DNA of 64,000 bases. It comes from an uncultured Acetatifactor sp. (lineage in GTDB: Bacteria; Bacillota; Clostridia; Lachnospirales; Lachnospiraceae). Position numbers and translations under genes: made by a program. The notes under the pieces are model-generated. The model was not told where the DNA came from. It searched no databases and saw only the letters and a program-made list of their open reading frames with translations. Location: positions 1 to 64,000 of the forward strand of contig CATKYJ010000020.1 in NCBI GenBank assembly GCA_949840885.1. Direction: 5' to 3'. How positions within the stretch are numbered: the first letter of the stretch is position 1; every line of letters starts with the position of its first letter. Shown piece after piece: positions 1 through 64,000 of the stretch.

Positions 1-116
1 TATGCTTTTTCTTGTGAAACCGGAATTTCCTTAACTGCTATCCTCAAAATAGACCTTCTTTTTATTAAATTCTATTAGAAATTAACTCTTCCATTTCTTG
101 TATTGATAATCAAGAA

Positions 117-1043
117 TTATCCTTTATTGACATCCATCTGGTTCCGAGGATGCTTATGCACAAGGATATCTTTTTGCTTTGAACTTGACACATGCGTATA
201 AATTTCAGTAGTGCTAATGGAACTGTGCCCGAGCATCCTCTGAATATATCTGATATCGACATCCTGCTCCAACAAAAGGGTTGCGAAAGAGTGTCTGAAC
301 ATATGCGGAGTAATATGCTGACTGATGCCAGCTAATTCTGCATAATAGTTAATCATAAAGCGGACAGACTGATCCGACAGCTTACGCTGCAGCCTGTTCA
401 CAAAAAAGTATCCACATGAATTCATGTCTTTTAGAAATGTCTCCCTATACAATTTTAGTGCGGCGATAACTTCCTGATTACCAATCTGGATAATTCTTTC
501 TTTGGCGCCCTTCCCATAAATCAGGATATTATTGCTATCCAAATCTATATCCGATGGTTTCAGGGAGCATAATTCGGAAATTCGCATTCCGGTAGCAAAC
601 AGCAACTCAATGACAGCAATGTCCCTTATGCGGCATCTATGCTGATATTCAGATTCAGCCTGCCCCTTGTGGGCATAGAGCGTAGACAGGAATGCCTGTA
701 TGGAGTGAAAAGGAATAGTCTTTGGGAGCAGCTTGGCTTCTCGAAAACGTATGTCCAGTTTTACAAAGGGATTTTCTGCTAATATTTCTTTATATTCCAT
801 ATGATGAAAAAAAGCTTTTAAGCTTGCAATTTTACGTTTAACACTTTTGGGCTTATAGCTTTTATGCAGGTTTGTGATAAACTTATCCACAATATCTTTG
901 CGAAAGCAGTCAGGTAAATCAGAGCAATAGTCTGTATACTGCTTTAAATCTATCCTGTATGCCTTTAATGTTTTGGAGTCCAATCGTTTGCGGTACTCAC
1001 AGTATTCAATATATTCCGAAATATAGTCATTTAAGGTATTCAT
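117..1043 (-). CDS. Tyrosine recombinase / XerC-D-like integrase
   Basis: Site-specific DNA recombinase that would cut and rejoin DNA through a 3'-phosphotyrosine. The 308-residue protein has the two-domain layout of the family: a SAM-like core-binding domain (about residues 5-90) and a catalytic domain (about 110-290). The catalytic set is complete: R154 (in GMRISEL), K178 (GKGAKER), H247 and R250 (HMFRH), H273 (LGHSS) and Y282 (TEIYTHV). AAGGAGAG lies 9 bases before the ATG. It sits in AT-rich sequence unlike the GC-rich genes beyond 3 kb and its leader carries a perfect inverted repeat, which suggests an accessory element or an invertase role. The lack of an excisionase or phage genes nearby leaves the substrate unknown. 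Confidence 0.93.
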   Translation of the reverse strand: MNTLNDYISEYIEYCEYRKRLDSKTLKAYRIDLKQYTDYCSDLPDCFRKDIVDKFITNLHKSYKPKSVKRKIASLKAFFHHMEYKEILAENPFVKLDIRFREAKLLPKTIPFHSIQAFLSTLYAHKGQAESEYQHRCRIRDIAVIELLFATGMRISELCSLKPSDIDLDSNNILIYGKGAKERIIQIGNQEVIAALKLYRETFLKDMNSCGYFFVNRLQRKLSDQSVRFMINYYAELAGISQHITPHMFRHSFATLLLEQDVDIRYIQRMLGHSSISTTEIYTHVSSSKQKDILVHKHPRNQMDVNKG

Positions 1044-1044
1044 A

Positions 1045-1089
1045 AACAGGCACTCTCCTTCGTTTTTTAAATAATTATGAGTGCCTGTT
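1045..1089. repeat. 11-bp perfect inverted repeat in the recombinase leader
   Basis: AACAGGCACTC at 1045-1055 is repeated inverted as GAGTGCCTGTT at 1079-1089, with 23 bases between. In the recombinase transcript the arm next to the start codon overlaps the end of the Shine-Dalgarno sequence. A hairpin would therefore limit translation, or the repeat could be a binding or crossover site for the recombinase itself. Confidence 0.6.
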
Positions 1090-1349
1090 CATAGATTGTC
1101 TATTAACGATTTTGAGGAAAGAACTTATCCGGCATCATTATTTGGGAATAGAAGTATTCCTTATGAGGGTGAGGAGCACTGGGATAGAAATGAATAGGTT
1201 CAATACATACCATCCCTGTGTGGGCTTTCCGCTGATACCCTCGACGGAGATGGCAGGGCGATTTGTTATACTTCTTGTTCATCAAAGCAGAACTTGAACA
1301 GGGCAGCACCAAAAATCTCTGTTTTTTATTTAGTGAGTTTATATTTGCT
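1090..1349. other. Intergenic stretch with no recognised gene
   Basis: About 260 bases between the recombinase leader and the DUF1062 gene. Short open frames exist on both strands (61 and 69 codons) but neither has a convincing ribosome binding site or a recognisable family. They overlap each other antisense, so I treat them as chance frames or the worn remains of an insertion. Confidence 0.5.
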
Positions 1350-1904
1350 TTATTCGTTAAAAATAAGTGTGATACCGTTTTTTAATTTGCATTTTTGCAA
1401 GTCTTGATTAGGAATACTTTTTATCTTTCCATCTATGATCAATTGCGAATATTTTTTCTGTGATATATGTAATGTATCTCTAATAAGAGAAGATACTTTT
1501 ATAGGCAAAAGATATTTACTTTTGATTTCAAGTTCTACAGTTTCATCTGGAGAAAAACTATCCCCAATAACCGAATATAGGGGAAGTTCAACCCCCACAC
1601 CGTTTCTTCGCAGAAAACCATTATCCATTGCATATTGTTCTACAAGGACCTTATCGTTTTTTTCAAACTTCTCTAACAATTTTGCATTTAACGATTGTGG
1701 ATAAATGCGGGAAAAAATAGTTGCATTCCATGTTTCATTACAATTAAGACACTTATAAATCAGCCAAATATCCAAATATTTCCGCTGTGCATTGATCCTA
1801 AATTGTTCTGAACAAGCAAATGCCATTTTCTTGCCACATTTTTTACAGTGCTTCAATATATGCGGCAGTGAAAGAATCTGTATTTCCCACATTTTTTTCT
1901 CCAT
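1350..1904 (-). CDS. DUF1062 domain protein
   Basis: Protein of 184 residues that fits the DUF1062 family, whose function is unknown. The family pattern is visible at the N terminus: a CKKCGK zinc-knuckle pair, then FRINAQRKYLDIWLIYKC and CLNC, giving two CxxC pairs (about residues 20-23 and 52-55) that probably bind one zinc. The C-terminal half has a short segment resembling an S4/HTH-like fold (SSLIRDTLHISQKKYSQLIIDGKI), which may bind nucleic acid. GAGAGGAA precedes the ATG by about 7 bases. It is AT-rich like the recombinase. The family call is from pattern memory; the role is not known. Confidence 0.75.
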   Translation of the reverse strand: MEKKMWEIQILSLPHILKHCKKCGKKMAFACSEQFRINAQRKYLDIWLIYKCLNCNETWNATIFSRIYPQSLNAKLLEKFEKNDKVLVEQYAMDNGFLRRNGVGVELPLYSVIGDSFSPDETVELEIKSKYLLPIKVSSLIRDTLHISQKKYSQLIIDGKIKSIPNQDLQKCKLKNGITLIFNE

Positions 1905-2071
1905 GCTGAATTTCCTCTCGTTACATTACTAAAAAATAAAAGGTGGATTGTCACAACATTTTTTCAAATGAATTGTAACATTACAGCATGGCAAGCTAAA
2001 CCTAATACTCTTTTCATAAATAAGCATAAGAATAAGGCTGGCATAGTTTTATAAACCATACCAGCCCGCTT

Positions 2072-2353
2072 TTAATCATTATGTTCTCTTTTCAACTGCC
2101 CAATAATGCGCTGAATACTTTTTACGGATAGAAAATATTTTTCAGCTAAATACTCTATATGTTCACCAGCAACATAGTCCATATAAATTTGCTCATTTCT
2201 ATCTTGTAATTCTTGACGTGTTGAGGTTGTCTCTCCCCAGTTTTTCTTATGGTTAGAAATTCTCGGAATATAAATAAACTCTCCATCAATGTATTCTTGG
2301 ACTTTTGCCAATAATTCTTGTGGCAGAACATGTGCTGCTTTCTTATAGCTCAT
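2072..2353 (-). CDS. Small HTH protein, CD3324 / Mor-activator-like family
   Basis: A 93-residue protein matching the small clostridial family named after CD3324, related to the C-terminal helix-turn-helix of Mor-type activators. The HTH is seen in residues about 60-90, where a recognition-helix-like YFLSVKSIQRIIGQL follows EYLAEK. The N-terminal segment (LPQELLAKVQEYIDGEFIYIPR) is typical of the family. The start is supported by AGGAGTG five bases upstream. Likely a small DNA-binding regulator associated with accessory DNA; its target is not evident. Confidence 0.75.
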   Translation of the reverse strand: MSYKKAAHVLPQELLAKVQEYIDGEFIYIPRISNHKKNWGETTSTRQELQDRNEQIYMDYVAGEHIEYLAEKYFLSVKSIQRIIGQLKREHND

Positions 2354-2392
2354 TTTGCACTCCTATCATATTTCTGTTTAATAGGAACAGCA

Positions 2393-2437
2393 AAGGCTAC
2401 CCGCAACACTCGATCAATTTTCAGTTGCGATAGCCTT
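2393..2437. repeat. Imperfect inverted repeat / hairpin
   Basis: AAGGCTA plus CGCAAC at 2393-2407 pair with GTTGCG plus TAGCCTT at 2424-2437, leaving a short unpaired base on each side. There is no thymine run directly after it on either strand, so it is a weak terminator candidate. It separates the CD3324-like gene from the TnpV-like remnant. Confidence 0.45.
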
Positions 2438-2549
2438 GCCTACGCAATAATAACAATAGGAGTAAGCATAAATCTCCAATCCTCCTTTCTCCACATATAT
2501 TAATAATTATATCATAATATAGAGTCATGTGAAACCTCAAATTCATTTA

Positions 2550-2819
2550 CTAACGGAATTTAAGCCGTCCTGTCCATTCTAAGGCGTTTTCAACCTTTAG
2601 CTGTTTTGTTATGCCCTGGGTCTGTCTGTTAATATCGGCATGGTAAGTATCCAGCCTGCCGCTTGTGAGTTGGTATGTCAGGGAGCTTCTGTACGATGTC
2701 CCATGGTAGGCTATCTTGCCTACCCCGGTCATGTATGGGGTGCGTTCTACCGTGTCGGCGGCATACGGCCTGTGCCATGTGGCGCTGTGGGCGGTTAGGA
2801 GAATGTATTTGTCTTCCAT
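2550..2819 (-). pseudogene. TnpV-like transposon protein remnant
   Basis: The frame of about 89 codons ends with segments characteristic of TnpV, a small protein carried by clostridial mobilisable transposons: LTSGRLDTYHADINRQ, then TQGITKQL, then ENALEWTGR. In intact TnpV proteins these blocks are separated by about 15 residues (RFERLIEGMKQ-like) that are missing here. The C-terminal arginine-rich tail after the ENALEW block is also lost, and the upstream part is only loosely similar. I therefore call it a decayed copy with internal deletion, evidence of past transposon activity in the accessory patch. Confidence 0.6.
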
Positions 2820-2940
2820 GTGCTGATGATCATTCCACAGCATCCAGAAAGCAGCACACGGCAAATGGATTAAAATGTTACTTTCTTCAGCCGAAAAAAG
2901 AAAAAGGAAGCCAACATCGAATTGAAGGAGGAACATGCTT

Positions 2941-3501
2941 ATGGCAATGCAGATTCATGGAAACTACGATCATTCCGGCACCGACTATGCAGAGCGGGTA
3001 AAGGAAAAACAGACCGTCCCGAGGGCGGAAAAGGCAAAGGAAGCAGAGAAAGCTGCTGAGGAAAAAAACGCTGGCAAGCTGTCCGAACCACGGGATGAAT
3101 ACATCAGCAGTGAAAAATTGGGGCAAAAGCCTACGGGACTGTACCGAGTAGGCCAGGACGAGAACGGCAACCGGAAAATCTTTTTTGAGGATCCGAAAGC
3201 CGGCCATGCATCCGGAGGGGAGGAGCGTTCCGGGGTAGGCGAAGACGGTAAAGAGCCGAAAGTAAGCGGGGACAGCCAGGGAAAGCCGGCGGAGAAATGT
3301 GTCACAAATACGGATAAGGCTGACAGGGAAATCGAGAAGCTAAAAGAGAAAAAGCAGCAACTGGAGCAGCAGATCCAGTCAGCTTCCGGGGATGAAAAGA
3401 AAATCCGGGAGCTGGAGAAAAAGCTGGTGCAGGTAGAAAACGAGTTAAGTCAAAAAGACAACGATACTTACAGGCGGCAGAATGCTTCTGTATCAGAATA
3501 A
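2941..3501 (+). CDS. Hypothetical protein with charged coiled coil
   Basis: About 186 residues, rich in Lys, Glu and Gly, with no recognised domain. A GAAGGAGG site ends about nine bases before the ATG at 2941, a better start than the ATG at 2935. The N terminus (MQIHGNYDHSGTDYAERV) is followed by a low-complexity charged region and, at about residues 125-170, by heptad-like EKLKEKKQQLEQQIQ and ELEKKLVQVENEL, predicting a coiled coil. A tandem 15-bp duplication covers its stop codon. Possibly carried with the TnpV-type remnant. Function unknown. Confidence 0.6.
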   Translation: MAMQIHGNYDHSGTDYAERVKEKQTVPRAEKAKEAEKAAEEKNAGKLSEPRDEYISSEKLGQKPTGLYRVGQDENGNRKIFFEDPKAGHASGGEERSGVGEDGKEPKVSGDSQGKPAEKCVTNTDKADREIEKLKEKKQQLEQQIQSASGDEKKIRELEKKLVQVENELSQKDNDTYRRQNASVSE

Positions 3502-3563
3502 TCTGTATCAGAATAAAAAAGATTCTGTTTTAGTGTGGTATCAATACCAGGAAACGGTGGCAA

Positions 3564-3764
3564 ATGCGTACTGTTTTCCGGTATTTTTGGAATGGTGGAA
3601 CTGGCGATACAGCCGTTATGGAGCGGGCGATGGGGTATGCAGGGGACTTTGCAGGAAATGCGGAGCGCTATCAAAAGAAAGCAGAAAAAGGGATGAAAGA
3701 GGAGGCAATGGCTGTAGGCGCAATTTTGGGAGCGGTCGCGTTTTATCAGGGGTGGTTAGGATAA
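3564..3764 (+). CDS. Small hypothetical protein, possibly a fragment
   Basis: An open frame of 66 codons with an Ala/Gly/Met-rich second half (MERAMGYAGDFAGNAER, then EEAMAVGAILGAVAFYQG) that could form one amphipathic or membrane helix near the C terminus. There is no good ribosome binding site. The composition of the second half is protein-like, while the first 15 residues look like chance sequence, so it may be the tail of a broken gene. Confidence 0.25.
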   Translation: MRTVFRYFWNGGTGDTAVMERAMGYAGDFAGNAERYQKKAEKGMKEEAMAVGAILGAVAFYQGWLG

Positions 3765-3841
3765 TTTTTTGCTTACATAAATACAGATTGAATGATATGG
3801 AGTCAATGGAGTAAAGCATTGGAAGATTTACAGGTGGGGGT

Positions 3842-4517
3842 GAGGCGTATGTCATTATACTGGCCAATATGCCGCTTTCCGGGGAAGTGATCGATGCCTG
3901 CGGGAACTTGAAATTTATTGACGTGGCTTTTACAGGGGTTGACCATATTGATTTGAAGAGCGCCCGGGCCAGGCACATAGCGGTGAGCAATGCCTCCGGA
4001 TATTCCAATGAATCGCTGGCGGAGCTGGTGATCGGAATGACTCTGTCGCTGCTGCGCAATGTCAGGCAAGTGGAAGCGCGGTGCCGCGCAGGGGAGACGA
4101 AAGAAGGCTTTGTGGGCAGTGAACTGAAAGCTTTCCCTGGAAGAAGTGCTGAAAAATTCCGATATTGTCACGCTGCACTGCCCGCTGACGAAAGGGACAA
4201 AGGGACTGATCAATGCAGAAAGGCTGGCGCTTATGAAACAGGGGGCTTATCTGATCAATGCGGCGCGGGGCCCCATTGTGGACTCCGATGCACTGGCGGA
4301 TGCGCTTAACGAAGGAAAGCTTTCGGGAGCGGGAGTGGACGTTTTTGAAACAGAACCGCCGCTTGACACAAAGCATCCCCTGCTGCAGGCGAAAAACTGC
4401 CTGGTCACGCCGCACATTGCCTTTGCCTCTCAGGAGTCCATGGTGCTGCGTGCGGAGATCGTTTTCCGGAATCTGAGGGAGTGGATGAAAGGAAACCAGA
4501 TCAATAAAATTTTATAA
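3842..4517 (+). pseudogene. D-2-hydroxyacid dehydrogenase remnant (5' truncated, internally deleted)
   Basis: The family would oxidise a 2-hydroxy acid or reduce a 2-keto acid with NAD. Homology starts abruptly (VIILANMPLSGEVIDACGNLKFI) so the first 50 or so residues are missing. After FVGSELK at about 4125 the sequence jumps into another frame at LSLEEVLKNSDIVTLHCPL. That removes the beta-alpha-beta with the GxGxxG nucleotide-binding loop, about 45 residues. The remaining C-terminal part is good: LINAARGPIVD, GVDVFETEPP and PHIAFAS with the catalytic His. The loss of the Rossmann loop makes it non-functional. Confidence 0.85.
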
Positions 4518-4531
4518 GGAAGCGGGGGATA

Positions 4532-5606
4532 ATGGGAATGAAGATTACAGGGGTAGAAACCATCGTTTTAAAAAAGCCCGTGGAACATCCGGTTTCGGAT
4601 TCCCTGCACACCTATGACGTGGTAGGGCATTTGCTGACGAAAGTCCGCACGGATGAGGGAGTGACAGGCACTGCGCTCACTTACTTCGGAAGAATCCATT
4701 CCGGCATGGAAACCGTGAAGCTGATCATTGACAGAGAACTGTCAGAAGTCATTCGGGGACAGGATCCGCATATGGTCCGCAAAATCAGGAACGATATGTA
4801 TGTGGCAACGGAATATTACGGAACTGTAGGAGTTGCTAATATCGCCATTGCGGCAATCGACAATGCGCTGTGGGACATTATGGGCAAGGCAGCAGGGCTG
4901 CCTGCGGCCATGGTCTTGGGCGCAAGGCGGGAAGCGATTCCCGCGTACGCCATGGTGGGCTGGTATTATGGCGGCGGCATGAAAGAATTTATCAAACAGT
5001 GCGAGGACGCTGCAGCGGAAGGGTTTGGCGCGGTTAAGCTAAAAGTGGGACGGGACAGCCTGGCGGAGGATCAGGAACGGATCCGGGCGATCCACAAGGC
5101 GCTGGGGGAAGAGTTCCGGGTCATGGTGGATACGAACTGCTTCTTTGACGAGGCGGAAGCCCTGCGGCGGCGGGCACGCATACGAGGAACTGGGCGTTTA
5201 CTGGTTTGAGGAGCCGCTCCAGCCCTATATGAGGGATTCCCATGTGCGGCTGCGGGACAAGCTGCGGATTCCCATTGCAGTGGGAGAAAACTATTACACC
5301 AGACATCAGTTTTACGATGTGATCCGCTCCGGCGGCGCAAGCATCGTACAGCCCGATAACCGACGTGCGGGAGGCGTGACGGAGTGGATGGACATTGCCG
5401 CTGTTTCCGCGGCGGCGGGCTGCAAGCTGGCCAGCCATGGCGGCGGCCCCGGAAATGTCAATGTGCTTTGCGCCATTGAAAACGCGATTTATATGGAAAG
5501 CGGGAGCCTTGCTAAGGAAAACGAAATGTTTGTCACGCCCCTGAGAATGGAGAAAGGCTGCATTCTCATTCCGGACGTACCCGGAATGGGGACGGCTGGG
5601 AACTGA
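4532..5606 (+). pseudogene. Mandelate racemase / muconate-lactonizing (enolase superfamily) dehydratase, frameshifted
   Basis: Reading frame 1 covers 4532-5170 and has the capping domain and the KLK motif (AVKLKVGRD) followed by the first metal ligand (MVDTNCFF). The frame then shifts at a CGG-repeat near 5163-5175 and continues as YWFEEPL (second metal Glu), VGENYYTRHQ (third metal ligand), QPDNRRAGG and SHGGGP. Removing one base in the CGG repeat restores a protein of normal length for a sugar-acid dehydratase such as those acting on galactonate or related aldonates. The 3' end runs directly into a DapA-family fragment. The substrate cannot be deduced. Confidence 0.85.
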
Positions 5607-6514
5607 CAGACGTAGAAAAAAAGGAAATGATGCTGTTGTGCGCCGGGGAAGCGAAAGAACTGGGGTTTCGGATGCTGATCGGCGTACTGGAACCGCAAAA
5701 GGGGGCGGCCGTCCGGGAAATGGAGAACTGGGTTGCATGGATGAAAGAAAAGACCGGAAAAAGGGACGCTGCAGAGGCAATAGAGCAGATGCGCGTGTGC
5801 GGCTTTACGGTCTGTCCGCCCAAAGGGGCTGACCTTTCCCAGGAGGAGATCGGGCAGGAATTAGAGGGAATGCTCAGGCTGGGCTACCCGACTGTTTTGT
5901 ACCAGCTGCCCCAGATTACCCTAAATGAGATGGAACCTTTGACTGTGCAGAGGCTGGCACAGAATTATCCGAACTTCTATATGTTCAAGGACACCAGCGG
6001 CAGGGACGCGGTGATTCGCTCCGGCTTGGCCTTTGACGGCGTATTTTTTGTCAGGGGGACGGAGGGAGACTATGAAAAGTGGTCAGCCTTAAGCGGCGGA
6101 TGCTATGATGGATTTTTGCTCAGCAGCGCCAACACTTTCGGAAACAGACTATCCGCAACTCTGGCGGCGCTGCAGACGATATCGGAGGAATTGTACGAAG
6201 CGTGTAAAATAGACGGCGGCAATGTGTTCCAGCGGTTTTTATATATCACGGTTCCGGGCATTAAGAATGTATCGGTTATGATCGTATTGCTTTCTTTTAT
6301 CAAAGGGGCGGGGGAATTTACGCTGCCTTATGTGATGTACGGAAGATCGGCGCCGCCCGGAAAAGCGAATCTGATATCCATCCTTGTCTATCAGACCTCT
6401 TTCCAGACTTGGGAATTCGGACAGGGCGCCGCAATGTCCGGTGTGGTTTTGGTGATTATGCTGCTGCTTGCAATCCTCTATATGCGGCTGGCCATGCAGG
6501 AGGAAAAGGAATAA
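5597..6514 (+). pseudogene. Chimeric remnant: DapA-family aldolase fragment fused to ABC permease fragment
   Basis: One open frame joins two unrelated partial genes. Residues 1-172 of the 295-codon frame starting at 5627 match the middle and end of the dihydrodipicolinate synthase / keto-sugar-acid aldolase family, including the Schiff-base lysine motif MFKDTSG (K121). The N-terminal third of the barrel is missing. From about 6140 the frame becomes the C-terminal half of a MalF-type sugar permease, with the EAA loop seen at EELYEACKIDGG...ITVPG and two membrane helices. The permease is missing its first helices. This is best explained by a deletion that fused two genes; it is not expected to make a working aldolase or a working permease. 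Confidence 0.85.
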
Positions 6515-6524
6515 GAAGTCTTCC

Positions 6525-7278
6525 ATGTCTTTTTCCAGCAAGTTCGCGATTATGGGAAGCGACACGCCCATTTGGCCCAAGAATCCGATTCTGACAAATT
6601 ACAAAAGAATGTGGGAGGTAGTCCCGCTTTTGAAATATATCAAAAACAGCATCATTGTCTGCACTGCCACAGTGGTATTTTCCCTGCTGATGTCTGTGCC
6701 GGCCTCCTATGCGCTCAGCCGGTTCAGGTTCCGGGGGGAAGAAGACATTTTCGATTTCCATTTTGGCAACCCAGCTGTTTCCGGGCATTACCATGCTTTT
6801 GCCCATTTATCTGATGTATGTGAATTTTACAAAGCTCACGGGGATTCCCATGACGAAGACCCTGCACGGGCTTGTGATCGCCTTTGCCACTTTCGGCATT
6901 CCCTATTCTATCTGGATGCTGAAAAGCTATTTTGACAGCATTCCGGACGAACTGGAGCAGGCGGCCATGATCGATGGGTGTTCCCGGACTAAGGCCATGG
7001 TAAAGGTGGTTCTGCCGCTGGTGGTGCCGGGGATGGTTGCCACGGGACTATATGTTTTCCTGCTGGCGTGGAATAATATTTTGTTTGCAGGCGTGCTGAC
7101 GGATCAGGCGACGCGCACTTTTGCAACGGGGCTGCAGGAATTCGCTTCCGAGTCCTCCACAGAGTATGGGCTTTTGATGGCGGCATGCTCCGTGACGACG
7201 ATACCTATCGTGGCGCTGTTCTTTGCGTTCCAGAAATATTTTGTGGGCGGAATGACAGGCGGTGCGGTAAAAGGCTAA
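6525..7278 (+). pseudogene. MalG-type sugar ABC permease, frameshifted and 5' truncated
   Basis: The first frame begins SFSSKFAIMGSDTPIWPKNP and carries one membrane helix through SYALSRFRFRG. At a run of six G at 6733-6738 the frame changes, and the second frame continues as KKTFSISILATQLFPGITMLLPIYL. That is followed by the EAA loop (DELEQAAMIDGCSR...VVLPLVVPG), further helices and the usual ending QKYFVGGMTGGAVKG. Removing one G restores a continuous permease, but the first transmembrane helix is still absent at the N terminus. It would have been the inner-membrane partner of the MalF-type fragment just upstream. Confidence 0.85.
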
Positions 7279-7296
7279 AAGATAAGGCGCGGAAAA

Positions 7297-7545
7297 GAGG
7301 ATGGGCATGCCTATCCCTACCGATGTCTCGTGCCGGTGGGAGTGGACAATCTGCTGGCGGCGGGCAGGTGCGCAGGCGCAACCCATCTGGGGTTTGCTTC
7401 CGGCAGGGGAATGGGAGAAAATATGGGGATGGGGCAGGCCGCGGGAATCGCGGCCACAGAGGCCATACGTCAGAAAAAAACGCCCGCCCAAATCGATGTC
7501 AGACCCGTACAGGATATTTTGCGCTCCATGGGGGTGCGGCTGTAA
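7297..7545 (+). pseudogene. C-terminal fragment of FAD-dependent oxidoreductase
   Basis: Only the last 80 or so residues remain. The segment AYPYRCLVPVGVDNLLAAGR and the following MGQAAGIAATEA are the C-terminal FAD-binding signature of the FAD_oxidored family often found in sugar and sugar-acid catabolic clusters. The GxGxxG N-terminal part, which should lie upstream, is absent because the MalG-type remnant ends 18 bases before. The product is not functional. Confidence 0.8.
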
Positions 7546-7554
7546 CGGCTTTGG

Positions 7555-8817
7555 TCATATCTTCCGGTGCTTCCTGCGGTATTCGGTGGGAGAGACGCCG
7601 TAAAATTTACAAAAATTGTCCGTAAAATAGCTTCTGGAGCAGAAATGCAGCCGCTCGCTGACTACCTGGACGCTTAAGTCAGTGACGGTGAGCAGATTCC
7701 CGGCGCAGGCCATCTTCTGCTGCAGAATATAACCATGGAGGCTGCATCCGGCCTCCTTTTTGAATTTGCGGCTGAGATAGTAGTCCGTATAGCCTACAGA
7801 AGCGGCCAGCTCTGAGATGAAGATTTTGTCATAGGGGTGCATTTCAATGTAATCCATGCACTTTCTGATCTGGGGGGAGATGCCGGGACGCTGCTTTAGC
7901 TTATGGACGCGGAGGATGAAGTCCTCGTACATGTGGTGGTTGATGTCCGCGATCTGGGAGATTTCCTGGGTGCTCAGGATACTCTGGGAATAGAGGTTCT
8001 GGAGGTCATAGGCAGTCTGGGGGGGCAGTCCGCCCTCAATGGCTGCCCGGGCGCAGAGGGCGGCGAAGACGCAGGAGGAGACCTGGATTTTCTTCATGGG
8101 CTCTCCCACATCGATCTTTACCCCGGAGCTCACCATGCCTGCATAGGACAGGGCAGAGCGAAAGTCCAGGTTTCCCTCCCGGACATTGTTTAAGAGCGCC
8201 TGCTCCGCCATCCAGGGACGGTTTTGGTTTTCTGCGGCTTTCTCGATTTCCCAAAGGGGATCCGCAGGGCTGGAAAGAAGCTCTGCAGTTTTGGGCATGT
8301 AGGCAAAATCGCTGCGGTCTATCCGTTCCCTGTTGACTGCATAGTGGAGCATGATTACATAACTGCTAAAATCCTGCCAGGGGATCACGGGAAACTTCCG
8401 AACGGCTCTGGAGAACCGGGGCGCGAAAGCAGGGGGAAGATTGTAGGCGGCAATGGCCTTGCTCAGCTGCTTGTCCGACACCGCGTCCGTGAAGACAGGC
8501 CCCAGCACATGAAAGGCAGACAGCCTCCCCTGGGAGTGGCGGTAGACAACGGCATAGAGGTTTCCCAGAGAGGAGCTGAGGATATAGGGCATGGTATGCT
8601 CCCTGCCGTAATCCATGGCGCGCAGGCCCAGGCTTCCGCCGGAGAAGAGCAGATCCAGAATATGCTCATCCCTGGCATTGCTGGCCAGAAGTTTCCCCTC
8701 AGGACTGTAGATCAAGTGATCCAGCCTCTCATGGCCGGAGGCAACCAGCTGGGACAAAAACAGCAGCCTTTCCCTTGTCCCCTCGTCAAAACTGTCCAAC
8801 AATTCCTGATAATTCAT
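7555..8817 (-). CDS. AraC-family transcriptional regulator with PocR-like sensory domain
   Basis: About 420 residues. The N-terminal 160 residues resemble the PocR-type ligand-sensing domain (LIYSPEGKLLASNARDEHILDLLF, AFHVLGPVF). The C-terminal 105 residues contain the two helix-turn-helix motifs of AraC/XylS proteins (ISELAASVGYTDYYLSRKFKKE and YGVSPTEYRRKH). I choose the ATG at 8817 because GGGAGG lies seven bases upstream, rather than the upstream ATG that lacks a site. It is divergent from a sugar ABC importer whose promoter has a poor -35 and phased direct repeats, so it is probably the activator of that operon. A stable hairpin lies in its leader. Confidence 0.88.
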   Translation of the reverse strand: MNYQELLDSFDEGTRERLLFLSQLVASGHERLDHLIYSPEGKLLASNARDEHILDLLFSGGSLGLRAMDYGREHTMPYILSSSLGNLYAVVYRHSQGRLSAFHVLGPVFTDAVSDKQLSKAIAAYNLPPAFAPRFSRAVRKFPVIPWQDFSSYVIMLHYAVNRERIDRSDFAYMPKTAELLSSPADPLWEIEKAAENQNRPWMAEQALLNNVREGNLDFRSALSYAGMVSSGVKIDVGEPMKKIQVSSCVFAALCARAAIEGGLPPQTAYDLQNLYSQSILSTQEISQIADINHHMYEDFILRVHKLKQRPGISPQIRKCMDYIEMHPYDKIFISELAASVGYTDYYLSRKFKKEAGCSLHGYILQQKMACAGNLLTVTDLSVQVVSERLHFCSRSYFTDNFCKFYGVSPTEYRRKHRKI

Positions 8818-8837
8818 CCTGGTACCTCCCATTTGGG

Positions 8838-8868
8838 TCCGCCTCCATACTTTTTGCCTGGAGGCGGA
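8838..8868. repeat. 10-bp inverted repeat in the leader of the AraC-type gene
   Basis: TCCGCCTCCA (8838-8847) and TGGAGGCGGA (8859-8868) are perfect complements around an 11-base loop. The structure ends about 20 bases before the start codon at 8817 and just upstream of its Shine-Dalgarno site. It may act as an mRNA stability element or an operator. No thymine run follows, so it is not a terminator. Confidence 0.6.
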
Positions 8869-8881
8869 TTCTGTTATTTAT

Positions 8882-8918
8882 GACAATAGAAGACGCGCGA
8901 TACGTGGATTCTATTGTC
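8882..8918. repeat. Inverted repeat GACAATAGAA / TTCTATTGTC
   Basis: A perfect 10-bp inverted repeat with a 17-base spacer in the divergent promoter region between the AraC-type gene and the binding-protein gene. The core CAATAGAA...TTCTATTG also forms a hairpin at 36581-36606, and ACAATAG occurs once more at 8937. It could be a regulator site or a small repeat family. Confidence 0.5.
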
Positions 8919-8978
8919 TTGATTATACAATAGGAAATTGGTTTTGGCGACTGTAAATTTGCCCAAAGTGTATTTATT

Positions 8979-9041
8979 GAGCGAAAATACGACTGTAAGA
9001 GCGAAAAAACAGTCTTTTTAGGGGGATGAATCCTATATAAT
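8979..9041 (+). promoter_or_regulatory. Activator-type operator and promoter of the first sugar importer
   Basis: GAGCGAAAA occurs at 8979-8987 and again at 8999-9007, exactly 20 bp apart, as expected for direct half-sites of an AraC protein on one face of the helix. CGACTGTA also occurs at 8948 and 8990. A -10 TATAAT lies at 9036-9041 with no good -35 in the region 17 bases upstream (TCTTTT), typical of an activator-dependent promoter. GACTGT/ACAGTC (8991-9014) followed by five T can also form a small hairpin. The assignment is an inference from spacing and position. Confidence 0.55.
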
Positions 9042-9103
9042 GAAGCTAAAGCAAAATGAACCGGCATAATGTGGAAAAAGAAATCAAAATCAAGGAGGAA
9101 ACT

Positions 9104-10891
9104 ATGAAAAATCACAAAGGTATTTTGGGAAAAGCGCTTCTGCCCATGGCGCTTGTGGGAACAATGCTGCTGTCCTCAGGCTGCGGCTCCCAGGAGGGCA
9201 GCTCGGACGCAGATACGCTCCATGTCACCTGCTGGCTTCCCAGGGGAGAGGACACCAGCTTCTACGATACTTATAACGACAATCCCATCGTAAAGTATCT
9301 CAGGGAGAATTACACTTTTGACGGGAAGAAAGTGGAAGTGGAATACTTTGTGGCGCCTCCCGGGTCGGAGTCGGACGACTTTGCCAACCTCCTGGGCACC
9401 GGAGACTACTGCGACATCATGGACATGTCTAAAGCCACCAGCTCGGCGATGGAGCTGTATCAGGAGGACATTATCTGGGATCTGACGGAACTGATTCCCG
9501 CCAACATGCCCAATTTGATGGCCTATCTGGAGGCCAATCCGGACGTGGAGCAGGATATGTACAATATCGTGGACGGGGAGAAGAAGCTGCTGGCTCTTTA
9601 CGGCGTAAGCGATAAGGCGCCCCTGATCTTCGAGGGCTACTGCTACCGCAGAGACTGGATCGTGAAATACGGCGCGAACCCCCAGACCGGCGCCGCGTTC
9701 ACCGGAGGGTACGAGGATCCCGCAGACACTTTGAGCTGGGAAGACGATGTCGTATTCCCAAGCGGCGGCGACGAGCCCATCTACATCAGCGACTGGGAGT
9801 GGATGTTCGAAATTTTCCAGAGGGCTTTGGAGGACCAGGGCATTGAGGACGGCTACTGCTTCGCGCCTTTCTTCTGGGGATACCAGAAAACCGGCGATTT
9901 CTATACGGGATTCGGTGGAGGCTGCCCTGACTGGTACATAGATCCGAACACGGACAAAGTGGTGAACGGCACTGTCAATGACAATATGCGCGCTTACCTG
10001 CAGTGCCTGAATACCTGGTACAATAAGGGCTGGCTCGACAAGGCTTTCGGGGAGCACACCGGCGACATGTTCTTCGCCGTGGATTCGGCTAAGGTGTTCC
10101 AGGGAAAGGTGGGGGCATGGCAGGGGAGGATCTCCACCGTGGGAGCTCAGATTGACGCGGGAGACGAGTTCACCAAAGGAGCCATGGTCTTCGGCGCCAG
10201 GCAGCCCATCAACGATGTCTACGGCAAAGCTGAGCAGCAGGGAAAGGAACCGGACACATTCTACCAGTTTGAAAAACTGGGAATCGCCACAGTATTGACC
10301 AAAAAACTGACGGAAGAGGAGGTGGCCACCTACCTAAAGTACGCGGACTTCCTGTACTCGGAGGAGGGCGCTCTGCTTAGCGGCAGCGGCTTCAACGAAG
10401 AGCAGGCTGCGAAAGCCCAGGACGCGTTTTATGAGAGGACAGGCCATTCCGCTGGCCTGTACGAGATGGAGGACAGAAACGGCGTGCAGACGGTTGTGTA
10501 TCGGGACAATGTGGACTCCAGCAGCAACGAGTTCACCGCGCTGATCCTGAACCGGGTGTCCCACAGGCTGGGATTGGTCTCCCGCATCGACACAGGATAC
10601 GACCGGTATCTTACCCAGGCCGTGGAGGCATGGGGCACTTATGGCGAGCGCAATACTTCCATTCCCGTATCAGTGAATAATGCAGTAAGCGCCGAGGACA
10701 GGGCGGAAATCTCCAAGATCATGGCCAATCTGGAGCCTTTCCTCCAAAAGAGCGTGGCTGCCATGATCAAGGGTGAGGGGTACGATGTGTGGGACGACGG
10801 AGAATGGGACAGTTATGTGAAGACAGTTCAGAAATACCAGGCCGAAAAGGTGACGGAAATCTACAATGCGGCCTATGAGACGGTGAAGTAG
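9104..10891 (+). CDS. Sugar ABC transporter, extracellular solute-binding lipoprotein
   Basis: Captures a sugar or oligosaccharide outside the cell and passes it to the permeases encoded next. The start at 9104 has AAGGAGGAA seven bases before it. The protein (595 residues) begins with a lysine-containing lipoprotein signal peptide ending in LLSSGC, so the cysteine would be lipid-anchored. Length and aromatic-rich sequence fit the large LplA-like binding proteins that pair with LplB/YtcP permeases. The two permease genes follow after 22 and 13 bases. No ATPase gene is present in the operon, so a shared MsmK/UgpC-type ATPase from elsewhere is probably used. The ligand is unknown. Confidence 0.92.
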   Translation: MKNHKGILGKALLPMALVGTMLLSSGCGSQEGSSDADTLHVTCWLPRGEDTSFYDTYNDNPIVKYLRENYTFDGKKVEVEYFVAPPGSESDDFANLLGTGDYCDIMDMSKATSSAMELYQEDIIWDLTELIPANMPNLMAYLEANPDVEQDMYNIVDGEKKLLALYGVSDKAPLIFEGYCYRRDWIVKYGANPQTGAAFTGGYEDPADTLSWEDDVVFPSGGDEPIYISDWEWMFEIFQRALEDQGIEDGYCFAPFFWGYQKTGDFYTGFGGGCPDWYIDPNTDKVVNGTVNDNMRAYLQCLNTWYNKGWLDKAFGEHTGDMFFAVDSAKVFQGKVGAWQGRISTVGAQIDAGDEFTKGAMVFGARQPINDVYGKAEQQGKEPDTFYQFEKLGIATVLTKKLTEEEVATYLKYADFLYSEEGALLSGSGFNEEQAAKAQDAFYERTGHSAGLYEMEDRNGVQTVVYRDNVDSSSNEFTALILNRVSHRLGLVSRIDTGYDRYLTQAVEAWGTYGERNTSIPVSVNNAVSAEDRAEISKIMANLEPFLQKSVAAMIKGEGYDVWDDGEWDSYVKTVQKYQAEKVTEIYNAAYETVK

Positions 10892-10913
10892 GGCAGGAGG
10901 CTGGAGGAGAAAG

Positions 10914-11870
10914 ATGGCAAAAAGCATGAAACGCAAAAAGAATCTGCCGGCCGGAAAGAAAGTGACCTGGAAAGAGGATTTCCGGAAAAACGGCGTCCTG
11001 TACCTGCTGTTTCTCCCTGTACTGCTCTGGGAGCTGCTGTTCCACTATCTGCCCCTGCCGGGCATTCTGATGGCCTTTCAGGACTACTCCGTGAACAAGG
11101 GGCTGTTCGGCAGCAAATGGGTGGGGCTTGGCAACTTTGTGGATCTGTTTACAGGCACGGGTTTCCCGCTGGCTTTCCGCAATACGCTGGCAATGGCGCT
11201 TCTAAGCCTGACTTTCGGGTTCTTCGCGCCTATCCTGTTCGCGCTGGTGCTGACCACATACCCTCACAAGAAGAGCCGCAGGGGCTTCCAGCTGGCCAGC
11301 TATATGCCCAATTTCGTGTCTGCGGTGGTGATGTGCGCCCTGGCCACGGAATTCTTAAGCGAAAAGGGGGCGGTGACCCAGCTGCTTTCCCTGTTGGGCG
11401 CGGAGAAGCAGAACTGGCTGGCGAATCCCAACATTCCGGTGTTCTGGATCATCTATACCATGATCGGCATCTGGCAGGGGATCGGCTGGGGCTCCATCAT
11501 CTATGTGGCCTCCATCTCCAATATCAGCGGAGAACTCCACGAGGCCGCGGCCATTGACGGAGCCAACCGCTTCCGGCGGGTGTGGCATATCACCATCCCG
11601 GGGATCCTGCCATTGGTGATCATGATGTGGACCATGCACATTGGCATGGTGTTCAAGATGGTGGGCACCAATGTGCTGCTTTTGTATATGCCTCAGACCT
11701 ACGATGTGGCGGACGTACTGTCCACCTACACCTACCGGATGAGCTTCGGCGGCTCCAACAATTACGGGCTGTCCACGGCATCGGGTCTGTTCCAGTCCGT
11801 GATGGGTCTGATCTTACTGCTGACGTCAAACAGGCTGAATAAAAAAGCCACCAATTATTCGTTGTTTTAG
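10914..11870 (+). CDS. Sugar ABC transporter permease, LplB type
   Basis: Inner-membrane permease of the binding-protein-dependent transport family, 318 residues with about six helices starting at residue 27 (NGVLYLLFLPVLLWELLFHYLP). The family-typical phrase LMAFQDYSVNKGLFGSKWVGLGNF follows. The EAA loop that docks the ATPase is at about residues 205-230 (GELHEAAAIDGANRFRRVWH...IPGILP). A GGAGGAG site lies four bases before the start. Co-transcribed with the binding protein upstream and the second permease downstream. Confidence 0.93.
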   Translation: MAKSMKRKKNLPAGKKVTWKEDFRKNGVLYLLFLPVLLWELLFHYLPLPGILMAFQDYSVNKGLFGSKWVGLGNFVDLFTGTGFPLAFRNTLAMALLSLTFGFFAPILFALVLTTYPHKKSRRGFQLASYMPNFVSAVVMCALATEFLSEKGAVTQLLSLLGAEKQNWLANPNIPVFWIIYTMIGIWQGIGWGSIIYVASISNISGELHEAAAIDGANRFRRVWHITIPGILPLVIMMWTMHIGMVFKMVGTNVLLLYMPQTYDVADVLSTYTYRMSFGGSNNYGLSTASGLFQSVMGLILLLTSNRLNKKATNYSLF

Positions 11871-11883
11871 GGGGTGATGAAAA

Positions 11884-12786
11884 ATGGCAAAGGTAGCGAA
11901 GAAAGGACATGAGGGAATGGTGGAGAATGGCAGCATAGGCGGACAGACCGCCAATGTGGTCTTAGGCCTGCTCCTGGCACTGGTTGCTTTCTGCAGCCTG
12001 GTGCCCATGTGGCATGTGCTCATGAGCTCCCTGTCCAACGGACGCGCATTGTTTGCTTCGGAGGGGCTAGTGCTCTTCCCCAAAGGGGGCTTCAATCTGG
12101 AGGGCTATAAGCTGGTGCTGAAAGATGCCGGCATCCTGCTCTCCTACGGGGTGACGGTATTTTATGTGGCGGGCACCGCGGGGCTGGGACTGGTGCTGAA
12201 TGTGACGGGAGGCTATGTGCTGAGCCAGTCCAGCAAGCTAAAGCCCCTGTTTCTGGGAATTTTGATATTCGCCACTATGTTCAACGGCGGCCTGATTCCC
12301 ACTTACATGGTGATACGCAGTCTGGGAATGGTGGGAACTCCCTGGGCGGTGATCATCCCGGGATGCACCAATGCGATCTATGTGATCATGATGATGAACG
12401 CGTTCCTCCAGGTGCCCCAGGCCACTGTAGAGGCTGCCCGGATAGACGGAGCCGGACATATCAGCCTGATGTTCCGGGTGATGCTGCCCCAGGCCAGAGG
12501 CTTTGCAATGGTCACCATGATCAACACGGCTCTGGCGGCGTGGAACGCCTGGTTCGAGGCCTCCATCTATGTGCCCAGGAACAAGGAGTGGTGGCCGCTG
12601 CAGCTCTATATCAGGGATCTGACCAGCAGGAACCAGGACTTCCTGAACTATGCGAACCCGGACTACAATCGGTACCTGATCCAGTTCGCGGTGATCGTGG
12701 TGGCTACGCTGCCCGTGATCGTGCTGCTGCCGTTCTTCATCCGAAAGCTGGAGGAGAACATGGTGGTAGGGGCAGTGAAAGGATAG
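11884..12786 (+). CDS. Sugar ABC transporter permease, YtcP/LplC type
   Basis: Second permease of the importer, 300 residues, six predicted helices from residue 24. The EAA loop is seen as PQATVEAARIDGAGHISLMF with the following MLPQARG. The ending (FFIRKLEENMVVGAVKG) is the usual C terminus of the family. GGGGGTGA lies just upstream of the ATG. It would form a heterodimer with the LplB-type permease encoded 13 bases upstream. Confidence 0.93.
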   Translation: MAKVAKKGHEGMVENGSIGGQTANVVLGLLLALVAFCSLVPMWHVLMSSLSNGRALFASEGLVLFPKGGFNLEGYKLVLKDAGILLSYGVTVFYVAGTAGLGLVLNVTGGYVLSQSSKLKPLFLGILIFATMFNGGLIPTYMVIRSLGMVGTPWAVIIPGCTNAIYVIMMMNAFLQVPQATVEAARIDGAGHISLMFRVMLPQARGFAMVTMINTALAAWNAWFEASIYVPRNKEWWPLQLYIRDLTSRNQDFLNYANPDYNRYLIQFAVIVVATLPVIVLLPFFIRKLEENMVVGAVKG

Positions 12787-12840
12787 TAAAGTTATCATAA
12801 AAAATGTTGATGCAAGTGATGCAAGAAAGGAAGGGAAAGG

Positions 12841-14097
12841 ATGAAAAAGAGAAAAATGTGGGCAGTGGCAGCAGCGGCAGGGCTATCGGCAGCGTTCCTG
12901 CTAAGCGGATGCGGCAAAGGTGCGGAAGATGCAAAAGACGCGGGAAAGGACTCCAAGGAATCCGTAGAGAGCCAGGAATCCGTGGAGAGCCAGGAGTCTG
13001 TGGAGTCCCAGGAAGCAGAGGGTACCGGGGAGGTGCAGATGTGGGACGGCTATTACTATGACGACTCCACAGGCAGGGACTGCTTCATCCGCCTGAATGA
13101 GGACGGCACATACTATGCAAAGTATTTCGGAGGCAGCGTCACGGATGCAGGCACCTGGCAGTTGCTGGACGAGGAGCTGGAGTACAGCACGGACGGAGGA
13201 GCAGACGGGGATATGAACACGTTGGAGGACAATGCCAAGGCTACGGCTTCCCAGGTGGTGGAGATGGCTTCCTACACCAATGGAAGCGTCAAGGTGGCCT
13301 ATGTGGACGATTGCCTCACGGACATGTCCTTTGGGGGCATGGCAAACCACCGCACCGCTTCCCATGTGCCGGACTATCCTTACGACCCGGCCAAGGACGA
13401 GACACCCATTCAGATTTATGTGTTCTATGCCAACAATGACATGGGCAGCAGCCTGATCCTGCAGCATGACAGGAACTTCACGGATGTCACCGGAGAGGCA
13501 TTCTTAAACGGCACCTGGGAGATGACCGGGGAAGGGGCATATGAGCTGGTCTATGAGGATGGCGGCAAGGCTGCGCTGAACGTGACGGACGGCGGCAAGA
13601 ACGCAGTGCTGGTTCAGGCGGACGGCAGTGAGCTGGCGCTGCGTGACGACTACAACGAGGCTCCGGAGGAGGCGCTTCTGGTAATGTCCCTGCGGGCGGA
13701 TGAAGTAACGGCTGAGGGGCTGCCCATGGCGGTGAGCGTGCGCCTGGACGCCTATGAGGACGGCACCTGCCGGGTGTATGTGGAGATAGCCCAGATCGAT
13801 GCGGAGCTTCTGGTGGACCAGGGAACCTGGGAGATGTCGGCGGCCATGAAGCCTACTTTGCACCTGGAGGCGGCAGGAGATGTGGAGGGTGTGCCGGATT
13901 ATGCCAGTGCCACACAGGACGGCCTGAATCTGACACTGCAGTATACGGCCCTGGTAAAGACAGAGTTTAACGGGACAGAGACGGAGATGACGCTGGACAC
14001 CGAGCTGGCGGGGAACTACGCGCCCGCAGGGATCAGCGAGGACGCTGCGGACAGCGAGGCCGGAACCGGGACTGAAGACGGCAGTGCGTCGGAGTAG
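12841..14097 (+). CDS. Lipoprotein of unknown function
   Basis: A 418-residue exported protein with a lipobox (AFLLSGCGKG) at residues 16-24, followed by a low-complexity linker made of the repeated ESVESQ unit. The folded part contains repeated blocks that look like beta-sandwich or lipocalin-like repeats: RDCFIRLNEDGTYYAKYFGG...GTWQLLDEELEY, NGTWEMTGEGAYELVYEDGG, and DQGTWEMSAAMKPTLHLE. The stop codon lies in a repeated Glu/Ala/Gly/Ser tail. It follows the permeases by 54 bases and may be an accessory surface protein for substrate handling. No family name recognised. Confidence 0.75.
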   Translation: MKKRKMWAVAAAAGLSAAFLLSGCGKGAEDAKDAGKDSKESVESQESVESQESVESQEAEGTGEVQMWDGYYYDDSTGRDCFIRLNEDGTYYAKYFGGSVTDAGTWQLLDEELEYSTDGGADGDMNTLEDNAKATASQVVEMASYTNGSVKVAYVDDCLTDMSFGGMANHRTASHVPDYPYDPAKDETPIQIYVFYANNDMGSSLILQHDRNFTDVTGEAFLNGTWEMTGEGAYELVYEDGGKAALNVTDGGKNAVLVQADGSELALRDDYNEAPEEALLVMSLRADEVTAEGLPMAVSVRLDAYEDGTCRVYVEIAQIDAELLVDQGTWEMSAAMKPTLHLEAAGDVEGVPDYASATQDGLNLTLQYTALVKTEFNGTETEMTLDTELAGNYAPAGISEDAADSEAGTGTEDGSASE

Positions 14098-14200
14098 GCC
14101 GGAGCCGGGACAGGAGACGGCGGTGCGTCGGAGGAAGCCGGAGCGAAAGACAACGGTATGCCGGAGTAGGCCGGAGCCGGGGAAAACAGCGGGGAAGCCG
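14059..14200 (+). repeat. 39-bp tandem repeat with in-frame amber stops at the end of the lipoprotein gene
   Basis: Units at 14059-14097 and 14098-14136 are both 39 bases long and closely similar. A shorter third unit runs 14137-14169 and a partial fourth follows. Unit 1 and unit 3 end GAG-TAG while unit 2 ends GAG-GAA, all in the same frame. The natural stop of the lipoprotein is the TAG of unit 1, and the frame stays open past it for further Ala/Gly/Glu-rich repeats. Confidence 0.75.
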
Positions 14201-14254
14201 GCACCGATGAAGCCGGCGGCCTTTTACACAAAACTTTGGAAACGGAGGAGAGAC

Positions 14255-15793
14255 ATGGAGCGGTATGGAAAGATAGGAAAGACAGAGACGGCAACGCTGC
14301 CCCTGGAAGAAGATATACAAGTAGTCAGCGGAACGTACACGGCCTCGGGCAGGGTGCTCTTGACTTATCAGAGGCAGGGAGATGCGGAGGAATACTACCG
14401 CCTGGCCACTTTAAACGATGACGGAACAGGCTTTCTGGATATCTATGAGGGAGAGATTCCCAGGAAGCCGGGAGCCAACGGAATCCGCTTCATGTGTTTT
14501 CAGGACAACAGGCGGATTCTGCTGGGAGACTATGTGGTGGAGTGCCGGCCGGACATGGACCGCTGTACCGAAAGCTGTCTGGTGCCGGTGGCGTACCCGC
14601 CTATAGCGGATGACGGCTCCCCTTATGCCATACGCTGGAGCGAGATTGTGGTGTCCCCGGACAATGGGCACATGGCCTGGACCGTTCTCTCAGGTACAAG
14701 CGGCAGCGTCAACCTGCTGGCGGAACTTGTGCGCAGGGAAGACGGCTATCACCTGGAGAATGTCCAAGAAATCGGGGACGGCAGGATAGTGGTTCCGGAG
14801 GAGGGGCATCCGGGCTACAGCAGGCTGAAGGTGGTGCGGGGCGGCGAGATCAAGCAGTTCGTCCGGGGCGGCAGGGCCCTTTCCCTGGCGGGCATGGGGG
14901 CGGAGACGAAAATCGCCGATTCCGTAGTGCAGGCGTTGGACAGCGAGGAGGTATTGCAGATCACCCATACCCCCTGCTACGACGAGACTACCATCCTTTC
15001 TCCGGACGAAAAGCTGGGCATTGTCATGAGCACCCGTTTTTCGCCCGATACCAACTGCGCCATCCTGGCGCTGGTGCCCAGGCCCTATATGCGACTGTCT
15101 TTGATGAACGCCATTCTGCCCATCTACATGTACTCCGTGGCCACGGTAAGGCAGCAGGGGAAAGGGAATATCGGCCCTGCGCTGATCGAGCTGGATCGCT
15201 CCATGAACGAGGAGGGGTACCTTGGAATCGACTTAAGCGATCCTGAGGGAAAGTGGGTGTACCATTCGCCCATGTCCTGGCATCCGGACAGCAGACGCGC
15301 CATGTGGGTGGAAAGAGAGCGGGGCGGCAGCAGGGGGAGGCTGCGCATCGTGAGTCTGCCGGAGTACGCGGCATCGGCGCCGGTGCCTGCAGCACAGGTG
15401 CCAAAGGATATTCCCTACGGGCGTCCGGCGGACTGCATCAGCCCTGTGAGCCACAATGCGGCAGGCACGGTGAAAATCAGGGGAAAACATAGCGGCGAGT
15501 TCTATGCGGAAGCTTTGGAAAACGGAGAGACACGGTATTGCTACGAACAATATTCCGATGACGGAGAAACATTCTACCAAGGCTGGGAAAGCTTCCGCCG
15601 CGCCCAGGACGGCTGCGTCTACAGGGCAGACCTGGCGGTGGAGGGAGCCGGACAGGGGAGAATGGATCTGCAGATATATTTCTCCCAGGAGAATATGTGG
15701 TCGCCGGTGACGCTTGACTTCTCCCCGGAGGAAGACGGCCTGCCCCGCACCCGGGGATATGCCCAGTGGCAGGGGGAACGGCTGGAGGCATAA
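14255..15793 (+). CDS. Hypothetical beta-propeller-like protein
   Basis: About 512 residues from the ATG at 14255, which has GGAGGAG at the right distance. A longer frame extends upstream, but that part overlaps the lipoprotein repeats and looks non-coding. There is no signal peptide. Repeated PD40/WD40-like blades are suggested by SPDNGHMAWTVLSG, LSPDEKLGIVMSTRFSPD and HPDSRRAMWVER. Such proteins bind ligands or partner proteins. It probably belongs to the same transcript as the importer and the lipoprotein, and a terminator follows it. No catalytic motif was seen, and the family is not identified. Confidence 0.7.
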   Translation: MERYGKIGKTETATLPLEEDIQVVSGTYTASGRVLLTYQRQGDAEEYYRLATLNDDGTGFLDIYEGEIPRKPGANGIRFMCFQDNRRILLGDYVVECRPDMDRCTESCLVPVAYPPIADDGSPYAIRWSEIVVSPDNGHMAWTVLSGTSGSVNLLAELVRREDGYHLENVQEIGDGRIVVPEEGHPGYSRLKVVRGGEIKQFVRGGRALSLAGMGAETKIADSVVQALDSEEVLQITHTPCYDETTILSPDEKLGIVMSTRFSPDTNCAILALVPRPYMRLSLMNAILPIYMYSVATVRQQGKGNIGPALIELDRSMNEEGYLGIDLSDPEGKWVYHSPMSWHPDSRRAMWVERERGGSRGRLRIVSLPEYAASAPVPAAQVPKDIPYGRPADCISPVSHNAAGTVKIRGKHSGEFYAEALENGETRYCYEQYSDDGETFYQGWESFRRAQDGCVYRADLAVEGAGQGRMDLQIYFSQENMWSPVTLDFSPEEDGLPRTRGYAQWQGERLEA

Positions 15794-15860
15794 AGTCTGG
15801 AAGCTGATACAAGCAGGACGACCCGAAAGCAAATGCGCCTATAATTGCCTTAAACAAAAA

Positions 15861-15894
15861 GTGTATGGGAAAACTGCCCTCCCATACACTTTTT
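15861..15894. terminator. Bidirectional intrinsic terminator
   Basis: GTGTATGGGA (15861-15870) pairs perfectly with TCCCATACAC (15880-15889) around a nine-base loop. Five T follow on the plus strand, and the complementary strand also reads into a T-rich run. It lies between the convergent ends of the beta-propeller gene and telA. Confidence 0.9.
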
Positions 15895-15927
15895 ACGCAT
15901 TTCCTCTGTATTTTCAAAAACTTACTC

Positions 15928-17085
15928 TTACATCTGCCTGGAAGCCTGGCTCACTGCCAAGAGCTTCTGGCGCATCTCGTTCTCGATTCTGCCCAGCTCC
16001 ACCTCGGCGCTGCGCCTTTTGGCCCGGCCGTCCTCCTGAATCTTCATGACCTCGTCCAAGGTACTGATCAGGGTCTGGTTGGTGGCGGTTAAGGTCTCGA
16101 TGTCCACGATGCCTCTCTGGGTCTCCTTGGCGGTCTCTATGGTGGCGATCTTCAGAGTCTCCGCGTTTTTCTTCAACAGCGCGTTGGTCATGTCCGTCAC
16201 TTCCCGCTGGGCCTTGGCCGCCTCGGTGGAGTGGCTTAAGCCGATGGCGATGACCATCTGGCTCTTCCACAGGGGGATGGTGTTCACCAAAGTGGACTGT
16301 ATCTTTTCCGACATGGCGGTATCATTGCTCTGAATCAGGCGGATCTGGGGAGCCATCTGCATGGAGATGGTTCTGGTCAGCTCCAGGTCATAGATCTTCT
16401 TCTCAAAGCGCTCGCACATGGAGGCGAAATCATTGGCGGCCTGGGTGTCCTCAGGCAGTCCGCTCTGCTCCGCCTTGGCCAGGAGCTCCGGCAGCTCCAC
16501 GGTTCTGGCCTGTTCCAGCTTCTGCTTGCCGGCCAGGATGTACATGGACAGTTCCTTGAAATAGTTCAGGTTCAGCTCGTACATCTTATCCAGCATGGCG
16601 GCGTCCTTTAACAGTGTTACCTGGTGGTCCTCCATGACATGGCAGATCTTGTTGATATTGCTCTCCGCCTTGTCGTACTTGATCTTCAGGTTCTCCAGCT
16701 TATTGCTGCCTTTCTTGAAAAGGCCCAAGAATCCCTTTTCCTCCTCCTCATTGTTGAACTCTTTCAGTTCTGACACCACGCCTGCCAGCATCTGGCCGAT
16801 TTCCCCCATGTCCTTGGTGCGCACATTGTTCAGGGCATTCTCGGAGAAATCCGCGATCTTCTTCTGGCTCCCGGCGCCGTACTGCAGCACCATCTGAGTA
16901 TTCCTGATGTCGATCTGGGCGGCAAAATCGTCCACCATCTTCTGCTCCGCGGGGGTAAGCACCGCTTCGGGTATCTTTTGTGTGGCTTCGGCCACGGTTG
17001 GCACCTCGGGGGCTTCGGGCTGGGTAAAGGGCTCAAAGGTAAGCGTGGGTCCCTGACTCAGCATTTCATCTAAATCACTGCTCAT
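15928..17085 (-). CDS. telA: TelA-family toxic anion resistance protein
   Basis: A soluble, largely helical protein of 385 residues of the TelA/KlaA family, linked to tellurite, antimicrobial peptide and envelope-stress resistance. Family blocks seen include QYGAGSQKKIADFSENALNNVR, KYDKAESNINKICHVMEDH, and the QMAPQIRLIQSNDTAMSEKIQSTLVNTIPLWKSQ region. The ATG at 17085 has GGAGGAG six bases upstream and is preferred over the earlier one. The xpaC-like gene lies 50 bases upstream on the same strand, the usual pairing in Firmicutes, so they probably form an operon. Confidence 0.93.
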   Translation of the reverse strand: MSSDLDEMLSQGPTLTFEPFTQPEAPEVPTVAEATQKIPEAVLTPAEQKMVDDFAAQIDIRNTQMVLQYGAGSQKKIADFSENALNNVRTKDMGEIGQMLAGVVSELKEFNNEEEEKGFLGLFKKGSNKLENLKIKYDKAESNINKICHVMEDHQVTLLKDAAMLDKMYELNLNYFKELSMYILAGKQKLEQARTVELPELLAKAEQSGLPEDTQAANDFASMCERFEKKIYDLELTRTISMQMAPQIRLIQSNDTAMSEKIQSTLVNTIPLWKSQMVIAIGLSHSTEAAKAQREVTDMTNALLKKNAETLKIATIETAKETQRGIVDIETLTATNQTLISTLDEVMKIQEDGRAKRRSAEVELGRIENEMRQKLLAVSQASRQM

Positions 17086-17135
17086 TTTCGTCTCCTCCAG
17101 TCTTGACTTCAATATACTATCTATTTGTCTTTATC

Positions 17136-18491
17136 TTACTCTGTCTCATTGGCGGCAAAGGCCATTTCTTTCATCAGGCCCTCTCTGGCCAGCATGGACT
17201 TTAAGACCTGGGCGTCCGTGGTGGCATCAAATACTGCGTCCTGGAACAGGGTGTTCAAGAGCTCCCTGAATGCGGCGTTGATGGTGTCCAGGGTATTTTC
17301 TATCTCGGCCTTGGCCTTTACGATATCCGGCCCGGGGGAGCTTATGCGGTCGAATTCCTCGTAGGACTCCACCAGCTTTAAGGTGGTTGGCAGATAATAG
17401 TTCATCAGCTTGTGCATCCGGGGCATCTGCTCCGGATGGATCCGCACGCTTTCAAAGATATCCTTTAACAGATTCTCCAGGCAGAACAGCTTTGAAGAGA
17501 TGACTTCGCCGGGAATCCTGTCGTTTAAGTTCCGGAGCTTGCGTATGTATTCCTGCCCCTCGCCCACCATGGTCTGCAGCTCGGACTCCTGCTCCCTGGA
17601 CACTTCCGGCGCGGGCTCGGGAGCCGACTGAGGAGTCCTGTCCTCCAAAGCCCTCCGGTTCTCCGTCTCCCTGAGCCTGCGGCTTTGCTCTGCTTCCAGA
17701 TACTGCCTGTATACCACGTCGTTTAGCATGAAGCAGGTCTTCTGCTGATCCAGATGCCCCTCGGGGAAAATGCCCAGAGCCAGCATCTTCTGGAGATCCC
17801 TGACTACATATTCCTCACTCTTGCCGGTTCCTGCCGCCAGCTTTGCCACCTCGCCGTATACCCTGTAGTCGCAAAGCTGGAGATAGCGCTGAGCCCGCTT
17901 CAGCCGTCTTTTCTGGCCGATTCCAAAGCGGATCATGCCGTAAAAGCCGGCCAGAAACAGGAAATTCACAATCCAGCCCCCCAGGGTGGTATCGCCCACG
18001 GCAAGGGCAACCAGCCGAAAGATCGTTATCAGCCCGGTGATCCCGAAGCCGATGCCGCCGAATACCTGGTACAGCACGTTTGAGACGCTGCCCACCTTTT
18101 TTACCTTGATGACGGGAAGCTCTTTGCGGGGCGGCCGGGTCTGCTGAACGGGCGCAGACTGATTTCCCATGCGCTGCTGCCTTTTCTGCCATTCCTGCCT
18201 CAGCCGCTCCTGCCTGGCGCGCTCCCGCTCCATGGCCCTCTGCTGCCAAATGGGAATCACAGGCGTTCCCTGATCCCGCTTCTGCTCCGGCGCATCCTCA
18301 AGGCCATTGCGCTCGCTCCATTGTTTTCCCCCACTGCTTGGAGGGACGTGCTTTCCCGCCGCGTTGATGGCATCCGTCACGGTCTGGGATACCAAATCAT
18401 TCAAATTCTTGAAATCCCCGCTCTGCAGAGCCTCGGAAAGAGCATTCTTCAACTGCTCCCCCGTCCCATTCCAATTTCGACTATCACTCAT
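17136..18491 (-). CDS. XpaC-like 5-bromo-4-chloroindolyl phosphate hydrolysis protein
   Basis: About 451 residues of the XpaC family, named for a weak phosphatase phenotype; its true role is probably in the envelope stress pathway with TelA. It has a charged, Gln/Arg-rich N-terminal linker (RERARQERLRQEWQKRQQRM), two adjacent membrane helices at about residues 135-195 (GGIGFGITGLITIFRLVALAV and WIVNFLFLAGFYGMIRFGIG), and a cytosolic C-terminal domain. There, the C-terminal third has the family helical region (LNDRIPGEVISSKLFCLENLL...LMNYYLPTTLKLVESYEE). GAAGGT before the ATG at 18491 supports that start over the earlier MMKKV start. Confidence 0.88.
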   Translation of the reverse strand: MSDSRNWNGTGEQLKNALSEALQSGDFKNLNDLVSQTVTDAINAAGKHVPPSSGGKQWSERNGLEDAPEQKRDQGTPVIPIWQQRAMERERARQERLRQEWQKRQQRMGNQSAPVQQTRPPRKELPVIKVKKVGSVSNVLYQVFGGIGFGITGLITIFRLVALAVGDTTLGGWIVNFLFLAGFYGMIRFGIGQKRRLKRAQRYLQLCDYRVYGEVAKLAAGTGKSEEYVVRDLQKMLALGIFPEGHLDQQKTCFMLNDVVYRQYLEAEQSRRLRETENRRALEDRTPQSAPEPAPEVSREQESELQTMVGEGQEYIRKLRNLNDRIPGEVISSKLFCLENLLKDIFESVRIHPEQMPRMHKLMNYYLPTTLKLVESYEEFDRISSPGPDIVKAKAEIENTLDTINAAFRELLNTLFQDAVFDATTDAQVLKSMLAREGLMKEMAFAANETE

Positions 18492-18629
18492 ATCGTGAAC
18501 CTTCTTCATCATCCATTCTCAAAACCATCTGTCAACCCCGCTTCCCTCTATGCTGCCGCGCTTGGAAGCCTGGAACTTCTTCTCACACTATTATGGCACA
18601 TCATGTCCTGTTCCGCAACAATTTTATCC

Positions 18630-20006
18630 TTAATTCTCTATGAAGAGATCGTCTCTTGTGATGTTATTGAGCCATTTGCCGCTCCTGTAATGCCGGATGA
18701 CCCAGGGCCATTTCACGAATTCATCGGTGCACAGCAGAAAATACACCCAAAGCACCGGGAGCTTTAGCGCAAAGGCTGCCAGGAAGCCAAGGGGAACCGC
18801 GTAGCACCACATGTCGATGGTATCGCAGATAAAGCCGAAGCGGCTGTCGCCCCCTGCCCGGAAGACCCCGGCAATCAAAGTGGTGTTCACCGCGGCTCCC
18901 ATCACATAGTAGGTATTGATCAACAGCATGTATTTCAGATAGTGCATGGAAGTCTCGGTCAGGGTGGCATACTTTAACACCAATGGCGTAGCCGCCAGAA
19001 CGATGAGCCCGCCGATGGCTCCGGTGATCACCGTAAGCTTCATGAGCTTGCCGGCGCCCGCCCTGGCCTCCTCCAGCTTGTTCTCCCCGATTACGTTCCC
19101 CAGAAGGATCCCCCCGGCGCTGGCCATGCCGAAGCACAGGATCGTGCCGAAGTTGCGCACCACGACGACGAAAGAGTTGGCGGCCACCGCATCCGTGCCC
19201 AGATGTCCCATGATCACCGAGTACATGGAGAAAGCTACGCTCCAAATGATGTCATTGCCCAGGGCCGGCAGGGAGAGCCGGACAAAGTCTGAGAACAGCA
19301 GCTTGTTTTTGACGAACAGATACCGGAAGTCCAGCTTGATGTCTTTGCTTACGGCGGACACCACAAAGCATGCAGCCAGCTCTGCCAGGCGGGAGGCGGA
19401 GGTGGCGATGGCCACGCCCATGGCCCCCATCTTCGGCGCGCCAAGGAGGCCGAAGATGAACACTGCGTTCAGTATGATGTTCAGGGAAAAGGCCAGTACG
19501 TTCATGAGGGTGCTGACAGTGACCCTGCCGATGCTTCGAAGCACTGCCAGATAGACCTCGATGATGCCCCAGCAAAGATAGCTGACACTCATGAAGCGCA
19601 GGTAGGAGGCACCGATGGCGATCAGTTCCGCATCGTTTGTAAACACACGCATCATGCCCTCCGGGAAAACACACGCCGCCCCGGCGAAGAGTATGGCGAA
19701 GCCCAGGGAGAAGCGCAGGGCAATGCCCTCCACCACCTGGATGGCTTTCATGTCTCCTTTGCCGTAGTACTGGGCGCAGAGCATGGTGGCCCCGGTGCCC
19801 AGGCCGTAGAACACCATGAACAGCACATTGGCGTACTGGGAGGCCAGGGACACGGCGGAGATGGAGGACTGCCCCACATAGTTGAGCATCACCACGTCCG
19901 CGGAGCTGACGGCTGCGCTAAGGAGGTTCTGGATGACAATGGGCAGCACCAGCTTAAAAATCTGTCTGTAGAATACATCGTTTTTGATTTGGGGCATCTT
20001 TTGCAT
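18630..20006 (-). CDS. MATE-family efflux transporter
   Basis: Multidrug/toxin extrusion antiporter of about 458 residues with 12 predicted helices, driven by Na+ or H+. Typical features are FYRQIFKLVLPIVIQNLLSAAVSSADVVML at the N terminus and VSLASQYANVLFMVFYGLGTGATMLCAQYYGKGD at helices 2-3. The internal duplication restarts at RLSLPALGNDIIWSVAFSMYSVIMGHLGTDAVAA. GGAGA lies six bases before the ATG at 20006. It is separated from xpaC by about 140 bases with no clear terminator. The substrate is unknown. Confidence 0.93.
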   Translation of the reverse strand: MQKMPQIKNDVFYRQIFKLVLPIVIQNLLSAAVSSADVVMLNYVGQSSISAVSLASQYANVLFMVFYGLGTGATMLCAQYYGKGDMKAIQVVEGIALRFSLGFAILFAGAACVFPEGMMRVFTNDAELIAIGASYLRFMSVSYLCWGIIEVYLAVLRSIGRVTVSTLMNVLAFSLNIILNAVFIFGLLGAPKMGAMGVAIATSASRLAELAACFVVSAVSKDIKLDFRYLFVKNKLLFSDFVRLSLPALGNDIIWSVAFSMYSVIMGHLGTDAVAANSFVVVVRNFGTILCFGMASAGGILLGNVIGENKLEEARAGAGKLMKLTVITGAIGGLIVLAATPLVLKYATLTETSMHYLKYMLLINTYYVMGAAVNTTLIAGVFRAGGDSRFGFICDTIDMWCYAVPLGFLAAFALKLPVLWVYFLLCTDEFVKWPWVIRHYRSGKWLNNITRDDLFIEN

Positions 20007-20145
20007 GGCCATTCTCCGATCATAGACTTAAGTATGACCTATCTTATCACAATCGGTTCCGGAATTCAATGTGAAAACGAATATGGGAAGCGGGGAATGA
20101 AACGCGTTTGTACATAGTACGGCGCGGATTCGGGCATACTGTGGT

Positions 20146-20730
20146 ATGATGAAAAAGAAATTAGTCCACGAATTTGATTATTATGTACTGCTATTTTTTG
20201 CCATGGCATTCATAGGCTGGATCTGGGAGGTGCTTTTGTACCTCTTTACCGAGCACGCATTTATCAACAGAGGGGTGTACCGGGGGCCGTACCTGCCCAT
20301 TTACGGGGCAGGGGGGCTCCTTTTGTGCTTTCTGCTTAGAGGCTTTCGGAAGAAGCCCGTGAGGGTATTTTTTCTGTCCATGCTCATCTGCTCCGCGCTG
20401 GAGTACTTTACCAGCTGGTTCCTGGAGCGGCTCTGGGGCATCAGGTGGTGGGATTATGGCGGGCACGCTTTTAACCTGAACGGGAGAATCTGCCTGGCGG
20501 GGGCGGTGGTCTTCGGACTGGGCGGAACGGGGCTTGTGTGCGTGCTTTTGCCGCTCTATGAAAAGCTGTATGGAAAAATTTCAAAAAAATGGCGTTTTGC
20601 GCTGTGCCTGCTTCTGCTGGCGGTCTTCATCGCGGACGCCACCTACTGTGCCGTCCGGCCCAATACGGGACGGGGGATTTCCCAGGGGGCTGAGGGCGGC
20701 GCGGGGGGCTGTGCTGGGAAGTTGCGTTGA
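20146..20730 (+). CDS. CmpB-type membrane protein (putative ABC permease family PF06541)
   Basis: A 194-residue membrane protein with about five helices matching the CmpB-type family, called putative ABC transporter permease although no transport role is proven. Family features are FIGWIWEVLLYLF, NRGVYRGPYLPIYGAGG, LEYFTSWFLERLWGIRWWDY and FNLNGRICLAGAVVFGLGG. The C-terminal tail (SQGAEGGAGGCAGKLR) is low complexity. The same domain occurs at the C terminus of the protein at 45539-47356, so the two are paralogous. The ribosome binding site is poor. Confidence 0.85.
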   Translation: MMKKKLVHEFDYYVLLFFAMAFIGWIWEVLLYLFTEHAFINRGVYRGPYLPIYGAGGLLLCFLLRGFRKKPVRVFFLSMLICSALEYFTSWFLERLWGIRWWDYGGHAFNLNGRICLAGAVVFGLGGTGLVCVLLPLYEKLYGKISKKWRFALCLLLLAVFIADATYCAVRPNTGRGISQGAEGGAGGCAGKLR

Positions 20731-20844
20731 TATGTCCTCCGATTCTCTGGCGGGGGATTGTACAGGGCGGGCGCAACAGGGCGAGTGCAGTGCAGGGCGG
20801 ACAGAGGGGCGCCGTCAGAGGCGGTCAGCCGCAGATACTTTGAG

Positions 20845-20881
20845 AAAGGACAAAAGGGGACGTGCGCTTTTGTCCTTTTTA
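20845..20881 (+). terminator. Intrinsic terminator upstream of the second sugar operon
   Basis: AAAGGACAAAAG (20845-20856) pairs with CTTTTGTCCTTT (20867-20878) over 12 base pairs, with a T-rich end. It terminates reading from the CmpB-type gene before the promoter of the next operon. Confidence 0.85.
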
Positions 20882-20897
20882 AATACCCTTTTGTCTC

Positions 20898-20926
20898 TTG
20901 TATTTCCTTTTATGTCATCCTATGCT
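20898..20926 (+). promoter_or_regulatory. Probable promoter of the second sugar operon
   Basis: TTGTAT at 20898-20903, a 17-base spacer, then TATGCT at 20921-20926. This leaves about 50 bases of leader before the binding-protein start. It sits directly after a strong terminator, the expected place for a new transcript start. Confidence 0.45.
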
Positions 20927-20977
20927 GGAATCGCAGACAAAAACTCGGAAAGGAAAACAGGAAAGAGAGGAAAGAAA

Positions 20978-22684
20978 ATGAAGAAGCTTTACCAATGGAA
21001 AAAAGTAACGGCATGCATCATGGCGGCGGCAGTAACTCTTAGCGTGTGCGCCTGCGGGAATCAAAACGGCGATAAGGACGACGCCGGGAAGACCACAAGC
21101 CAGGAAAACCCCGAGGCCTCAAAGGAAACGCCCGCAGAAGAGACATCCTCCGAAGCGGAGAAGTCAGAGGAATCCCAGGCGGAGTCGGAGGCAGGAGGGG
21201 CAGCGGAAGTGACTTATCCTTTAAAGGAAAAAGTGCACCTGACCCTGGCCATGGTGGACGAGGCTGCCGTGACTGCCAATGCGAAAAATCTGGCAGAAAC
21301 GCCTTTCGGTAAGGCCTGGCAGGAGGCTACGGGCGTGGAGCTGGAGATCATGCAGCTTGCGGACGGGGATGCGCTGAATCTTCTTTATGCCAGCGGAGAA
21401 CTGCCGGATATGATTGCATATAGCGGTTATACGGGAGGCGCGGAAAAGGCCATCAAGGATAAAATCATCCAGCCTTTAAACGATTACATGCAGTATGCCC
21501 CTGATTTGCAGGCAGTGCTGGACAGCAATGATCTGTACAAAAAGTCCAGTACTACCAAGGACGGCGACATCATCGGTTTTCCTTTCATCCGCGGGGACGA
21601 CTATCTGCTCTCATCGGCAGGATTGATCATCCGTCAGGACTGGCTGGATGACTTGAACCTGGAGCTTCCCCAGACGCCGGACGATCTCTATGAGGTGCTG
21701 AAAGCGTTCAAAGAGGAAAAGGGCGCCAAGGTGCCGTTCTCGGTAGGAAACTGGTGGCTGAAGTCAATCGCCCTGGAACATGGACTGCTCACCTCGCCTT
21801 TCGGGCTGGTGAAAGGAAACTTCTACCAGGTGGACGGCAAAGTACACTATGGATATGCGGAAGAGGCCTACAAGGATGTCCTGGCTTTCCTAAACAAGCT
21901 TTACGCCGAGGGGCTTCTGGATCCGAACTTCCAGACTGTGGACGACAATACGATCCGCGCCAATATCATGAACGGAGAGACCGGAGTGACGGTGGGCAAT
22001 ACAGGCGGTTATATGGGAAATATGCTCCAGACTATGGAGGAGGACCCCACGTTTAATCTGAACGGCTTTGGGCCTCTGGTGGCAAAGGCCGGGGATGTGC
22101 CCATGAGCACCCACTACGACAATGCACTGCCTGGAAAATATATCATTGTCACGCCCAGCTGCTCCAATAAGGAAGCAGCGGTACAGTTCCTGAATTACGG
22201 CTATACAAAAGAGGGGAGCCTTTTGTTTAACTACGGCATCGAGGGCGAAAGCTATACCATAGTAGACGGGGAGCCTACTTATACGGATCTGATCATGCAT
22301 AATCCGGACGGGCTGACCAAGCAGCTGGCGCTGGCCCAGTATACGAGAGCCTGGCAGGACGGCCCCTTTGTCCAAGAGAAAGGATACCAGCTGCAGTATG
22401 CTGATCTTCCCAGCCAGAAGTCTGCTCTTTCCAACTGGACCCGATCTGATGCGGCCAAGTATAATATGCCCCCTGTAACTGTGGCAGAGGAGGACGCAAG
22501 CGAATATTCCAAACTCATGGGAGACATCGGAACCTATGTGTCCGAGATGACCATTCAGTATATTACTGGGCTGGAACCGCTGGACACTTTTGAGAGCAAA
22601 TATCTTGAGACCCTGAAATCCATGAATGTGGAACGTGCCATCGAAATGCGGCAGGAAGCGCTGGACGACTTTAACGCAAGGTAA
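20978..22684 (+). CDS. Sugar ABC transporter, extracellular solute-binding lipoprotein
   Basis: About 568 residues from the ATG at 20978; earlier in-frame codons read through the terminator region and are rejected. The N terminus has a signal peptide with lipobox LSVCACG, then an acidic Ser/Glu/Ala-rich linker (about residues 30-75) typical of surface lipoproteins. The folded part (KVHLTLAMVDEAAV..., EATGVELEIMQLADGDALNLL, GELPDMIAYSG) matches the LplA-like extracellular binding proteins. It is the first gene of an operon with two permeases and glycan-degrading enzymes, and is followed by a terminator-like hairpin, so it may be made in excess over the permeases. Confidence 0.92.
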   Translation: MKKLYQWKKVTACIMAAAVTLSVCACGNQNGDKDDAGKTTSQENPEASKETPAEETSSEAEKSEESQAESEAGGAAEVTYPLKEKVHLTLAMVDEAAVTANAKNLAETPFGKAWQEATGVELEIMQLADGDALNLLYASGELPDMIAYSGYTGGAEKAIKDKIIQPLNDYMQYAPDLQAVLDSNDLYKKSSTTKDGDIIGFPFIRGDDYLLSSAGLIIRQDWLDDLNLELPQTPDDLYEVLKAFKEEKGAKVPFSVGNWWLKSIALEHGLLTSPFGLVKGNFYQVDGKVHYGYAEEAYKDVLAFLNKLYAEGLLDPNFQTVDDNTIRANIMNGETGVTVGNTGGYMGNMLQTMEEDPTFNLNGFGPLVAKAGDVPMSTHYDNALPGKYIIVTPSCSNKEAAVQFLNYGYTKEGSLLFNYGIEGESYTIVDGEPTYTDLIMHNPDGLTKQLALAQYTRAWQDGPFVQEKGYQLQYADLPSQKSALSNWTRSDAAKYNMPPVTVAEEDASEYSKLMGDIGTYVSEMTIQYITGLEPLDTFESKYLETLKSMNVERAIEMRQEALDDFNAR

Positions 22685-22700
22685 CCTGTAAAAGGAAAAA

Positions 22701-22734
22701 GGATGCCAGGCATGTAATGTCTGACATCCTTTTT
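22701..22734 (+). terminator. Intra-operon terminator/attenuator after the binding-protein gene
   Basis: GGATGCCAGGC (22701-22711) pairs with GTCTGACATCC (22719-22729) over 11 positions with one mismatch and one G-U, followed by five T. It lies between the stop of the binding-protein gene and the permease start at 22758. Partial termination here would set a high ratio of binding protein to permease. Confidence 0.75.
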
Positions 22735-22757
22735 GATCTGTGAAAAGGCGGTAACAT

Positions 22758-23693
22758 ATGAAAAACAAGAAAAAATCAGGTCTGCGCCGTCTGGGCAATG
22801 ATTTGAGGAAATATTCGGATGCCTATATGATGGTGATACCGGTGGTGATTTTTTATCTGCTGTTCTGCTATAAGCCCATGTACGGCATTCTGATCGCGTT
22901 CAAGGATTATTCGCCGGCGGCGGGCATCTGGGACAGCGACTGGACTTCCAGCTATGGATTCCAGCACTTTATCGATTTCTTTCAGTCTTATTATTTTACG
23001 CGGATTCTGAAGAACACGCTGGTGATCAGTATCTCCTCCATTATATTCGGATTCCCGGCCCCTATTTTGCTGGCGCTGCTGCTCAATGAATTGAAAAACG
23101 AGAAATTCAAGCGCGTGACCCAGACCATTTCCTACATGCCCCATTTCATTTCCATGGTGGTGGTGTGCAGCATGGTTCAGTTATTCACCTCCAACAAGGG
23201 CTTCATTACCTATCTGCTGTCCTTTCTGGGAGGGCCTGACTGCTCCCTGCTGACCAGGCCGAATTATTTTGTGCCCATCTATGTGCTGTCAGGTATCTGG
23301 CAGGGCATCGGGTGGGACGCCATTATATACCTGGCGGCGCTGACAGGCATCGACCAGGAACTGTACGAGGCGGCCAGGATTGACGGGGCGGGAAGATGGA
23401 AGCAGACGCTGCATGTGACTCTGCCCGGCATTTCGGGAACGGTCATCATTATGCTGCTGCTTCGGCTGGGAAATGTAATGAATGTGGGCTTTGAGAAGAT
23501 CATTCTGCTTTATAATGAGGGGATATATGAAACGGCGGACGTAATCTCCACCTTTGTCTACCGCAAAGGCCTCCAGGATTTTCAGTGGGGCTACAGCGCG
23601 GCAGTGGGCATCTTTAACTCCGTCATCAATTTTGTGGTGGTGATGGTATTCAACAAAATCAGCAGGAAAGTCAGCGATGTGAGTCTGTGGTAG
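22758..23693 (+). CDS. Sugar ABC transporter permease, LplB type
   Basis: First permease of the second importer, 311 residues with six helices from about residue 23. The family phrase CYKPMYGILIAFKDYSPAAGI follows the first helix. The EAA loop for the ATPase is QELYEAARIDGAGRWKQTLHVTLPG. AAGGCGG stands six bases before the ATG. It pairs with the YtcP-type permease 18 bases downstream. As in the first importer, no ATPase is encoded in the operon. Confidence 0.93.
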   Translation: MKNKKKSGLRRLGNDLRKYSDAYMMVIPVVIFYLLFCYKPMYGILIAFKDYSPAAGIWDSDWTSSYGFQHFIDFFQSYYFTRILKNTLVISISSIIFGFPAPILLALLLNELKNEKFKRVTQTISYMPHFISMVVVCSMVQLFTSNKGFITYLLSFLGGPDCSLLTRPNYFVPIYVLSGIWQGIGWDAIIYLAALTGIDQELYEAARIDGAGRWKQTLHVTLPGISGTVIIMLLLRLGNVMNVGFEKIILLYNEGIYETADVISTFVYRKGLQDFQWGYSAAVGIFNSVINFVVVMVFNKISRKVSDVSLW

Positions 23694-23711
23694 AGCCGGA
23701 GGAAAGAATAG

Positions 23712-24599
23712 ATGCAAAATAAAAAGAAAATAACGCCCTATAGAGTCTTTTCCGTATTTAATGTCATTTTTATGCTGTTGCTGATTCTGGTGACGGCCTA
23801 TCCGGTTTACTATATCGTGATAGCGTCTTTCAGCGACCCGGGAGCCCTTTCCAGGCATGTAGGCTTGCTGTGGATGCCCATGAAGCCCTATACGCTGTCC
23901 GCCTATGAGATGGTGTTCCGGAATCCCCGCATCATTACCGGCCTGCTGAATACGCTGTTTGTGCTGGGGACAGGTTTGCTGATCAACCTGACGCTGACCA
24001 TGTTGGGAGCGTTTTTCCTGACCATAAAAGGCCCCATGCTGAAAAACGCCATTGCGCTTATGATCATTTTCACCATGTATTTTTCCGGCGGCATGATCCC
24101 TGGCTATCTGAACATCCGGGATCTGAAGCTGCTGGATACATTGTGGGCATTGGTTCTCCCCGGCGCTGTCAGTACCGCCAATCTGATCATCATGAAAAGC
24201 GGGTTCCAGTCTATTCCGGACAGCCTGATAGAATCCGCTCGCCTGGACGGGGGAAGTTATCTGCAGATTCTGCTGAGGGTGATGATTCCCTTAAGCAAGG
24301 CCACCATTGCGGTGATGGTGCTGTACTATGGGGTGGGACACTGGAACGCATGGTTCAATGCATCCATCTATCTGCGGGACAGCGATAAGTTCCCTCTGCA
24401 GCTGGTGGTCCGCAATATTTTAAAGCTGGCGGGCTCCAGCGCCATGGCCAGCGGCGCCGGCATGGACGAGATGGCTCAGATGGCGGAGCTGATCAAGTAT
24501 GCGCTGATCGTGGTGACCACTACGCCTATTCTGGTATTGTATCCTTTCCTACAGAAGTATTTCGTGAAAGGGGTCATGGTAGGGGCAATCAAGGGATGA
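23712..24599 (+). CDS. Sugar ABC transporter permease, YtcP/LplC type
   Basis: Second permease, 295 residues, six helices. The EAA loop is seen at PDSLIESARLDGGSYLQILLR with IPLSKA following. The protein ends FLQKYFVKGVMVGAIKG, the usual family terminus. GGAGG precedes the ATG by nine bases. It is followed after 38 bases by a GH88/GH105 gene, linking import to cytosolic hydrolysis. Confidence 0.93.
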   Translation: MQNKKKITPYRVFSVFNVIFMLLLILVTAYPVYYIVIASFSDPGALSRHVGLLWMPMKPYTLSAYEMVFRNPRIITGLLNTLFVLGTGLLINLTLTMLGAFFLTIKGPMLKNAIALMIIFTMYFSGGMIPGYLNIRDLKLLDTLWALVLPGAVSTANLIIMKSGFQSIPDSLIESARLDGGSYLQILLRVMIPLSKATIAVMVLYYGVGHWNAWFNASIYLRDSDKFPLQLVVRNILKLAGSSAMASGAGMDEMAQMAELIKYALIVVTTTPILVLYPFLQKYFVKGVMVGAIKG

Positions 24600-24637
24600 G
24601 GATCTTTCAATAAATATTTAGGAAAGAAGAGAAAAAT

Positions 24638-26935
24638 ATGAGACAAAACGAGAGATACTTGGTGCCCCATGGAGCATCACTTTATGAAGCGGGAATCTGC
24701 GGCCCCCAAGAGGTCATGGAGACAGTGACCGGCCGGATGCTGGAAACAAGGCCCCGTCTGGAGGTAAAGCTTACGCCTTACATGGAACTGCCTTTTTTTC
24801 ATCAGGAACCTCTTTCAGGACCTGCCTGCCTGGATTTTGATGCGGCCTATCCGGAGCAGGAGTCTGCGGCAATAGCCTGGGCGGCGGCATGGCTGATGGC
24901 CAGCTGGCAGGAGGAAGCTGTATTCAGCTTTCAGGGAGAGGCGCGGGGCATCTGGCTGAACGGAGAAAGGATATACGGCCGGGGGACGTCTGACGATGGG
25001 CGTGTCTTAAGAAAAGAGAGGGACTGGACGATCATTCCGGTTCTTCTGTATGCAGGGAGAAATGAACTGCTGATACAGTGTGAAAAGGGGGACAAGGGCT
25101 GGGGGATCCGGTATGTTGTCTCCCATCCCAGATACTGGACGATGTGGGCCAGGGACTATCTGCTGAACGTAAGGGTGACCCTGCCGTTTGCCCAGATGGA
25201 GGGAATGGAGGGAATGGCGTGCATCGGCCCTTTTCCCAAAGATACCGTTACAGATGATCCTGTTACGATTCGATATGGTGCGGACTGGGAGTATCAGGGC
25301 AGGAAATATCGCTGGATTCCTCAGTGGGAGGAGGCCTGTCAGGACAGGGCGGATTTTGCGGCATTGTACGGAGTCCGGGAGGGAGCTGCCTATGGCTTGA
25401 CTTACTGCCATATGGAAGAGGGGGAGGAGTACCTGGTAGAGGCGGCCGGAGCAGGCCGATTCACTCTTTGGATCGATGGAGCAGAAAAGGTCTGCGACAG
25501 CCGGATTTGCTTTCCGGTAAATGGAAATGGACGGGAAAAGCAGATTTTGATAAAATGTAAAAATGGCGGGGAAGGCTTTTTCATGGAAGCTAGTATCCGC
25601 AGAAAAAGAGGGGATTCCTCAGGCTGGGAAGCAGCGCCTTACGGAGTGCCTTTCGTAAAGACAGGCAGGGAATCCTGCGCCAGATGGCTTTATCTGGGGG
25701 CTTTCGCGCCGGGGATGCTGGTCTCGGCCCCAGAGGAGGAGATCCAGTTTCGGCGGCCTTATCCGCTGGGAGACTACAGATATGACTTCTGGAGGGCGAA
25801 TGGAAAGGGAGTCTTTGTGAGGCCTTATATGGACGGGATTTTCTTCGGACAGTGGTTCTATGCGGTTCAGGTAGGGATGGAGGGGGTATTGTGTGCGGCA
25901 AAGGCTCTCAAGAGGCGGGAGCTGCTTCGGTATTTTCTGGACAGTGTACAGGTTATGGCCGATTATTTTGACTACAGTCAGTGGGAGTATAGGCGGGGAC
26001 TGAATCCTGCCATGATTCCCAGATCCTGTGAACTGCAGGGATTAGACCCCTGCGGAACCATAGGGGTATCCCTTATAGAGGCCTATCTGATCAGCGGAAA
26101 CGAAAGGCTTCTGGTCACGGCCAGGCACATTGCGGACAGAGTGATGGATCATATGCTGCGCTTTTCGGACGATACCTACTACCGCGGTGCGACCATGTGG
26201 GCAGACGACTTTTACATGAGCTGCCCTTTCCTGGCGAGGATGGCGAGGCTGACAGGAGAGGAGCGGTACAGACAGCGGGTGTACGCCCAGGTGGAGGGCT
26301 TTGTGAAGAGGCTGTGGATAGAGGAGCGCAGGCTGTTCTCCCATATTTATTTCCCGGACAGGGAGACAAAAGCCGGGGAGGCTTTAGATGGTCTGGAGGG
26401 GCATTCTAACAGGGTGCCCTGGGGAAGAGGGAACGGATGGGTGGCCCTGGCGCTGACAGAAATCCTGACGCTGCTTGAGAACTGGCAGGAGTCCGCCGCT
26501 TCCGCCTCCGGCCTTGGGGCAGAAAATGGAAAGCAAGACGGAGCCTGGGAACGCACCCTTGCCGTCTACCGGGAATTTGCGGCGGGAATCGCTGCCGTAC
26601 AGGACGGCTGCGGTATGTGGCACCAGGTGCTGGACCGGCCGGATACATACCTGGAGACCTCCTGTACCGCCATGTTCGTATTGAGCCTGAAAAGAGGGGT
26701 AAACCGGGGCTGGCTTGCGGAATCCTTTGAGGCGGCAGCGCAAAAGGGGTGGAATGCCCTGCTTCGATACGGGCTGGACAAAGAGGGGAATGTGTATGGG
26801 GTATGCTTAGGCTCCGGATGCTCTATGGAGGCCTCTTACTATGACGGCATTCCTGCTCATAAAAACGATGACCATGGAACCGGCATCATACTGATGGCCG
26901 CGGCTGAAATGATGAGAAACGGAAATAAGAAATGA
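24638..26935 (+). CDS. GH88/GH105-family unsaturated glycuronyl hydrolase with N-terminal extension
   Basis: Cytosolic enzyme expected to release an unsaturated uronic acid from oligosaccharides produced by polysaccharide lyases, by vinyl-ether hydration. The (alpha/alpha)6 catalytic region occupies about residues 385-760. It has DDFYMSCPFLARMARLTG (with a candidate catalytic Asp), HSNRVPWGRGNGWVALALTE around residue 594 and a C-terminal SMEASYYDGIPAHKNDDHGTG. The first 370 residues look like beta-sandwich domains, making the protein about twice the usual 380 residues. There is no signal peptide. It overlaps the next gene by four bases. The exact substrate (rhamnogalacturonan, glycosaminoglycan or other) is not determinable here. 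Confidence 0.85.
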   Translation: MRQNERYLVPHGASLYEAGICGPQEVMETVTGRMLETRPRLEVKLTPYMELPFFHQEPLSGPACLDFDAAYPEQESAAIAWAAAWLMASWQEEAVFSFQGEARGIWLNGERIYGRGTSDDGRVLRKERDWTIIPVLLYAGRNELLIQCEKGDKGWGIRYVVSHPRYWTMWARDYLLNVRVTLPFAQMEGMEGMACIGPFPKDTVTDDPVTIRYGADWEYQGRKYRWIPQWEEACQDRADFAALYGVREGAAYGLTYCHMEEGEEYLVEAAGAGRFTLWIDGAEKVCDSRICFPVNGNGREKQILIKCKNGGEGFFMEASIRRKRGDSSGWEAAPYGVPFVKTGRESCARWLYLGAFAPGMLVSAPEEEIQFRRPYPLGDYRYDFWRANGKGVFVRPYMDGIFFGQWFYAVQVGMEGVLCAAKALKRRELLRYFLDSVQVMADYFDYSQWEYRRGLNPAMIPRSCELQGLDPCGTIGVSLIEAYLISGNERLLVTARHIADRVMDHMLRFSDDTYYRGATMWADDFYMSCPFLARMARLTGEERYRQRVYAQVEGFVKRLWIEERRLFSHIYFPDRETKAGEALDGLEGHSNRVPWGRGNGWVALALTEILTLLENWQESAASASGLGAENGKQDGAWERTLAVYREFAAGIAAVQDGCGMWHQVLDRPDTYLETSCTAMFVLSLKRGVNRGWLAESFEAAAQKGWNALLRYGLDKEGNVYGVCLGSGCSMEASYYDGIPAHKNDDHGTGIILMAAAEMMRNGNKK

Positions 26936-28803
26936 AGAAAAGAAGTGTTTTGACGGGGTGGCTGTGCTCCTATATCATCATAATGATGATTCCCGTCGTG
27001 ACGGTATTTGTCAATTATGCCTGGAGCATGAAAGTGATCAGAAAAGAGATTCTGGAGGCCAACAATCTGGTGCTGGATAATCTGGGGGATGAGATCGACA
27101 GATATTTAAAAAGGGAGATGGCATATGAATCCTATCTGCTGCAGAACCGAAATTTCCTGAAAGTGATCGGCAGCAGAAAAAAGGATTCCCAGTTTTATAA
27201 GGACGTGGCTGAACTGGTAAACAGTATCAAGGTCTTTGATTCTGATATGTCCTGCCTGATTTATTTGAAGCACCTGGATTATGTGATCGATAAAACAGGA
27301 GCCAACGAAAGTCATTATCTATACGGCGGCATGCGGGTAGGGATTTCGGATATGATCGGTTATGAGGAATGGATGGAAGAACTTTCCGGGACCTACGGGG
27401 GCAGTTTCCTTTTTGGGAGATATCTGCACTACGGAACGGGGGAAAACCATCTGGTCTATGCCCGGAGTATCAGCAACTACTCCCAATATGAAGATTTCAA
27501 TCTGTTTATGGGAGTGCCGGTCTCTCTGCTGGAGAAGCTGACGAAATCCATGTCGGAGGGCACCCGGCTCTTAATGGGCATTGACGGGGAGACGGCTCTG
27601 ACACTGTCGAGCCAGGGCGCGGAGGAGGCTCTGGAGGAAAGCCTTTCCTTGTGGGGGCGTGAGGGTTTCGAGGAGACCCGGCGCTATATTGTGTTGCGCA
27701 AGGCCTCTGGGATAGAGGGCATAGAATACTGCCTTTTGATTCCCCAAGGGGAGTTCTGGAGGGAACTGAGCCAGGTGCGAAATGTCCTCTATATCAGCGT
27801 GGCGGTGACGCTATTTGTGGGCATTGCCTGCATGTTCATGGCGCTGCGGCACAACTTCAAGCCTGTGGACAGCCTGATTCGGAAGATTTCAGGGGGAGAC
27901 AGAGGAAAGGGAAACGAGTACAAGCTGATAGAGGACGCCTATTTCAAGCTGGTCCGCGAGAAGAATGTGATGCACCAGCACATGGCAGCCCAGGCGGAGG
28001 ACATACAGAGCAGCTATCTGCTGGCGATGATGAAAGGACGCAGCATGGGGGCGGACGAAAAGGCAGTACAGATTTCTGCGGGACAGCGGATGCTGCTGGC
28101 GGGCTTTCGGGTACCTTTGATGGATGAAAAGCAGATTCTGCAGGATGAGGTAATGCTGTTCGCGGTGGACAATATTTTCTCGGAGTTGATGGAAGCGTGG
28201 GAGTTTTACCGGATAGAGGACGGGCAGCATCTGTTCTATCTCTTTTTGATTCCGGGGGAAGAGGACGCTTTCAGGGAGCATTGCAGGAAATCCGCGGAAT
28301 ATCTCAGCGGTTTTATGTGGGAGCGGCTGGATCTGTCTGTACGCGGGGCGGTCAGCGGCATCTTAGAGGATATGGAGGAACTGCGATTCGCCTATCAGAA
28401 AGTGGTCGAGGGCCTTGAGAGGGCAGAGATGCTTGGCGGATACGGGGTAGTGGACATGGAGGACGGAAAGGAGTCCGGCGGAAAAGCCATCGTGCAGAGG
28501 GTCATTCAGTATGTGGAGGAGCATTACGCGGACAGCAATCTGAATATCAGCACCATTGCGGAGGGCATAGAGCGGAACCCCAAATACATCTCCAGAGTGT
28601 TCAAAGAGGAGACCCGGGAGGGGATTTTGGACTATATCAACCGGCTGCGTATCAAAAAGGCGAAAGCCCTGATCAAGTCCGGGCGGTTTTCGCTGGAGCA
28701 GATCAGCGTGATGGCGGGCTATGCCAGCCTGAAAACTTTCGGCAGGGCTTTCCGGAAAGAGACCGGGATGACGCCAGCGGGTTACCGGGACAGTCTGCTG
28801 TGA
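26932..28803 (+). CDS. Membrane-anchored AraC-family regulator
   Basis: A one-protein sensor-regulator of 623 residues. Helices at about residues 9-30 and 285-305 bracket an extracellular sensor region of about 250 residues. A cytosolic linker follows, and the last 100 residues hold the two AraC helix-turn-helix motifs (ISTIAEGIERNPKYISRVFKEE and AGYASLKTFGRAFRKETGMTPAGYRDSL). This layout is common in Lachnospiraceae and Paenibacillus glycan loci, where the sensor detects a sugar outside the cell. It starts within the stop of the GH88/GH105 gene (ATGA overlap), so it is made from the same operon it probably activates. Confidence 0.92.
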   Translation: MKKRSVLTGWLCSYIIIMMIPVVTVFVNYAWSMKVIRKEILEANNLVLDNLGDEIDRYLKREMAYESYLLQNRNFLKVIGSRKKDSQFYKDVAELVNSIKVFDSDMSCLIYLKHLDYVIDKTGANESHYLYGGMRVGISDMIGYEEWMEELSGTYGGSFLFGRYLHYGTGENHLVYARSISNYSQYEDFNLFMGVPVSLLEKLTKSMSEGTRLLMGIDGETALTLSSQGAEEALEESLSLWGREGFEETRRYIVLRKASGIEGIEYCLLIPQGEFWRELSQVRNVLYISVAVTLFVGIACMFMALRHNFKPVDSLIRKISGGDRGKGNEYKLIEDAYFKLVREKNVMHQHMAAQAEDIQSSYLLAMMKGRSMGADEKAVQISAGQRMLLAGFRVPLMDEKQILQDEVMLFAVDNIFSELMEAWEFYRIEDGQHLFYLFLIPGEEDAFREHCRKSAEYLSGFMWERLDLSVRGAVSGILEDMEELRFAYQKVVEGLERAEMLGGYGVVDMEDGKESGGKAIVQRVIQYVEEHYADSNLNISTIAEGIERNPKYISRVFKEETREGILDYINRLRIKKAKALIKSGRFSLEQISVMAGYASLKTFGRAFRKETGMTPAGYRDSLL

Positions 28804-28841
28804 CCAAAGCGGTATAAGGCGGTACTTGAAAGGAGAATGCT

Positions 28842-30875
28842 ATGAAGAATGGATTTCCGTATGTAAAAACCCGGGGGTCGGCGCGCCAGGTCTTTCTGGA
28901 GGAGAGGAGCTACTGCTGGAGCGACTCCCTGCTGCCCATATCCATCCGTGCGGGAGGAAAAGAACTTTTGGAGGAGCCCATGCGCTTTGTGGTATGGGAG
29001 GGGGAGGACAGACTGACATTTGAAAGGGGACAGACATTTCTGATACAGGGGGAAGAAAGCTGTACCATGGTCTGTGCATCGGAACAGGAAAGGCTGATAC
29101 TCAATGTGTCCTCACGGATAGAGGACGACGGATGCACGGATATCGGCGTCTCGGTGGTTCCGGCCGGCCGCTCGGTGGCTGCCTGCTTCGGGCAGGAAGA
29201 GAGCAGGGAAAAGGTGCATCATCTAAAGAAACTGTGGCTGGAGATTCCACTGAAAAAGGAAGCGGCGGTCTATTACCATGCACACCCCGGACAGGATCTG
29301 CATGGAGGCTTTGGAGGGGATGCGCAGGGGGCATTCGGATGCGCGGGCCGGATTCCGGAGGGAGGATTTTACTGCGGATTCCAGGAACAGATTTATTTGG
29401 GATGCAAAGACGCCGGCCTGGGCCTTTTCTTCGAGAGTTGGAAAGGGTGGAAGACGGATGCCCCCGAAAAGCGGATCCAGGTAGTGGAAAAGGAGAATTG
29501 TACTGTCCTCAGGATCCGTTTTCTGGATGGGGAGAGGGACGCATGGGAAGAGCCGGAAAGGATGCCTGCGGATTTATATCCCCTGTCTTTCCGGTTTGGC
29601 ATGCAGGTCACTCCGGTGCGTGCCTTTCCGGCCAATCCTTTGACGGAAAAAGCCTTACATATTGACTGCTACAAAAAGACGCCGGGAGATTATGAGACGT
29701 ATTTGTCGTCGCCTGTCTGCCAGGGGGAGGAGGAAACCGGATTTCAGCGAATGAAACGTCTGGGGGTAGAGGTCTTGTACCTACATGAGAAATGGAATGA
29801 CATTCAGAACTCCATGGAACTGACGCAGGAAAGCGCCCGGCGGCTGAGGTACATTGTAGAGGAATGCCATAAGCTGGGGATTCGGGTGATTCCTTATTTC
29901 GGATATGAGATCTCCACGCTGTCGCCTCTGTGGCAGCGGTACGGAAAGCGCTTTATGCATATGCCGGCCGGGGGCAGAGAGCGGAAGTGGAGCTGGTACC
30001 GCCAGCCGCCTCAGAGGGACTTCGGGGTCTGCTTTGGCAGCGGCTTTGCGGACATCTTTGCGGAAGGCGTGGAAAGGCTTATGGAGGAATACGGATTTGA
30101 CGGGATTTATGTGGACAGCGCGGCGGCGTTGAACGGCTGTGTCAATCAGGACCATGGCTGCGGCTTTGCGGAAAACGGACAGATCGCACCCACCTGGCCG
30201 GTCTGGGAGCTGCGAAAGGCATTCCGGAAATTGTATCGGGCCGTGGACGGCAGGGGAGGGACCGTCCAGCTTCACGGCTGCGGCTCCTTTAACCTGGCAG
30301 TTATGTCCTGCTGCCATTCTCTGTGGGAGGGAGAGACTTTCCAGAGCGCGCTGATGAGCGGCCGGCTTAAGGAAATGCCGGAAAGGCATCTGCAGGCGGT
30401 ATTTACCGGGAGGAATACGGGGATACCGGTATATTCCCTGTGTTATTCCAATCCGCCTGACTGGACCTATTCCAATGCGCTGGTATTTGCCCTGCTGCAC
30501 GGCTCCTTTCCGAAACCCAACGATATAGGGGATCCTTTGGAGGAGACGGCGCGTATCTGGAAAGCGATGGACCGCTTTTTGGCGGAACAGGCAAATTGGA
30601 AGCCGTATTTCGGGGAAACCGATGTAGAGGTATCCGACGGCCGTGTCAAAGTCAGCTATTTTGAAACGGAAACGGAAATCCTTGCCTTTTGCGGAAGCAC
30701 TTCCGCGGACTTCAGACAGCGGGTTGTACTGGACTTCGCGCCGGCGGGGGTAGATATTTTGCGCAATGCCTTTACGGACGAAAAACTGGGAGACAGCAGT
30801 GCGGAACTGTTTTTTGAGGGAATCGGATATTATGTTCTGCATGGCAGAAAAGGGAAAGACGGAGGGAGAGAATGA
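28842..30875 (+). CDS. Putative TIM-barrel glycoside hydrolase (DUF6067-like)
   Basis: A cytosolic protein of 677 residues. The N-terminal half is beta-rich. The central part resembles a TIM barrel of glycosidase type: LGVEVLYLHEKWNDIQNS, then YIVEECHKLGIRVIPYFGYE, then EYGFDGIYVDSAA, where the aspartate at the strand end is a candidate catalytic residue, then YSNPPDWTYSNALVFALLHGSFP. The HEKWNDIQ/PYFGYE pattern is like the DUF6067 glycoside-hydrolase domain family, though I cannot confirm it. AAAGGAG precedes the ATG by six bases. It lies between the AraC sensor and a DUF5107 gene and probably trims imported oligosaccharides. Confidence 0.6.
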   Translation: MKNGFPYVKTRGSARQVFLEERSYCWSDSLLPISIRAGGKELLEEPMRFVVWEGEDRLTFERGQTFLIQGEESCTMVCASEQERLILNVSSRIEDDGCTDIGVSVVPAGRSVAACFGQEESREKVHHLKKLWLEIPLKKEAAVYYHAHPGQDLHGGFGGDAQGAFGCAGRIPEGGFYCGFQEQIYLGCKDAGLGLFFESWKGWKTDAPEKRIQVVEKENCTVLRIRFLDGERDAWEEPERMPADLYPLSFRFGMQVTPVRAFPANPLTEKALHIDCYKKTPGDYETYLSSPVCQGEEETGFQRMKRLGVEVLYLHEKWNDIQNSMELTQESARRLRYIVEECHKLGIRVIPYFGYEISTLSPLWQRYGKRFMHMPAGGRERKWSWYRQPPQRDFGVCFGSGFADIFAEGVERLMEEYGFDGIYVDSAAALNGCVNQDHGCGFAENGQIAPTWPVWELRKAFRKLYRAVDGRGGTVQLHGCGSFNLAVMSCCHSLWEGETFQSALMSGRLKEMPERHLQAVFTGRNTGIPVYSLCYSNPPDWTYSNALVFALLHGSFPKPNDIGDPLEETARIWKAMDRFLAEQANWKPYFGETDVEVSDGRVKVSYFETETEILAFCGSTSADFRQRVVLDFAPAGVDILRNAFTDEKLGDSSAELFFEGIGYYVLHGRKGKDGGRE

Positions 30876-32794
30876 TATATTTTTGCGACTACAACATGCC
30901 GGCGGCGGAGCTGGGAGAACAGAATCCCATGCCTGATATCGGGACAAAGAAAGGTCTTGCCGTAACATTTGAGACCACCGGGCGGGTAAAAGAGGATGAA
31001 AAAACAAACTTCGGCAAGGGATTTCTCCGGACAACACTTCCCTATATGCAGCAGGACGGATACGGACGGGAGCGGACAATGCGGGCTTTCAAGGCGGCGG
31101 TTTTGGAAAACGCTTATTTAAAGGCCATGTTTCTCCCGGAACTTGGGGGCCGGCTCTGGTCGCTTTATGACAAGAAAGCAAAACGGGAGCTATTGTATGT
31201 GAATTCTGTATTTCAGCCCTGTAATCTGGGACTTAGGAACGCCTGGTTCAGCGGCGGGGTGGAATTCAACGCCTGTGTCAGGGGGCATAATCCGCTGACA
31301 TGCTCTCCGCTCTATTGCGAGGTGGCGCGCACGAGGGACGCAGAGATCCTGCATCTGTATGAGTTTGAGCGGATCCGGGGAATTTCCTATTGTATCAGCG
31401 CCTGCCTGCCGGAGGGTGCAGAGGCGCTCTATCTTAAAATAACCATTGAGAACCGGACAGACCAGGTGCGCCATATGTACTGGTGGTCCAATATTGCGGT
31501 GGAGGAAAAGCCGGATACCAGAATTCTGGTGCCGGCCAGGGAAAGCTTCCGGTGCTTTTACAATGCCGGGCACTATGTGCTGGACAGCTGTGAAATCCCC
31601 ATGATAGGGGGAAAGGATTTCTCCTATCCGAAGAACATGGAGATCTCCCAGGACTTTTTCTACAAGATACCCGAAAATCAAAGAAAATGGATTGCCGCTA
31701 TCGACGGAAGCGGCAGAGGGCTGCTACATTATTCCACGGATTTTCTAAAGGGAAGAAAGCTTTTTACCTGGGGAATGGGGCAGGGAGGAAGAAACTGGAA
31801 CGAATTTCTTTCCGAAAAAGGACAGTCCTATCTTGAGATTCAGGCCGGAATCCTGCATACCCAGCTTGAGGCGGTGGAGATGCCTCCGGATACGGAATGG
31901 TCATGGACGGAGGCATATACCATGCTGGACGGCGACAGGGGAGTTCTAAGGGGAGAGGACTGGAGCAGGGCGGTGGGAGAGGCGGAGCGCTGCATCCAGC
32001 GGAAAATAGACCAAAACTTCGCGTTCCCCCAGGACTTTTCCGGCAAGGTGGTTTACCAGGGCAGCGGGTGGGGCGCATTGGAGAATCGGATACGGCCGGC
32101 AGAAATCAGCCGATACCGCGCGTATACAAATGACGCCGACCCGGAGACTGCCCAGTGGTTTTACCTATTGGAAACGGGCAGGCTGCCGCTGCCGGATACA
32201 GGGGAGGAGCCCAAAAGTTATGTGACAGGCGGTTTCTGGGAAGAGAAGCTGGAAGCCATCAGGGAGCGGTCCTGGTATGAGCATCTGCAGCTGGGGGTTG
32301 TCTACTATGCCGACGGAAAGATCAGGGAGGCAGAAAGGGAGTGGGAAAGTTCCCATGGAAAAGCGGGGAACTGCTGGGCGCTGCGGAATCTAGCCATGCT
32401 GTACAGAAATCATTTCGCGGATCCGGACAAAGCCTGCGCATATATGGAAAGGGCATACATGCTGCATCCGTTCCACAAAATCCTGTGCATCGAATATGCG
32501 GAACTGCTCATTGAGGCAGGGCGTCCAGAGGAGTGGCTTGCCATTTATGACAGGCTTCCAAAAGCTTTGCGGCAGGCGTCGCGCCTGTTGTTCTATAAAG
32601 CGAAAGCCCTTGCGGACGCCGGCCTGTACCAGGCGGCGGCCGAGATACTGACGGAGGACTTTGTGCTTCCGGATAACCGGGAAGGGGAGCTGTCCGTGAC
32701 GCAGTTATGGCTGGACATATATGCAGGCTTAGAGGGCGGGGAGGCGGAAAGAAAGCACCCGCTTCCCCAAAGCCTTGACTTTAGAATGCACTGA
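30872..32794 (+). CDS. DUF5107-domain protein with TPR-like C terminus
   Basis: A 640-residue protein that overlaps the preceding gene by four bases. The N-terminal 350 residues fit DUF5107, a galactose-mutarotase-like beta-sandwich fold: FLPELGGRLWSLYDKKAKRELLY, GLRNAWFSGGVEFNACVRGH, and YWWSNIAVEE. The C-terminal third is helical, with TPR-like repeats (NCWALRNLAMLYRNHFADPDKACAYMERAYMLHP). Family members accompany glycoside hydrolases and are thought to act on or bind sugars. No signal peptide. It appears to be the last gene of the second sugar operon. Confidence 0.75.
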   Translation: MIYFCDYNMPAAELGEQNPMPDIGTKKGLAVTFETTGRVKEDEKTNFGKGFLRTTLPYMQQDGYGRERTMRAFKAAVLENAYLKAMFLPELGGRLWSLYDKKAKRELLYVNSVFQPCNLGLRNAWFSGGVEFNACVRGHNPLTCSPLYCEVARTRDAEILHLYEFERIRGISYCISACLPEGAEALYLKITIENRTDQVRHMYWWSNIAVEEKPDTRILVPARESFRCFYNAGHYVLDSCEIPMIGGKDFSYPKNMEISQDFFYKIPENQRKWIAAIDGSGRGLLHYSTDFLKGRKLFTWGMGQGGRNWNEFLSEKGQSYLEIQAGILHTQLEAVEMPPDTEWSWTEAYTMLDGDRGVLRGEDWSRAVGEAERCIQRKIDQNFAFPQDFSGKVVYQGSGWGALENRIRPAEISRYRAYTNDADPETAQWFYLLETGRLPLPDTGEEPKSYVTGGFWEEKLEAIRERSWYEHLQLGVVYYADGKIREAEREWESSHGKAGNCWALRNLAMLYRNHFADPDKACAYMERAYMLHPFHKILCIEYAELLIEAGRPEEWLAIYDRLPKALRQASRLLFYKAKALADAGLYQAAAEILTEDFVLPDNREGELSVTQLWLDIYAGLEGGEAERKHPLPQSLDFRMH

Positions 32795-32872
32795 CGGGCT
32801 CTGTCTCTATGCTGCGGCAGCCTATTGAGACCTATGGAATAGAGAAAGATGATGTGTTTTTAGTGCTTCCCT

Positions 32873-32902
32873 CTGGCAATTTGCGGGCGGATTTGCTATA
32901 CT
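32873..32902 (+). promoter_or_regulatory. Possible promoter before the MoxR gene
   Basis: CTGGCA at 32873-32878, an 18-base spacer, and TATACT at 32897-32902. It would give a leader of about 50 bases before the start at 32960. Only four of six -35 positions match the consensus. Confidence 0.35.
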
Positions 32903-32959
32903 GATACTGTGCTCCTCAAAGAGAGACAGGGGCACGGGTCAGAATAGGAGGCGGAGCAA

Positions 32960-34069
32960 ATGGAGCAATACATAAAACCCCCGGTGGAGATCCGGTACCG
33001 GGAGGAGCTGGAGGCATTGAAAGCAAATGATACGGGCAGTAAGCCGGAGAACTGGCAGATGTCGCCCAGGGCGGTGCGGACCTTTATCCTGGGAAGCCAG
33101 AAGCCCATACTGTATAACGGAAAAGAATATACCATAGAAAAGAAATACTTCGGCAATGACGCCCTGGTGGAGCGCTGCATCGTGACCTTGGCGGGCAACA
33201 GGGGACTGATGCTGGTAGGAGAGCCGGGCACGGCTAAGACCATGCTCTCGGAATTCCTCTCCGCAGCCATCAGCGGGGTCAGCACCAACACCATCCAGGG
33301 TACCGCGGGCACCACCGAGGACATGATAAAATATTCCTGGAACTACGCGCTGTTGCTGGCAAAGGGGCCAAGCAGAGAGGCCCTTGTACCGTCGCCTCTG
33401 TACGTGGGGATGGAGAAAGGGATCCTGACCCGGTTCGAGGAGATTACCAGGACGCCGGCGGAGATTCAGGACAGCCTCATCAGCGTGCTTTCCGACAAGG
33501 TGTTAAACGTTCCGGAGCTGGGGGATGAGGGGTTCCTCTTCGCAAAGCCGGGCTTTAACGTCATCGGCACCGCCAATACCAGAGACAAGGGCGTCAATGA
33601 GATGAGCAGCGCCTTAAAACGGCGGTTCAATTTCGAGACGGTGATGCCTGTGCGGGAGGCCGCTATGGAGAAACGAATCATTGTAAACGAGGTGGAGAAG
33701 CTGGCGGCGGAGAGCCGCATAGCCATGGAAGTGGACGAGGACGTGGCGGAGATATTGGCTTCCACCTATCACGAGCTGCGGGAGGGGACTTCTTCCTACG
33801 GGCACAGAATCGATAAGCCCTCGGCGGTGATGAGCACGGCTGAGGCAGTGTCGGTGTACTACCAGGCTATGATCACAGGCTACTATTACGGGGACGGGAC
33901 CCTGAGCATGGACAGCCTGGTGCAGAATCTGGTAGGAGCAATCTCCAAGGAAAACAAGGATGATTTGGAAAAGGTGAAAGGGTATTTCAACACGGTCATA
34001 CGGGACAAGAGCAGCAAAGAGGGCGGACTATGGAAAGAATATTACGAAGCAAGGAAATGGCTGAGATAA
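32960..34069 (+). CDS. MoxR-family AAA+ ATPase (YehL-like)
   Basis: A 369-residue ATPase of the MoxR/RavA group that usually remodels partner complexes together with a VWA protein. Walker A is GEPGTAKT (about residue 91), with alanine replacing the usual second glycine. The Walker-B region reads ILTRFEEITRTP. Sensor 1 and arginine finger are in NVIGTANTRDKGVNEMSSALKRRF. A C-terminal helical lid follows. AGGAGG lies eight bases before the ATG. Its neighbours encode DUF5682, VWA, SWIM and DUF4132 proteins, the same set of protein types as E. coli yehL, yehM, yehP, yehQ and yehI. That combination makes it the likely motor of this system. Confidence 0.9.
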   Translation: MEQYIKPPVEIRYREELEALKANDTGSKPENWQMSPRAVRTFILGSQKPILYNGKEYTIEKKYFGNDALVERCIVTLAGNRGLMLVGEPGTAKTMLSEFLSAAISGVSTNTIQGTAGTTEDMIKYSWNYALLLAKGPSREALVPSPLYVGMEKGILTRFEEITRTPAEIQDSLISVLSDKVLNVPELGDEGFLFAKPGFNVIGTANTRDKGVNEMSSALKRRFNFETVMPVREAAMEKRIIVNEVEKLAAESRIAMEVDEDVAEILASTYHELREGTSSYGHRIDKPSAVMSTAEAVSVYYQAMITGYYYGDGTLSMDSLVQNLVGAISKENKDDLEKVKGYFNTVIRDKSSKEGGLWKEYYEARKWLR

Positions 34070-36558
34070 TCCTGCTTCCCGTCCGGCACCACAGCCCGGC
34101 CTGCGCGTTTCATGTGGAGCGGACGATTGAAAAGCTGCGGCCCGGGGTGGTTCTGGTAGAGGGGCCGGAGAACGCGGACGGGCTGATCCCGGTGATGGTG
34201 CACGAGGAGACAAAGGCGCCCTTTGCCATCTACTACTCCTATCATGACCAGTCGGAGCGGATATCGGAGGAGAAAGCCCATTATAAATGCTACTATCCCT
34301 TTCTGGACTATTCGCCGGAACTGGCGGCCTTTCGGGCGGGGAAGCGCCTGGGGATTCAGACGGCCTTTATCGATCTGCCCTACGGGGATATTTTGGCGGC
34401 CTCCGGCCAGGGAAAGGGCCTGCGGAAAGAGGAAGAGGAGAAGAGCAATTACAATGACGACTATCTGCTGTCCCGAAACGAGTACCTGCGGCAGCTCTGT
34501 GAACGGACAGGGATGAGGAATTTTGACGAATTCTGGGAAAAATATTTTGAACTGGGCGGAATGCAGGAGGAGAGCGACAGATGGTTCGGGAACCTCCTGG
34601 TATACTGCGGGCTGGCCAGGGAGAATACGTCCCGGGAGTCCATGGAGGAGGACGGATGCCTGGCCAGGGAAAGGCATATGGCGGAGCGGATCCGGGAGCA
34701 TGCCGGGCGGCTGGGTGCCGGCGGCACAGTGCTGGTGGTCACCGGAGGGTTCCATACGCCCGGGCTTAAGGCGCTGCTTACGGGTGAAGATGAGAGCGTG
34801 GTGCTATCTGCAATGCTAAAGCCATGGCAGGGTGCAGTAGAAATTGCGGACGCAGGGCAGACGTCGGAGGCGGCGCCAGGTGCGGTGTCTGCGAAAACTG
34901 ACAGCGTTGGAGCGGCTTCGCAGGAGGTGCCGGCGGGAGGCAGCAGAATCGCCAAGGTCCCGGAAAAAGACCAGGGCGTGTATCTGATGCCCTATTCCAT
35001 GGAGGCCGCGGATGCCTTAAACGGCTATGCCAGCGGCATGCCCTTTACCGGATTTTATCAGAAGATATGGGAGCAGGTAGCGGAATCGGACACCCCTTAT
35101 GGGGACGCGGTTCTGGACATGATCGTGGCATCGGGCAAGGAGACCAGGCGCAAGGAGGGATATCTGTCCACCTACGATGAAATCTGCGCCTGCGCCATGG
35201 CCAAAGGCCTTGCCGCGCTCCGGGGGAAAAAGGAGCCGGGAGCCTACGAACTCCTGGACGTGGTGCTGTCCTCCTTTGTGAAAGGGGAGTACAATCTGGC
35301 CTCCGACACGCCCGTCCGCATTCTGCGAAAACATATGACCGGAAATGCCGTCGGCGCTTTGTGCCGCCAGGCGGATGTGCCTCCCATTATTTTTGACTTT
35401 CAGGAGGAATGCAGGCGGTTTGGGCTGAAGATCACCTCCACTTTGGAAACGGAGGTCACCCTGTCCATTTTTTCCAAAGAAAAACACAGGCAGCAGAGCA
35501 TGTTCTTCCACCGGATGCAGTATCTGAACACTGCCTTTGCAAAAAGGACAAAGGGCCCCAACCTCCAGTTGAAAAAGGACAGGAACCTGATGCGGGAGAT
35601 CTGGAAATACAAGTGGAACACCCAGGTGAACGCCGCGCTGATCGATGTATCCGTCTATGGGGCCACCATAGAGGAGGCTGCGGTGAGCCTGGTCAGGGAA
35701 GAACTGAAAAAGGAACTGGGGGCCAAAGAGGGCGCCCTGCTGTTGACAAAGGTCTTTGAGATGGGGATCCGGGATCAGATGCAGTCGGTATTCGACAGGG
35801 TGCATCAGTTGATGCTGGCGGACACGGATTTCTATTCCACTGCGGAGGCGGTAAGGAGCCTTATGATGATGGAGGAGCTGGGGAAGCTTTACGGCTCTGC
35901 GCTGGAATTCGGGGAGCTGATCGCCATAGGCAGCAGGAAGCTGATCAGCCTTTTGCCCGCCATGACCAGGATCAAGGACGAGGATTTAGACCCCTGCATG
36001 AATGCGCTGAAGCTTCTGTACCGTGTCACGGGACGAGAGGGGATGAACGGACAGGAGAGGGATGACTACATATATGCCTTGCAGAAGATGACGCTTGATG
36101 GGGAGATCAATGCAGGCCTGAACGGCTGCGTCCACGGCATCCTCTACGGAATCGGCAGAGAGACGGCAGGGGAGATCGAGATGGTCTGCAAAGGATACCT
36201 GAATGGGACAAAGGAGCAGCTGTTCTCCACGGCACAGTTTTTCAGGGGGCTGTTTTTTTCGGCCAGGGATCTGGTGTTCATCGGGGAACAGTTCATCCGG
36301 ATGTTAGACGGATTTTACGGGACGGTTTCCCAGGAGGAATTCATGGAGCTCCTGCCCAGGCTGCGCATGGCCTTTGCCTATTTCACGCCCCGGGAGATCG
36401 ACCGGATTGCCGGTATGGCCGCGGGGGTTCACGGAAAGACCGGCCGGGACATCATGGAGAGGCAGGAGGTCTTCCCGGATTGGTATGCTTATGGGAAAGA
36501 ACTGGATGAGTATGTGAAAGGGCAGATGGAGTGCGCCGAAAAGACTTTGCCTCTTTAG
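34030..36558 (+). CDS. DUF5682-family protein (YehM-like)
   Basis: An 842-residue cytosolic protein overlapping the MoxR gene by 40 bases; an ATG at 34057 is an alternative start, giving a 13-base overlap. The N-terminal LLPVRHHSPACAFHVERTIE and VVLVEGPENADGLIPVM are the DUF5682 signature. A TraB/PrgY-like fold has been proposed for such segments, which I cannot verify. GTVLVVTGGFHTPGL around residue 235 is also typical. An Ala/Gly-rich linker lies at about 275-310 and the remainder is helical. Tight coupling with the ATPase suggests that the two products work as a complex. Biochemical function unknown. Confidence 0.82.
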   Translation: MERILRSKEMAEIILLPVRHHSPACAFHVERTIEKLRPGVVLVEGPENADGLIPVMVHEETKAPFAIYYSYHDQSERISEEKAHYKCYYPFLDYSPELAAFRAGKRLGIQTAFIDLPYGDILAASGQGKGLRKEEEEKSNYNDDYLLSRNEYLRQLCERTGMRNFDEFWEKYFELGGMQEESDRWFGNLLVYCGLARENTSRESMEEDGCLARERHMAERIREHAGRLGAGGTVLVVTGGFHTPGLKALLTGEDESVVLSAMLKPWQGAVEIADAGQTSEAAPGAVSAKTDSVGAASQEVPAGGSRIAKVPEKDQGVYLMPYSMEAADALNGYASGMPFTGFYQKIWEQVAESDTPYGDAVLDMIVASGKETRRKEGYLSTYDEICACAMAKGLAALRGKKEPGAYELLDVVLSSFVKGEYNLASDTPVRILRKHMTGNAVGALCRQADVPPIIFDFQEECRRFGLKITSTLETEVTLSIFSKEKHRQQSMFFHRMQYLNTAFAKRTKGPNLQLKKDRNLMREIWKYKWNTQVNAALIDVSVYGATIEEAAVSLVREELKKELGAKEGALLLTKVFEMGIRDQMQSVFDRVHQLMLADTDFYSTAEAVRSLMMMEELGKLYGSALEFGELIAIGSRKLISLLPAMTRIKDEDLDPCMNALKLLYRVTGREGMNGQERDDYIYALQKMTLDGEINAGLNGCVHGILYGIGRETAGEIEMVCKGYLNGTKEQLFSTAQFFRGLFFSARDLVFIGEQFIRMLDGFYGTVSQEEFMELLPRLRMAFAYFTPREIDRIAGMAAGVHGKTGRDIMERQEVFPDWYAYGKELDEYVKGQMECAEKTLPL

Positions 36559-36580
36559 TGCCATCGCGCAGCGATTTAAT

Positions 36581-36606
36581 ACAATAGAAAGCAGGCTTTC
36601 TATTGT
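36581..36606. repeat. 11-bp perfect hairpin between the DUF5682 and VWA genes
   Basis: ACAATAGAAAG (36581-36591) and CTTTCTATTGT (36596-36606) pair perfectly around CAGG. No T-run follows. The core matches the inverted repeat at 8882-8918. It could fine-tune expression of the VWA gene or protect mRNA ends after processing. Confidence 0.65.
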
Positions 36607-36624
36607 CATGAATAGGAGAAAGAT

Positions 36625-37758
36625 ATGGCAGACGAGCAGGAGATTTTGAACCGCTGGAGGCTGGTGCTGGGGAAATATGCGTCAGGGCAGATTTCCTTTT
36701 CCTCCGGGGCTGTGAACTTAAACTATATGGACATGGAAAACGTGCTGGACTATCTGTATTCCAGGGAGTATGGGGAAGAACAGGAGATACGAAAAGACCG
36801 CATGGGCGGCAGCGAGGGCTCCCAGCTTACGGTGCCTGACTGGCTGCATGAGATCAAGCGGCTTTTCCCCAAGCGGACGGTGGAGGTTTTAGAGCGCCAT
36901 GCCCTGGAAAAATACGGCATGACGGAGCTGCTAACGGACCCGGAGGTACTGCGGAAGCTGGAGCCCAACAAGGAGCTGCTGAAGACGATTCTGGAACTGA
37001 AGCAGATGATGAAAGGCGAGGTGCTGTCCCTGGCAAGGGAGATCGTGCGTAAGGTGGCGGAGGAGATCGCAAGGAAGCTGGAGCAGGAGGTGCGGGTTTC
37101 CTTTTTCGGACAGATCAACAGGAATGCCAGCAGCCCGGTGAAGTCCGCCCGGAATCTGGACATGAAAAAGACCATCCGCTTGAACCTGAAGAATTACGAC
37201 AGCGAGCGGCAGCAGATTGTGCTGAAAAACGTCTATTTTAATTCGAGAATGAAGAAATACAATCAGTGGCGGGTGATCATCTGTGTGGATGAAAGCGGCT
37301 CCATGCTGGATTCCGTCATCCACAGCGCCATCATGGCAGGGATCTTCGCAAAGCTTCCCATGCTGGACACCAAGCTGGTGATCTTCGACACCAATGTGGT
37401 GGACTTAAGCGGTTATGTGGAGGATCCTGTGGAGACGCTGATGAGCGTGCAGCTTGGCGGCGGCACCAATATCGCCGGGGCTTTAAGCTACTGCGAGGGG
37501 CTCATCGACTTTCCTTTCCGGACAATGGTGGTGCTGGTGACAGACCTGTACGAGGGCGGCGGATACCAGCGGCTCTACAGCACATCCAAGGGAATCATCG
37601 AAAGCGGCGCCAAGCTGGTGGTGCTCACCGCCCTGGACATGGACGCCAATCCCAACTACGACCGGAACGCCGCCCAGACCCTGTCGGACATGGGAGCTTT
37701 CGTAGGGGCCATGACGCCGGAGGAATTGGCGGGGTGGATTGGGAAGATGATTGCGTGA
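36625..37758 (+). CDS. VWA-domain protein, partner of MoxR ATPase (YehP-like)
   Basis: A 377-residue protein. The first 200 residues are helical; the C-terminal 170 residues form a von Willebrand factor A domain. Its metal-ion adhesion site is complete: DESGSM near residue 222, the threonine in GGGTNIAGAL and the aspartate in VLVTDLYEGGG. Such proteins bind MoxR ATPases and recruit clients (compare ViaA with RavA). AGGAG lies six bases before the ATG. It sits in the middle of the yeh-like set, separated from DUF5682 by a hairpin. Confidence 0.92.
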   Translation: MADEQEILNRWRLVLGKYASGQISFSSGAVNLNYMDMENVLDYLYSREYGEEQEIRKDRMGGSEGSQLTVPDWLHEIKRLFPKRTVEVLERHALEKYGMTELLTDPEVLRKLEPNKELLKTILELKQMMKGEVLSLAREIVRKVAEEIARKLEQEVRVSFFGQINRNASSPVKSARNLDMKKTIRLNLKNYDSERQQIVLKNVYFNSRMKKYNQWRVIICVDESGSMLDSVIHSAIMAGIFAKLPMLDTKLVIFDTNVVDLSGYVEDPVETLMSVQLGGGTNIAGALSYCEGLIDFPFRTMVVLVTDLYEGGGYQRLYSTSKGIIESGAKLVVLTALDMDANPNYDRNAAQTLSDMGAFVGAMTPEELAGWIGKMIA

Positions 37759-37873
37759 GGGGCTTCTATAATAAGAGTCCCGGCTCCTGCAAACATGGAC
37801 TGGGTGCATCTTTGGAAAGATACAATAGAACTAGATAATAGAAAAGGAAAAATTCTTCCAGGAGGAAAGAAAT

Positions 37874-38869
37874 ATGTACATCGCAAACAGAACACGATAC
37901 GACCGCATGCAGTACAACCGTTGCGGGGCCAGCGGCCTGAAGCTCCCGGCAGTGTCTTTGGGGCTGTGGCACAATTTCGGCTCCAACGGCAATTTCGACA
38001 ACATGCTGGACATGTGTCAGACCGCGTTTGACAATGGCATCACCCATTTCGACCTGGCCAACAACTACGGCCCCGTGTACGGCGCGGCGGAGGAGAACTT
38101 CGGCCGCATCCTGAAAAAGAGCCTTGGCGTCTACAGGGACGAGCTGGTGATCTCCACCAAGGCCGGATACGACATGTGGCCCGGGCCTTACGGCGACTGG
38201 GGCAGCAAGAAGTATCTGGTGGCCAGCCTGGATCAGAGCCTGCGCAGGATGGGACTGGACTACGTTGACATCTTCTATCACCACAGGCCGGATCCTGAGA
38301 CGCCGTTAGAGGAGACCGCCAGGGCTCTGGACGGCATCGTGCGAAGCGGCAAGGCGCTATATGTAGGGATATCCAATTACAATAAAGAACAGACCATAGC
38401 CATCGCGAAGCTGTTCCGTGAAATGGGCACACCCTTTATCATCAATCAGAGAAGCTACTCCATGCTGAACCGCAGCATCGAAACCGATGGACTGAAAGAC
38501 TATGCGGCAAAAAACGGAATCGGCATTATCACATTCTGCCCGCTGTCCCAGGGGCTTCTGACAGATCGCTATATAAACGGCATTCCGGCAGACAGCCGCG
38601 TCCGCACGGACGGAAGGTTCCTGAACGAGAATTCCATTCAAGAGGAGACTCTAAACAAGGTGCGGGCGCTGAACGAAATCGCCAAAGAGCGTGGACAGAG
38701 CCTGGCCCAGATGGCGCTGGCATGGATTCTCCGGGACGGCGACATCACCAGCGTCCTCATCGGCGCGTCAAAGCCCTCCCAGATACTGGACAATGCGGGC
38801 ATGCTTGGCAATACGGAGTTCGACCAGGCGCAGCGGGAGCGGATTGACCGGATACTGGGAGATCGGTAG
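37874..38869 (+). CDS. Aldo/keto reductase (YghZ/L-glyceraldehyde-3-phosphate reductase-like)
   Basis: An NADPH-dependent oxidoreductase of 331 residues. The catalytic tetrad is recognisable: Asp in ITHFDLANNYG, Tyr in the same loop, Lys in LVISTKAG and His in YVDIFYHHRPD. The nucleotide site includes TSVLIGASKPSQILDNAG. The N terminus RYDRMQYNRCGASGLKLPAVSLGLWHNFG resembles YghZ-type enzymes that reduce L-glyceraldehyde 3-phosphate and methylglyoxal. AGGAGG precedes the start. It interrupts the yeh-like gene set, has its own terminator downstream and may be an independent insertion. Confidence 0.93.
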   Translation: MYIANRTRYDRMQYNRCGASGLKLPAVSLGLWHNFGSNGNFDNMLDMCQTAFDNGITHFDLANNYGPVYGAAEENFGRILKKSLGVYRDELVISTKAGYDMWPGPYGDWGSKKYLVASLDQSLRRMGLDYVDIFYHHRPDPETPLEETARALDGIVRSGKALYVGISNYNKEQTIAIAKLFREMGTPFIINQRSYSMLNRSIETDGLKDYAAKNGIGIITFCPLSQGLLTDRYINGIPADSRVRTDGRFLNENSIQEETLNKVRALNEIAKERGQSLAQMALAWILRDGDITSVLIGASKPSQILDNAGMLGNTEFDQAQRERIDRILGDR

Positions 38870-39012
38870 GAAGACGGTTATCCGTATATGCGGGAAGTGT
38901 AGAGGCTGATTTGCTTTCAGCTATGCTCCCGAGCGGTCAAATTCGCCACCGATTCATGAGGCCTAAGCCGCTCAGTGCATTAGAAGCATGACTGAAATAC
39001 AGGTTTACAAAG

Positions 39013-39046
39013 ACAGCACCGGCATAACGCGCGCGGGGCTGTTTTT
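39013..39046 (+). terminator. Intrinsic terminator after the aldo/keto reductase gene
   Basis: ACAGCACC (39013-39020) pairs with GGGGCTGT (39035-39042) with one mismatch, followed by a run of T to 39046. It separates the reductase transcript from the SWIM gene. Confidence 0.6.
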
Positions 39047-39105
39047 GCACGCATAAAAGACCTTTACAGCCGTCAAAAATACATGGCCTTTCATTCTCTT
39101 TTGAC

Positions 39106-39134
39106 TTGACACAGGGTATGGCAGGAATTACCAT
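39106..39134 (+). promoter_or_regulatory. Possible promoter of the SWIM-DUF4132 pair
   Basis: TTGACA at 39106-39111, a 17-base spacer and TACCAT at 39129-39134. The -35 is perfect and the -10 weak. It lies 22 bases before the SWIM gene start and after a terminator, so a separate transcript is plausible. Confidence 0.4.
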
Positions 39135-39155
39135 ATTAATAGAAAGGGGATTTAT

Positions 39156-41621
39156 ATGGATGAGTGGAGCAAGCGGCTTGCCGGCATAGACGACGACTAT
39201 CTTGTCGGTATCAGCAATAAGGGAATCGTAAAACGCGCATATAAGGATAAGGAAGAGTCGGCGGCTGAGATTGTCGGCATGGAGGAAGAAGCCCAGGTAA
39301 AGGTAGGCGAGGAGACGGTGACAGTGCGTTTCCCTCTGGGAGAGAGCAAATGCACCTGTCCCTCCAGAAGCATCTGCCGCCATGTGGTACAGGCCATACT
39401 GACCCTGAAAGAAAGCTGCGGACGGCAGGAAAGGGACGCGGCAGACCGGAAAGCCGCGGGGGAGACTGGCACAGAGGACATGGCTGCAGGCCAGACTTCC
39501 ATGGGGCAGGCAGGACAGGCTGCGCCGGGACAGAGCATGGCAGAGGAAGCGGCCGCAGGACAGACTGCGCCGGGACAGAACATGGCAGAGGAAGCAGCCG
39601 CAGGACAGACTGCGCCGGGACAGGGCATGGCAGAGGAAGCGGCCGCAGGACAGACTGTGCCGGGGCAGTCCGCTGCAGGAAAGCTTTCCGCAGACCCGGA
39701 AGCCGGACAGTCACAGGATCCCCAAAAGGGACAGACGGCAGTCCTGAAAGAAATCAGCGAATACCCTTTCGCCAAGCTAAAAAAGGCGCTGGGAAACCGA
39801 TACTTCCAGACCTTTGTCGGCCAGGCGGCAGGAGACATGCGCCCCAGGATACAATACACATCTGTAGTCACCGTATCATTGCCGGAGCCGGGGATAACGG
39901 TAAAGCTTCTGTCCCCTCTGGAATATTCCACCTGTACCTGCCATAAAAAGGAATTGTGCAGACACAAGGCCGCGGCCATCCTCTGGTGCCAGCTGGAGGC
40001 AGGTGCCCTGAATCCGGAAGCCCTGCAAAAGGAAGCGGCCCAGGATCCTGTCTATGACCTGGACGAGGTGAGAGATGCAGCCGGACAGATGTGCGCCTTT
40101 CTGGAGGAACTGATGGACACCGGACTGTCCCGGGTCTCCCCGGACGTGCTGGACTATCTGGAGCGGCTGGCCATCATTGCCCACAATGCAGGGCTCGCCC
40201 GGTTCGAGGGGTATTTCAGGGCGCTGGCGGACTCCTATGACAGATACCTGAAGCGGAAAGCGGCGTTTCAGGCCAGGAGCCTGATGGAACAGATCACAAG
40301 GCTTTACCGCAGGGCGCAGAAGCTGGGACAGGCGCAGGATGCGAGCCAGGTGGCGGCGCTGGCAGGGGAATTCCGCGCGGACTATCTTCCGGTGGGGAAT
40401 CTGGACTTGATAGGAATTGCGGCGGAGCAGTACAAAAGTCAGACCGGGTACGAGGGGGAGACCATATACTTCCTGGAGGAGCATACCGGAAAGTGGTACA
40501 CCTATACCAATGCAAAGCCCGTGTTCTATGACGGGGCAAGGCGCAGGGGCAGCAGGGAAAGCAGCGGGGCCCTGCAGGGGCCCGCCCCCTGGGAGCTTGG
40601 GATTTCCATGGAGAAGCTGCTAAAGATCAGGATCCGCCTCACCGGAGCGAAATGCGATGGGAGGAACCGCCTCTCCTCCAGCCAGGAAACCCGTGGAGAG
40701 ATCAGGGGGGAGCAGGGACTACATATATCTGATATTAAAGGCTGGTATTACCGGGATTTCGGGAAACTGTTTCAGGAGCGGATCGGGCTGCAGGGGAAAA
40801 GATCCCCTGGGGCGCAGGGAAACCGGACGCCGGAGGATGAGCCGACACGAAAAGATGAGCTGATAGCGGAGGATGGCCTGACATCGGAGGGCGGCTCAAT
40901 GCCGCAGACGCAGGGGAATGCCGCAAAATCAGGGGAGCTCGTCTTCGTCCAGCCGGATTCCTGCGCCAAAGCGGAATTCTCCCAGACAGGCCAGCAGCTG
41001 ACGCTGCCGCTGTACGACAGGGCAGGGCATGAACTGCTGGTGGAAGTCACTTACTCCAAGCAGGAAGCCGGCACTATCCGGTATCTGGAGCGGATATCGG
41101 AAAAAAAGCTTCCCTGCTTTCTGGGCAAAGTCTTCCTGCGGGACGGGAGGCTGCGGATGTACCCGGTAGACCTGCTGGACATAGACGCATCGGAGGCTGC
41201 ATGGGACTGGCAGGACAGTGGGACGGCAGACCGGAAAAATGCGGCAGCAGGCAGGAAAAATACAGCAGATGAAAGCCTGCCGGGTGACAGCGCCTTGGCC
41301 CGCCAGACAAAATACAACATCATGGAGGACATGGCGGAGGAAATCCTCCTGCTGATGGAGGATTTATGCCAGAGCGGCTTTGGAACAGTCCATGACAGCA
41401 CCTTAAAAGACCTGCGGAAAGCAGCCGGGGTGACAAAACAGTACGGCATGGGCTATCTGTCCCAGCTGATAGGAAAGCTGGCGGACGAGACAGAAGCAGG
41501 CCGCCACCAGATGAAAAAGACAGTCTCTTCTATGTACAGAGACTACACGGATATAATCGAATATATGAACCTTTTAAGACAAAAAACCGCCTACGACAGA
41601 GGCGCGGATTACTATGGGTGA
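39156..41621 (+). CDS. SWIM zinc-finger protein (YehQ-like)
   Basis: An 821-residue protein with two SWIM-type CxCx(n)CxH zinc motifs: CTCPSRSICRH at about residues 65-75 and CTCHKKELCRH at about 259-269. SWIM domains bind DNA or proteins. Between them is a tandem 15-residue repeat (TAPGQNMAEEAAAGQ type), probably a flexible linker. The remainder is mostly helical, with Gln/Gly/Glu-rich low-complexity inserts around 560-600 and 695-710. AAGGGG lies six bases before the start. The DUF4132 gene follows after 51 bases. Together with the MoxR, DUF5682 and VWA genes it forms a yeh-like set. No enzymatic motif seen. Confidence 0.85.
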   Translation: MDEWSKRLAGIDDDYLVGISNKGIVKRAYKDKEESAAEIVGMEEEAQVKVGEETVTVRFPLGESKCTCPSRSICRHVVQAILTLKESCGRQERDAADRKAAGETGTEDMAAGQTSMGQAGQAAPGQSMAEEAAAGQTAPGQNMAEEAAAGQTAPGQGMAEEAAAGQTVPGQSAAGKLSADPEAGQSQDPQKGQTAVLKEISEYPFAKLKKALGNRYFQTFVGQAAGDMRPRIQYTSVVTVSLPEPGITVKLLSPLEYSTCTCHKKELCRHKAAAILWCQLEAGALNPEALQKEAAQDPVYDLDEVRDAAGQMCAFLEELMDTGLSRVSPDVLDYLERLAIIAHNAGLARFEGYFRALADSYDRYLKRKAAFQARSLMEQITRLYRRAQKLGQAQDASQVAALAGEFRADYLPVGNLDLIGIAAEQYKSQTGYEGETIYFLEEHTGKWYTYTNAKPVFYDGARRRGSRESSGALQGPAPWELGISMEKLLKIRIRLTGAKCDGRNRLSSSQETRGEIRGEQGLHISDIKGWYYRDFGKLFQERIGLQGKRSPGAQGNRTPEDEPTRKDELIAEDGLTSEGGSMPQTQGNAAKSGELVFVQPDSCAKAEFSQTGQQLTLPLYDRAGHELLVEVTYSKQEAGTIRYLERISEKKLPCFLGKVFLRDGRLRMYPVDLLDIDASEAAWDWQDSGTADRKNAAAGRKNTADESLPGDSALARQTKYNIMEDMAEEILLLMEDLCQSGFGTVHDSTLKDLRKAAGVTKQYGMGYLSQLIGKLADETEAGRHQMKKTVSSMYRDYTDIIEYMNLLRQKTAYDRGADYYG
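39522..39680 (+). repeat. 45-bp coding tandem repeat in the SWIM gene
   Basis: Three nearly identical 45-base units at 39522-39566, 39567-39611 and 39612-39656, followed by a partial fourth. Each encodes 15 residues of the type APGQxMAEEAAAGQT. The repeat preserves the reading frame, so copy number changes would lengthen or shorten the linker between the two zinc motifs. Confidence 0.9.
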
Positions 41622-41672
41622 CAAAATGGAATCAAAGAATGATATAAAAGAAAGGACAAGGAGGAATCCAAA

Positions 41673-44600
41673 ATGATCAACCCGCAAAACCAAAGAGTAG
41701 CAAGAATCATGGAGTATTTCCAGCAGATGAATCTCTTCTCTGAGGAGGAACTTACTTGGATGGAGGACTACCTGAGCGGAGCAGAGGACGAGGAGGGACT
41801 TAAAAAGCTGCAGTTCCATGACCTGACTCTGGTGCCGTCTGATCTGGCTGTCAAAACCCGGGAACTGGTAAGGAAAGCGCCCGATGAAGAGGCCGGAAAA
41901 ATGAGCAGCCTGCTATTTGCCATAGGCCAGGCTACCTGCCAAAGCCTGGTTCCGGCCATGTATGAGTATACCCACAACAGAAAAGACGTGATCCTGCCCC
42001 GACCGGATATGAAAGCAGCGGTCTATGCGGTGGAAATCGGCGCTTCGGAATATATGATCAGCCGTGCCTCCATCCAGAGCCTGATGAAGCTGGCGGAAAG
42101 CAACCCGGAGATCATAAAGAAAGCCTACTCCTACCAGAAAGGCAAGCAGGCCAACAGCAGATTGATTTTACTGATGTGCTATTTCCAGATGAAATATCCC
42201 AATGTCAAACTGGTGGAGGAAGGCCAGTCCGGCATCCTGGCCGGGGTGGGCAGACTCCTTGGACTGGGGGAAAAGGAAGGGGGAGCCATCCGGGAGATTC
42301 CAAAGGAGGACATGGAACTGCTAAAGGAATACGGGGAGATTTTGGCCGGGAGTATAGGCCAGCTCTACAATGGACAGATGCCGCGCCTGGAAATGAATGA
42401 AATTCAAAATGCAATATATCATGATGACGTTAATGAGAGAATCCTCAAGCTGGCGGACAAAAACCTGTCGGTGAACCGCTATGCGCTGCGGCTCCTGGGC
42501 GGGACAGCTTTCGTCAATTACGGCCAGTCACCGCTTTTGAAGAATACCCTGCGGATATGCCTGGCGGCCAGTCCGGTGGCAATGCTTGACACCATGGCAA
42601 ATATGGACTTTCGGGACGACATGGACAGAAACGGAGGAGACTACGATAAGATTTTCGGCGTGAACGGAAAGAAGCTCATTGCCTGGGCGGCAGGGAAAAG
42701 CTGGACGAAAATCCTGCGGGGACAGTTTGAACATAACAGGGAAGCTTATCTGGAGTGCATGAAGACTGCGGACTTCGATTCCTTTAACCAGATGAACGCG
42801 GTGATCAAAAAGATGGATCCGGGGCTGTACCAGAAGCGGATGGGGGAGGACTTGTCCAGACAGCAGACCCAGCTTATCCGGGCTTTGGTCCAGATTGTGG
42901 ACGCCCAGGCCAAGGGGGCGGTACAGGAGTACCTGGAGGGCACAAAAGGGATAGAAAGCCTCTACCCTTATGAGGACAAACTGCAGGGAAGCACCAATTA
43001 CCGCTGGGGCGGAACGCATTGGAACATTCTGCAGAGTTACCAGAACGCATACGGCTATGACGACTTAAGCGACCGTTGCGAGACATTCCTGATGCTGTAT
43101 CGGGGATACGCCAATACCACCAGCCTGCGGGTGGGCACTGAAATCAAGGGCGACAAGGTAAAGAGGCTCTTCGAGGCAGTGGACAAGAAAGGCTTAAGCC
43201 TGGATCGGCAGCTAAACAGCTACGCGGATGCCTATGACTCTCTGTATATGGACAGATGGAAATCAGAACTCCAGAATGTGGCAAGGGAGATTTTCCGCAG
43301 ATATCTGAAGATCAGACGAGAAGAGGCGCTGACCGCGTTCAGAGAGGCAGGCAGCACGGGAAGATGTCTGGGACTGATCATTCTGGGGGAGGAGGCCGAC
43401 CAGAATAAGGAAGCCATTCTGGGCTTTACCCAGGACAGCTCCAAGGCAGTCAGAGAGGAACTTCTGAAGATTCTGTCCAGTCAGAAAGGCTGGGAGCCGG
43501 ACATTTGTAAGCTCCTGTCCTCCAAAAAGGCAGTGGAGCGGGAAGTGGCCATCCGGGTGCTGACAGGCTGGGACAGCGAGGCTTACGCAGAGACCTTGAG
43601 GGGGTGCCTGGAAAAGGAGAAGAACGGCAAGGTCAGGACATTGCTGGAGACCGTGCTCCATATAAGCAACCAAAACGGCGAGGCAGGCGCGGGCCAAAAG
43701 GCCCTGACCAAAGAAGATCTGGTAAAAGACCTCCACAAGGGCGGCAAGAAGCGCTCCCTTGCCTGGGCCTATGAGACGCCTTTTTCCGTGGTGCATAGGA
43801 AAGATGGAGAGGAGGCCGGTGAAGAGTATCTGCAGGCCGTGCTCCTAAGCTATGCCTCCATGTCCCCCTGCGGCGTAAGCCCCACGGCAGCCACCCTGGC
43901 GGAGGACTTAAATGCCAGGGAGTTTGCGGTCTATGTGGGAGAACTCTTCGACAAATGGATGGAGACCGGGGCGGAGTCCAAGAAGCGCTGGGTGCTTTAT
44001 GCATCGTCCATCCACGGCGGCGCGGACATGGTGAGAAAGCTCCATCATCAGATTCAGGAGTGGCCCAATGCCGCCAGAGGGGCCATTGCCTCTGAGGCAG
44101 TCCAGGCCCTGGCCTTAAGCCCTGAGGCCCAGGCGCTGCTCATCGTGGACGGCATCTCCCGGAAATTCAAGTTCAAGCAGGTGAAAGCAGCCGCCGGCAA
44201 GGCGCTGGAATTCGCCGCCTCCCAGCTTGGCATCACCACGGAGGAACTGGCCGACAGGATTGTGCCTGACTTGGGCTTCAATGAGAATATGGAGCGCATA
44301 TTCGACTATGGGGAGAGGAAGTTTACCGTGGCCATCACCACTGCCCTGGAGATAGAAGTCTTCGACGAGAGCGGCAAGAAGCTGAAAAACCTCCCTGCGC
44401 CGGGCAAGCGGGACGATGAGGAAAAGGCGGCGGCAGCTTATGAGGAATTCAAACAGATGAAAAAGCAGATGAAGACCACCGTAAGCAGCCAGAAGATGCG
44501 CCTGGAGATGGCCCTGTCCACCGGCAGGCAGTGGAGCGTGGAGGCCTGGAAGAATCTGTTTGTGAAAAATCCCGTGATGCACCAGTTCGCCACCGGACTG

Positions 44601-45392
44601 ATCTGGGGCGTTTATGAAGACGGGAAGTTAGTAAGCACTTTCCGGTATATGGAAGACGGCTCCTTTAACACGGAGGACGAGGAGGAGTTTGAACTGCCCG
44701 TTGGGCAAAGCGATGCAGGGCAGCCGGAAACCAGCGGACAGGACGCGGTCGGAAGCGGGGAGGGCGCTGCTGCCCGGCAGCCCCTTATAGGGATCGTGCA
44801 CCCCATCGAGCTTTCGGAGGATTCCCGTAAGGCCTGGAAAGAGCAGCTGGAGGACTACGAGATCGCGCAGCCCATCGAACAGCTTGAAAGGCCTATTTAC
44901 CGCAGGACAAAGGAAGAGGAGGACAGCAAGAGCCTGGAGCGCTTTGGCGGCTGCATCGTCAATGACCTGTCCTTAGGCGGGAAGCTGATGACCATGGGGT
45001 GGTACCGCGGCTCTGTCCAGGATGCCGGCGGGTTCTACTGCTACTACAGGGAAGATAAGGAACTGGGCCTTGGGGTGGAACTTCATTTCTCCGGCAGCTT
45101 CGTGGGCGGGGAGAATGAAGATGTCACCGTATACGAGGCCAGGTTCTACAACGCGGGAGGAGTAGCTCTTGCCGGAAACGGCGGCGTCATGACAGGGGCT
45201 GGCAATTCCCGGCCAGATGCCGCGCCCGCAGGCATAAAGCGGGGCAGCTATGTGTACGATGAGGCCAACGACAGCAATTCCTATTTCCTGAAAGAAGTGC
45301 CGGAGCGGTACTTCAGCGAGATCGTACTGCAGCTGGCCAAAGCCACCGCAGCCAGCAAGGAAAAGGATCCCAACTGGAAGTCCCAAAAATAA
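41673..45392 (+). CDS. DUF4132-domain protein (YehI/MolR-like)
   Basis: A giant cytosolic protein of 1239 residues. The N-terminal two thirds are helical with HEAT-like repeats (KAVREELLKILSSQKGWEPDICKLLSSKKAVEREVAIRVLTGW). The C-terminal part carries the DUF4132 domain: FATGLIWGVYEDGKLVSTFRYMEDGSF, then IVHPIELSEDSRKAWKEQLEDYEIAQPIEQL, then GGCIVNDLSLGGKLMTMGWYRG and VELHFSGSF. This corresponds to E. coli YehI and MolR. AAGGAGG precedes the ATG by eight bases. Its long repeat scaffold suggests that it could be a client-binding platform for the MoxR-VWA machinery. Molecular activity unknown. Confidence 0.85.
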   Translation: MINPQNQRVARIMEYFQQMNLFSEEELTWMEDYLSGAEDEEGLKKLQFHDLTLVPSDLAVKTRELVRKAPDEEAGKMSSLLFAIGQATCQSLVPAMYEYTHNRKDVILPRPDMKAAVYAVEIGASEYMISRASIQSLMKLAESNPEIIKKAYSYQKGKQANSRLILLMCYFQMKYPNVKLVEEGQSGILAGVGRLLGLGEKEGGAIREIPKEDMELLKEYGEILAGSIGQLYNGQMPRLEMNEIQNAIYHDDVNERILKLADKNLSVNRYALRLLGGTAFVNYGQSPLLKNTLRICLAASPVAMLDTMANMDFRDDMDRNGGDYDKIFGVNGKKLIAWAAGKSWTKILRGQFEHNREAYLECMKTADFDSFNQMNAVIKKMDPGLYQKRMGEDLSRQQTQLIRALVQIVDAQAKGAVQEYLEGTKGIESLYPYEDKLQGSTNYRWGGTHWNILQSYQNAYGYDDLSDRCETFLMLYRGYANTTSLRVGTEIKGDKVKRLFEAVDKKGLSLDRQLNSYADAYDSLYMDRWKSELQNVAREIFRRYLKIRREEALTAFREAGSTGRCLGLIILGEEADQNKEAILGFTQDSSKAVREELLKILSSQKGWEPDICKLLSSKKAVEREVAIRVLTGWDSEAYAETLRGCLEKEKNGKVRTLLETVLHISNQNGEAGAGQKALTKEDLVKDLHKGGKKRSLAWAYETPFSVVHRKDGEEAGEEYLQAVLLSYASMSPCGVSPTAATLAEDLNAREFAVYVGELFDKWMETGAESKKRWVLYASSIHGGADMVRKLHHQIQEWPNAARGAIASEAVQALALSPEAQALLIVDGISRKFKFKQVKAAAGKALEFAASQLGITTEELADRIVPDLGFNENMERIFDYGERKFTVAITTALEIEVFDESGKKLKNLPAPGKRDDEEKAAAAYEEFKQMKKQMKTTVSSQKMRLEMALSTGRQWSVEAWKNLFVKNPVMHQFATGLIWGVYEDGKLVSTFRYMEDGSFNTEDEEEFELPVGQSDAGQPETSGQDAVGSGEGAAARQPLIGIVHPIELSEDSRKAWKEQLEDYEIAQPIEQLERPIYRRTKEEEDSKSLERFGGCIVNDLSLGGKLMTMGWYRGSVQDAGGFYCYYREDKELGLGVELHFSGSFVGGENEDVTVYEARFYNAGGVALAGNGGVMTGAGNSRPDAAPAGIKRGSYVYDEANDSNSYFLKEVPERYFSEIVLQLAKATAASKEKDPNWKSQK

Positions 45393-45538
45393 TTCCGAAA
45401 GATAAGGGGAAGCAGTCCCTTTAAGAGAGCGCGCGTCCACGATATGGAAAGCTATCGTGCAAATCTGCTTCTTGTCAATATAAACAGCAAGGACGTATAA
45501 TGACTTCAGAAAAAAACGACAGAATAGGAAGCGAGAAG

Positions 45539-47356
45539 ATGCACGCAAGAAGACAAATGAAGGCGAATGCCAAAAAAGTACTGAGACAACACTATTTCCT
45601 GTTCCTGCTGCTATGCCTGGCGGCCTCGCTGTTAGGCGGGGAGCTGGTCATGTCCCGGACGGCAGGACAGGATGTGGTGGAGGATATGACGCCCCAGATG
45701 CGGGTCACCTTTACAGGCAGCATCGTCACCTCTTTCTCGGATTTCGTCATGGATGTGGCGGCAGGAAAAGGGGAAGAGCGAAAGCAGCAGATTCAGGAGA
45801 CCCAAGAGCGGTATGCAAACGAGCCCCAGGAGAGCGAGATCTTCGGCAGGAGCAGGGGCGTGCTGGCATCGGTGGTGAACAAACTCCTTTCGGGAGCCTA
45901 TCTGATGACCCTGCTGGTGGGCATACGGTCGCTGGTGGGAACGGACGAAGCAGCAGTAGTTATTATGCTGCTGGGAGCCCTTGCAGTCCTGTTCCTGTTT
46001 CAGGTATTTGTGGTGGGAGTGTGCCGGACAGTGGTCATAAGGGTGTTCCTGGAGGGGCGCTGCTATGAGAAAGTTCCGGGGCAGCGCATCTGGTTTTTGC
46101 TGCGGGTGAAAAAGTGGTGCCATGTGGCAGCGGCAAATTTCGTGACCGGGGTCTTTCTGACCTTGTGGGGCCTTACGCTGATAGGCGGCCTCATCAAATC
46201 CTACTCCTACCATCTGGTGCCCTACATCCTGGCGGAGAATCCCTCCGTCAAGACCCTGGACGCCATCACCCTGTCCAGGAAGCTGATGAAAGGCCATAAA
46301 TGGGAATGCTTCATGCTGGAACTGTCCTTTCTGGGATGGGATCTGCTGGGGATAGTTACGCTGGGGCTTTCCAATATCCTGTTTACCACGCCCTATAAAA
46401 TGGCGGTGCTGGGGGAGTATTATGCCCGGCTTCGCAGCCTGGGGCTGGAAGGGCATGTGGAAAATGCCGATCTTTTGAATGACAGATACCTGTTTGAAAA
46501 AGCGGATAAATCAGTTCTGCAGAGCGCATACGAGGACGTGGAGAGGGAATGCGCCCGGGAGCAGGAAAGGCTGCCGCAGCTGAAAGGAATGAGGCGTTTT
46601 TTGGCCGAAGCCTTTGGCCTGACCATTGGGCAGAAAGAAGAAATACAGGCTTTGGAGGAAGAGCAGAGCCATCGGTTCCTGCTGGAATACGAAAAAAAGG
46701 CATTGGAGGGGAGGATATACCCCACCAGGCTGCACCCCATCCCCGAGAAGCGCAAGCGGAAATGGGTGATGAGTCTGAACTACTTAAGGTGCTATTCCCT
46801 CTGGTCCGTGGTTTTGATGTTCTTTGCCCTGTCTTTTGTGGGGTGGCTCTGGGAGGTGGGGCTGCACCTGATCGCGGACGGGGAGTTTGTCAACCGTGGA
46901 GTCCTCCACGGCCCGTGGCTTCCCATCTACGGAACCGGCAGTGTGATGATGCTGTTGCTGCTCAACCGCTTCCGGCGTAAGCCTGTGCTGGAATTTGTGC
47001 TGGCGGTGGCGCTGTGCGGCAGCGTGGAGTATTTTACCTCCGTCTATCTGGAATTTGTCCACAATGGAACCAGGTGGTGGGACTATACGGGATACTTCTT
47101 AAATCTAAATGGCCGTATCTGTGCGGAGGGGCTGCTGGTGTTCGGTATCGGCGGCATGGCCATCGTCTATGTGCTGGCTCCCTTTCTGGACGGGCTGTTT
47201 CGCAGGATGCCGCCAAAGACACTGATGGCGGCAGGGCTGATTTTGCTGGTGCTCTTTGCCGCAGACCAGGTCTATTCTTCGGGACATCCCAACATGGGAA
47301 AAGGCATCACGGATTATGAGACAGGGGCGTCTGCAGGGGAGGTGATGGCGGGATGA
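45539..47356 (+). CDS. DUF975-CmpB fusion membrane protein
   Basis: About 605 residues from the ATG at 45539 (AGGAAG upstream); an ATG at 45500 is an alternative. The N-terminal half resembles DUF975, with MKANAKKVLRQHYFLFLLLCLAASLLG and the later YILAENPSVKTLDAITLSRKLMKGHKWECFMLELSFLGWDLLG. The C-terminal 160 residues are the CmpB-type membrane domain: FVGWLWEVGLHLI, NRGVLHGPWLPIYGTGSV, VEYFTSVYLEFVHNGTRWWDYTGYFLNLNGRIC. It overlaps the metallophosphoesterase gene by four bases, so the two products are probably made together. Integral membrane protein of unknown function, paralogous in its C terminus to the protein at 20146-20730. Confidence 0.82.
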   Translation: MHARRQMKANAKKVLRQHYFLFLLLCLAASLLGGELVMSRTAGQDVVEDMTPQMRVTFTGSIVTSFSDFVMDVAAGKGEERKQQIQETQERYANEPQESEIFGRSRGVLASVVNKLLSGAYLMTLLVGIRSLVGTDEAAVVIMLLGALAVLFLFQVFVVGVCRTVVIRVFLEGRCYEKVPGQRIWFLLRVKKWCHVAAANFVTGVFLTLWGLTLIGGLIKSYSYHLVPYILAENPSVKTLDAITLSRKLMKGHKWECFMLELSFLGWDLLGIVTLGLSNILFTTPYKMAVLGEYYARLRSLGLEGHVENADLLNDRYLFEKADKSVLQSAYEDVERECAREQERLPQLKGMRRFLAEAFGLTIGQKEEIQALEEEQSHRFLLEYEKKALEGRIYPTRLHPIPEKRKRKWVMSLNYLRCYSLWSVVLMFFALSFVGWLWEVGLHLIADGEFVNRGVLHGPWLPIYGTGSVMMLLLLNRFRRKPVLEFVLAVALCGSVEYFTSVYLEFVHNGTRWWDYTGYFLNLNGRICAEGLLVFGIGGMAIVYVLAPFLDGLFRRMPPKTLMAAGLILLVLFAADQVYSSGHPNMGKGITDYETGASAGEVMAG

Positions 47357-48621
47357 TAGCAGTCTACCTGTCGCCGGCTTATCTGCTGCTGTGTGCATAT
47401 GTGTTCTACCGTCTGCAGACATGGCTGGAGCGCTGTCTGCCTTATCTGAAGCGAAAGCGCATCCGGACTCCCATAGCCATCCTTTATTTGTGCGTGGCTT
47501 TCAGCATATTGGCGGCGTTTTTGCTGGAACCATCGCCTGCGAAGCGCCTGCTGAAGCAGTTTTCAAATACCTGGCTGGGGGTGCTGCTCTATGCGCTGCT
47601 GGTGATCTTTGCGGCAGATCTGCTGCGGCTTTTGGCGAAGCGCTTGCTCGTTAAGCAAAATTCCAGGTGGGAAAGCAGGCTGTTCTCCCGGAGAGGCCAC
47701 GGAATCATCGGCCTGGCCTGTCTGCTTTGCATCGGCGGCTTCAGCATAGCGGGCATCGTCAGCGCAGATCATATCAGGGTGACGGACTATGAAGTGTATG
47801 TGGACAAAGAGGGGCCGGACGAACTGAAGATCGTGCTGGTGGCGGATCTCCATCTGGGATATAGCATCGGTGTCCGGCACATGGAACAGATGGTGGAGCT
47901 CATCAACAAAGAGGAAGCAGATCTCGTAGTCATAGCGGGGGATATTTTCGACAATGAGTACGAGGCTCTGGAGGAGCCGGAAATTCTCGTAGAGGTCCTG
48001 GCAGGGATACAGAGCCGGTACGGCGTCTATGCCTGCTATGGAAACCATGACATCAGGGAAAAGGTGCTGGCCGGATTCACCTTTGCAAGCGCCGGGGAAA
48101 AGGCCAGCGATCCCAGAATGGACGCCTTTCTGGAGGAGGCCGGCATACGGCTGCTCAGGGAGGAAGGCGTGCTGATTGGAGATGCTTTTTACCTCTACGG
48201 CAGGCCGGATTATGGCAGGCCGGGCAGGGGGATCCGGGTCAGAAAGACGCCGGAGCAGATTACGCAGGGACTGGATCTTACCAGGCCCGTCATCGTAATC
48301 GACCACCAGCCTAGGCAGCTCCAGGAACTGGCGGACGCCGGGGTGGATCTGGATCTGTGCGGCCACACCCATGACGGCCAGACATTCCCGGGGAATCTGA
48401 TGGCCCGCCTTTTCTGGGAGAACACCTGCGGCTATCTGCAGAAAGGCGCAATGCATAACATTGTCACTTCGGGCGTAGGGGTGTTCGGCCCGGACATGCG
48501 GCTGGGCACCAAAAGCGAAATCTGCGTGATCAGGGTGCGGTTTCGGCAGCCCGCCGGTCTGCGTGATCAGGACAGTACACCAGGCGCCTGGGATTTGCGG
48601 TACTGGGACGGCGTCATCTGA
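47353..48621 (+). CDS. Membrane-anchored metallophosphoesterase
   Basis: A 422-residue protein with about four N-terminal helices (residues 4-22, 38-58, 70-95, 116-137) and a calcineurin-like phosphoesterase domain. All metal-binding blocks are present: DLHLGY (about 164), GDIFDN, GNHD, VIDHQPRQ and GHTHDGQTFPG. This resembles YkuE/YaeI-type enzymes that act on phospholipids or cell envelope phosphoesters. The last 18 codons overlap the 3' end of the convergent AraC gene. It is translationally coupled with the DUF975-CmpB protein. Confidence 0.9.
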   Translation: MIAVYLSPAYLLLCAYVFYRLQTWLERCLPYLKRKRIRTPIAILYLCVAFSILAAFLLEPSPAKRLLKQFSNTWLGVLLYALLVIFAADLLRLLAKRLLVKQNSRWESRLFSRRGHGIIGLACLLCIGGFSIAGIVSADHIRVTDYEVYVDKEGPDELKIVLVADLHLGYSIGVRHMEQMVELINKEEADLVVIAGDIFDNEYEALEEPEILVEVLAGIQSRYGVYACYGNHDIREKVLAGFTFASAGEKASDPRMDAFLEEAGIRLLREEGVLIGDAFYLYGRPDYGRPGRGIRVRKTPEQITQGLDLTRPVIVIDHQPRQLQELADAGVDLDLCGHTHDGQTFPGNLMARLFWENTCGYLQKGAMHNIVTSGVGVFGPDMRLGTKSEICVIRVRFRQPAGLRDQDSTPGAWDLRYWDGVI

Positions 48622-49364
48622 TAGCAGGCTAAAAAGGCGCGGTTAAAGGTCTTCTGGCTCTCAAACCCTGCCTCCTGCCAGATATTCGTGATGCGCAGAT
48701 CAGTGTCTCGAAGCTGTTTGGCGGCATAGTCCAGCCGGAGGCGGTTCACATACTCGCAGAAGCCGCAGTGCAGCTTTGCGGTGAAGACTCTGGAGATGTA
48801 GTACTTATTGAAATGAAGCTGTGCCGCAATGACGTCCAATGTCAGGGGTTCCTGGAAATGCTGGGAAATATAAGATATGAGTTGGTAGCTGATGTCGGTA
48901 TTGTCCCTGCTGTCTCTGGAAAGCAGGATGGTGTCGGGGATCAGGTACGCCAGAATCAGATTCAGCCACGCCTTGCTTAAGGAGTAGGCCTGCTCCTCAT
49001 AGTGCGTGAGCATCCGGCGAAAGGCCAGGGAGACGTCCGGATTCTGCATTCCGGTGGACAGAAAAGGGCATTCCGGCTGCTGGGTGCGGAACAGATGATA
49101 ATATTCCTTTGCATAGGCAGGGGGAAAGAGGCACAGAATCCCGCTGCAGGCATCCGTGGTCAGATAGCTGTGCACCATGTCCGGAAAGATGAGGGCGGCC
49201 TGGTCTTTTTGGATTGTCTTTGTCTGCTCCCCCACAGTGACTTCCAGGGAGCCCTCCAGGAGATAGATCAGTTCCACGGCGCTGTGGAGGTGGGCCGGAA
49301 AAGTGATGTTTCTGGTGGGGAAGCACTGGAACCGGATCCGTAGTTCTTCGTAAAAAGGCCGCAT
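48567..49364 (-). CDS. AraC-family regulator with cupin sensor
   Basis: 265 residues. The N-terminal cupin (about residues 20-80, FPAHLHSAVELIYLLEGSLEVTVGEQ then LIFPDMVHSY) binds an effector. Two helix-turn-helix motifs occupy the C terminus (LDVIAAQLHFNKYYISRVFTAK and WQEAGFESQKTFNRAFLACYQMTPSQYRKS). AAAGGAG precedes the ATG by eight bases. Transcribed divergently from the ThuA and oxidoreductase genes, whose promoter has a 14-bp palindrome, so it is the likely local regulator. Its 3' end overlaps the convergent metallophosphoesterase gene by 55 bases. Confidence 0.9.
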   Translation of the reverse strand: MRPFYEELRIRFQCFPTRNITFPAHLHSAVELIYLLEGSLEVTVGEQTKTIQKDQAALIFPDMVHSYLTTDACSGILCLFPPAYAKEYYHLFRTQQPECPFLSTGMQNPDVSLAFRRMLTHYEEQAYSLSKAWLNLILAYLIPDTILLSRDSRDNTDISYQLISYISQHFQEPLTLDVIAAQLHFNKYYISRVFTAKLHCGFCEYVNRLRLDYAAKQLRDTDLRITNIWQEAGFESQKTFNRAFLACYQMTPSQYRKSQAPGVLS

Positions 49365-49427
49365 AAAAAGGACTCCTTTGTTTGTGCAATCTATGACTTA
49401 TTTCCTTGGCTTTCTGACAATCATTTT

Positions 49428-49447
49428 ACAGGAAATCCTGTTATACT
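49428..49447 (+). promoter_or_regulatory. Palindrome and -10 element before the ThuA gene
   Basis: ACAGGAAATCCTGT at 49428-49441 is a perfect 14-bp palindrome directly abutting TATACT at 49442-49447, a good -10. No clear -35 is present at the right spacing. It is a candidate operator for a repressor or the divergent AraC protein. The remaining 49448-49563 is leader, with an AAGGTAAGG site before the start. Confidence 0.45.
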
Positions 49448-49563
49448 GCAAGTACCAAAAAAGGAATACCTGGAGATGCCCGCGGGCAGTGGGCGCCAGG
49501 CGCACATTGACGGCACCGGTGGGCCGGGGAAACCCGGGGGTGCGGAAAGGTAAGGTGATTTTG

Positions 49564-50295
49564 ATGGAAAGACTGAAAAAAGCATTGATTTTCCAGGGAG
49601 GATGGGACGGCCATGAACCGGAGCAGGTGGCCGGGCGGTTCAAGGAAATGCTGGAAAAGCACGGATATGTCTGCGAGGTCACAGACACCCAGGATGTGCT
49701 GGAGGATGAGGAGAAGCTGATGGGGCTTGACCTGATCGTGCCCTGCTGGACCATGGGGGAGATCAGGCCGAAATACACCAAAAACATCAGCAAAGCCGTG
49801 ATGGCGGGCTGCGGCCTAGCAGGCTGTCACGGGGGCATGTGCGATGCTTTCCGCCAGGATACGGAATGGCAATTTATGACTGGAGGACAGTGGGTCAGCC
49901 ATCCCGGCGGAGACGGAGTGGACTATATGGTAAACATCCGCAGGGGCTCCAGCCCCATTGTGGAGGGGATAGAGGATTTCCGTGTGTGCAGCGAGCACTA
50001 TTACCTCCATGTAGACCCGGCGGTAGAGGTGCTGGCCACCACCCGCTTTCCGGTGGTGGATTACTGCCATAGCGCCAACAAGCCGGTGGACATGCCGGTG
50101 GCCTGGACTAAGTTCTGGGGGAACGGCAGGGTGTTCTACTGCTCACTGGGACATCATGACGATGTATTCGAGAAGTTCCCGGAGGCCGGGCTTTTGATGG
50201 AGCGGGGACTTATATGGGCAGCAGAGGGCAAAGCCTATGCCTTGGAGCATGGACTGACCACGGAGCGGTTTGAGAGCAAAGCACAAATGTTTTGA
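49564..50295 (+). CDS. ThuA-domain protein
   Basis: A 243-residue class I glutamine amidotransferase-like protein of the ThuA family, named for trehalose utilisation and often paired with sugar oxidoreductases. Typical blocks: KALIFQGGWDGHEPEQVAGRFKEML, LDLIVPCWTMGEI, GCGLAGCHGGMCDAF and NGRVFYCSLGHHDDVFEK. The start at 49564 is chosen because upstream in-frame sequence lies in the promoter region. The Gfo/Idh/MocA gene follows after 14 bases, so the two are an operon, probably converting an unidentified sugar or its keto derivative. Confidence 0.9.
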   Translation: MERLKKALIFQGGWDGHEPEQVAGRFKEMLEKHGYVCEVTDTQDVLEDEEKLMGLDLIVPCWTMGEIRPKYTKNISKAVMAGCGLAGCHGGMCDAFRQDTEWQFMTGGQWVSHPGGDGVDYMVNIRRGSSPIVEGIEDFRVCSEHYYLHVDPAVEVLATTRFPVVDYCHSANKPVDMPVAWTKFWGNGRVFYCSLGHHDDVFEKFPEAGLLMERGLIWAAEGKAYALEHGLTTERFESKAQMF

Positions 50296-50309
50296 GGAGG
50301 CAGGGAAGC

Positions 50310-51416
50310 ATGGAGAAAGTAAAGATAGGCGTATTAGGGGCCGGAGCCATCAGCGGGATCTATTTTCAGAACCTGACGGAGGTGTTTTCGGAGGTGGAGG
50401 TGACTGCGGTCTGCGATCTGTTTCGTGAGAAAGCGCAGGAAGCCAGCGAAAAGTATGGGATCCCTAAGGTGTACGGCACTGTAGAGGAGATGCTGGGGGA
50501 TGGAGAGATAGAGATCATCCTGAATCTCACCCGCCCCAATGAGCATTACGCCACCACTAAGTCTGCGCTGCTTGCGGGCAAGCATGTGTACAGTGAGAAG
50601 CCCCTGGCGGCCACCTATGAGGAGGGCGCGGAACTGGCTGCGCTGGCAAAGGAGCGCGGGCTTTTGCTGGGCGGGGCACCGGACACTTTCCTGGGAGCGG
50701 GGATACAGACCTGCAGGCGGCTCATCGATGGCGGGCTGATCGGGGACGTGATCGGCGCGGAGGCCAAGATGGTGTGCCATGGACATGAAAGCTGGCACCC
50801 GGCACCGGAGTTTTACTATCAGTGTGGCGGCGGGCCTATGATGGACATGGGGCCTTATTATATGACGGCATTGGTGAATCTGATGGGGCGGGTGCAGAGC
50901 ATCAGCGGGATGACGGGAATGGCATTCCCCCAGCGGGTGATTACCAGCAGCCCCAAGCGGGGCGCGGTGGTGGACGTGGAGGTGCCCACACATACGGCAG
51001 GGCTCCTGCGGTTTGAGAACGGAGCCATCGCCACGGTGGTGACTACGTTTGACGTATACTACGACAAGCAGGCGTTCCTGGAAGTATATGGCACAAAAGG
51101 GACTCTGCGGGTGCCGGATCCCAACTGCTTCGGCGGCAGCGTATCCCTGCTTCGGCCTGAGGACGGAAAGTTTAAGGAGATGCCCCTCCTCTATGATTAT
51201 AAGGAGAACAGCAGAGGGCTGGGGGTGGCGGACATGGCCAAGGCCCTGCGCCGGGGGCGTGCGCCCCGGGCGGACGTGCAGCAGACCCTCCATGTGCTGG
51301 AGATCCTCACTTCCTTTGAGAAGAGCAGCAAAGAGGGGCGCTGCGTGGAGCTGGCCTCGCCTTACCAGAGGAGAGAGGCTATGCGCAATATGCCGGTGTC
51401 GGGGATTTTGGACTGA
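50310..51416 (+). CDS. Gfo/Idh/MocA-family oxidoreductase
   Basis: A 368-residue NAD(P)-dependent sugar oxidoreductase. The Rossmann loop is VLGAGAISGIYFQN at the N terminus. EKPLAATYEEG carries the conserved lysine-proline of the family, and the C-terminal domain starts near GGGPMMDMGPYYMTALVNLMG. GAGGAGG lies upstream of the ATG at 50310. It forms an operon with ThuA and ends five bases from the convergent sirtuin gene. Substrate unknown. Confidence 0.92.
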   Translation: MEKVKIGVLGAGAISGIYFQNLTEVFSEVEVTAVCDLFREKAQEASEKYGIPKVYGTVEEMLGDGEIEIILNLTRPNEHYATTKSALLAGKHVYSEKPLAATYEEGAELAALAKERGLLLGGAPDTFLGAGIQTCRRLIDGGLIGDVIGAEAKMVCHGHESWHPAPEFYYQCGGGPMMDMGPYYMTALVNLMGRVQSISGMTGMAFPQRVITSSPKRGAVVDVEVPTHTAGLLRFENGAIATVVTTFDVYYDKQAFLEVYGTKGTLRVPDPNCFGGSVSLLRPEDGKFKEMPLLYDYKENSRGLGVADMAKALRRGRAPRADVQQTLHVLEILTSFEKSSKEGRCVELASPYQRREAMRNMPVSGILD

Positions 51417-51421
51417 GGCGG

Positions 51422-52150
51422 TCACAACTGCGAGAACACTTCCCCGATAGGAGCCTGTATCAACAGATCCGCATGGGAATCCCTGGGCGTGGGAGCCTTA
51501 TTGATAACTACGAGCTTGTCGCCGCGGAAGTAATCGATGAGCCCGGCCGCCGGGTACACGGCCAGGGAAGTCCCTCCGATGATCAGCACCTGGGCGTCAT
51601 GGATGAAGCGCATGGCGTCCGTCATGGTGCGGGAGTCCAGCCCCTCTTCATACAGCACTACGTCCGGCTTCACACAGCCGCCGCATTTCCCGCATTTGGG
51701 CACGTCCGCGCTGTCCAATATATACTGCACATCATAGAACTGTCCGCACTTCTCGCAGTAATTGCGCAGCACTGAGCCGTGGAGCTCCAGCACCGTTTTG
51801 CTTCCTGCAGCCTGGTGGAGCCCGTCGATGTTCTGGGTGATGACAGCCTTTAATTTCCCCTGAGCCTCCAACTCGGCAAGTTTGCGATGTGCCGCATTGG
51901 GCCTGGCATCTAAAAAGAGCATCTTATTGCGGTAGAAGCGGAAGAATTCCTTTGGCTTGCGCTGATAGAAAGTGTGGCTCAATATGGTTTCCGGCGGATA
52001 GTCGTACTGCTGGTGGTACAGGCCGTCCACGCTGCGGAAATCCGGAATCCCGCTCTCAGTGGACACTCCCGCGCCTCCGAAGAATACGATATTGCTGTAC
52101 TTGTCTACGATGGTCTTCAGTTCCCTGATTGTTTCCTGATAATTTTCCAT
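51422..52150 (-). CDS. NAD-dependent deacylase, sirtuin (CobB/SrtN-like)
   Basis: A 242-residue sirtuin that removes acyl groups from lysines using NAD. Motifs are intact: GGAGVSTESGIPDFRS, TQNIDGLHQAAGS, LHGS with the catalytic His, and four zinc cysteines in NYCEKCGQ and PKCGKCGG. The motif VVLYEE follows the zinc module, and GGTSLAVYPAAGLI and VVINKAPTPRD finish the cofactor pocket. The ATG has AAAGGAAAA upstream. It has its own upstream region and is transcribed convergently with the oxidoreductase gene. Confidence 0.95.
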   Translation of the reverse strand: MENYQETIRELKTIVDKYSNIVFFGGAGVSTESGIPDFRSVDGLYHQQYDYPPETILSHTFYQRKPKEFFRFYRNKMLFLDARPNAAHRKLAELEAQGKLKAVITQNIDGLHQAAGSKTVLELHGSVLRNYCEKCGQFYDVQYILDSADVPKCGKCGGCVKPDVVLYEEGLDSRTMTDAMRFIHDAQVLIIGGTSLAVYPAAGLIDYFRGDKLVVINKAPTPRDSHADLLIQAPIGEVFSQL

Positions 52151-52310
52151 AGATGTTTTCCTTTCTTGCGCTCCGGTTCTGTTTACATGCCTCTATTGTA
52201 GCATGCAGGAGATTGCCGTGCAATCTTTTTTCGGGTGCCGGATTCCCGGATTTTACAGGAATTTTACTTAATTCTAAACGAAATTTTAAGAAATCTACAA
52301 AGTATCTTTA

Positions 52311-52340
52311 TTGAATGAAATATTGATCATGTGGTATAAT
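52311..52340 (+). promoter_or_regulatory. Promoter of the ydcF-like gene
   Basis: TTGAAT at 52311-52316, an 18-base spacer and a perfect TATAAT at 52335-52340. It would produce a leader of about 160 bases before the start at 52506. Confidence 0.6.
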
Positions 52341-52505
52341 GTTGGCACAGAAAGCATTGTGTCAACTTTTGATTTATGTGCACTGAAGCGCACGAAATTG
52401 TGGTTAATGACCTTGTTCAAGGCATGAAACGGCCGGATGGCTATAAGTTCCCGATTTTTCGGGTTTCTGCCCGTAACCCGCAACTGATTCCAAAAGAGAT
52501 AAACC
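52341..52505 (+). other. Long leader of the ydcF-like gene with small hairpins
   Basis: The 165-base leader can form GTGCACTGAAGCGCAC and CCCGATTTTTCGGG hairpins and includes the repeat at 52404-52443. I see no match to a known riboswitch. No open frame of note lies here. With 52151-52310, which holds only AT-rich sequence and the promoter, this is a gene-free stretch of about 355 bases. Confidence 0.45.
52404..52443 (+). repeat. 40-bp intergenic repeat, copy 1
   Basis: The stretch beginning TTAATGACCTTGTTCAAGGC and including CGGCCGGATGGCTAT aligns without gaps with 57732-57771 upstream of the GdpP-type gene. Only about six positions differ, all of them transitions. Both copies stand a short distance downstream of a TATAAT element in leaders of membrane-protein genes. 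Confidence 0.7.
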
Positions 52506-53345
52506 ATGAAAAGATATAGAAAAGAAAATCTGATTCCCCTGGAAAAAAGCAGAAGAACCATTCAGATAGACAAGAGAGGCTACACCCCCGGCGGACATCC
52601 TGTCCTGGCGGGCGTTTTTGGCATCATAGGGCTCCTCTGCATCATATACTGCATAGTAGTGGCCGTGACGGGCTTTGGAACTTACTTCTTCCTGATCTGG
52701 GGAGCTATGGGCGCATGCAGCCTGGGGCTGGCTCTGATCCTGCGAAGCGGCAGAATCATGAACGCCATCCCGCTTTGGCTGAAAGCCCTTTTCTGGATCC
52801 TTTTCTGCGCAGGTCTCTTCCTGTTCGGCGCGGTGGAGGCCAGGATTCTCTCCCAATACAATGCCCGGGCTGCCGAGGGTGCGGACTACTGCATCATACT
52901 GGGCGCCCAGTGGAAGAGTACAGGCCCCAGCGAGGTGCTGCGCCGCAGGCTCGACAAAGCCATAGACTACCTGGAACAGAATCCCGATGCCAAGGCAATC
53001 GTCACCGGCGGCCAGGGCGGCAATGAAAGCATTCCCGAGGCCGTGGGGATGCGGGGATACCTGATGGAGGCAGGCATTGAGGAGGAGCGCATCCTGGTGG
53101 AGGACAGATCTGTCAGCACATACGAGAACCTGGTTTTTGGCAGCGAGTTCTTAAATCCGGATGAAGACAGAGTCGTGATTGTAACCAACAATTTCCATGT
53201 ATTCCGCGCTGTCAGCATTGCGAAGAAACAGGGCTACCGAAATGTGGAGGGGCTGGCCGCCGGCACGCCTCTAGGATCCGAGCCCAACAATCTGCTGCGG
53301 GAGTTCATGGGCGTTGTAAAAGACTTCTTTGTGGGAAATCTGTAG
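52506..53345 (+). CDS. YdcF-family (DUF218) membrane protein
   Basis: 279 residues. Three helices at about residues 35-110 are followed by a DUF218 domain: YCIILGAQWKSTGPSEVLRRRLDKAIDYL, AIVTGGQGGNESIPEAVGMRGYLM, VEDRSVSTYENL and VVIVTNNFHVFRAVSIAKKQG. The family includes SanA/ElyC-like proteins implicated in envelope polysaccharide carrier metabolism. The start has a modest AGAGA site. Function inferred only at family level. Confidence 0.88.
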   Translation: MKRYRKENLIPLEKSRRTIQIDKRGYTPGGHPVLAGVFGIIGLLCIIYCIVVAVTGFGTYFFLIWGAMGACSLGLALILRSGRIMNAIPLWLKALFWILFCAGLFLFGAVEARILSQYNARAAEGADYCIILGAQWKSTGPSEVLRRRLDKAIDYLEQNPDAKAIVTGGQGGNESIPEAVGMRGYLMEAGIEEERILVEDRSVSTYENLVFGSEFLNPDEDRVVIVTNNFHVFRAVSIAKKQGYRNVEGLAAGTPLGSEPNNLLREFMGVVKDFFVGNL

Positions 53346-53430
53346 GGGACAGGACAGTCCCAGGCCCGGGAAGCGCCGGGCCATGCGGCAGACTTTCGTG
53401 ACTGTAAGTAAAAGAATGAAAAGTCAAGAA

Positions 53431-53477
53431 TATTGATCGGTATGCGCGCCGAAGCGCGCTAGGGGGTATAAAAATGG
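53431..53477 (+). repeat. Flanking repeat, copy 1, upstream of DUF951
   Basis: TATTGATCGGTATGCGCGCC followed by a GCGCGC hairpin and GGGTATAAAAATGG reappears, with a few changes, at 53726-53770 after the DUF951 gene. This copy contains the ribosome binding region and start codon of DUF951. Confidence 0.7.
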
Positions 53478-53647
53478 ACATCAATGTAGGAGACGTAGTG
53501 AGGTTAAAAAAGCAGCATCCATGCGGGAGCAAGGAGTGGGAGGTGCTTCGCTCCGGGGCAGACTTCAGACTTAAGTGCAAGGGCTGCGGCCACCAGATCA
53601 TGATAGCCCGCAGGCTCCTGGAGAAAAATGTAAAAGAAATTCTATAG
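53474..53647 (+). CDS. DUF951 small zinc-ribbon-like protein
   Basis: A 57-residue protein conserved in Firmicutes, commonly near core replication and translation genes. The sequence MDINVGDVVRLKKQHPCGS then DFRLKCKGCGHQIMIARRLLEK matches DUF951. Three cysteines (HPCGS, KCKGCG) may bind a metal. A GGGGG-type site precedes the ATG. It is followed by a near-copy of its own leader and a strong terminator. Function unknown. Confidence 0.9.
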   Translation: MDINVGDVVRLKKQHPCGSKEWEVLRSGADFRLKCKGCGHQIMIARRLLEKNVKEIL

Positions 53648-53725
53648 GCAGGGTTGTTTCGCTAAAAGGTAATGTTGAAAATTCCTTTCAGCGCCGGATC
53701 CGGTGGCCTGTCATAAAAGGGGAAG

Positions 53726-53770
53726 TATTGATTGGTATGCGCGCCAAAATGCGCCAAGGGTATAAAATGG
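53726..53770 (+). repeat. Flanking repeat, copy 2, downstream of DUF951
   Basis: TATTGATTGGTATGCGCGCC and AAGGGTATAAAATGG correspond to the DUF951 leader. In this copy the ATG is followed by GAA and TAA, so it would encode only a dipeptide. The terminator begins about 20 bases later. The copy may be the remains of a duplicated DUF951 gene. Confidence 0.65.
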
Positions 53771-53788
53771 AATAAAGTTCTGTCCAAA

Positions 53789-53833
53789 AGCCAGTCGTCA
53801 TATGCCGATTCTTGCATATTGACGGCTTTTTTT
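53789..53833 (+). terminator. Intrinsic terminator downstream of DUF951
   Basis: AGCC...GTCATATGC (53789-53805) pairs with GCATATTGAC plus GGCT (53814-53827) with a small bulge, followed by seven T. It ends the transcript of the ydcF/DUF951 region. The 338-base gap to the beta-helix gene otherwise holds only the repeat copy and the promoter at 53890. Confidence 0.85.
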
Positions 53834-53889
53834 CGCTCTGTTTTTTCAAAAAAATTCATGAAACAGCCCTATTCTATAAGTAAAAAGTG

Positions 53890-53917
53890 TTGACATTTAC
53901 GATAATGCTGTTATAAT
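53890..53917 (+). promoter_or_regulatory. Consensus promoter of the beta-helix gene
   Basis: Perfect TTGACA at 53890-53895 and perfect TATAAT at 53912-53917 with a 16-base spacer. It lies about 70 bases before the start of the surface protein gene, implying strong constitutive transcription. Confidence 0.8.
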
Positions 53918-53985
53918 GATGGTATAGTGGCCGGCAGACGTCTGAAAATGCCGGAAAGATTCAGGAAGCAGATACAAGGGGCGGG

Positions 53986-56202
53986 ATGAAGAGAAAGGAA
54001 CGGCTGGAGATGAGGAAAATGAGAAAGAAGGCAAAGATGGGAAAAAGGAGGATGGCAGCGGGGCTCCTTGCGGGAGTGCTTTGGCTGTCCGCGGCAGTTC
54101 CGCTTACGGCGGAGGCTGCCGCGCAGGGGGCGGATGCAGGCGGCCTCTCGGTATATGTAGACGTACAGAACGGTCTTGACACCAATGAGGGGACGCTGGA
54201 AGCCCCGGTGCAGACCCTGAAAAGGGCGCAGGAGCTGGCGAGGGATCTGGTGCAGGACATGGACGGGGACGTGACCGTCTGTCTGCGGGGCGGACGCTAC
54301 ACCCTTGAGGATACCCTGCGGTTTGGCCCCGAGGACTGCGGGCGAGACGGCTTCGACGTGGTCTGGACCTCTTATGAGGGGGAGGAGGCGGAGATCTCCG
54401 GCGGTATCCAGATCACGGACTGGACATTGCACGATGCGGAAAAGGGCATCTGGTCCGCGCCCGCGCAGGGAGTCTGGAGCCGAGATTTCTTCGTGGACGG
54501 GAAGCGTGCGGTCCGCGCCCGGGCAGAGAGCCTGAAAGCTTTGGACGTGGACGGGACTAACGGAGCCATGATACTGGATCACACAGGGCTGCCGGAGAGC
54601 TTCGCCCGCCCGCAGGATCTGGAGGTCACGGCGAATGCCACATGGAGATGGTATCTGATGCATGTGGGCAGTGTGTCCGAGTACAAGGGCTATATGGTGG
54701 TGCAGTGTACGGAGGAGAGCTGGAAATGGACAGGAAAGATTGCGGTTCCTGAGCCCGGGGGCTATAACGGCATCCTGACTCTGGAGAACGCGTATGAACT
54801 GCTGGATCAGCCGGGAGAGTGGTATCTGAATCCGGACGAGGACAGGATCTACTACATGCCGGAAGAGGGGCAGGACATGGGCAGCGCGGAGGCGGTGCTG
54901 GGCAGGCTGGAGGAGCTGTTCTGGTTCGAGGGCACACCGGAGGCGGTGGTGGGCAATATCACGCTGAAGAACCTGGCGTTCCGGTACACGACCTGGCTGG
55001 AAGGGGACGAGCCAAGAGGGCTGCATGTGGACACCCTGGCCGTGATGGCGCCAACGGGGAATGGCGGAAGAGTGCATACAATGAACGGCCTGGGCGCGGT
55101 GTCCGGCGAGTACCTGGATCATATGACAGTGGAGGAATGCCATTTTGAGCATCTTGGGGGCAAAGGACTCAGGTTCATAAGCGGGATCAAAAATACCAGG
55201 ATTGCCGAAAACCGCTTTGAGGAACTGGCCGGAGCCGCCATCTATGTGGGAAACATAGCGGGATTGGATTATTATGCCAGCGAATCGGAGGAGGGTCCGA
55301 TCCGGCTGACAGAGAACAATGAGATCTCAGACAACTATATCAAGGACGTGTGCGTGACATACCTGGGAATGCCCGGACTGGTTGTGGGCCATGCGGCAAG
55401 GACCGTGATCGAACACAACACATTGATCAATCTTCCCTATACCGGGATCTATCTGGGATTTATGGCGGGCTGGGAGAAGCGCATATTAGAGGACGAGAGC
55501 CGGATCGAGTGCCGGGATAACAGCATTTTATGCAACTATGTGGAGAACTCTATGGCAAGACTGCACGACGGAGGGGGGATTTATGTCTCTACCAGGTACG
55601 AGAACAGCCTGATCCAGGGGAACTATGTGGTTAAGTGCGGCGGCAATGGGATTTATCTGGACGATGGGACGCGGGGGTTCACGGCAACGGGCAACGTGAC
55701 CATGGATTGCCTCCGGAACTTCTGCTACAAGGGCGACTACAACTATATTTACGATAATTATACCGCCGCTGCAAAGAAAGAGGATTTGGATCTGCGGACG
55801 CCGATTGGCGACAAACCCGTATACACAGTGGAGAACAACGACCTGTGGGACGAGGCCGCGGTGGAGGCTATCCGGACGGCCGCCGGGGCAGGGCAGCCGG
55901 ACACGCCGCAGTCCGATACGCCGCAGGCGGAGGGAAGCGAGTCCTCCGGGGAGGCACAGCCGGAGGAAACGGATGAGCCCGCAGCAGCCTCATCCGAGGA
56001 GACACAGTCAGGCGCGCCGCAGGCGGAGGGAAGCGAATCCTCCAAAGAGGCACAAGCCCCGGAGGCAGACGCGGATGCATCCCCGCAGGAGGAGCAGGGC
56101 GGGACAAAGGTTCCTGCCGCGTTGTGGGTTCTGCCGGTGCTGGTGCTGGCGGGAGGAGCTGCCGTCTGGGTGATTGCAAAGAAACAAAAGAAAGAGGGCT
56201 GA
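53986..56202 (+). CDS. Secreted right-handed beta-helix protein with C-terminal membrane anchor
   Basis: A surface protein of up to 738 residues; several in-frame ATGs in the first 25 codons are alternative starts. A long basic N region and signal peptide end at AVPLTAEAAA. SVYVDVQNGLDTNEGTLEAPVQTLKRAQELA is the usual N-cap of parallel beta-helix polysaccharide-binding enzymes. Repeated short blocks (IYVGNIAGLDYY, TENNEISDNYIKDV, GIYLGFMAG, GGIYVSTRYENSLIQGNYVVKCGGNGIYLDDG) build the helix. A Ser/Glu/Pro-rich spacer (about 630-700) leads to a hydrophobic helix and KKQKKEG, without a sortase LPxTG motif. Probably acts on a glycan at the cell surface; activity is unproven. Confidence 0.85.
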   Translation: MKRKERLEMRKMRKKAKMGKRRMAAGLLAGVLWLSAAVPLTAEAAAQGADAGGLSVYVDVQNGLDTNEGTLEAPVQTLKRAQELARDLVQDMDGDVTVCLRGGRYTLEDTLRFGPEDCGRDGFDVVWTSYEGEEAEISGGIQITDWTLHDAEKGIWSAPAQGVWSRDFFVDGKRAVRARAESLKALDVDGTNGAMILDHTGLPESFARPQDLEVTANATWRWYLMHVGSVSEYKGYMVVQCTEESWKWTGKIAVPEPGGYNGILTLENAYELLDQPGEWYLNPDEDRIYYMPEEGQDMGSAEAVLGRLEELFWFEGTPEAVVGNITLKNLAFRYTTWLEGDEPRGLHVDTLAVMAPTGNGGRVHTMNGLGAVSGEYLDHMTVEECHFEHLGGKGLRFISGIKNTRIAENRFEELAGAAIYVGNIAGLDYYASESEEGPIRLTENNEISDNYIKDVCVTYLGMPGLVVGHAARTVIEHNTLINLPYTGIYLGFMAGWEKRILEDESRIECRDNSILCNYVENSMARLHDGGGIYVSTRYENSLIQGNYVVKCGGNGIYLDDGTRGFTATGNVTMDCLRNFCYKGDYNYIYDNYTAAAKKEDLDLRTPIGDKPVYTVENNDLWDEAAVEAIRTAAGAGQPDTPQSDTPQAEGSESSGEAQPEETDEPAAASSEETQSGAPQAEGSESSKEAQAPEADADASPQEEQGGTKVPAALWVLPVLVLAGGAAVWVIAKKQKKEG

Positions 56203-56273
56203 CAGCCACAGCGTCTCTTTCAACGCATCCGTTCATGGGTAGAGAGGTATTTACGGGTAATTGTCAGATAATT

Positions 56274-56298
56274 AAGGCGCCGCGATAGCTGGCGCCTT
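56274..56298. repeat. 8-bp GC-rich hairpin after the beta-helix gene
   Basis: AAGGCGCC (56274-56281) pairs with GGCGCCTT (56291-56298). Only two T follow, so it is a weak terminator candidate placed between the beta-helix gene and the rpsF promoter. Confidence 0.5.
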
Positions 56299-56351
56299 GA
56301 TGGCTATCTGCACAAATCTACAGGAAATCCACACAAATTCTGCAAAAACAC

Positions 56352-56380
56352 TTGAAACATCAGGAAATATATGTTATCAT
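56352..56380 (+). promoter_or_regulatory. Promoter of rpsF-ssb-rpsR
   Basis: TTGAAA at 56352-56357, a 17-base spacer and TATCAT at 56375-56380. It leaves about 70 bases of leader before rpsF. Confidence 0.6.
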
Positions 56381-56407
56381 CTACATTTGTGATGAATCAA
56401 ATTCCTT

Positions 56408-56426
56408 GCTCGCACCAGATGCGGGC
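56408..56426 (+). promoter_or_regulatory. Hairpin in the rpsF leader, possible S6:S18 control element
   Basis: GCTCGCA (56408-56414) pairs with TGCGGGC (56420-56426) over seven positions with one G-U, enclosing CCAGA. Known rpsF leaders bind an S6:S18 complex for autoregulation. Whether this hairpin has that consensus could not be verified, so the functional label is tentative. Confidence 0.3.
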
Positions 56427-56455
56427 CAGAGACCAGAAGGAGGTAAGTAACAGGC

Positions 56456-56740
56456 ATGAACAAGTATGAATTAGCTGTAGTTGTGTCCGCTAAGATTGAA
56501 GATGAAGAGAGAGCGGCTGTTGTTGACAGATGCAAGGCTCTGATCGAGAGATTCGGCGGCGTCATCACAGAGGTGGACGACTGGGGCAAGAAGAGACTTG
56601 CTTACGAGATCCAGAAAATGAAAGAAGGCTTCTACTATTTCATCCGCTTTGACGCTGAGAGCACCGCGCCCATTGAGATCGAGAGCCGCGTCCGCATCAT
56701 GGACAACGTCATCAGATACCTGATCGTGAGACAGGACTGA
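56456..56740 (+). CDS. rpsF: 30S ribosomal protein S6
   Basis: 94 residues of the usual length. MNKYELAVVVSAKIEDEERAAVVDRCKALIERFGGVITEVDDWGKKRLAYEIQKMKEGFYYFIRF matches the S6 fold, which binds S18 at the 30S platform. AGGAGGT lies upstream of the start. First gene of the classic rpsF-ssb-rpsR operon. Confidence 0.98.
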   Translation: MNKYELAVVVSAKIEDEERAAVVDRCKALIERFGGVITEVDDWGKKRLAYEIQKMKEGFYYFIRFDAESTAPIEIESRVRIMDNVIRYLIVRQD

Positions 56741-56765
56741 GCTCAATTAGAAAGCGAGAGATGAT

Positions 56766-57239
56766 ATGAACAAAGTGATTCTTATGGGACGTCTGACCAG
56801 AGACCCGGAAGTGAGATATTCCCAGGGTGCAAGCCAGACATCAGTGGCGCGTTTTTCCGTTGCGGTAGACAGAAGATTCAAACGGGAGGGCGAGCCGGAC
56901 GCAGATTTCTTTAACTGCACGGCATTTGGAAAGACGGCTGAGTTCGTGGAGAGATACCTGCACAAGGGCACGAAGATTGTCCTGAGCGGCAGGATTCAGA
57001 ACGACAACTATACCAACAAGGACGGCCAGATGGTCTACAGTGTCCGCGTTATAGTGGACGATGTGGAGTTCGCCGAGAGCAAGAACGCGTCCGGCGCAAA
57101 TGCAGGCGGCGGATACAACAATGCCGGCGGTTACGGAGGCGGCTTTGGGGGAGGAAACAGCGCTCCCGCACCCTCCGGTGCAGGCGATGGCTTCATGAAT
57201 ATCCCCGATGGCATTGATGAGGAGCTGCCGTTCAACTAA
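56766..57239 (+). CDS. ssb: Single-stranded DNA-binding protein
   Basis: 157 residues. The OB-fold (about 1-105) begins MNKVILMGRLTRDPEVRYSQ and contains VARFSVAVDRRF, DFFNCTAFGKTAEF and GTKIVLSGRIQ. A Gly/Asn-rich linker (about 112-140) leads to the acidic tip DEELPFN that recruits repair and replication partners. It lies between rpsF and rpsR as in most Firmicutes. Confidence 0.98.
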   Translation: MNKVILMGRLTRDPEVRYSQGASQTSVARFSVAVDRRFKREGEPDADFFNCTAFGKTAEFVERYLHKGTKIVLSGRIQNDNYTNKDGQMVYSVRVIVDDVEFAESKNASGANAGGGYNNAGGYGGGFGGGNSAPAPSGAGDGFMNIPDGIDEELPFN

Positions 57240-57269
57240 ATGTGAGAGATTAAGATAGGAGGCATTGAA

Positions 57270-57533
57270 ATGGCTTTTAATAAGACTGAGAAACCCGACG
57301 GCCCGGTGAGGAAAAAGGGCGGCATCCGCAGAAAGAGAAAAGTATGCGTATTCTGCGGCAAGGACAATGTAATTGACTACAAGGATACCAACAAACTCAA
57401 AAGATACGTTTCCGAGAGAGGCAAGATTCTTCCCCGCCGCATCACCGGAAACTGCGCAAAGCATCAGAGAGCATTGACGGTAGCGATCAAAAGGGCGCGC
57501 CATGTGGCTCTCATGCCCTACGTACAGGACTGA
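57270..57533 (+). CDS. rpsR: 30S ribosomal protein S18
   Basis: 87 residues. The core VDYKDTN-type block is seen as [57 protein letters not shown] with the later NCAKH suggests the zinc-type cysteines of the C+ form. AGGAGG precedes the ATG. It completes the operon, followed by a strong terminator. Confidence 0.98.
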
Positions 57534-57562
57534 TAAGGACTGCCGCTGAAAGAGAGGAAAAG

Positions 57563-57594
57563 GGCTGACCGTCCGCATGGACGGCCGGCCTTTT
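57563..57594 (+). terminator. Intrinsic terminator after rpsR
   Basis: CCGTCC and GGACGG (57569-57584) form the inner stem around GCAT. An outer GGCTG/CGGCC segment extends it with one mismatch, and TTTT follows at 57591-57594. Confidence 0.85.
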
Positions 57595-57722
57595 GTTTAT
57601 CCTGAAAAAATCCGGCATATCCCTTTAAGAGCAATTGGTGCAAGACAGGAAGAATGCTTTGCACAATTCTACAAAACATTTCCATATGAGACAAATTAAA
57701 TTGTGGCATACTGCCTGAGAGT

Positions 57723-57812
57723 ATGTTATAATAACCTTATTCGAGGCATGGAATGGCCGGATGGCCATCCTGACATGTGCGATGTTGTGCACATGTTATA
57801 ATAACCTTATTC
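57723..57812 (+). repeat. Duplicated promoter-like unit with the 40-bp repeat (copy 2) before the GdpP-type gene
   Basis: ATGTTATAATAACCTTATTC occurs exactly at 57723-57742 and 57793-57812, 70 bp apart. Each contains TATAAT. Each is preceded by an inverted repeat: CATACT...AGTATG at about 57707-57725, and ACATGTGC...GCACATGT at about 57774-57796. Between them lies copy 2 (57732-57771) of the repeat also found at 52404-52443, and a palindromic GGATGGCCATCC. The rest of the 360-base gap from 57534 contains the rpsR terminator and the start region only. Confidence 0.7.
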
Positions 57813-57893
57813 AAATCCTGTTCAAGTCATTTTGATGTATATATTTAGAAAAGAAACAGCAGGGAGCGGTACTTGGCCCTGCGAGGTACCCAT

Positions 57894-59945
57894 ATGAGAA
57901 AAAGGATAAAATTAAAGGGACGCATTAAGTCATATATCCAATTTGGCATTTATTTGGGTATACTTCTGTGCATGATAGATGTGGCTGTATTTACCATTGA
58001 CATCAGGGCAGGCATTATCCTGACAGGATATCTGGTATGCTACTTTGCCATTACCTTATCTTTGTATTTCCGCAACAAGCCGCTCATCATGAACGAACTG
58101 ATCAGCTTTGCAACGGAATATGGACAGATACAGAAAAAGCTCCTCCGGGAGCTGGATCTCCCCTATGCCCTGTTAGACGACAGCGGAAAGGTGATATGGA
58201 CGAATAGCGCTTTTGAGACGATTGTCCATCAGCCCAAGGGGTACAAGAAGTCCATCACTTCCCTGTTCCCCACCATCACAAAGGACAGACTGCCGGATGC
58301 GGATGAGGTGGACGAGGCTCAATATGAGTTGGAGTATGAGGGAAACGAGTATGTGGTGAAGCTGAAGAAGATTTCCCTCCGGGAGATGGCAGAGCACAGC
58401 GACATGATAGAGGCCGAGGGATATGACGGATTCCTGATAGCAGTCTATCTCTACGATGAGACTGCGCTGCACATCGCCCTGCAGGAGGTGGACGATCAGA
58501 GCCTTGCGGTGGGCATGATCTATTTGGACAATTACGATGAGGCGCTGGACGGCGTGGAAGAGGTGCGCCGTTCCCTTTTGATCGCGCTGATCGACAGAAA
58601 GGTAAATAAATATATCTCCTCCTTTGACGGCATCTGCAAGAAGCTGGACAAGGACAAGTATCTGATCATCATGCGCAAGCAGTCCGTGGCCCAGCTGCAG
58701 GAGGCGCGTTTTGATCTGCTGGAAGACGTCAAGACCGTCAATATCGGCAATGAGATGGCAGTGACCATCAGCATCGGTATAGGTCTGGACGGCTTAAGCT
58801 ATGCCCAGAACTACGAGTTCTCCCGCAATGCCATTGACCTGGCCTTAGGCCGGGGCGGCGACCAGGCGGTAATCAAGACACCGGAAAGCATTACATATTA
58901 TGGGGGGAAGAGCCAGCAGGTAGAGAAGAACACGCGGGTAAAGGCCAGGGTAAAGGCCCATGCCCTCAGGGAGATCATCACAGGCAAGGATCAGGTGCTG
59001 GTAATGGGGCACCGCATGCCGGACGCGGACAGCTTCGGCGCGGCCGTTGGCATCTACCGGATCGCCCTGACTCTGGAGCGAAAGGCGCATATCGTGCTGA
59101 ACGACGATGTGCCTGCCATTCAGCCCATGGTAGAGTTGTTTAAGGGAAACCAGGGATACGAGAGCGACATGATCATTAACAACCAGCAGGCCATCGAGGC
59201 TGCGGGGAGCAATACGGTGCTGGTGGTAGTGGACGTGAACAAGCCCTCCATCACGGAATGTCCGGAACTATTGCGGCACTGCAAGTCCGTGGTGGTGCTG
59301 GATCATCACAGGCAGGGAGCGGAGACCATTGAGAATGCCACGCTTTCCTATGTGGAGCCCTACGCCTCCTCATCCTGCGAGATGGTGTCCGAGATCCTGC
59401 AGTACACCTATGACAACATCCGGATCCGTCCGGAGGAGGCGGACTGCATGTATTCCGGCATTATGATAGATACCAACAATTTTATGATAAAGGCCGGGGT
59501 GCGGACCTTTGAGGCGGCGGCTTTCCTGCGCCGCAACGGAGCGGACGTGACCAGGGTGCGTAAGCTTTTCAGGGAGGACGCTGCAGGGTATAAGGCCAAG
59601 GCGGACGCAGTGAGCCAGGCAGAAATCTATAAGCAGTGCTTTACCATCTCTATCTGTACGGCGGAGGACCTGCCCAATCCCACCATCATCGGCGCCCAGG
59701 CCGCCAATGAACTGCTCAACATCAAAGGAATCAAGGCCAGTTTCGTGCTGACGGACTTTCAGGGAAAGATTCACATCAGCGCTCGCTCCATTGACGAGGT
59801 GAATGTACAGATCATCATGGAGCGCATGGGCGGCGGGGGACATCTGAACGCAGCGGCCTGCCAGATGGAGGGCGTAGGCATCATCGAAGCCATGGGCGTG
59901 CTGAAACGAACCATAGACAGCATGCTGGAAAGCGGAGAAATATAG
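57894..59945 (+). CDS. gdpP: GdpP/YybT-type cyclic dinucleotide phosphodiesterase (DHH family)
   Basis: Membrane-bound enzyme expected to hydrolyse c-di-AMP, thereby controlling turgor and cell wall balance. Two helices (about residues 15-34 and 39-58) are followed by a PAS-like domain (about 75-150) and a degenerate GGDEF domain (about 165-300). Then comes the DHH domain: GHRMPDADSFGA near 371, VVVDVNKPS, LDHHRQG near 466, and DHHA1 with GGGGHLNAAA near 645. The start at 57894 (683 residues) has GAGGT six bases before it; a TTG at 57873 is an alternative. It lies upstream of rplI and dnaB, the usual Firmicute order. Regulation may use the duplicated promoter region. Confidence 0.92.
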   Translation: MRKRIKLKGRIKSYIQFGIYLGILLCMIDVAVFTIDIRAGIILTGYLVCYFAITLSLYFRNKPLIMNELISFATEYGQIQKKLLRELDLPYALLDDSGKVIWTNSAFETIVHQPKGYKKSITSLFPTITKDRLPDADEVDEAQYELEYEGNEYVVKLKKISLREMAEHSDMIEAEGYDGFLIAVYLYDETALHIALQEVDDQSLAVGMIYLDNYDEALDGVEEVRRSLLIALIDRKVNKYISSFDGICKKLDKDKYLIIMRKQSVAQLQEARFDLLEDVKTVNIGNEMAVTISIGIGLDGLSYAQNYEFSRNAIDLALGRGGDQAVIKTPESITYYGGKSQQVEKNTRVKARVKAHALREIITGKDQVLVMGHRMPDADSFGAAVGIYRIALTLERKAHIVLNDDVPAIQPMVELFKGNQGYESDMIINNQQAIEAAGSNTVLVVVDVNKPSITECPELLRHCKSVVVLDHHRQGAETIENATLSYVEPYASSSCEMVSEILQYTYDNIRIRPEEADCMYSGIMIDTNNFMIKAGVRTFEAAAFLRRNGADVTRVRKLFREDAAGYKAKADAVSQAEIYKQCFTISICTAEDLPNPTIIGAQAANELLNIKGIKASFVLTDFQGKIHISARSIDEVNVQIIMERMGGGGHLNAAACQMEGVGIIEAMGVLKRTIDSMLESGEI

Positions 59946-59971
59946 AGATAAGGGAAGAAAGGATAAGGGAA

Positions 59972-60424
59972 ATGAAGATTATATTGTTACAGGACGAGAA
60001 AAAGCTGGGCAAGAAAGGCGATGTCATCGAGGCCAGCGACGGATATGCAAGGAATTACATTCTGCCCAGAAAGATAGGCATTGAGGCCACGGCCAAGAAC
60101 ATGAACGAGCTGAAACTCCAGAAAGCCAATGAGGACAAGCGTGCCCAGGAACAGCTGGAGGCAGCCAAAGCCCTGGCGGCGCAGCTGGAAGACAAACAGA
60201 TAATCGTAAAGATCAAGGGAGGAGAGGGCGGAAAGACTTTCGGCTCCGTATCCTCCAAGGAAATCGCAGCAGCCTGTCAGGAGCAGCACCATATCGAAAT
60301 CGACAAGAAAAAAATTGTGCTGACGGAGGGCCTGAAGAACTTTGGCTCCTACGAGGTGCCCATCAAACTCCACCCCCAGGTCACCGGGAAGCTTATGGTG
60401 AAAGTGACGGAAAAAGCGGACTGA
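59972..60424 (+). CDS. rplI: 50S ribosomal protein L9
   Basis: 150 residues. The N-terminal domain MKIILLQDEKKLGKKGDVIEASDGYARNYILPR is the L9 signature, joined by a long helix (MNELKLQKANEDKRAQEQLEAAK) to the C-terminal domain with GKTFGSVSSKEIA. It starts 26 bases after the GdpP-type gene and probably shares its transcript. Confidence 0.98.
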   Translation: MKIILLQDEKKLGKKGDVIEASDGYARNYILPRKIGIEATAKNMNELKLQKANEDKRAQEQLEAAKALAAQLEDKQIIVKIKGGEGGKTFGSVSSKEIAAACQEQHHIEIDKKKIVLTEGLKNFGSYEVPIKLHPQVTGKLMVKVTEKAD

Positions 60425-60478
60425 CTTTGTTGAGGACAGTACTGACGCTGTAGGCGGCGTGACAGGAAGCGTGATGGC

Positions 60479-61825
60479 ATGGAAGAGAATGTGCTTAAGA
60501 GAATATTACCCCACAGCATAGAAGCGGAGCAGTCTGTAATCGGCTCCATGCTTTTGGACAGAGAGGCCATAACCACTGCTTCAGAGCTGATAAGCGGGGA
60601 GGATTTCTATAACAAACAGTATGGAGTCCTGTTCGATACCATGTGTGAACTGAGCGATGAGGGGAGTCCGGTAGATCTGGTGACGCTGCAGAATCGCCTG
60701 CGGACAAAGGACGTGCCGCCGGAGGTCAGCAGCCTGGAGTTCGTCCGGGAACTGCTGACAGCGCCCATGATATCGGCCAACATCAAGTCCTATGCCGGAA
60801 TCGTGGCAGAGAAAGCCACGCTGCGCAGGCTGATCAGGCTCAATGAGGACATTGCCAACACTTGCTATGCGGGCAAGGAAAGTCTGGAATACATATTGGA
60901 GGATACGGAAAAGCGTGTTTTCCAACTGGTGCAGAAGCGGACCATTGACTCCTACGTGCCTATCCGCCAGGTGGTCATGAATGCCATGGACAAGATAGAG
61001 GCGGCGGCGAAGAACCGGGGAAGCGTCACGGGCATACCCACAGGTTTTCTGGATCTGGACTACCGCACGGCGGGGATGCAGCCCTCTGACCTGGTGCTGA
61101 TAGCAGCCCGCCCCTCTATGGGAAAGACAGCGTTTGAACTGAATCTTGCCAGGCATGCGGCCTTTAAAAAGGGCCTGACCGTAGCCATCTTCAGTCTGGA
61201 GATGAGTAAGGAGCAGCTGGTGAACCGTATGTTCTCCATGGAATCCAGTGTGGACTCCCAAAAGCTGCGCACAGGGCAGATGAACGATCAGGAATGGGAA
61301 AAACTCATCGAGAGTGCAGGCGTTATCGGCAGATCCAATCTGATCATTGATGACACGCCCGGCATCGGAATCGCGGAGCTGCGCTCCAAATGCCGAAAAT
61401 ATAAGCTGGAGCATAATCTGTCCATGATCATGATCGACTATCTGCAGCTGATGACTGGAAATGGGAAATCGGAATCCAGGCAGCAGGAGATATCCGAGAT
61501 ATCCCGCTCGCTGAAAGCGGTGGCCAGGGAACTTTCCGTGCCGGTGATTGCGTTTTCGCAGCTTTCAAGGGCAGTGGAGCAGAGGCCTGACCACAGGCCG
61601 ATCCTCTCGGATTTGCGAGAATCAGGAGCTATCGAACAAGACGCAGACGTGGTCATGTTTATATACAGGGATGATTATTACAATCATGATTCGGAAAAAA
61701 AGGGAATAGCCGAAATCATCATTGCCAAGCAGAGGAACGGCCCCATAGGCACGGTGGAACTGGCATGGCTGCCGGAATATCAGAGGTTCATGAATCTGGA
61801 GCACAAGCCGGTGGGAAAAGAATAG
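60479..61825 (+). CDS. dnaB: Replicative DNA helicase DnaB
   Basis: 448 residues forming the hexameric replication-fork helicase. N-terminal domain: LPHSIEAEQSVIGSMLLDREAI. RecA-like domain: Walker A in AARPSMGKTAFELN, SLEMSKEQLVNRM, Walker B MIMIDYLQLM, and the DnaB-specific FSQLSRAVEQRPDHRPILSDLRESGAIEQDADVVMF. Standard length, no intein. Follows rplI by 54 bases and is followed by a terminator. Confidence 0.98.
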   Translation: MEENVLKRILPHSIEAEQSVIGSMLLDREAITTASELISGEDFYNKQYGVLFDTMCELSDEGSPVDLVTLQNRLRTKDVPPEVSSLEFVRELLTAPMISANIKSYAGIVAEKATLRRLIRLNEDIANTCYAGKESLEYILEDTEKRVFQLVQKRTIDSYVPIRQVVMNAMDKIEAAAKNRGSVTGIPTGFLDLDYRTAGMQPSDLVLIAARPSMGKTAFELNLARHAAFKKGLTVAIFSLEMSKEQLVNRMFSMESSVDSQKLRTGQMNDQEWEKLIESAGVIGRSNLIIDDTPGIGIAELRSKCRKYKLEHNLSMIMIDYLQLMTGNGKSESRQQEISEISRSLKAVARELSVPVIAFSQLSRAVEQRPDHRPILSDLRESGAIEQDADVVMFIYRDDYYNHDSEKKGIAEIIIAKQRNGPIGTVELAWLPEYQRFMNLEHKPVGKE

Positions 61826-61835
61826 TAAACATACG

Positions 61836-61870
61836 AAAGAGAATGGGCGGATACGCTTGTTCTCTTTTTT
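61836..61870 (+). terminator. Intrinsic terminator after dnaB
   Basis: AAAGAGAA (61836-61843) pairs with TTCTCTTT (61860-61867), with an inner GCG/CGC, and is followed by T to 61870. Confidence 0.75.
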
Positions 61871-62008
61871 ATACATAGGCCCGTGCACAGAGCACCACAG
61901 CACAAAGCGTTTATTCAGCGCTTGGAAATATGACGCTAAGGCCGGCGCAGGGCCGTGCGGCGGGCAGGGAAAGGGCAGCCTAATGGGGCAGAGTCAGGAG
62001 GAAAAGGA

Positions 62009-62749
62009 ATGGCGAATTATTTATTGATTTCGGATGCGGCAAAAGAGGTAAAGGTGGAAAGCCATGTTCTGCGTTACTGGGAGGAGGAACTGCATCTTCC
62101 CATCAAGCGCAATGAACTGGGACACCGCTACTATACCCAGGAGGACGTAGAACGTTTTAAACAGATAAAAGGAATGAAAGAGAGGGGACTGCAGTTGAAA
62201 GCGATCAAGATGATATTAAAGGACGGGAAACTGGACGTGCTGCCTCCCGATTCCGGCCAGGAGGACGAGACGGCTGAGGGAATGGAAGAAAGGGTCATGG
62301 GCCGTACGGACATGGGGGAGAACACGGGGAGCCTTGCCATTGACATTGTGCCGAACAAGAGCAGGGAGCCGGAAGTTCCCCAGGAGTCCAGGGAGGACAA
62401 GTCCAGGAGGCTTCAGTGGCTTTTGCAGCAGCTGATACGTCAGACCCTTCAGGAGAACAACCGAGATCTGACCCGCGAAATCAGAGAGAGCGTGGTCAAG
62501 GAACTGGACTACCAGTTCCGCATGCAGGAGGAGCGGGAGGAGGCCAGGGACAGGATGCTGGCCCAGCGGGACGAGGAGCATTACAAAAGGATGGACGAGC
62601 TTCTGCGCAAAAAGAGCCGTCTCAGAAAGGGAAAAGGGGAAAAGATCCAAGAAAAGAGTCAGGAAAAAGGATTAGACAGGAAAAGCCCGGAAAAGCAGGA
62701 GGAGGTGCAGCCTGTGCCTGGCGGGAAAAAGAAAAGACGCTTTTTGTGA
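62009..62749 (+). CDS. MerR-family transcriptional regulator with long coiled-coil tail
   Basis: About 246 residues from the ATG at 62009, which has GGAGGAAAAGGA upstream. The N-terminal winged helix-turn-helix is typical: ISDAAKEVKVESHVLRYWEEELHLPIKRNELGHRYYTQEDVERFKQIKGMKERGLQLKAIKMIL (residues 5-70). The rest is acidic, then a helical charged segment (LQWLLQQLIRQTLQENNRDLTREIRESVVKEL) and a Lys-rich tail ending GGKKKRRFL. No effector-binding domain was recognised. The basic tail suggests strong DNA association. Confidence 0.9.
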   Translation: MANYLLISDAAKEVKVESHVLRYWEEELHLPIKRNELGHRYYTQEDVERFKQIKGMKERGLQLKAIKMILKDGKLDVLPPDSGQEDETAEGMEERVMGRTDMGENTGSLAIDIVPNKSREPEVPQESREDKSRRLQWLLQQLIRQTLQENNRDLTREIRESVVKELDYQFRMQEEREEARDRMLAQRDEEHYKRMDELLRKKSRLRKGKGEKIQEKSQEKGLDRKSPEKQEEVQPVPGGKKKRRFL

Positions 62750-62771
62750 TGGAGCCTGGGATGAAACACAT

Positions 62772-62812
62772 AAAAAACTCACCCAAACAGTGGATATACT
62801 GCCTGGGTGAGT
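62772..62812 (-). terminator. Intrinsic terminator for the ferredoxin/pflA transcript
   Basis: ACTCACCCA (62777-62785) and TGGGTGAGT (62804-62812) are perfect complements. On the minus strand they are followed by a run of T (A run at 62772-62777). It stands between the convergent merR and ferredoxin genes. Confidence 0.85.
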
Positions 62813-62887
62813 CCGTGCCATGCGATTTCCTTAGATCAGACTTAGGAACCGCTCAGAAATAACTCTGAAAGAGCTATTTCCGGTCTC

Positions 62888-63058
62888 TTACTCCTGAGAG
62901 ATAGCGCCAACAGGGCAGTTGCCTGCGCAGGCGCCGCACTCGATGCACTTTTCGGGATCGATCTCGAACTTGCCGTCTCCCATGCTGATAGCGCCAACAG
63001 GGCACTGTGCCTCACAAGCGCCGCAAGCTACACAAGCATCGCTGATTACATATGCCAT
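62888..63058 (-). CDS. 2[4Fe-4S] ferredoxin
   Basis: A 56-residue electron carrier. It has two CxxCxxCxxxCP motifs, CVACGACEAQCPVGAI and CIECGACAGNCPVGAI, in the symmetric clostridial arrangement. The start lies at 63058 with AGGAGG upstream on the minus strand. It follows pflA by 14 bases and likely works in pyruvate or hydrogen metabolism. Confidence 0.97.
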   Translation of the reverse strand: MAYVISDACVACGACEAQCPVGAISMGDGKFEIDPEKCIECGACAGNCPVGAISQE

Positions 63059-63072
63059 AATAGTATCCTCCT

Positions 63073-63819
63073 TTATGATCGTCTTTTTTTGATACCGTCA
63101 ATAATTGCTTTCTTTTTGTCCAGCAGTTTATCCTTATCCATGGCCGGGACGCCTTTGAGCTTGTATTCCATTCCCAGGCTCTCGTATTTCTTCTCGCCCA
63201 TGGTATGGTAAGGCAGTACATCCAAGGCTTTCAGATTCTCAAACTGGCCGATGAAATAGCCTAAGTCAAAGAGATACTTTTCATCATCCGTAATGCCGGG
63301 AACCACCACATGCCGTATCCACATGTCCACATGCTTCTCATTCAGATAAGCCGCAAACTTCAAAATATTTTCATTGGGCTGCAGAGTAAGTTCCCTGTGC
63401 TTCTCCGGGTCGATATGCTTGATGTCCAGCATCACCAGATCCGTTAGCGTCATCAGTTTGTCTAATTTCTGCATCAGAGCAGCATTGTCCGGATTGAAAG
63501 CAATGCCGGAACTGTCGATACAAGTGTGTATGCCCTTTTCCTTGGCCAGGGTGAACAGATCGATAAGGAAATCCACCTGCATAAGCGGCTCCCCGCCAGT
63601 CACTGTAAGCCCGCCGCCATTACCATAGAAAGCCTCGTTCTTCTCATACTGCTCAATGATATACGATGGCTCCATAAGCGTGCCACCCTTGAAATCCCAT
63701 GTATCAGGATTGTGGCAATAAGCACAGCGCATAGGACACCCCTGCACAAACACCACAAACCGTGTCCCCGGTCCATCAACAGTCCCAAAACTTTCCAATG
63801 AATGTATTCTGCCCTGCAT
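63073..63819 (-). CDS. pflA: Pyruvate formate-lyase activating enzyme
   Basis: Radical SAM enzyme (248 residues from the ATG at 63819) that installs the glycyl radical on pyruvate formate-lyase. Motifs are the family start MQGRIHSLESFGTVDGPG, the cluster-binding CPMRCAYCHNPDTW, GGLTVTGGEPLMQ and MLDIKHIDPEKHRELTL. The gene for the lyase is expected just beyond the window edge on the same strand, and a hairpin lies between. AAAGAGCGG precedes the ATG. An earlier ATG at 63849 would add ten residues not typical for the family. Confidence 0.96.
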   Translation of the reverse strand: MQGRIHSLESFGTVDGPGTRFVVFVQGCPMRCAYCHNPDTWDFKGGTLMEPSYIIEQYEKNEAFYGNGGGLTVTGGEPLMQVDFLIDLFTLAKEKGIHTCIDSSGIAFNPDNAALMQKLDKLMTLTDLVMLDIKHIDPEKHRELTLQPNENILKFAAYLNEKHVDMWIRHVVVPGITDDEKYLFDLGYFIGQFENLKALDVLPYHTMGEKKYESLGMEYKLKGVPAMDKDKLLDKKKAIIDGIKKRRS

Positions 63820-63867
63820 AAAAATACCGCTCTTTCTAAAATCCATCAAACTCTAATGTCCATGAAA

Positions 63868-63893
63868 CCCCGGAGAGAAAAATCCCTCCGGGG
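63868..63893. terminator. Hairpin upstream of pflA, probable processing/terminator site
   Basis: CCCCGGAG (63868-63875) and CTCCGGGG (63886-63893) form a perfect 8-bp stem. The T-run is weak on either strand, so it may be a partial terminator after the lyase gene or an RNA-processing site. Sequence from 63894 to 64000 has no recognised gene. Confidence 0.55.
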
Positions 63894-64000
63894 CCTAAAA
63901 CCATATTGTTGCCAAAAGCCGCAACCCGAAACAATGCCAACCCCTTTTCGCCATAAGAGTCAAAAAGGTGCAAGTCATTCGCGGCAAGCCTAAAGTTCTT

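Follow-up and report, generated by a model that had tools for sequence, protein, structure and literature searches.

The 64,000-nucleotide stretch analysed here (the window) comes from a gut Clostridium and carries another member of the already known, functionally uncharacterised yeh system: five genes, all on the + strand, for a MoxR-type AAA+ ATPase, a DUF5682 protein, a VWA_CoxE protein, a SWIM zinc-finger protein and a giant DUF4132 protein. What is new here is a TIKI-like reading of the DUF5682 N-terminus, and we consider the chances about even that in this clostridial YehL-type system a MoxR-VWA motor loads, opens or regulates DUF5682 as a TIKI-fold hydrolase.

Gene content of the locus

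The first gene (32960..34069, +; Pfam AAA_5, 2e-32) encodes a MoxR ATPase of the YehL subfamily, 47% identical to E. coli YehL over 364 residues by BLASTP. Its end is overlapped by the start of the DUF5682 ORF, the YehM orthologue (34030..36558, +; PF18934, 1e-94; 25% to YehM over 804), which is followed in the same direction by the adjacent VWA_CoxE gene, the YehP orthologue (36625..37758, +; PF05762, 2e-42; 44% to YehP over 368). As read from the sequence, the VWA protein has a full MIDAS, with DxSxS at residues 222-226 (37288..37302, +), the GGGT threonine and the TD aspartate. An aldo/keto reductase of the L-glyceraldehyde-3-phosphate reductase type (37874..38869, +; NCBIfam PRK09912, 439.6 bits, just below the 448 cut-off) separates these three genes from the partners that mark the E. 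coli flavour of the system. One is the YehQ orthologue (39156..41621, +; PF04434, 5e-6; N-terminal BLASTP 26% to YehQ over 93, E 1e-8), with SWIM motifs CxCx6CxH at residue 66 (39351..39383, +), the only one scored by Pfam, and at residue 260 (39933..39965, +), complete by pattern. The promoter-like site ahead of it (39106..39134, +; TTGACA-17-TACCAT, 10/12) is weak, with 12 sites scoring at least 9 in 13 kb versus 6.8 in shuffles. The other partner is the YehI orthologue (41673..45392, +; PF13569, 6e-50; 31% to YehI over the C-terminal 430), whose DUF4132 domain proper spans residues 901-1110 (44373..45002, +). The AF2 model of its residues 581-1239 (pLDDT 84.3) predicts helical repeats and a beta-rich C-terminus; against the PDB its best sequence match was 0.024, and the MoxR and VWA sequences gave no match at 0.001 and 0.1.

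An earlier note on this DNA had named the five gene types and their positions, their order with the reductase in between, the full MIDAS, the two SWIM motifs and the equivalence to the E. coli yeh cluster, and ORFs, Pfam, motifs read from the sequence and BLASTP to E. coli K-12 bear it out. Its DUF4132 and SWIM calls both survive profile search; the description of the DUF4132 protein as HEAT-like fared less well, HEAT_2 scoring just 0.012, under its own cut-off. Compared with yehI-L-M-P-Q of E. coli K-12, the window has all five families on one strand, the same order MoxR-DUF5682-VWA-SWIM and a SWIM protein that likewise carries two motifs, but this protein has 821 aa versus 614 aa in E. coli, and the DUF4132 gene comes last, whereas in E. 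coli it precedes MoxR. Where the window adds the reductase, E. coli adds yehF (WGR), yehH and yehK. Because of the orthology to yehI-L-M-P-Q and the conserved five-part set, a joint function is very probable on sequence grounds, which is the part of the proposed five-component machine that stands.

The N-terminal domain of DUF5682

Three kinds of similarity, in profile, in predicted fold and in motifs, connect residues 10-250 of DUF5682 (34057..34779, +) with the TraB/PrgY/ChaN (TIKI) superfamily. Profile comparison with TraB/PrgY gave an hhalign value of 96.3% (E 1.5e-9, against controls; the TraB alignment used is shallow, Neff 2.6), and the full-length DUF5682 set, A3, reached no more than 88.6%, its alignment covering the final motif and an extension that is doubtful. 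The AF2 model (pLDDT 83.3) predicts a TraB/ChaN-like N-terminal domain, with a parallel beta-sheet flanked by helices, followed by a long helical tail. Foldseek returned no match for this model at E 0.001 or better, and the best PDB match by sequence (0.011) was a designed protein. Motifs collinear with those of TraB/PrgY, ChaN, Tiki and erythromycin esterase run through the domain. R19-H20-x-S22-P23 (34084..34098, +) aligns with TraB TAHxS, its four named residues present in 326/326 covering rows; E44 of VEGP (34159..34161, +; 329/329) aligns with the TraB IEL glutamate; R213-E214-x-x-M217 (34666..34680, +; 326/326, 325/326 and 326/326) aligns with TraB ERDxYLA, and H242 of GGFH (34753..34755, +; 327/327) with TraB GAxH. 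Two histidines and one glutamate, H20, E44 and H242, are therefore invariant in every covering row of the 330 aligned sequences, which are mostly close relatives of two queries, and they lie at or near strand ends in the predicted model. We propose them as a putative hydrolytic site.

DUF5682 departs from the TIKI superfamily in its helical tail of ~500 residues, in RHxSP for TAHxS and in the position two residues ahead of the first histidine, where the canonical glutamate is replaced by V/I in 325/326 covering rows and by L in 1 (Thr in the TraB set A6). Since this glutamate is absent, we do not file DUF5682 as a 2His/2Glu protease. The superfamily includes members without activity, such as PMT, from which the motif is missing (PMC6254334). 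The idea of DUF5682 as simply a client scaffold had to change in view of an N-terminus that resembles a hydrolase domain of TIKI/TraB type.

The same similarities could be read differently: the system would be a metal- or cofactor-insertion chaperone of the NorQ-NorD or CoxD-CoxE kind, in which DUF5682 handles haem or metal in the manner of ChaN instead of acting as a hydrolase. Its own family aside, DUF5682 most often gives weak Pfam matches to ChaN (10/43), ChaN and TraB matches alike being under cut-off; the window VWA belongs to the CoxE Pfam family, and MoxR-VWA pairs serve metal insertion, as described in PMC13036017 and PMC9976466. The molR/yehH pseudogene, of DUF4132 type, adjoins yehI, and the title of one paper ties molR to molybdate use. 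However, no known MoxR-VWA client (NO reductase, CO dehydrogenase) was found among the nine window proteins scanned, and a molybdenum-cofactor client is contradicted by MoeA_N, present in 36/200 genomes of the window's family, in 2/21 with DUF5682 and in 0/8 with the DUF5682-DUF4132 pair, the window's own genome (G000) included (genomes 89-99% complete). As ~1.4/8 would be expected by chance, the point is that the system exists without MoeA, not that MoeA is depleted. We consider the chaperone reading unlikely, and for this lineage a MolR/molybdate role was rejected, with no MoeA match in 8/8 DUF5682-DUF4132 genomes.

Conservation, inserts and exchanged parts

Among the 80 closest related clostridial loci in the matches listed, which are nearest relatives only, 51 keep the order MoxR-DUF5682-VWA-SWIM-DUF4132, and many of the remainder end at contig edges. 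Where enough DNA was available in these closest listed loci, DUF5682 was present in 76/77, VWA_CoxE in 69/72, SWIM in 63/67 and DUF4132 in 51/59; at least one part is absent despite enough DNA in 10/80 listed loci (L005, L011, L012, L014, L017, L031, L035, L064, L067 and L077), and inserts in L014 and L067 push the remaining parts off the stretch. Alpha-, beta- and gammaproteobacteria and actinobacteria have the five-gene set in other orders. Comparison of neighbourhoods in related loci and genomes finds the five families together far above chance. Within the window's family, DUF5682 is patchy (21/200 genomes), and the DUF5682-DUF4132 pair occurs in 8 of the 200. DUF5682 types A and B and all distances in these 200 genomes were sorted by eye after viewing the tables, which makes the P of 1.8e-14 a post hoc value. 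A Pfam search found SWIM near DUF5682 in just 1/8 type B genomes (G308), an absence that means little because the search also missed the window's own SWIM gene.

The aldo/keto reductase has a match in 0/80 of these closest listed loci, and we therefore judge it a lineage-specific insert outside the system. Inserts overall are a mixture. Toxin-antitoxin or defence-type genes interrupt the operon in L006 (AbiEii/DUF6088), L028 (HepT-like/NTase_sub_bind), L067 (Schlafen-AlbA), L033 (RhuM), L089 (RloB and AAA_21) and L014 (UvrD), R-M genes come after the cluster in L093, and ordinary genes (a methyltransferase, a metallophosphoesterase, YunG) are also present. ADP-ribose genes, an ADP-ribosylglycohydrolase-Macro gene within the L089 cluster and NADAR with DUF3990 in L004, are striking there, but were rejected as a recurrent feature of the 80 closest listed loci.

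Patchiness within the family, decayed or displaced copies (L077, L012, L031) and the defence-type inserts, an uncontrolled listing, are what an anti-phage or anti-plasmid conflict system might leave behind, with MoxR-VWA as sensor, DUF5682 as effector and SWIM and DUF4132 for recognition. MoxR-vWA conflict systems have been published (PMC7159879), in a paper without mention of yeh, SWIM, DUF5682 or DUF4132. We nevertheless find this rather unlikely: 5162/5426 E. coli genomes contain 80% or more of yehLMPQ, unlike a fast-turnover defence island, the other inserts are ordinary, no PADLOC family matched bar IetA ATPase models at E 0.02, and a relative is encoded in 0/82 viral-contig pattern matches. 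The one match in phage records is an unannotated 'unverified' contig of 14 kb. For the published MoxR-vWA-beta-propeller ternary system, bpMoxR scored 20.9 bits versus a Pfam cut-off of 27. Among 40 VWA plasmid records (8 from E. coli, others near-duplicates, some chromosome-sized), the window DUF5682 query misses 16, some of these annotated as DUF5682.

A second flavour, seen in Hymenobacter, Fusobacterium and other Clostridia, keeps MoxR-DUF5682-VWA and carries another, one-motif SWIM protein and a different protein of 600-670 aa, without DUF4132. Since other proteins stand in that place, the SWIM-DUF4132 half is, by gene content, replaceable, and MoxR-DUF5682-VWA is the fixed core. DUF5691 (PF18944, 338 bits) was rejected as the common stand-in for DUF4132: among the second-flavour loci compared only Hymenobacter L094 carries it, while the proteins of clostridial L086 and L087 and Fusobacterium L096, mutually related (E 1e-22 to 1e-54), have no phmmer match to DUF5691 and no Pfam family (BLASTP of the L094 against the L096 protein, E 0.018).

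A motor with a candidate hydrolase partner

In the mechanism we favour, YehL and the VWA_CoxE adaptor YehP would work together as an ATP-driven remodeller of the kind represented by NorQ-NorD and RavA-ViaA, and its dedicated partner would be YehM, with its TraB/ChaN/TIKI-like N-terminal domain, putative His-Glu-His site and helical tail. The motor would load, open or regulate this hydrolase, and the two-motif SWIM and DUF4132 proteins may recruit or present the substrate, a task that could fall to WGR-DUF4132 in rhizobia and to other proteins in the second flavour. NorQ-NorD, CoxD-CoxE and RavA-ViaA likewise place a MoxR AAA+ protein beside a VWA protein, and to our knowledge none has a TIKI-like, SWIM or DUF4132 partner. 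YehL itself falls in a separate MoxR subfamily (PMC3893208). Another related system is the MoxR-vWA-peptidase pair of jumbo phages, whose VWA is fused to a metallopeptidase (PMC7824862). Both couple MoxR-VWA to a hydrolytic domain, a predicted one in DUF5682, but the yeh-type partner is a DUF5682/TIKI-like protein, VWA-fused in some lineages only. Gene linkage differs from a complex, and the DUF5682-VWA gene fusions, found in two lineages, are the only evidence bearing on one. We infer a physical complex, hydrolytic activity, a direction of control, a substrate and a cellular trigger. Tentatively, the set may represent an AAA+ machine of new layout, present in at least five phyla, in which DUF5682, as a TIKI-fold protease or esterase, is switched or fed by the MoxR-VWA motor against stress or an invader. 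Its recognition arms would be exchangeable, being either the two-motif SWIM protein with DUF4132 of WGR/HEAT type or a one-motif SWIM protein with another protein of 600-670 aa.

The arms also raise the thought of an ADP-ribosylation-linked repair or stress system in which WGR/DUF4132 senses damage. WGR is a domain of PARPs; rhizobia have it joined to DUF4132 in one protein (L092, L099), and in E. coli it is carried by yehF. The ADP-ribose inserts of L089 and L004, the latter including DUF3990, which we take to be ADP-ribosyltransferase-like, would fit, as would the strong upregulation of a DUF4132 gene upon DdrO depletion in Deinococcus, reported in PMC8533742. We regard this as very unlikely, however: NADAR and DUF3990 relatives each occur in 1/80 closest listed loci, Macro and WGR relatives in 0/80, and no such domain was found in the nine window proteins scanned.

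Our literature search found no function for the yeh set and no paper on DUF5682; the set recurs across phyla and in most E. coli genomes and is functionally unexplained. Altogether, the two flavours separate the fixed parts (MoxR, DUF5682, VWA) from the exchanged ones, and the putative YehM active site (H20, E44 and H242, window numbering) would give a widespread machine a concrete, testable activity.

A five-gene set shared with E. coli

Six open reading frames, all on the + strand, fill 32960-45392 and encode a MoxR-type ATPase (Pfam AAA_5, 2e-32), a DUF5682 protein (1e-94), a VWA protein (VWA_CoxE, 2e-42), an aldo/keto reductase (3e-70), a SWIM protein (SWIM, 5e-6) and a DUF4132 protein (6e-50). 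The coordinates and gene calls of the earlier note were thus correct, including two complete SWIM motifs (CxCx6CxH, residues 66 and 260), which are also present in the 11 related clostridial proteins compared. The note had further proposed a counterpart of the yehI-L-M-P-Q set, and this was borne out: all five proteins match E. coli K-12 yeh products, MoxR with 47% identity to YehL, VWA with 44% to YehP, DUF5682 with 25% to YehM, SWIM with 26% to YehQ across its N-terminal 93 residues (E 1e-8) and DUF4132 with 31% to YehI across its C-terminal 430 residues. The five-gene set is real. In K-12 the order is yehF (WGR), yehH (pseudogene), yehI (DUF4132), yehK, yehL (MoxR), yehM (DUF5682), yehP (VWA), yehQ (SWIM), such that DUF4132 precedes MoxR, whereas the majority clostridial order places it last. 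According to excerpts of the source (PMC10652928), the molR-to-yehQ region lies within a deletion of the reduced genome DGF-298, and is therefore dispensable there.

The SWIM protein carries GQTAPGQxMAEEAAA-type repeats, in frame, at 39489-39683, in the linker that joins its two motifs. Its C-terminal ~110-180 residues, fused in the window, form their own small ORF, possibly a sixth component, in at least 15 of 66 SWIM-bearing clostridial loci (e.g. L006, L008, L010). A CmpB/DUF975 membrane protein is encoded downstream of the cluster (45500-47356), and another stretch of the window, 20101-20727, resembles it (1e-51). Two further DUF4132 genes in the window's genome lie apart from the MoxR locus (L090:25-2853, L091:7142-10906); in all, this genome has four DUF4132 match segments in three contigs.

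Conservation and variants of the cluster

We searched public genomes using a YehL profile built from two sequences and compared the best 80 of 562 relatives, whose titles mark them as clostridial or unassigned bacteria; each part was counted only in loci with enough DNA beyond MoxR. Among these best 80, DUF5682 was found in 76/77 such loci, VWA in 69/72, SWIM in 63/67 and DUF4132 in 51/59. The full order MoxR-DUF5682-VWA-SWIM-DUF4132 occurred in 51 of the 80, DUF4132 came first in one (L075), and 28 were incomplete (14 reach SWIM, 5 VWA, 7 DUF5682, 1 MoxR only, 1 MoxR-DUF5682-DUF4132). A part was missing although DNA sufficed in ten loci (L005, L011, L012, L014, L017, L031, L035, L064, L067, L077). 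The last, from Clostridium ljungdahlii (8734-12682), is a decaying copy: MoxR looks intact, DUF5682 and DUF4132 persist as fragments only, and neither VWA nor SWIM was found within its stretch. The reductase, described earlier as splitting MoxR-DUF5682-VWA from SWIM-DUF4132, was absent from all 80; its nearest NCBIfam family is L-glyceraldehyde-3-phosphate reductases (439.6 bits vs a cut-off of 448).

Other lineages rearrange the same parts: MoxR-DUF5682-[WGR]DUF4132-VWA-SWIM in Rhizobiaceae (L092, L099), DUF4132-MoxR-DUF5682-VWA-SWIM in Iodobacter, Nonomuraea and Proteus (L093, L097, L098), and, in Streptomyces L095, a short DUF4132, a 1639-aa protein, MoxR, a fusion of DUF5682 with VWA (the two are also fused in P0087) and a SWIM-like protein (16.5 bits, below the 19.6 cut-off). 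A second flavour (SWIM, a 600-670 aa protein, MoxR, DUF5682, VWA) was found in Hymenobacter L094, where DUF5682 is annotated in pieces, in Fusobacterium L096 and in L086 and L087, clostridial loci of type A. Here the SWIM proteins are shorter, at 355-487 aa, and each has just one motif, CxCPSRxxPCKH; three score above the Pfam cut-off and that of L094 slightly below it (17.4 bits). In L094 the 600-670 aa protein belongs to DUF5691 (338 bits); in L086 (11744-13570), L087 (11660-13465) and L096 (7053-8966) a ~600-640 aa family without Pfam name takes DUF4132's place, with no detectable similarity to DUF5691 or DUF4132. DUF5691 was accordingly rejected as a stand-in beyond one lineage, which leaves the odds of a MoxR-VWA motor acting on DUF5682 unchanged because that proposal rests on MoxR, DUF5682 and VWA.

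Could the system serve defence? Toxin-antitoxin-type genes occur among the inserts in related loci and the spread is patchy (DUF5682 in 21/200 genomes of the window's family), but other inserts are ordinary and at least 80% of the yehLMPQ stretch is present in 5162/5426 E. coli genomes. A link to ADP-ribose would draw on existing WGR, NADAR, DUF3990 and Macro associations, but these are confined to single loci or lineages.

Among individual loci, a UvrD-family helicase gene lies between MoxR and DUF5682 in L012 and L014 (Pfam-checked in L014). In Acetatifactor muris L004, NADAR (13597-14127) is encoded between DUF5682 and VWA, and DUF3990 (17761-18243) between SWIM and DUF4132. In genome G416 (L088, L089), four DUF4132 genes in a run adjoin DUF5682-VWA-SWIM, accompanied by RloB-like, AAA_21 and ADP-ribosylglycohydrolase-Macro fusion genes.

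Co-occurrence across genomes and plasmids

In the 200 family genomes, DUF4132 was found in 20, 9 of them in common with DUF5682 (P 2e-5); at class level, 3/245 genomes passed the DUF5682 cut-off. DUF5682 falls into two types, assigned by eye with the tables already seen: type A (14 genomes; open frames of 745-830 aa that score 442-529 bits, G340 differing at 669 aa and 371 bits) and type B (8 genomes; frames of 802-924 aa, with single-piece matches scoring 307-334 bits and the match split in two in G308, G355 and G426); G416 carries both. DUF4132 frames of 1160-1291 aa were confined, among the 200, to the type B genomes and occurred in all 8 (P 1.8e-14, post hoc), on one contig with DUF5682 and at most about 12 kb away in 7/8 (exception G257); these counts cover DUF5682 and DUF4132. 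The remaining 12 DUF4132 genomes have frames of 1487-1799 aa (one with an additional 364-aa piece), with DUF5682 in G354 only. A Pfam SWIM match lay within 7 kb of DUF5682 on the same contig in 11/14 type A and 1/8 type B genomes, in a search that missed the window's own SWIM gene. Molybdenum cofactor as the object of the system is contradicted here: MoeA_N occurred in 36 of the 200 genomes, but in 2 of the 21 with DUF5682 and in none of the 8 where DUF5682 and DUF4132 are paired.

The plasmid collection (72,556 records, several matching ones near-duplicates or chromosome-sized) gave 40 records each for MoxR (E 1e-30) and VWA (E 1e-20), and 20/20 of the MoxR matches listed were also VWA records. 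DUF5682 (E 1e-10) gave 24 records, all in the VWA list, and missed 16/40 VWA records, some annotated as DUF5682. Of 19 DUF4132 records, 17 were in the VWA list and 16 near other cluster genes; the two outside are Rhodococcus, and in Embleya the genes are widely separated. An 'unverified' 14 kb phage record encoding a DUF5682 relative (L125, MT835988.1) may be mislabelled bacterial DNA.

A TIKI-like domain as candidate target of a proposed MoxR-VWA motor

Catalytic TIKI endopeptidases have two His and two Glu, according to excerpts of PMC6254334, whereas DUF5682 has V or I, not Glu, two residues before the first His (the TraB set has Thr). Our claim therefore goes as far as a superfamily fold with a candidate site; it does not extend to calling DUF5682 a protease. 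In the portions consulted of PMC9976466, PMC13036017 and PMC3893208, MoxR-VWA pairs are described as remodelling client complexes or loading them. That DUF5682 is fused to VWA in some lineages, and that its gene overlaps the MoxR gene, points to DUF5682 as the protein on which, or together with which, the motor acts. ATP turnover by MoxR would then control access to the TIKI-like site, while SWIM and DUF4132, or their stand-ins, would supply recognition. Altogether, the cluster is an ordinary representative of a widespread, uncharacterised system; the new and useful point is that DUF5682 has a TIKI-like domain with invariant residues.
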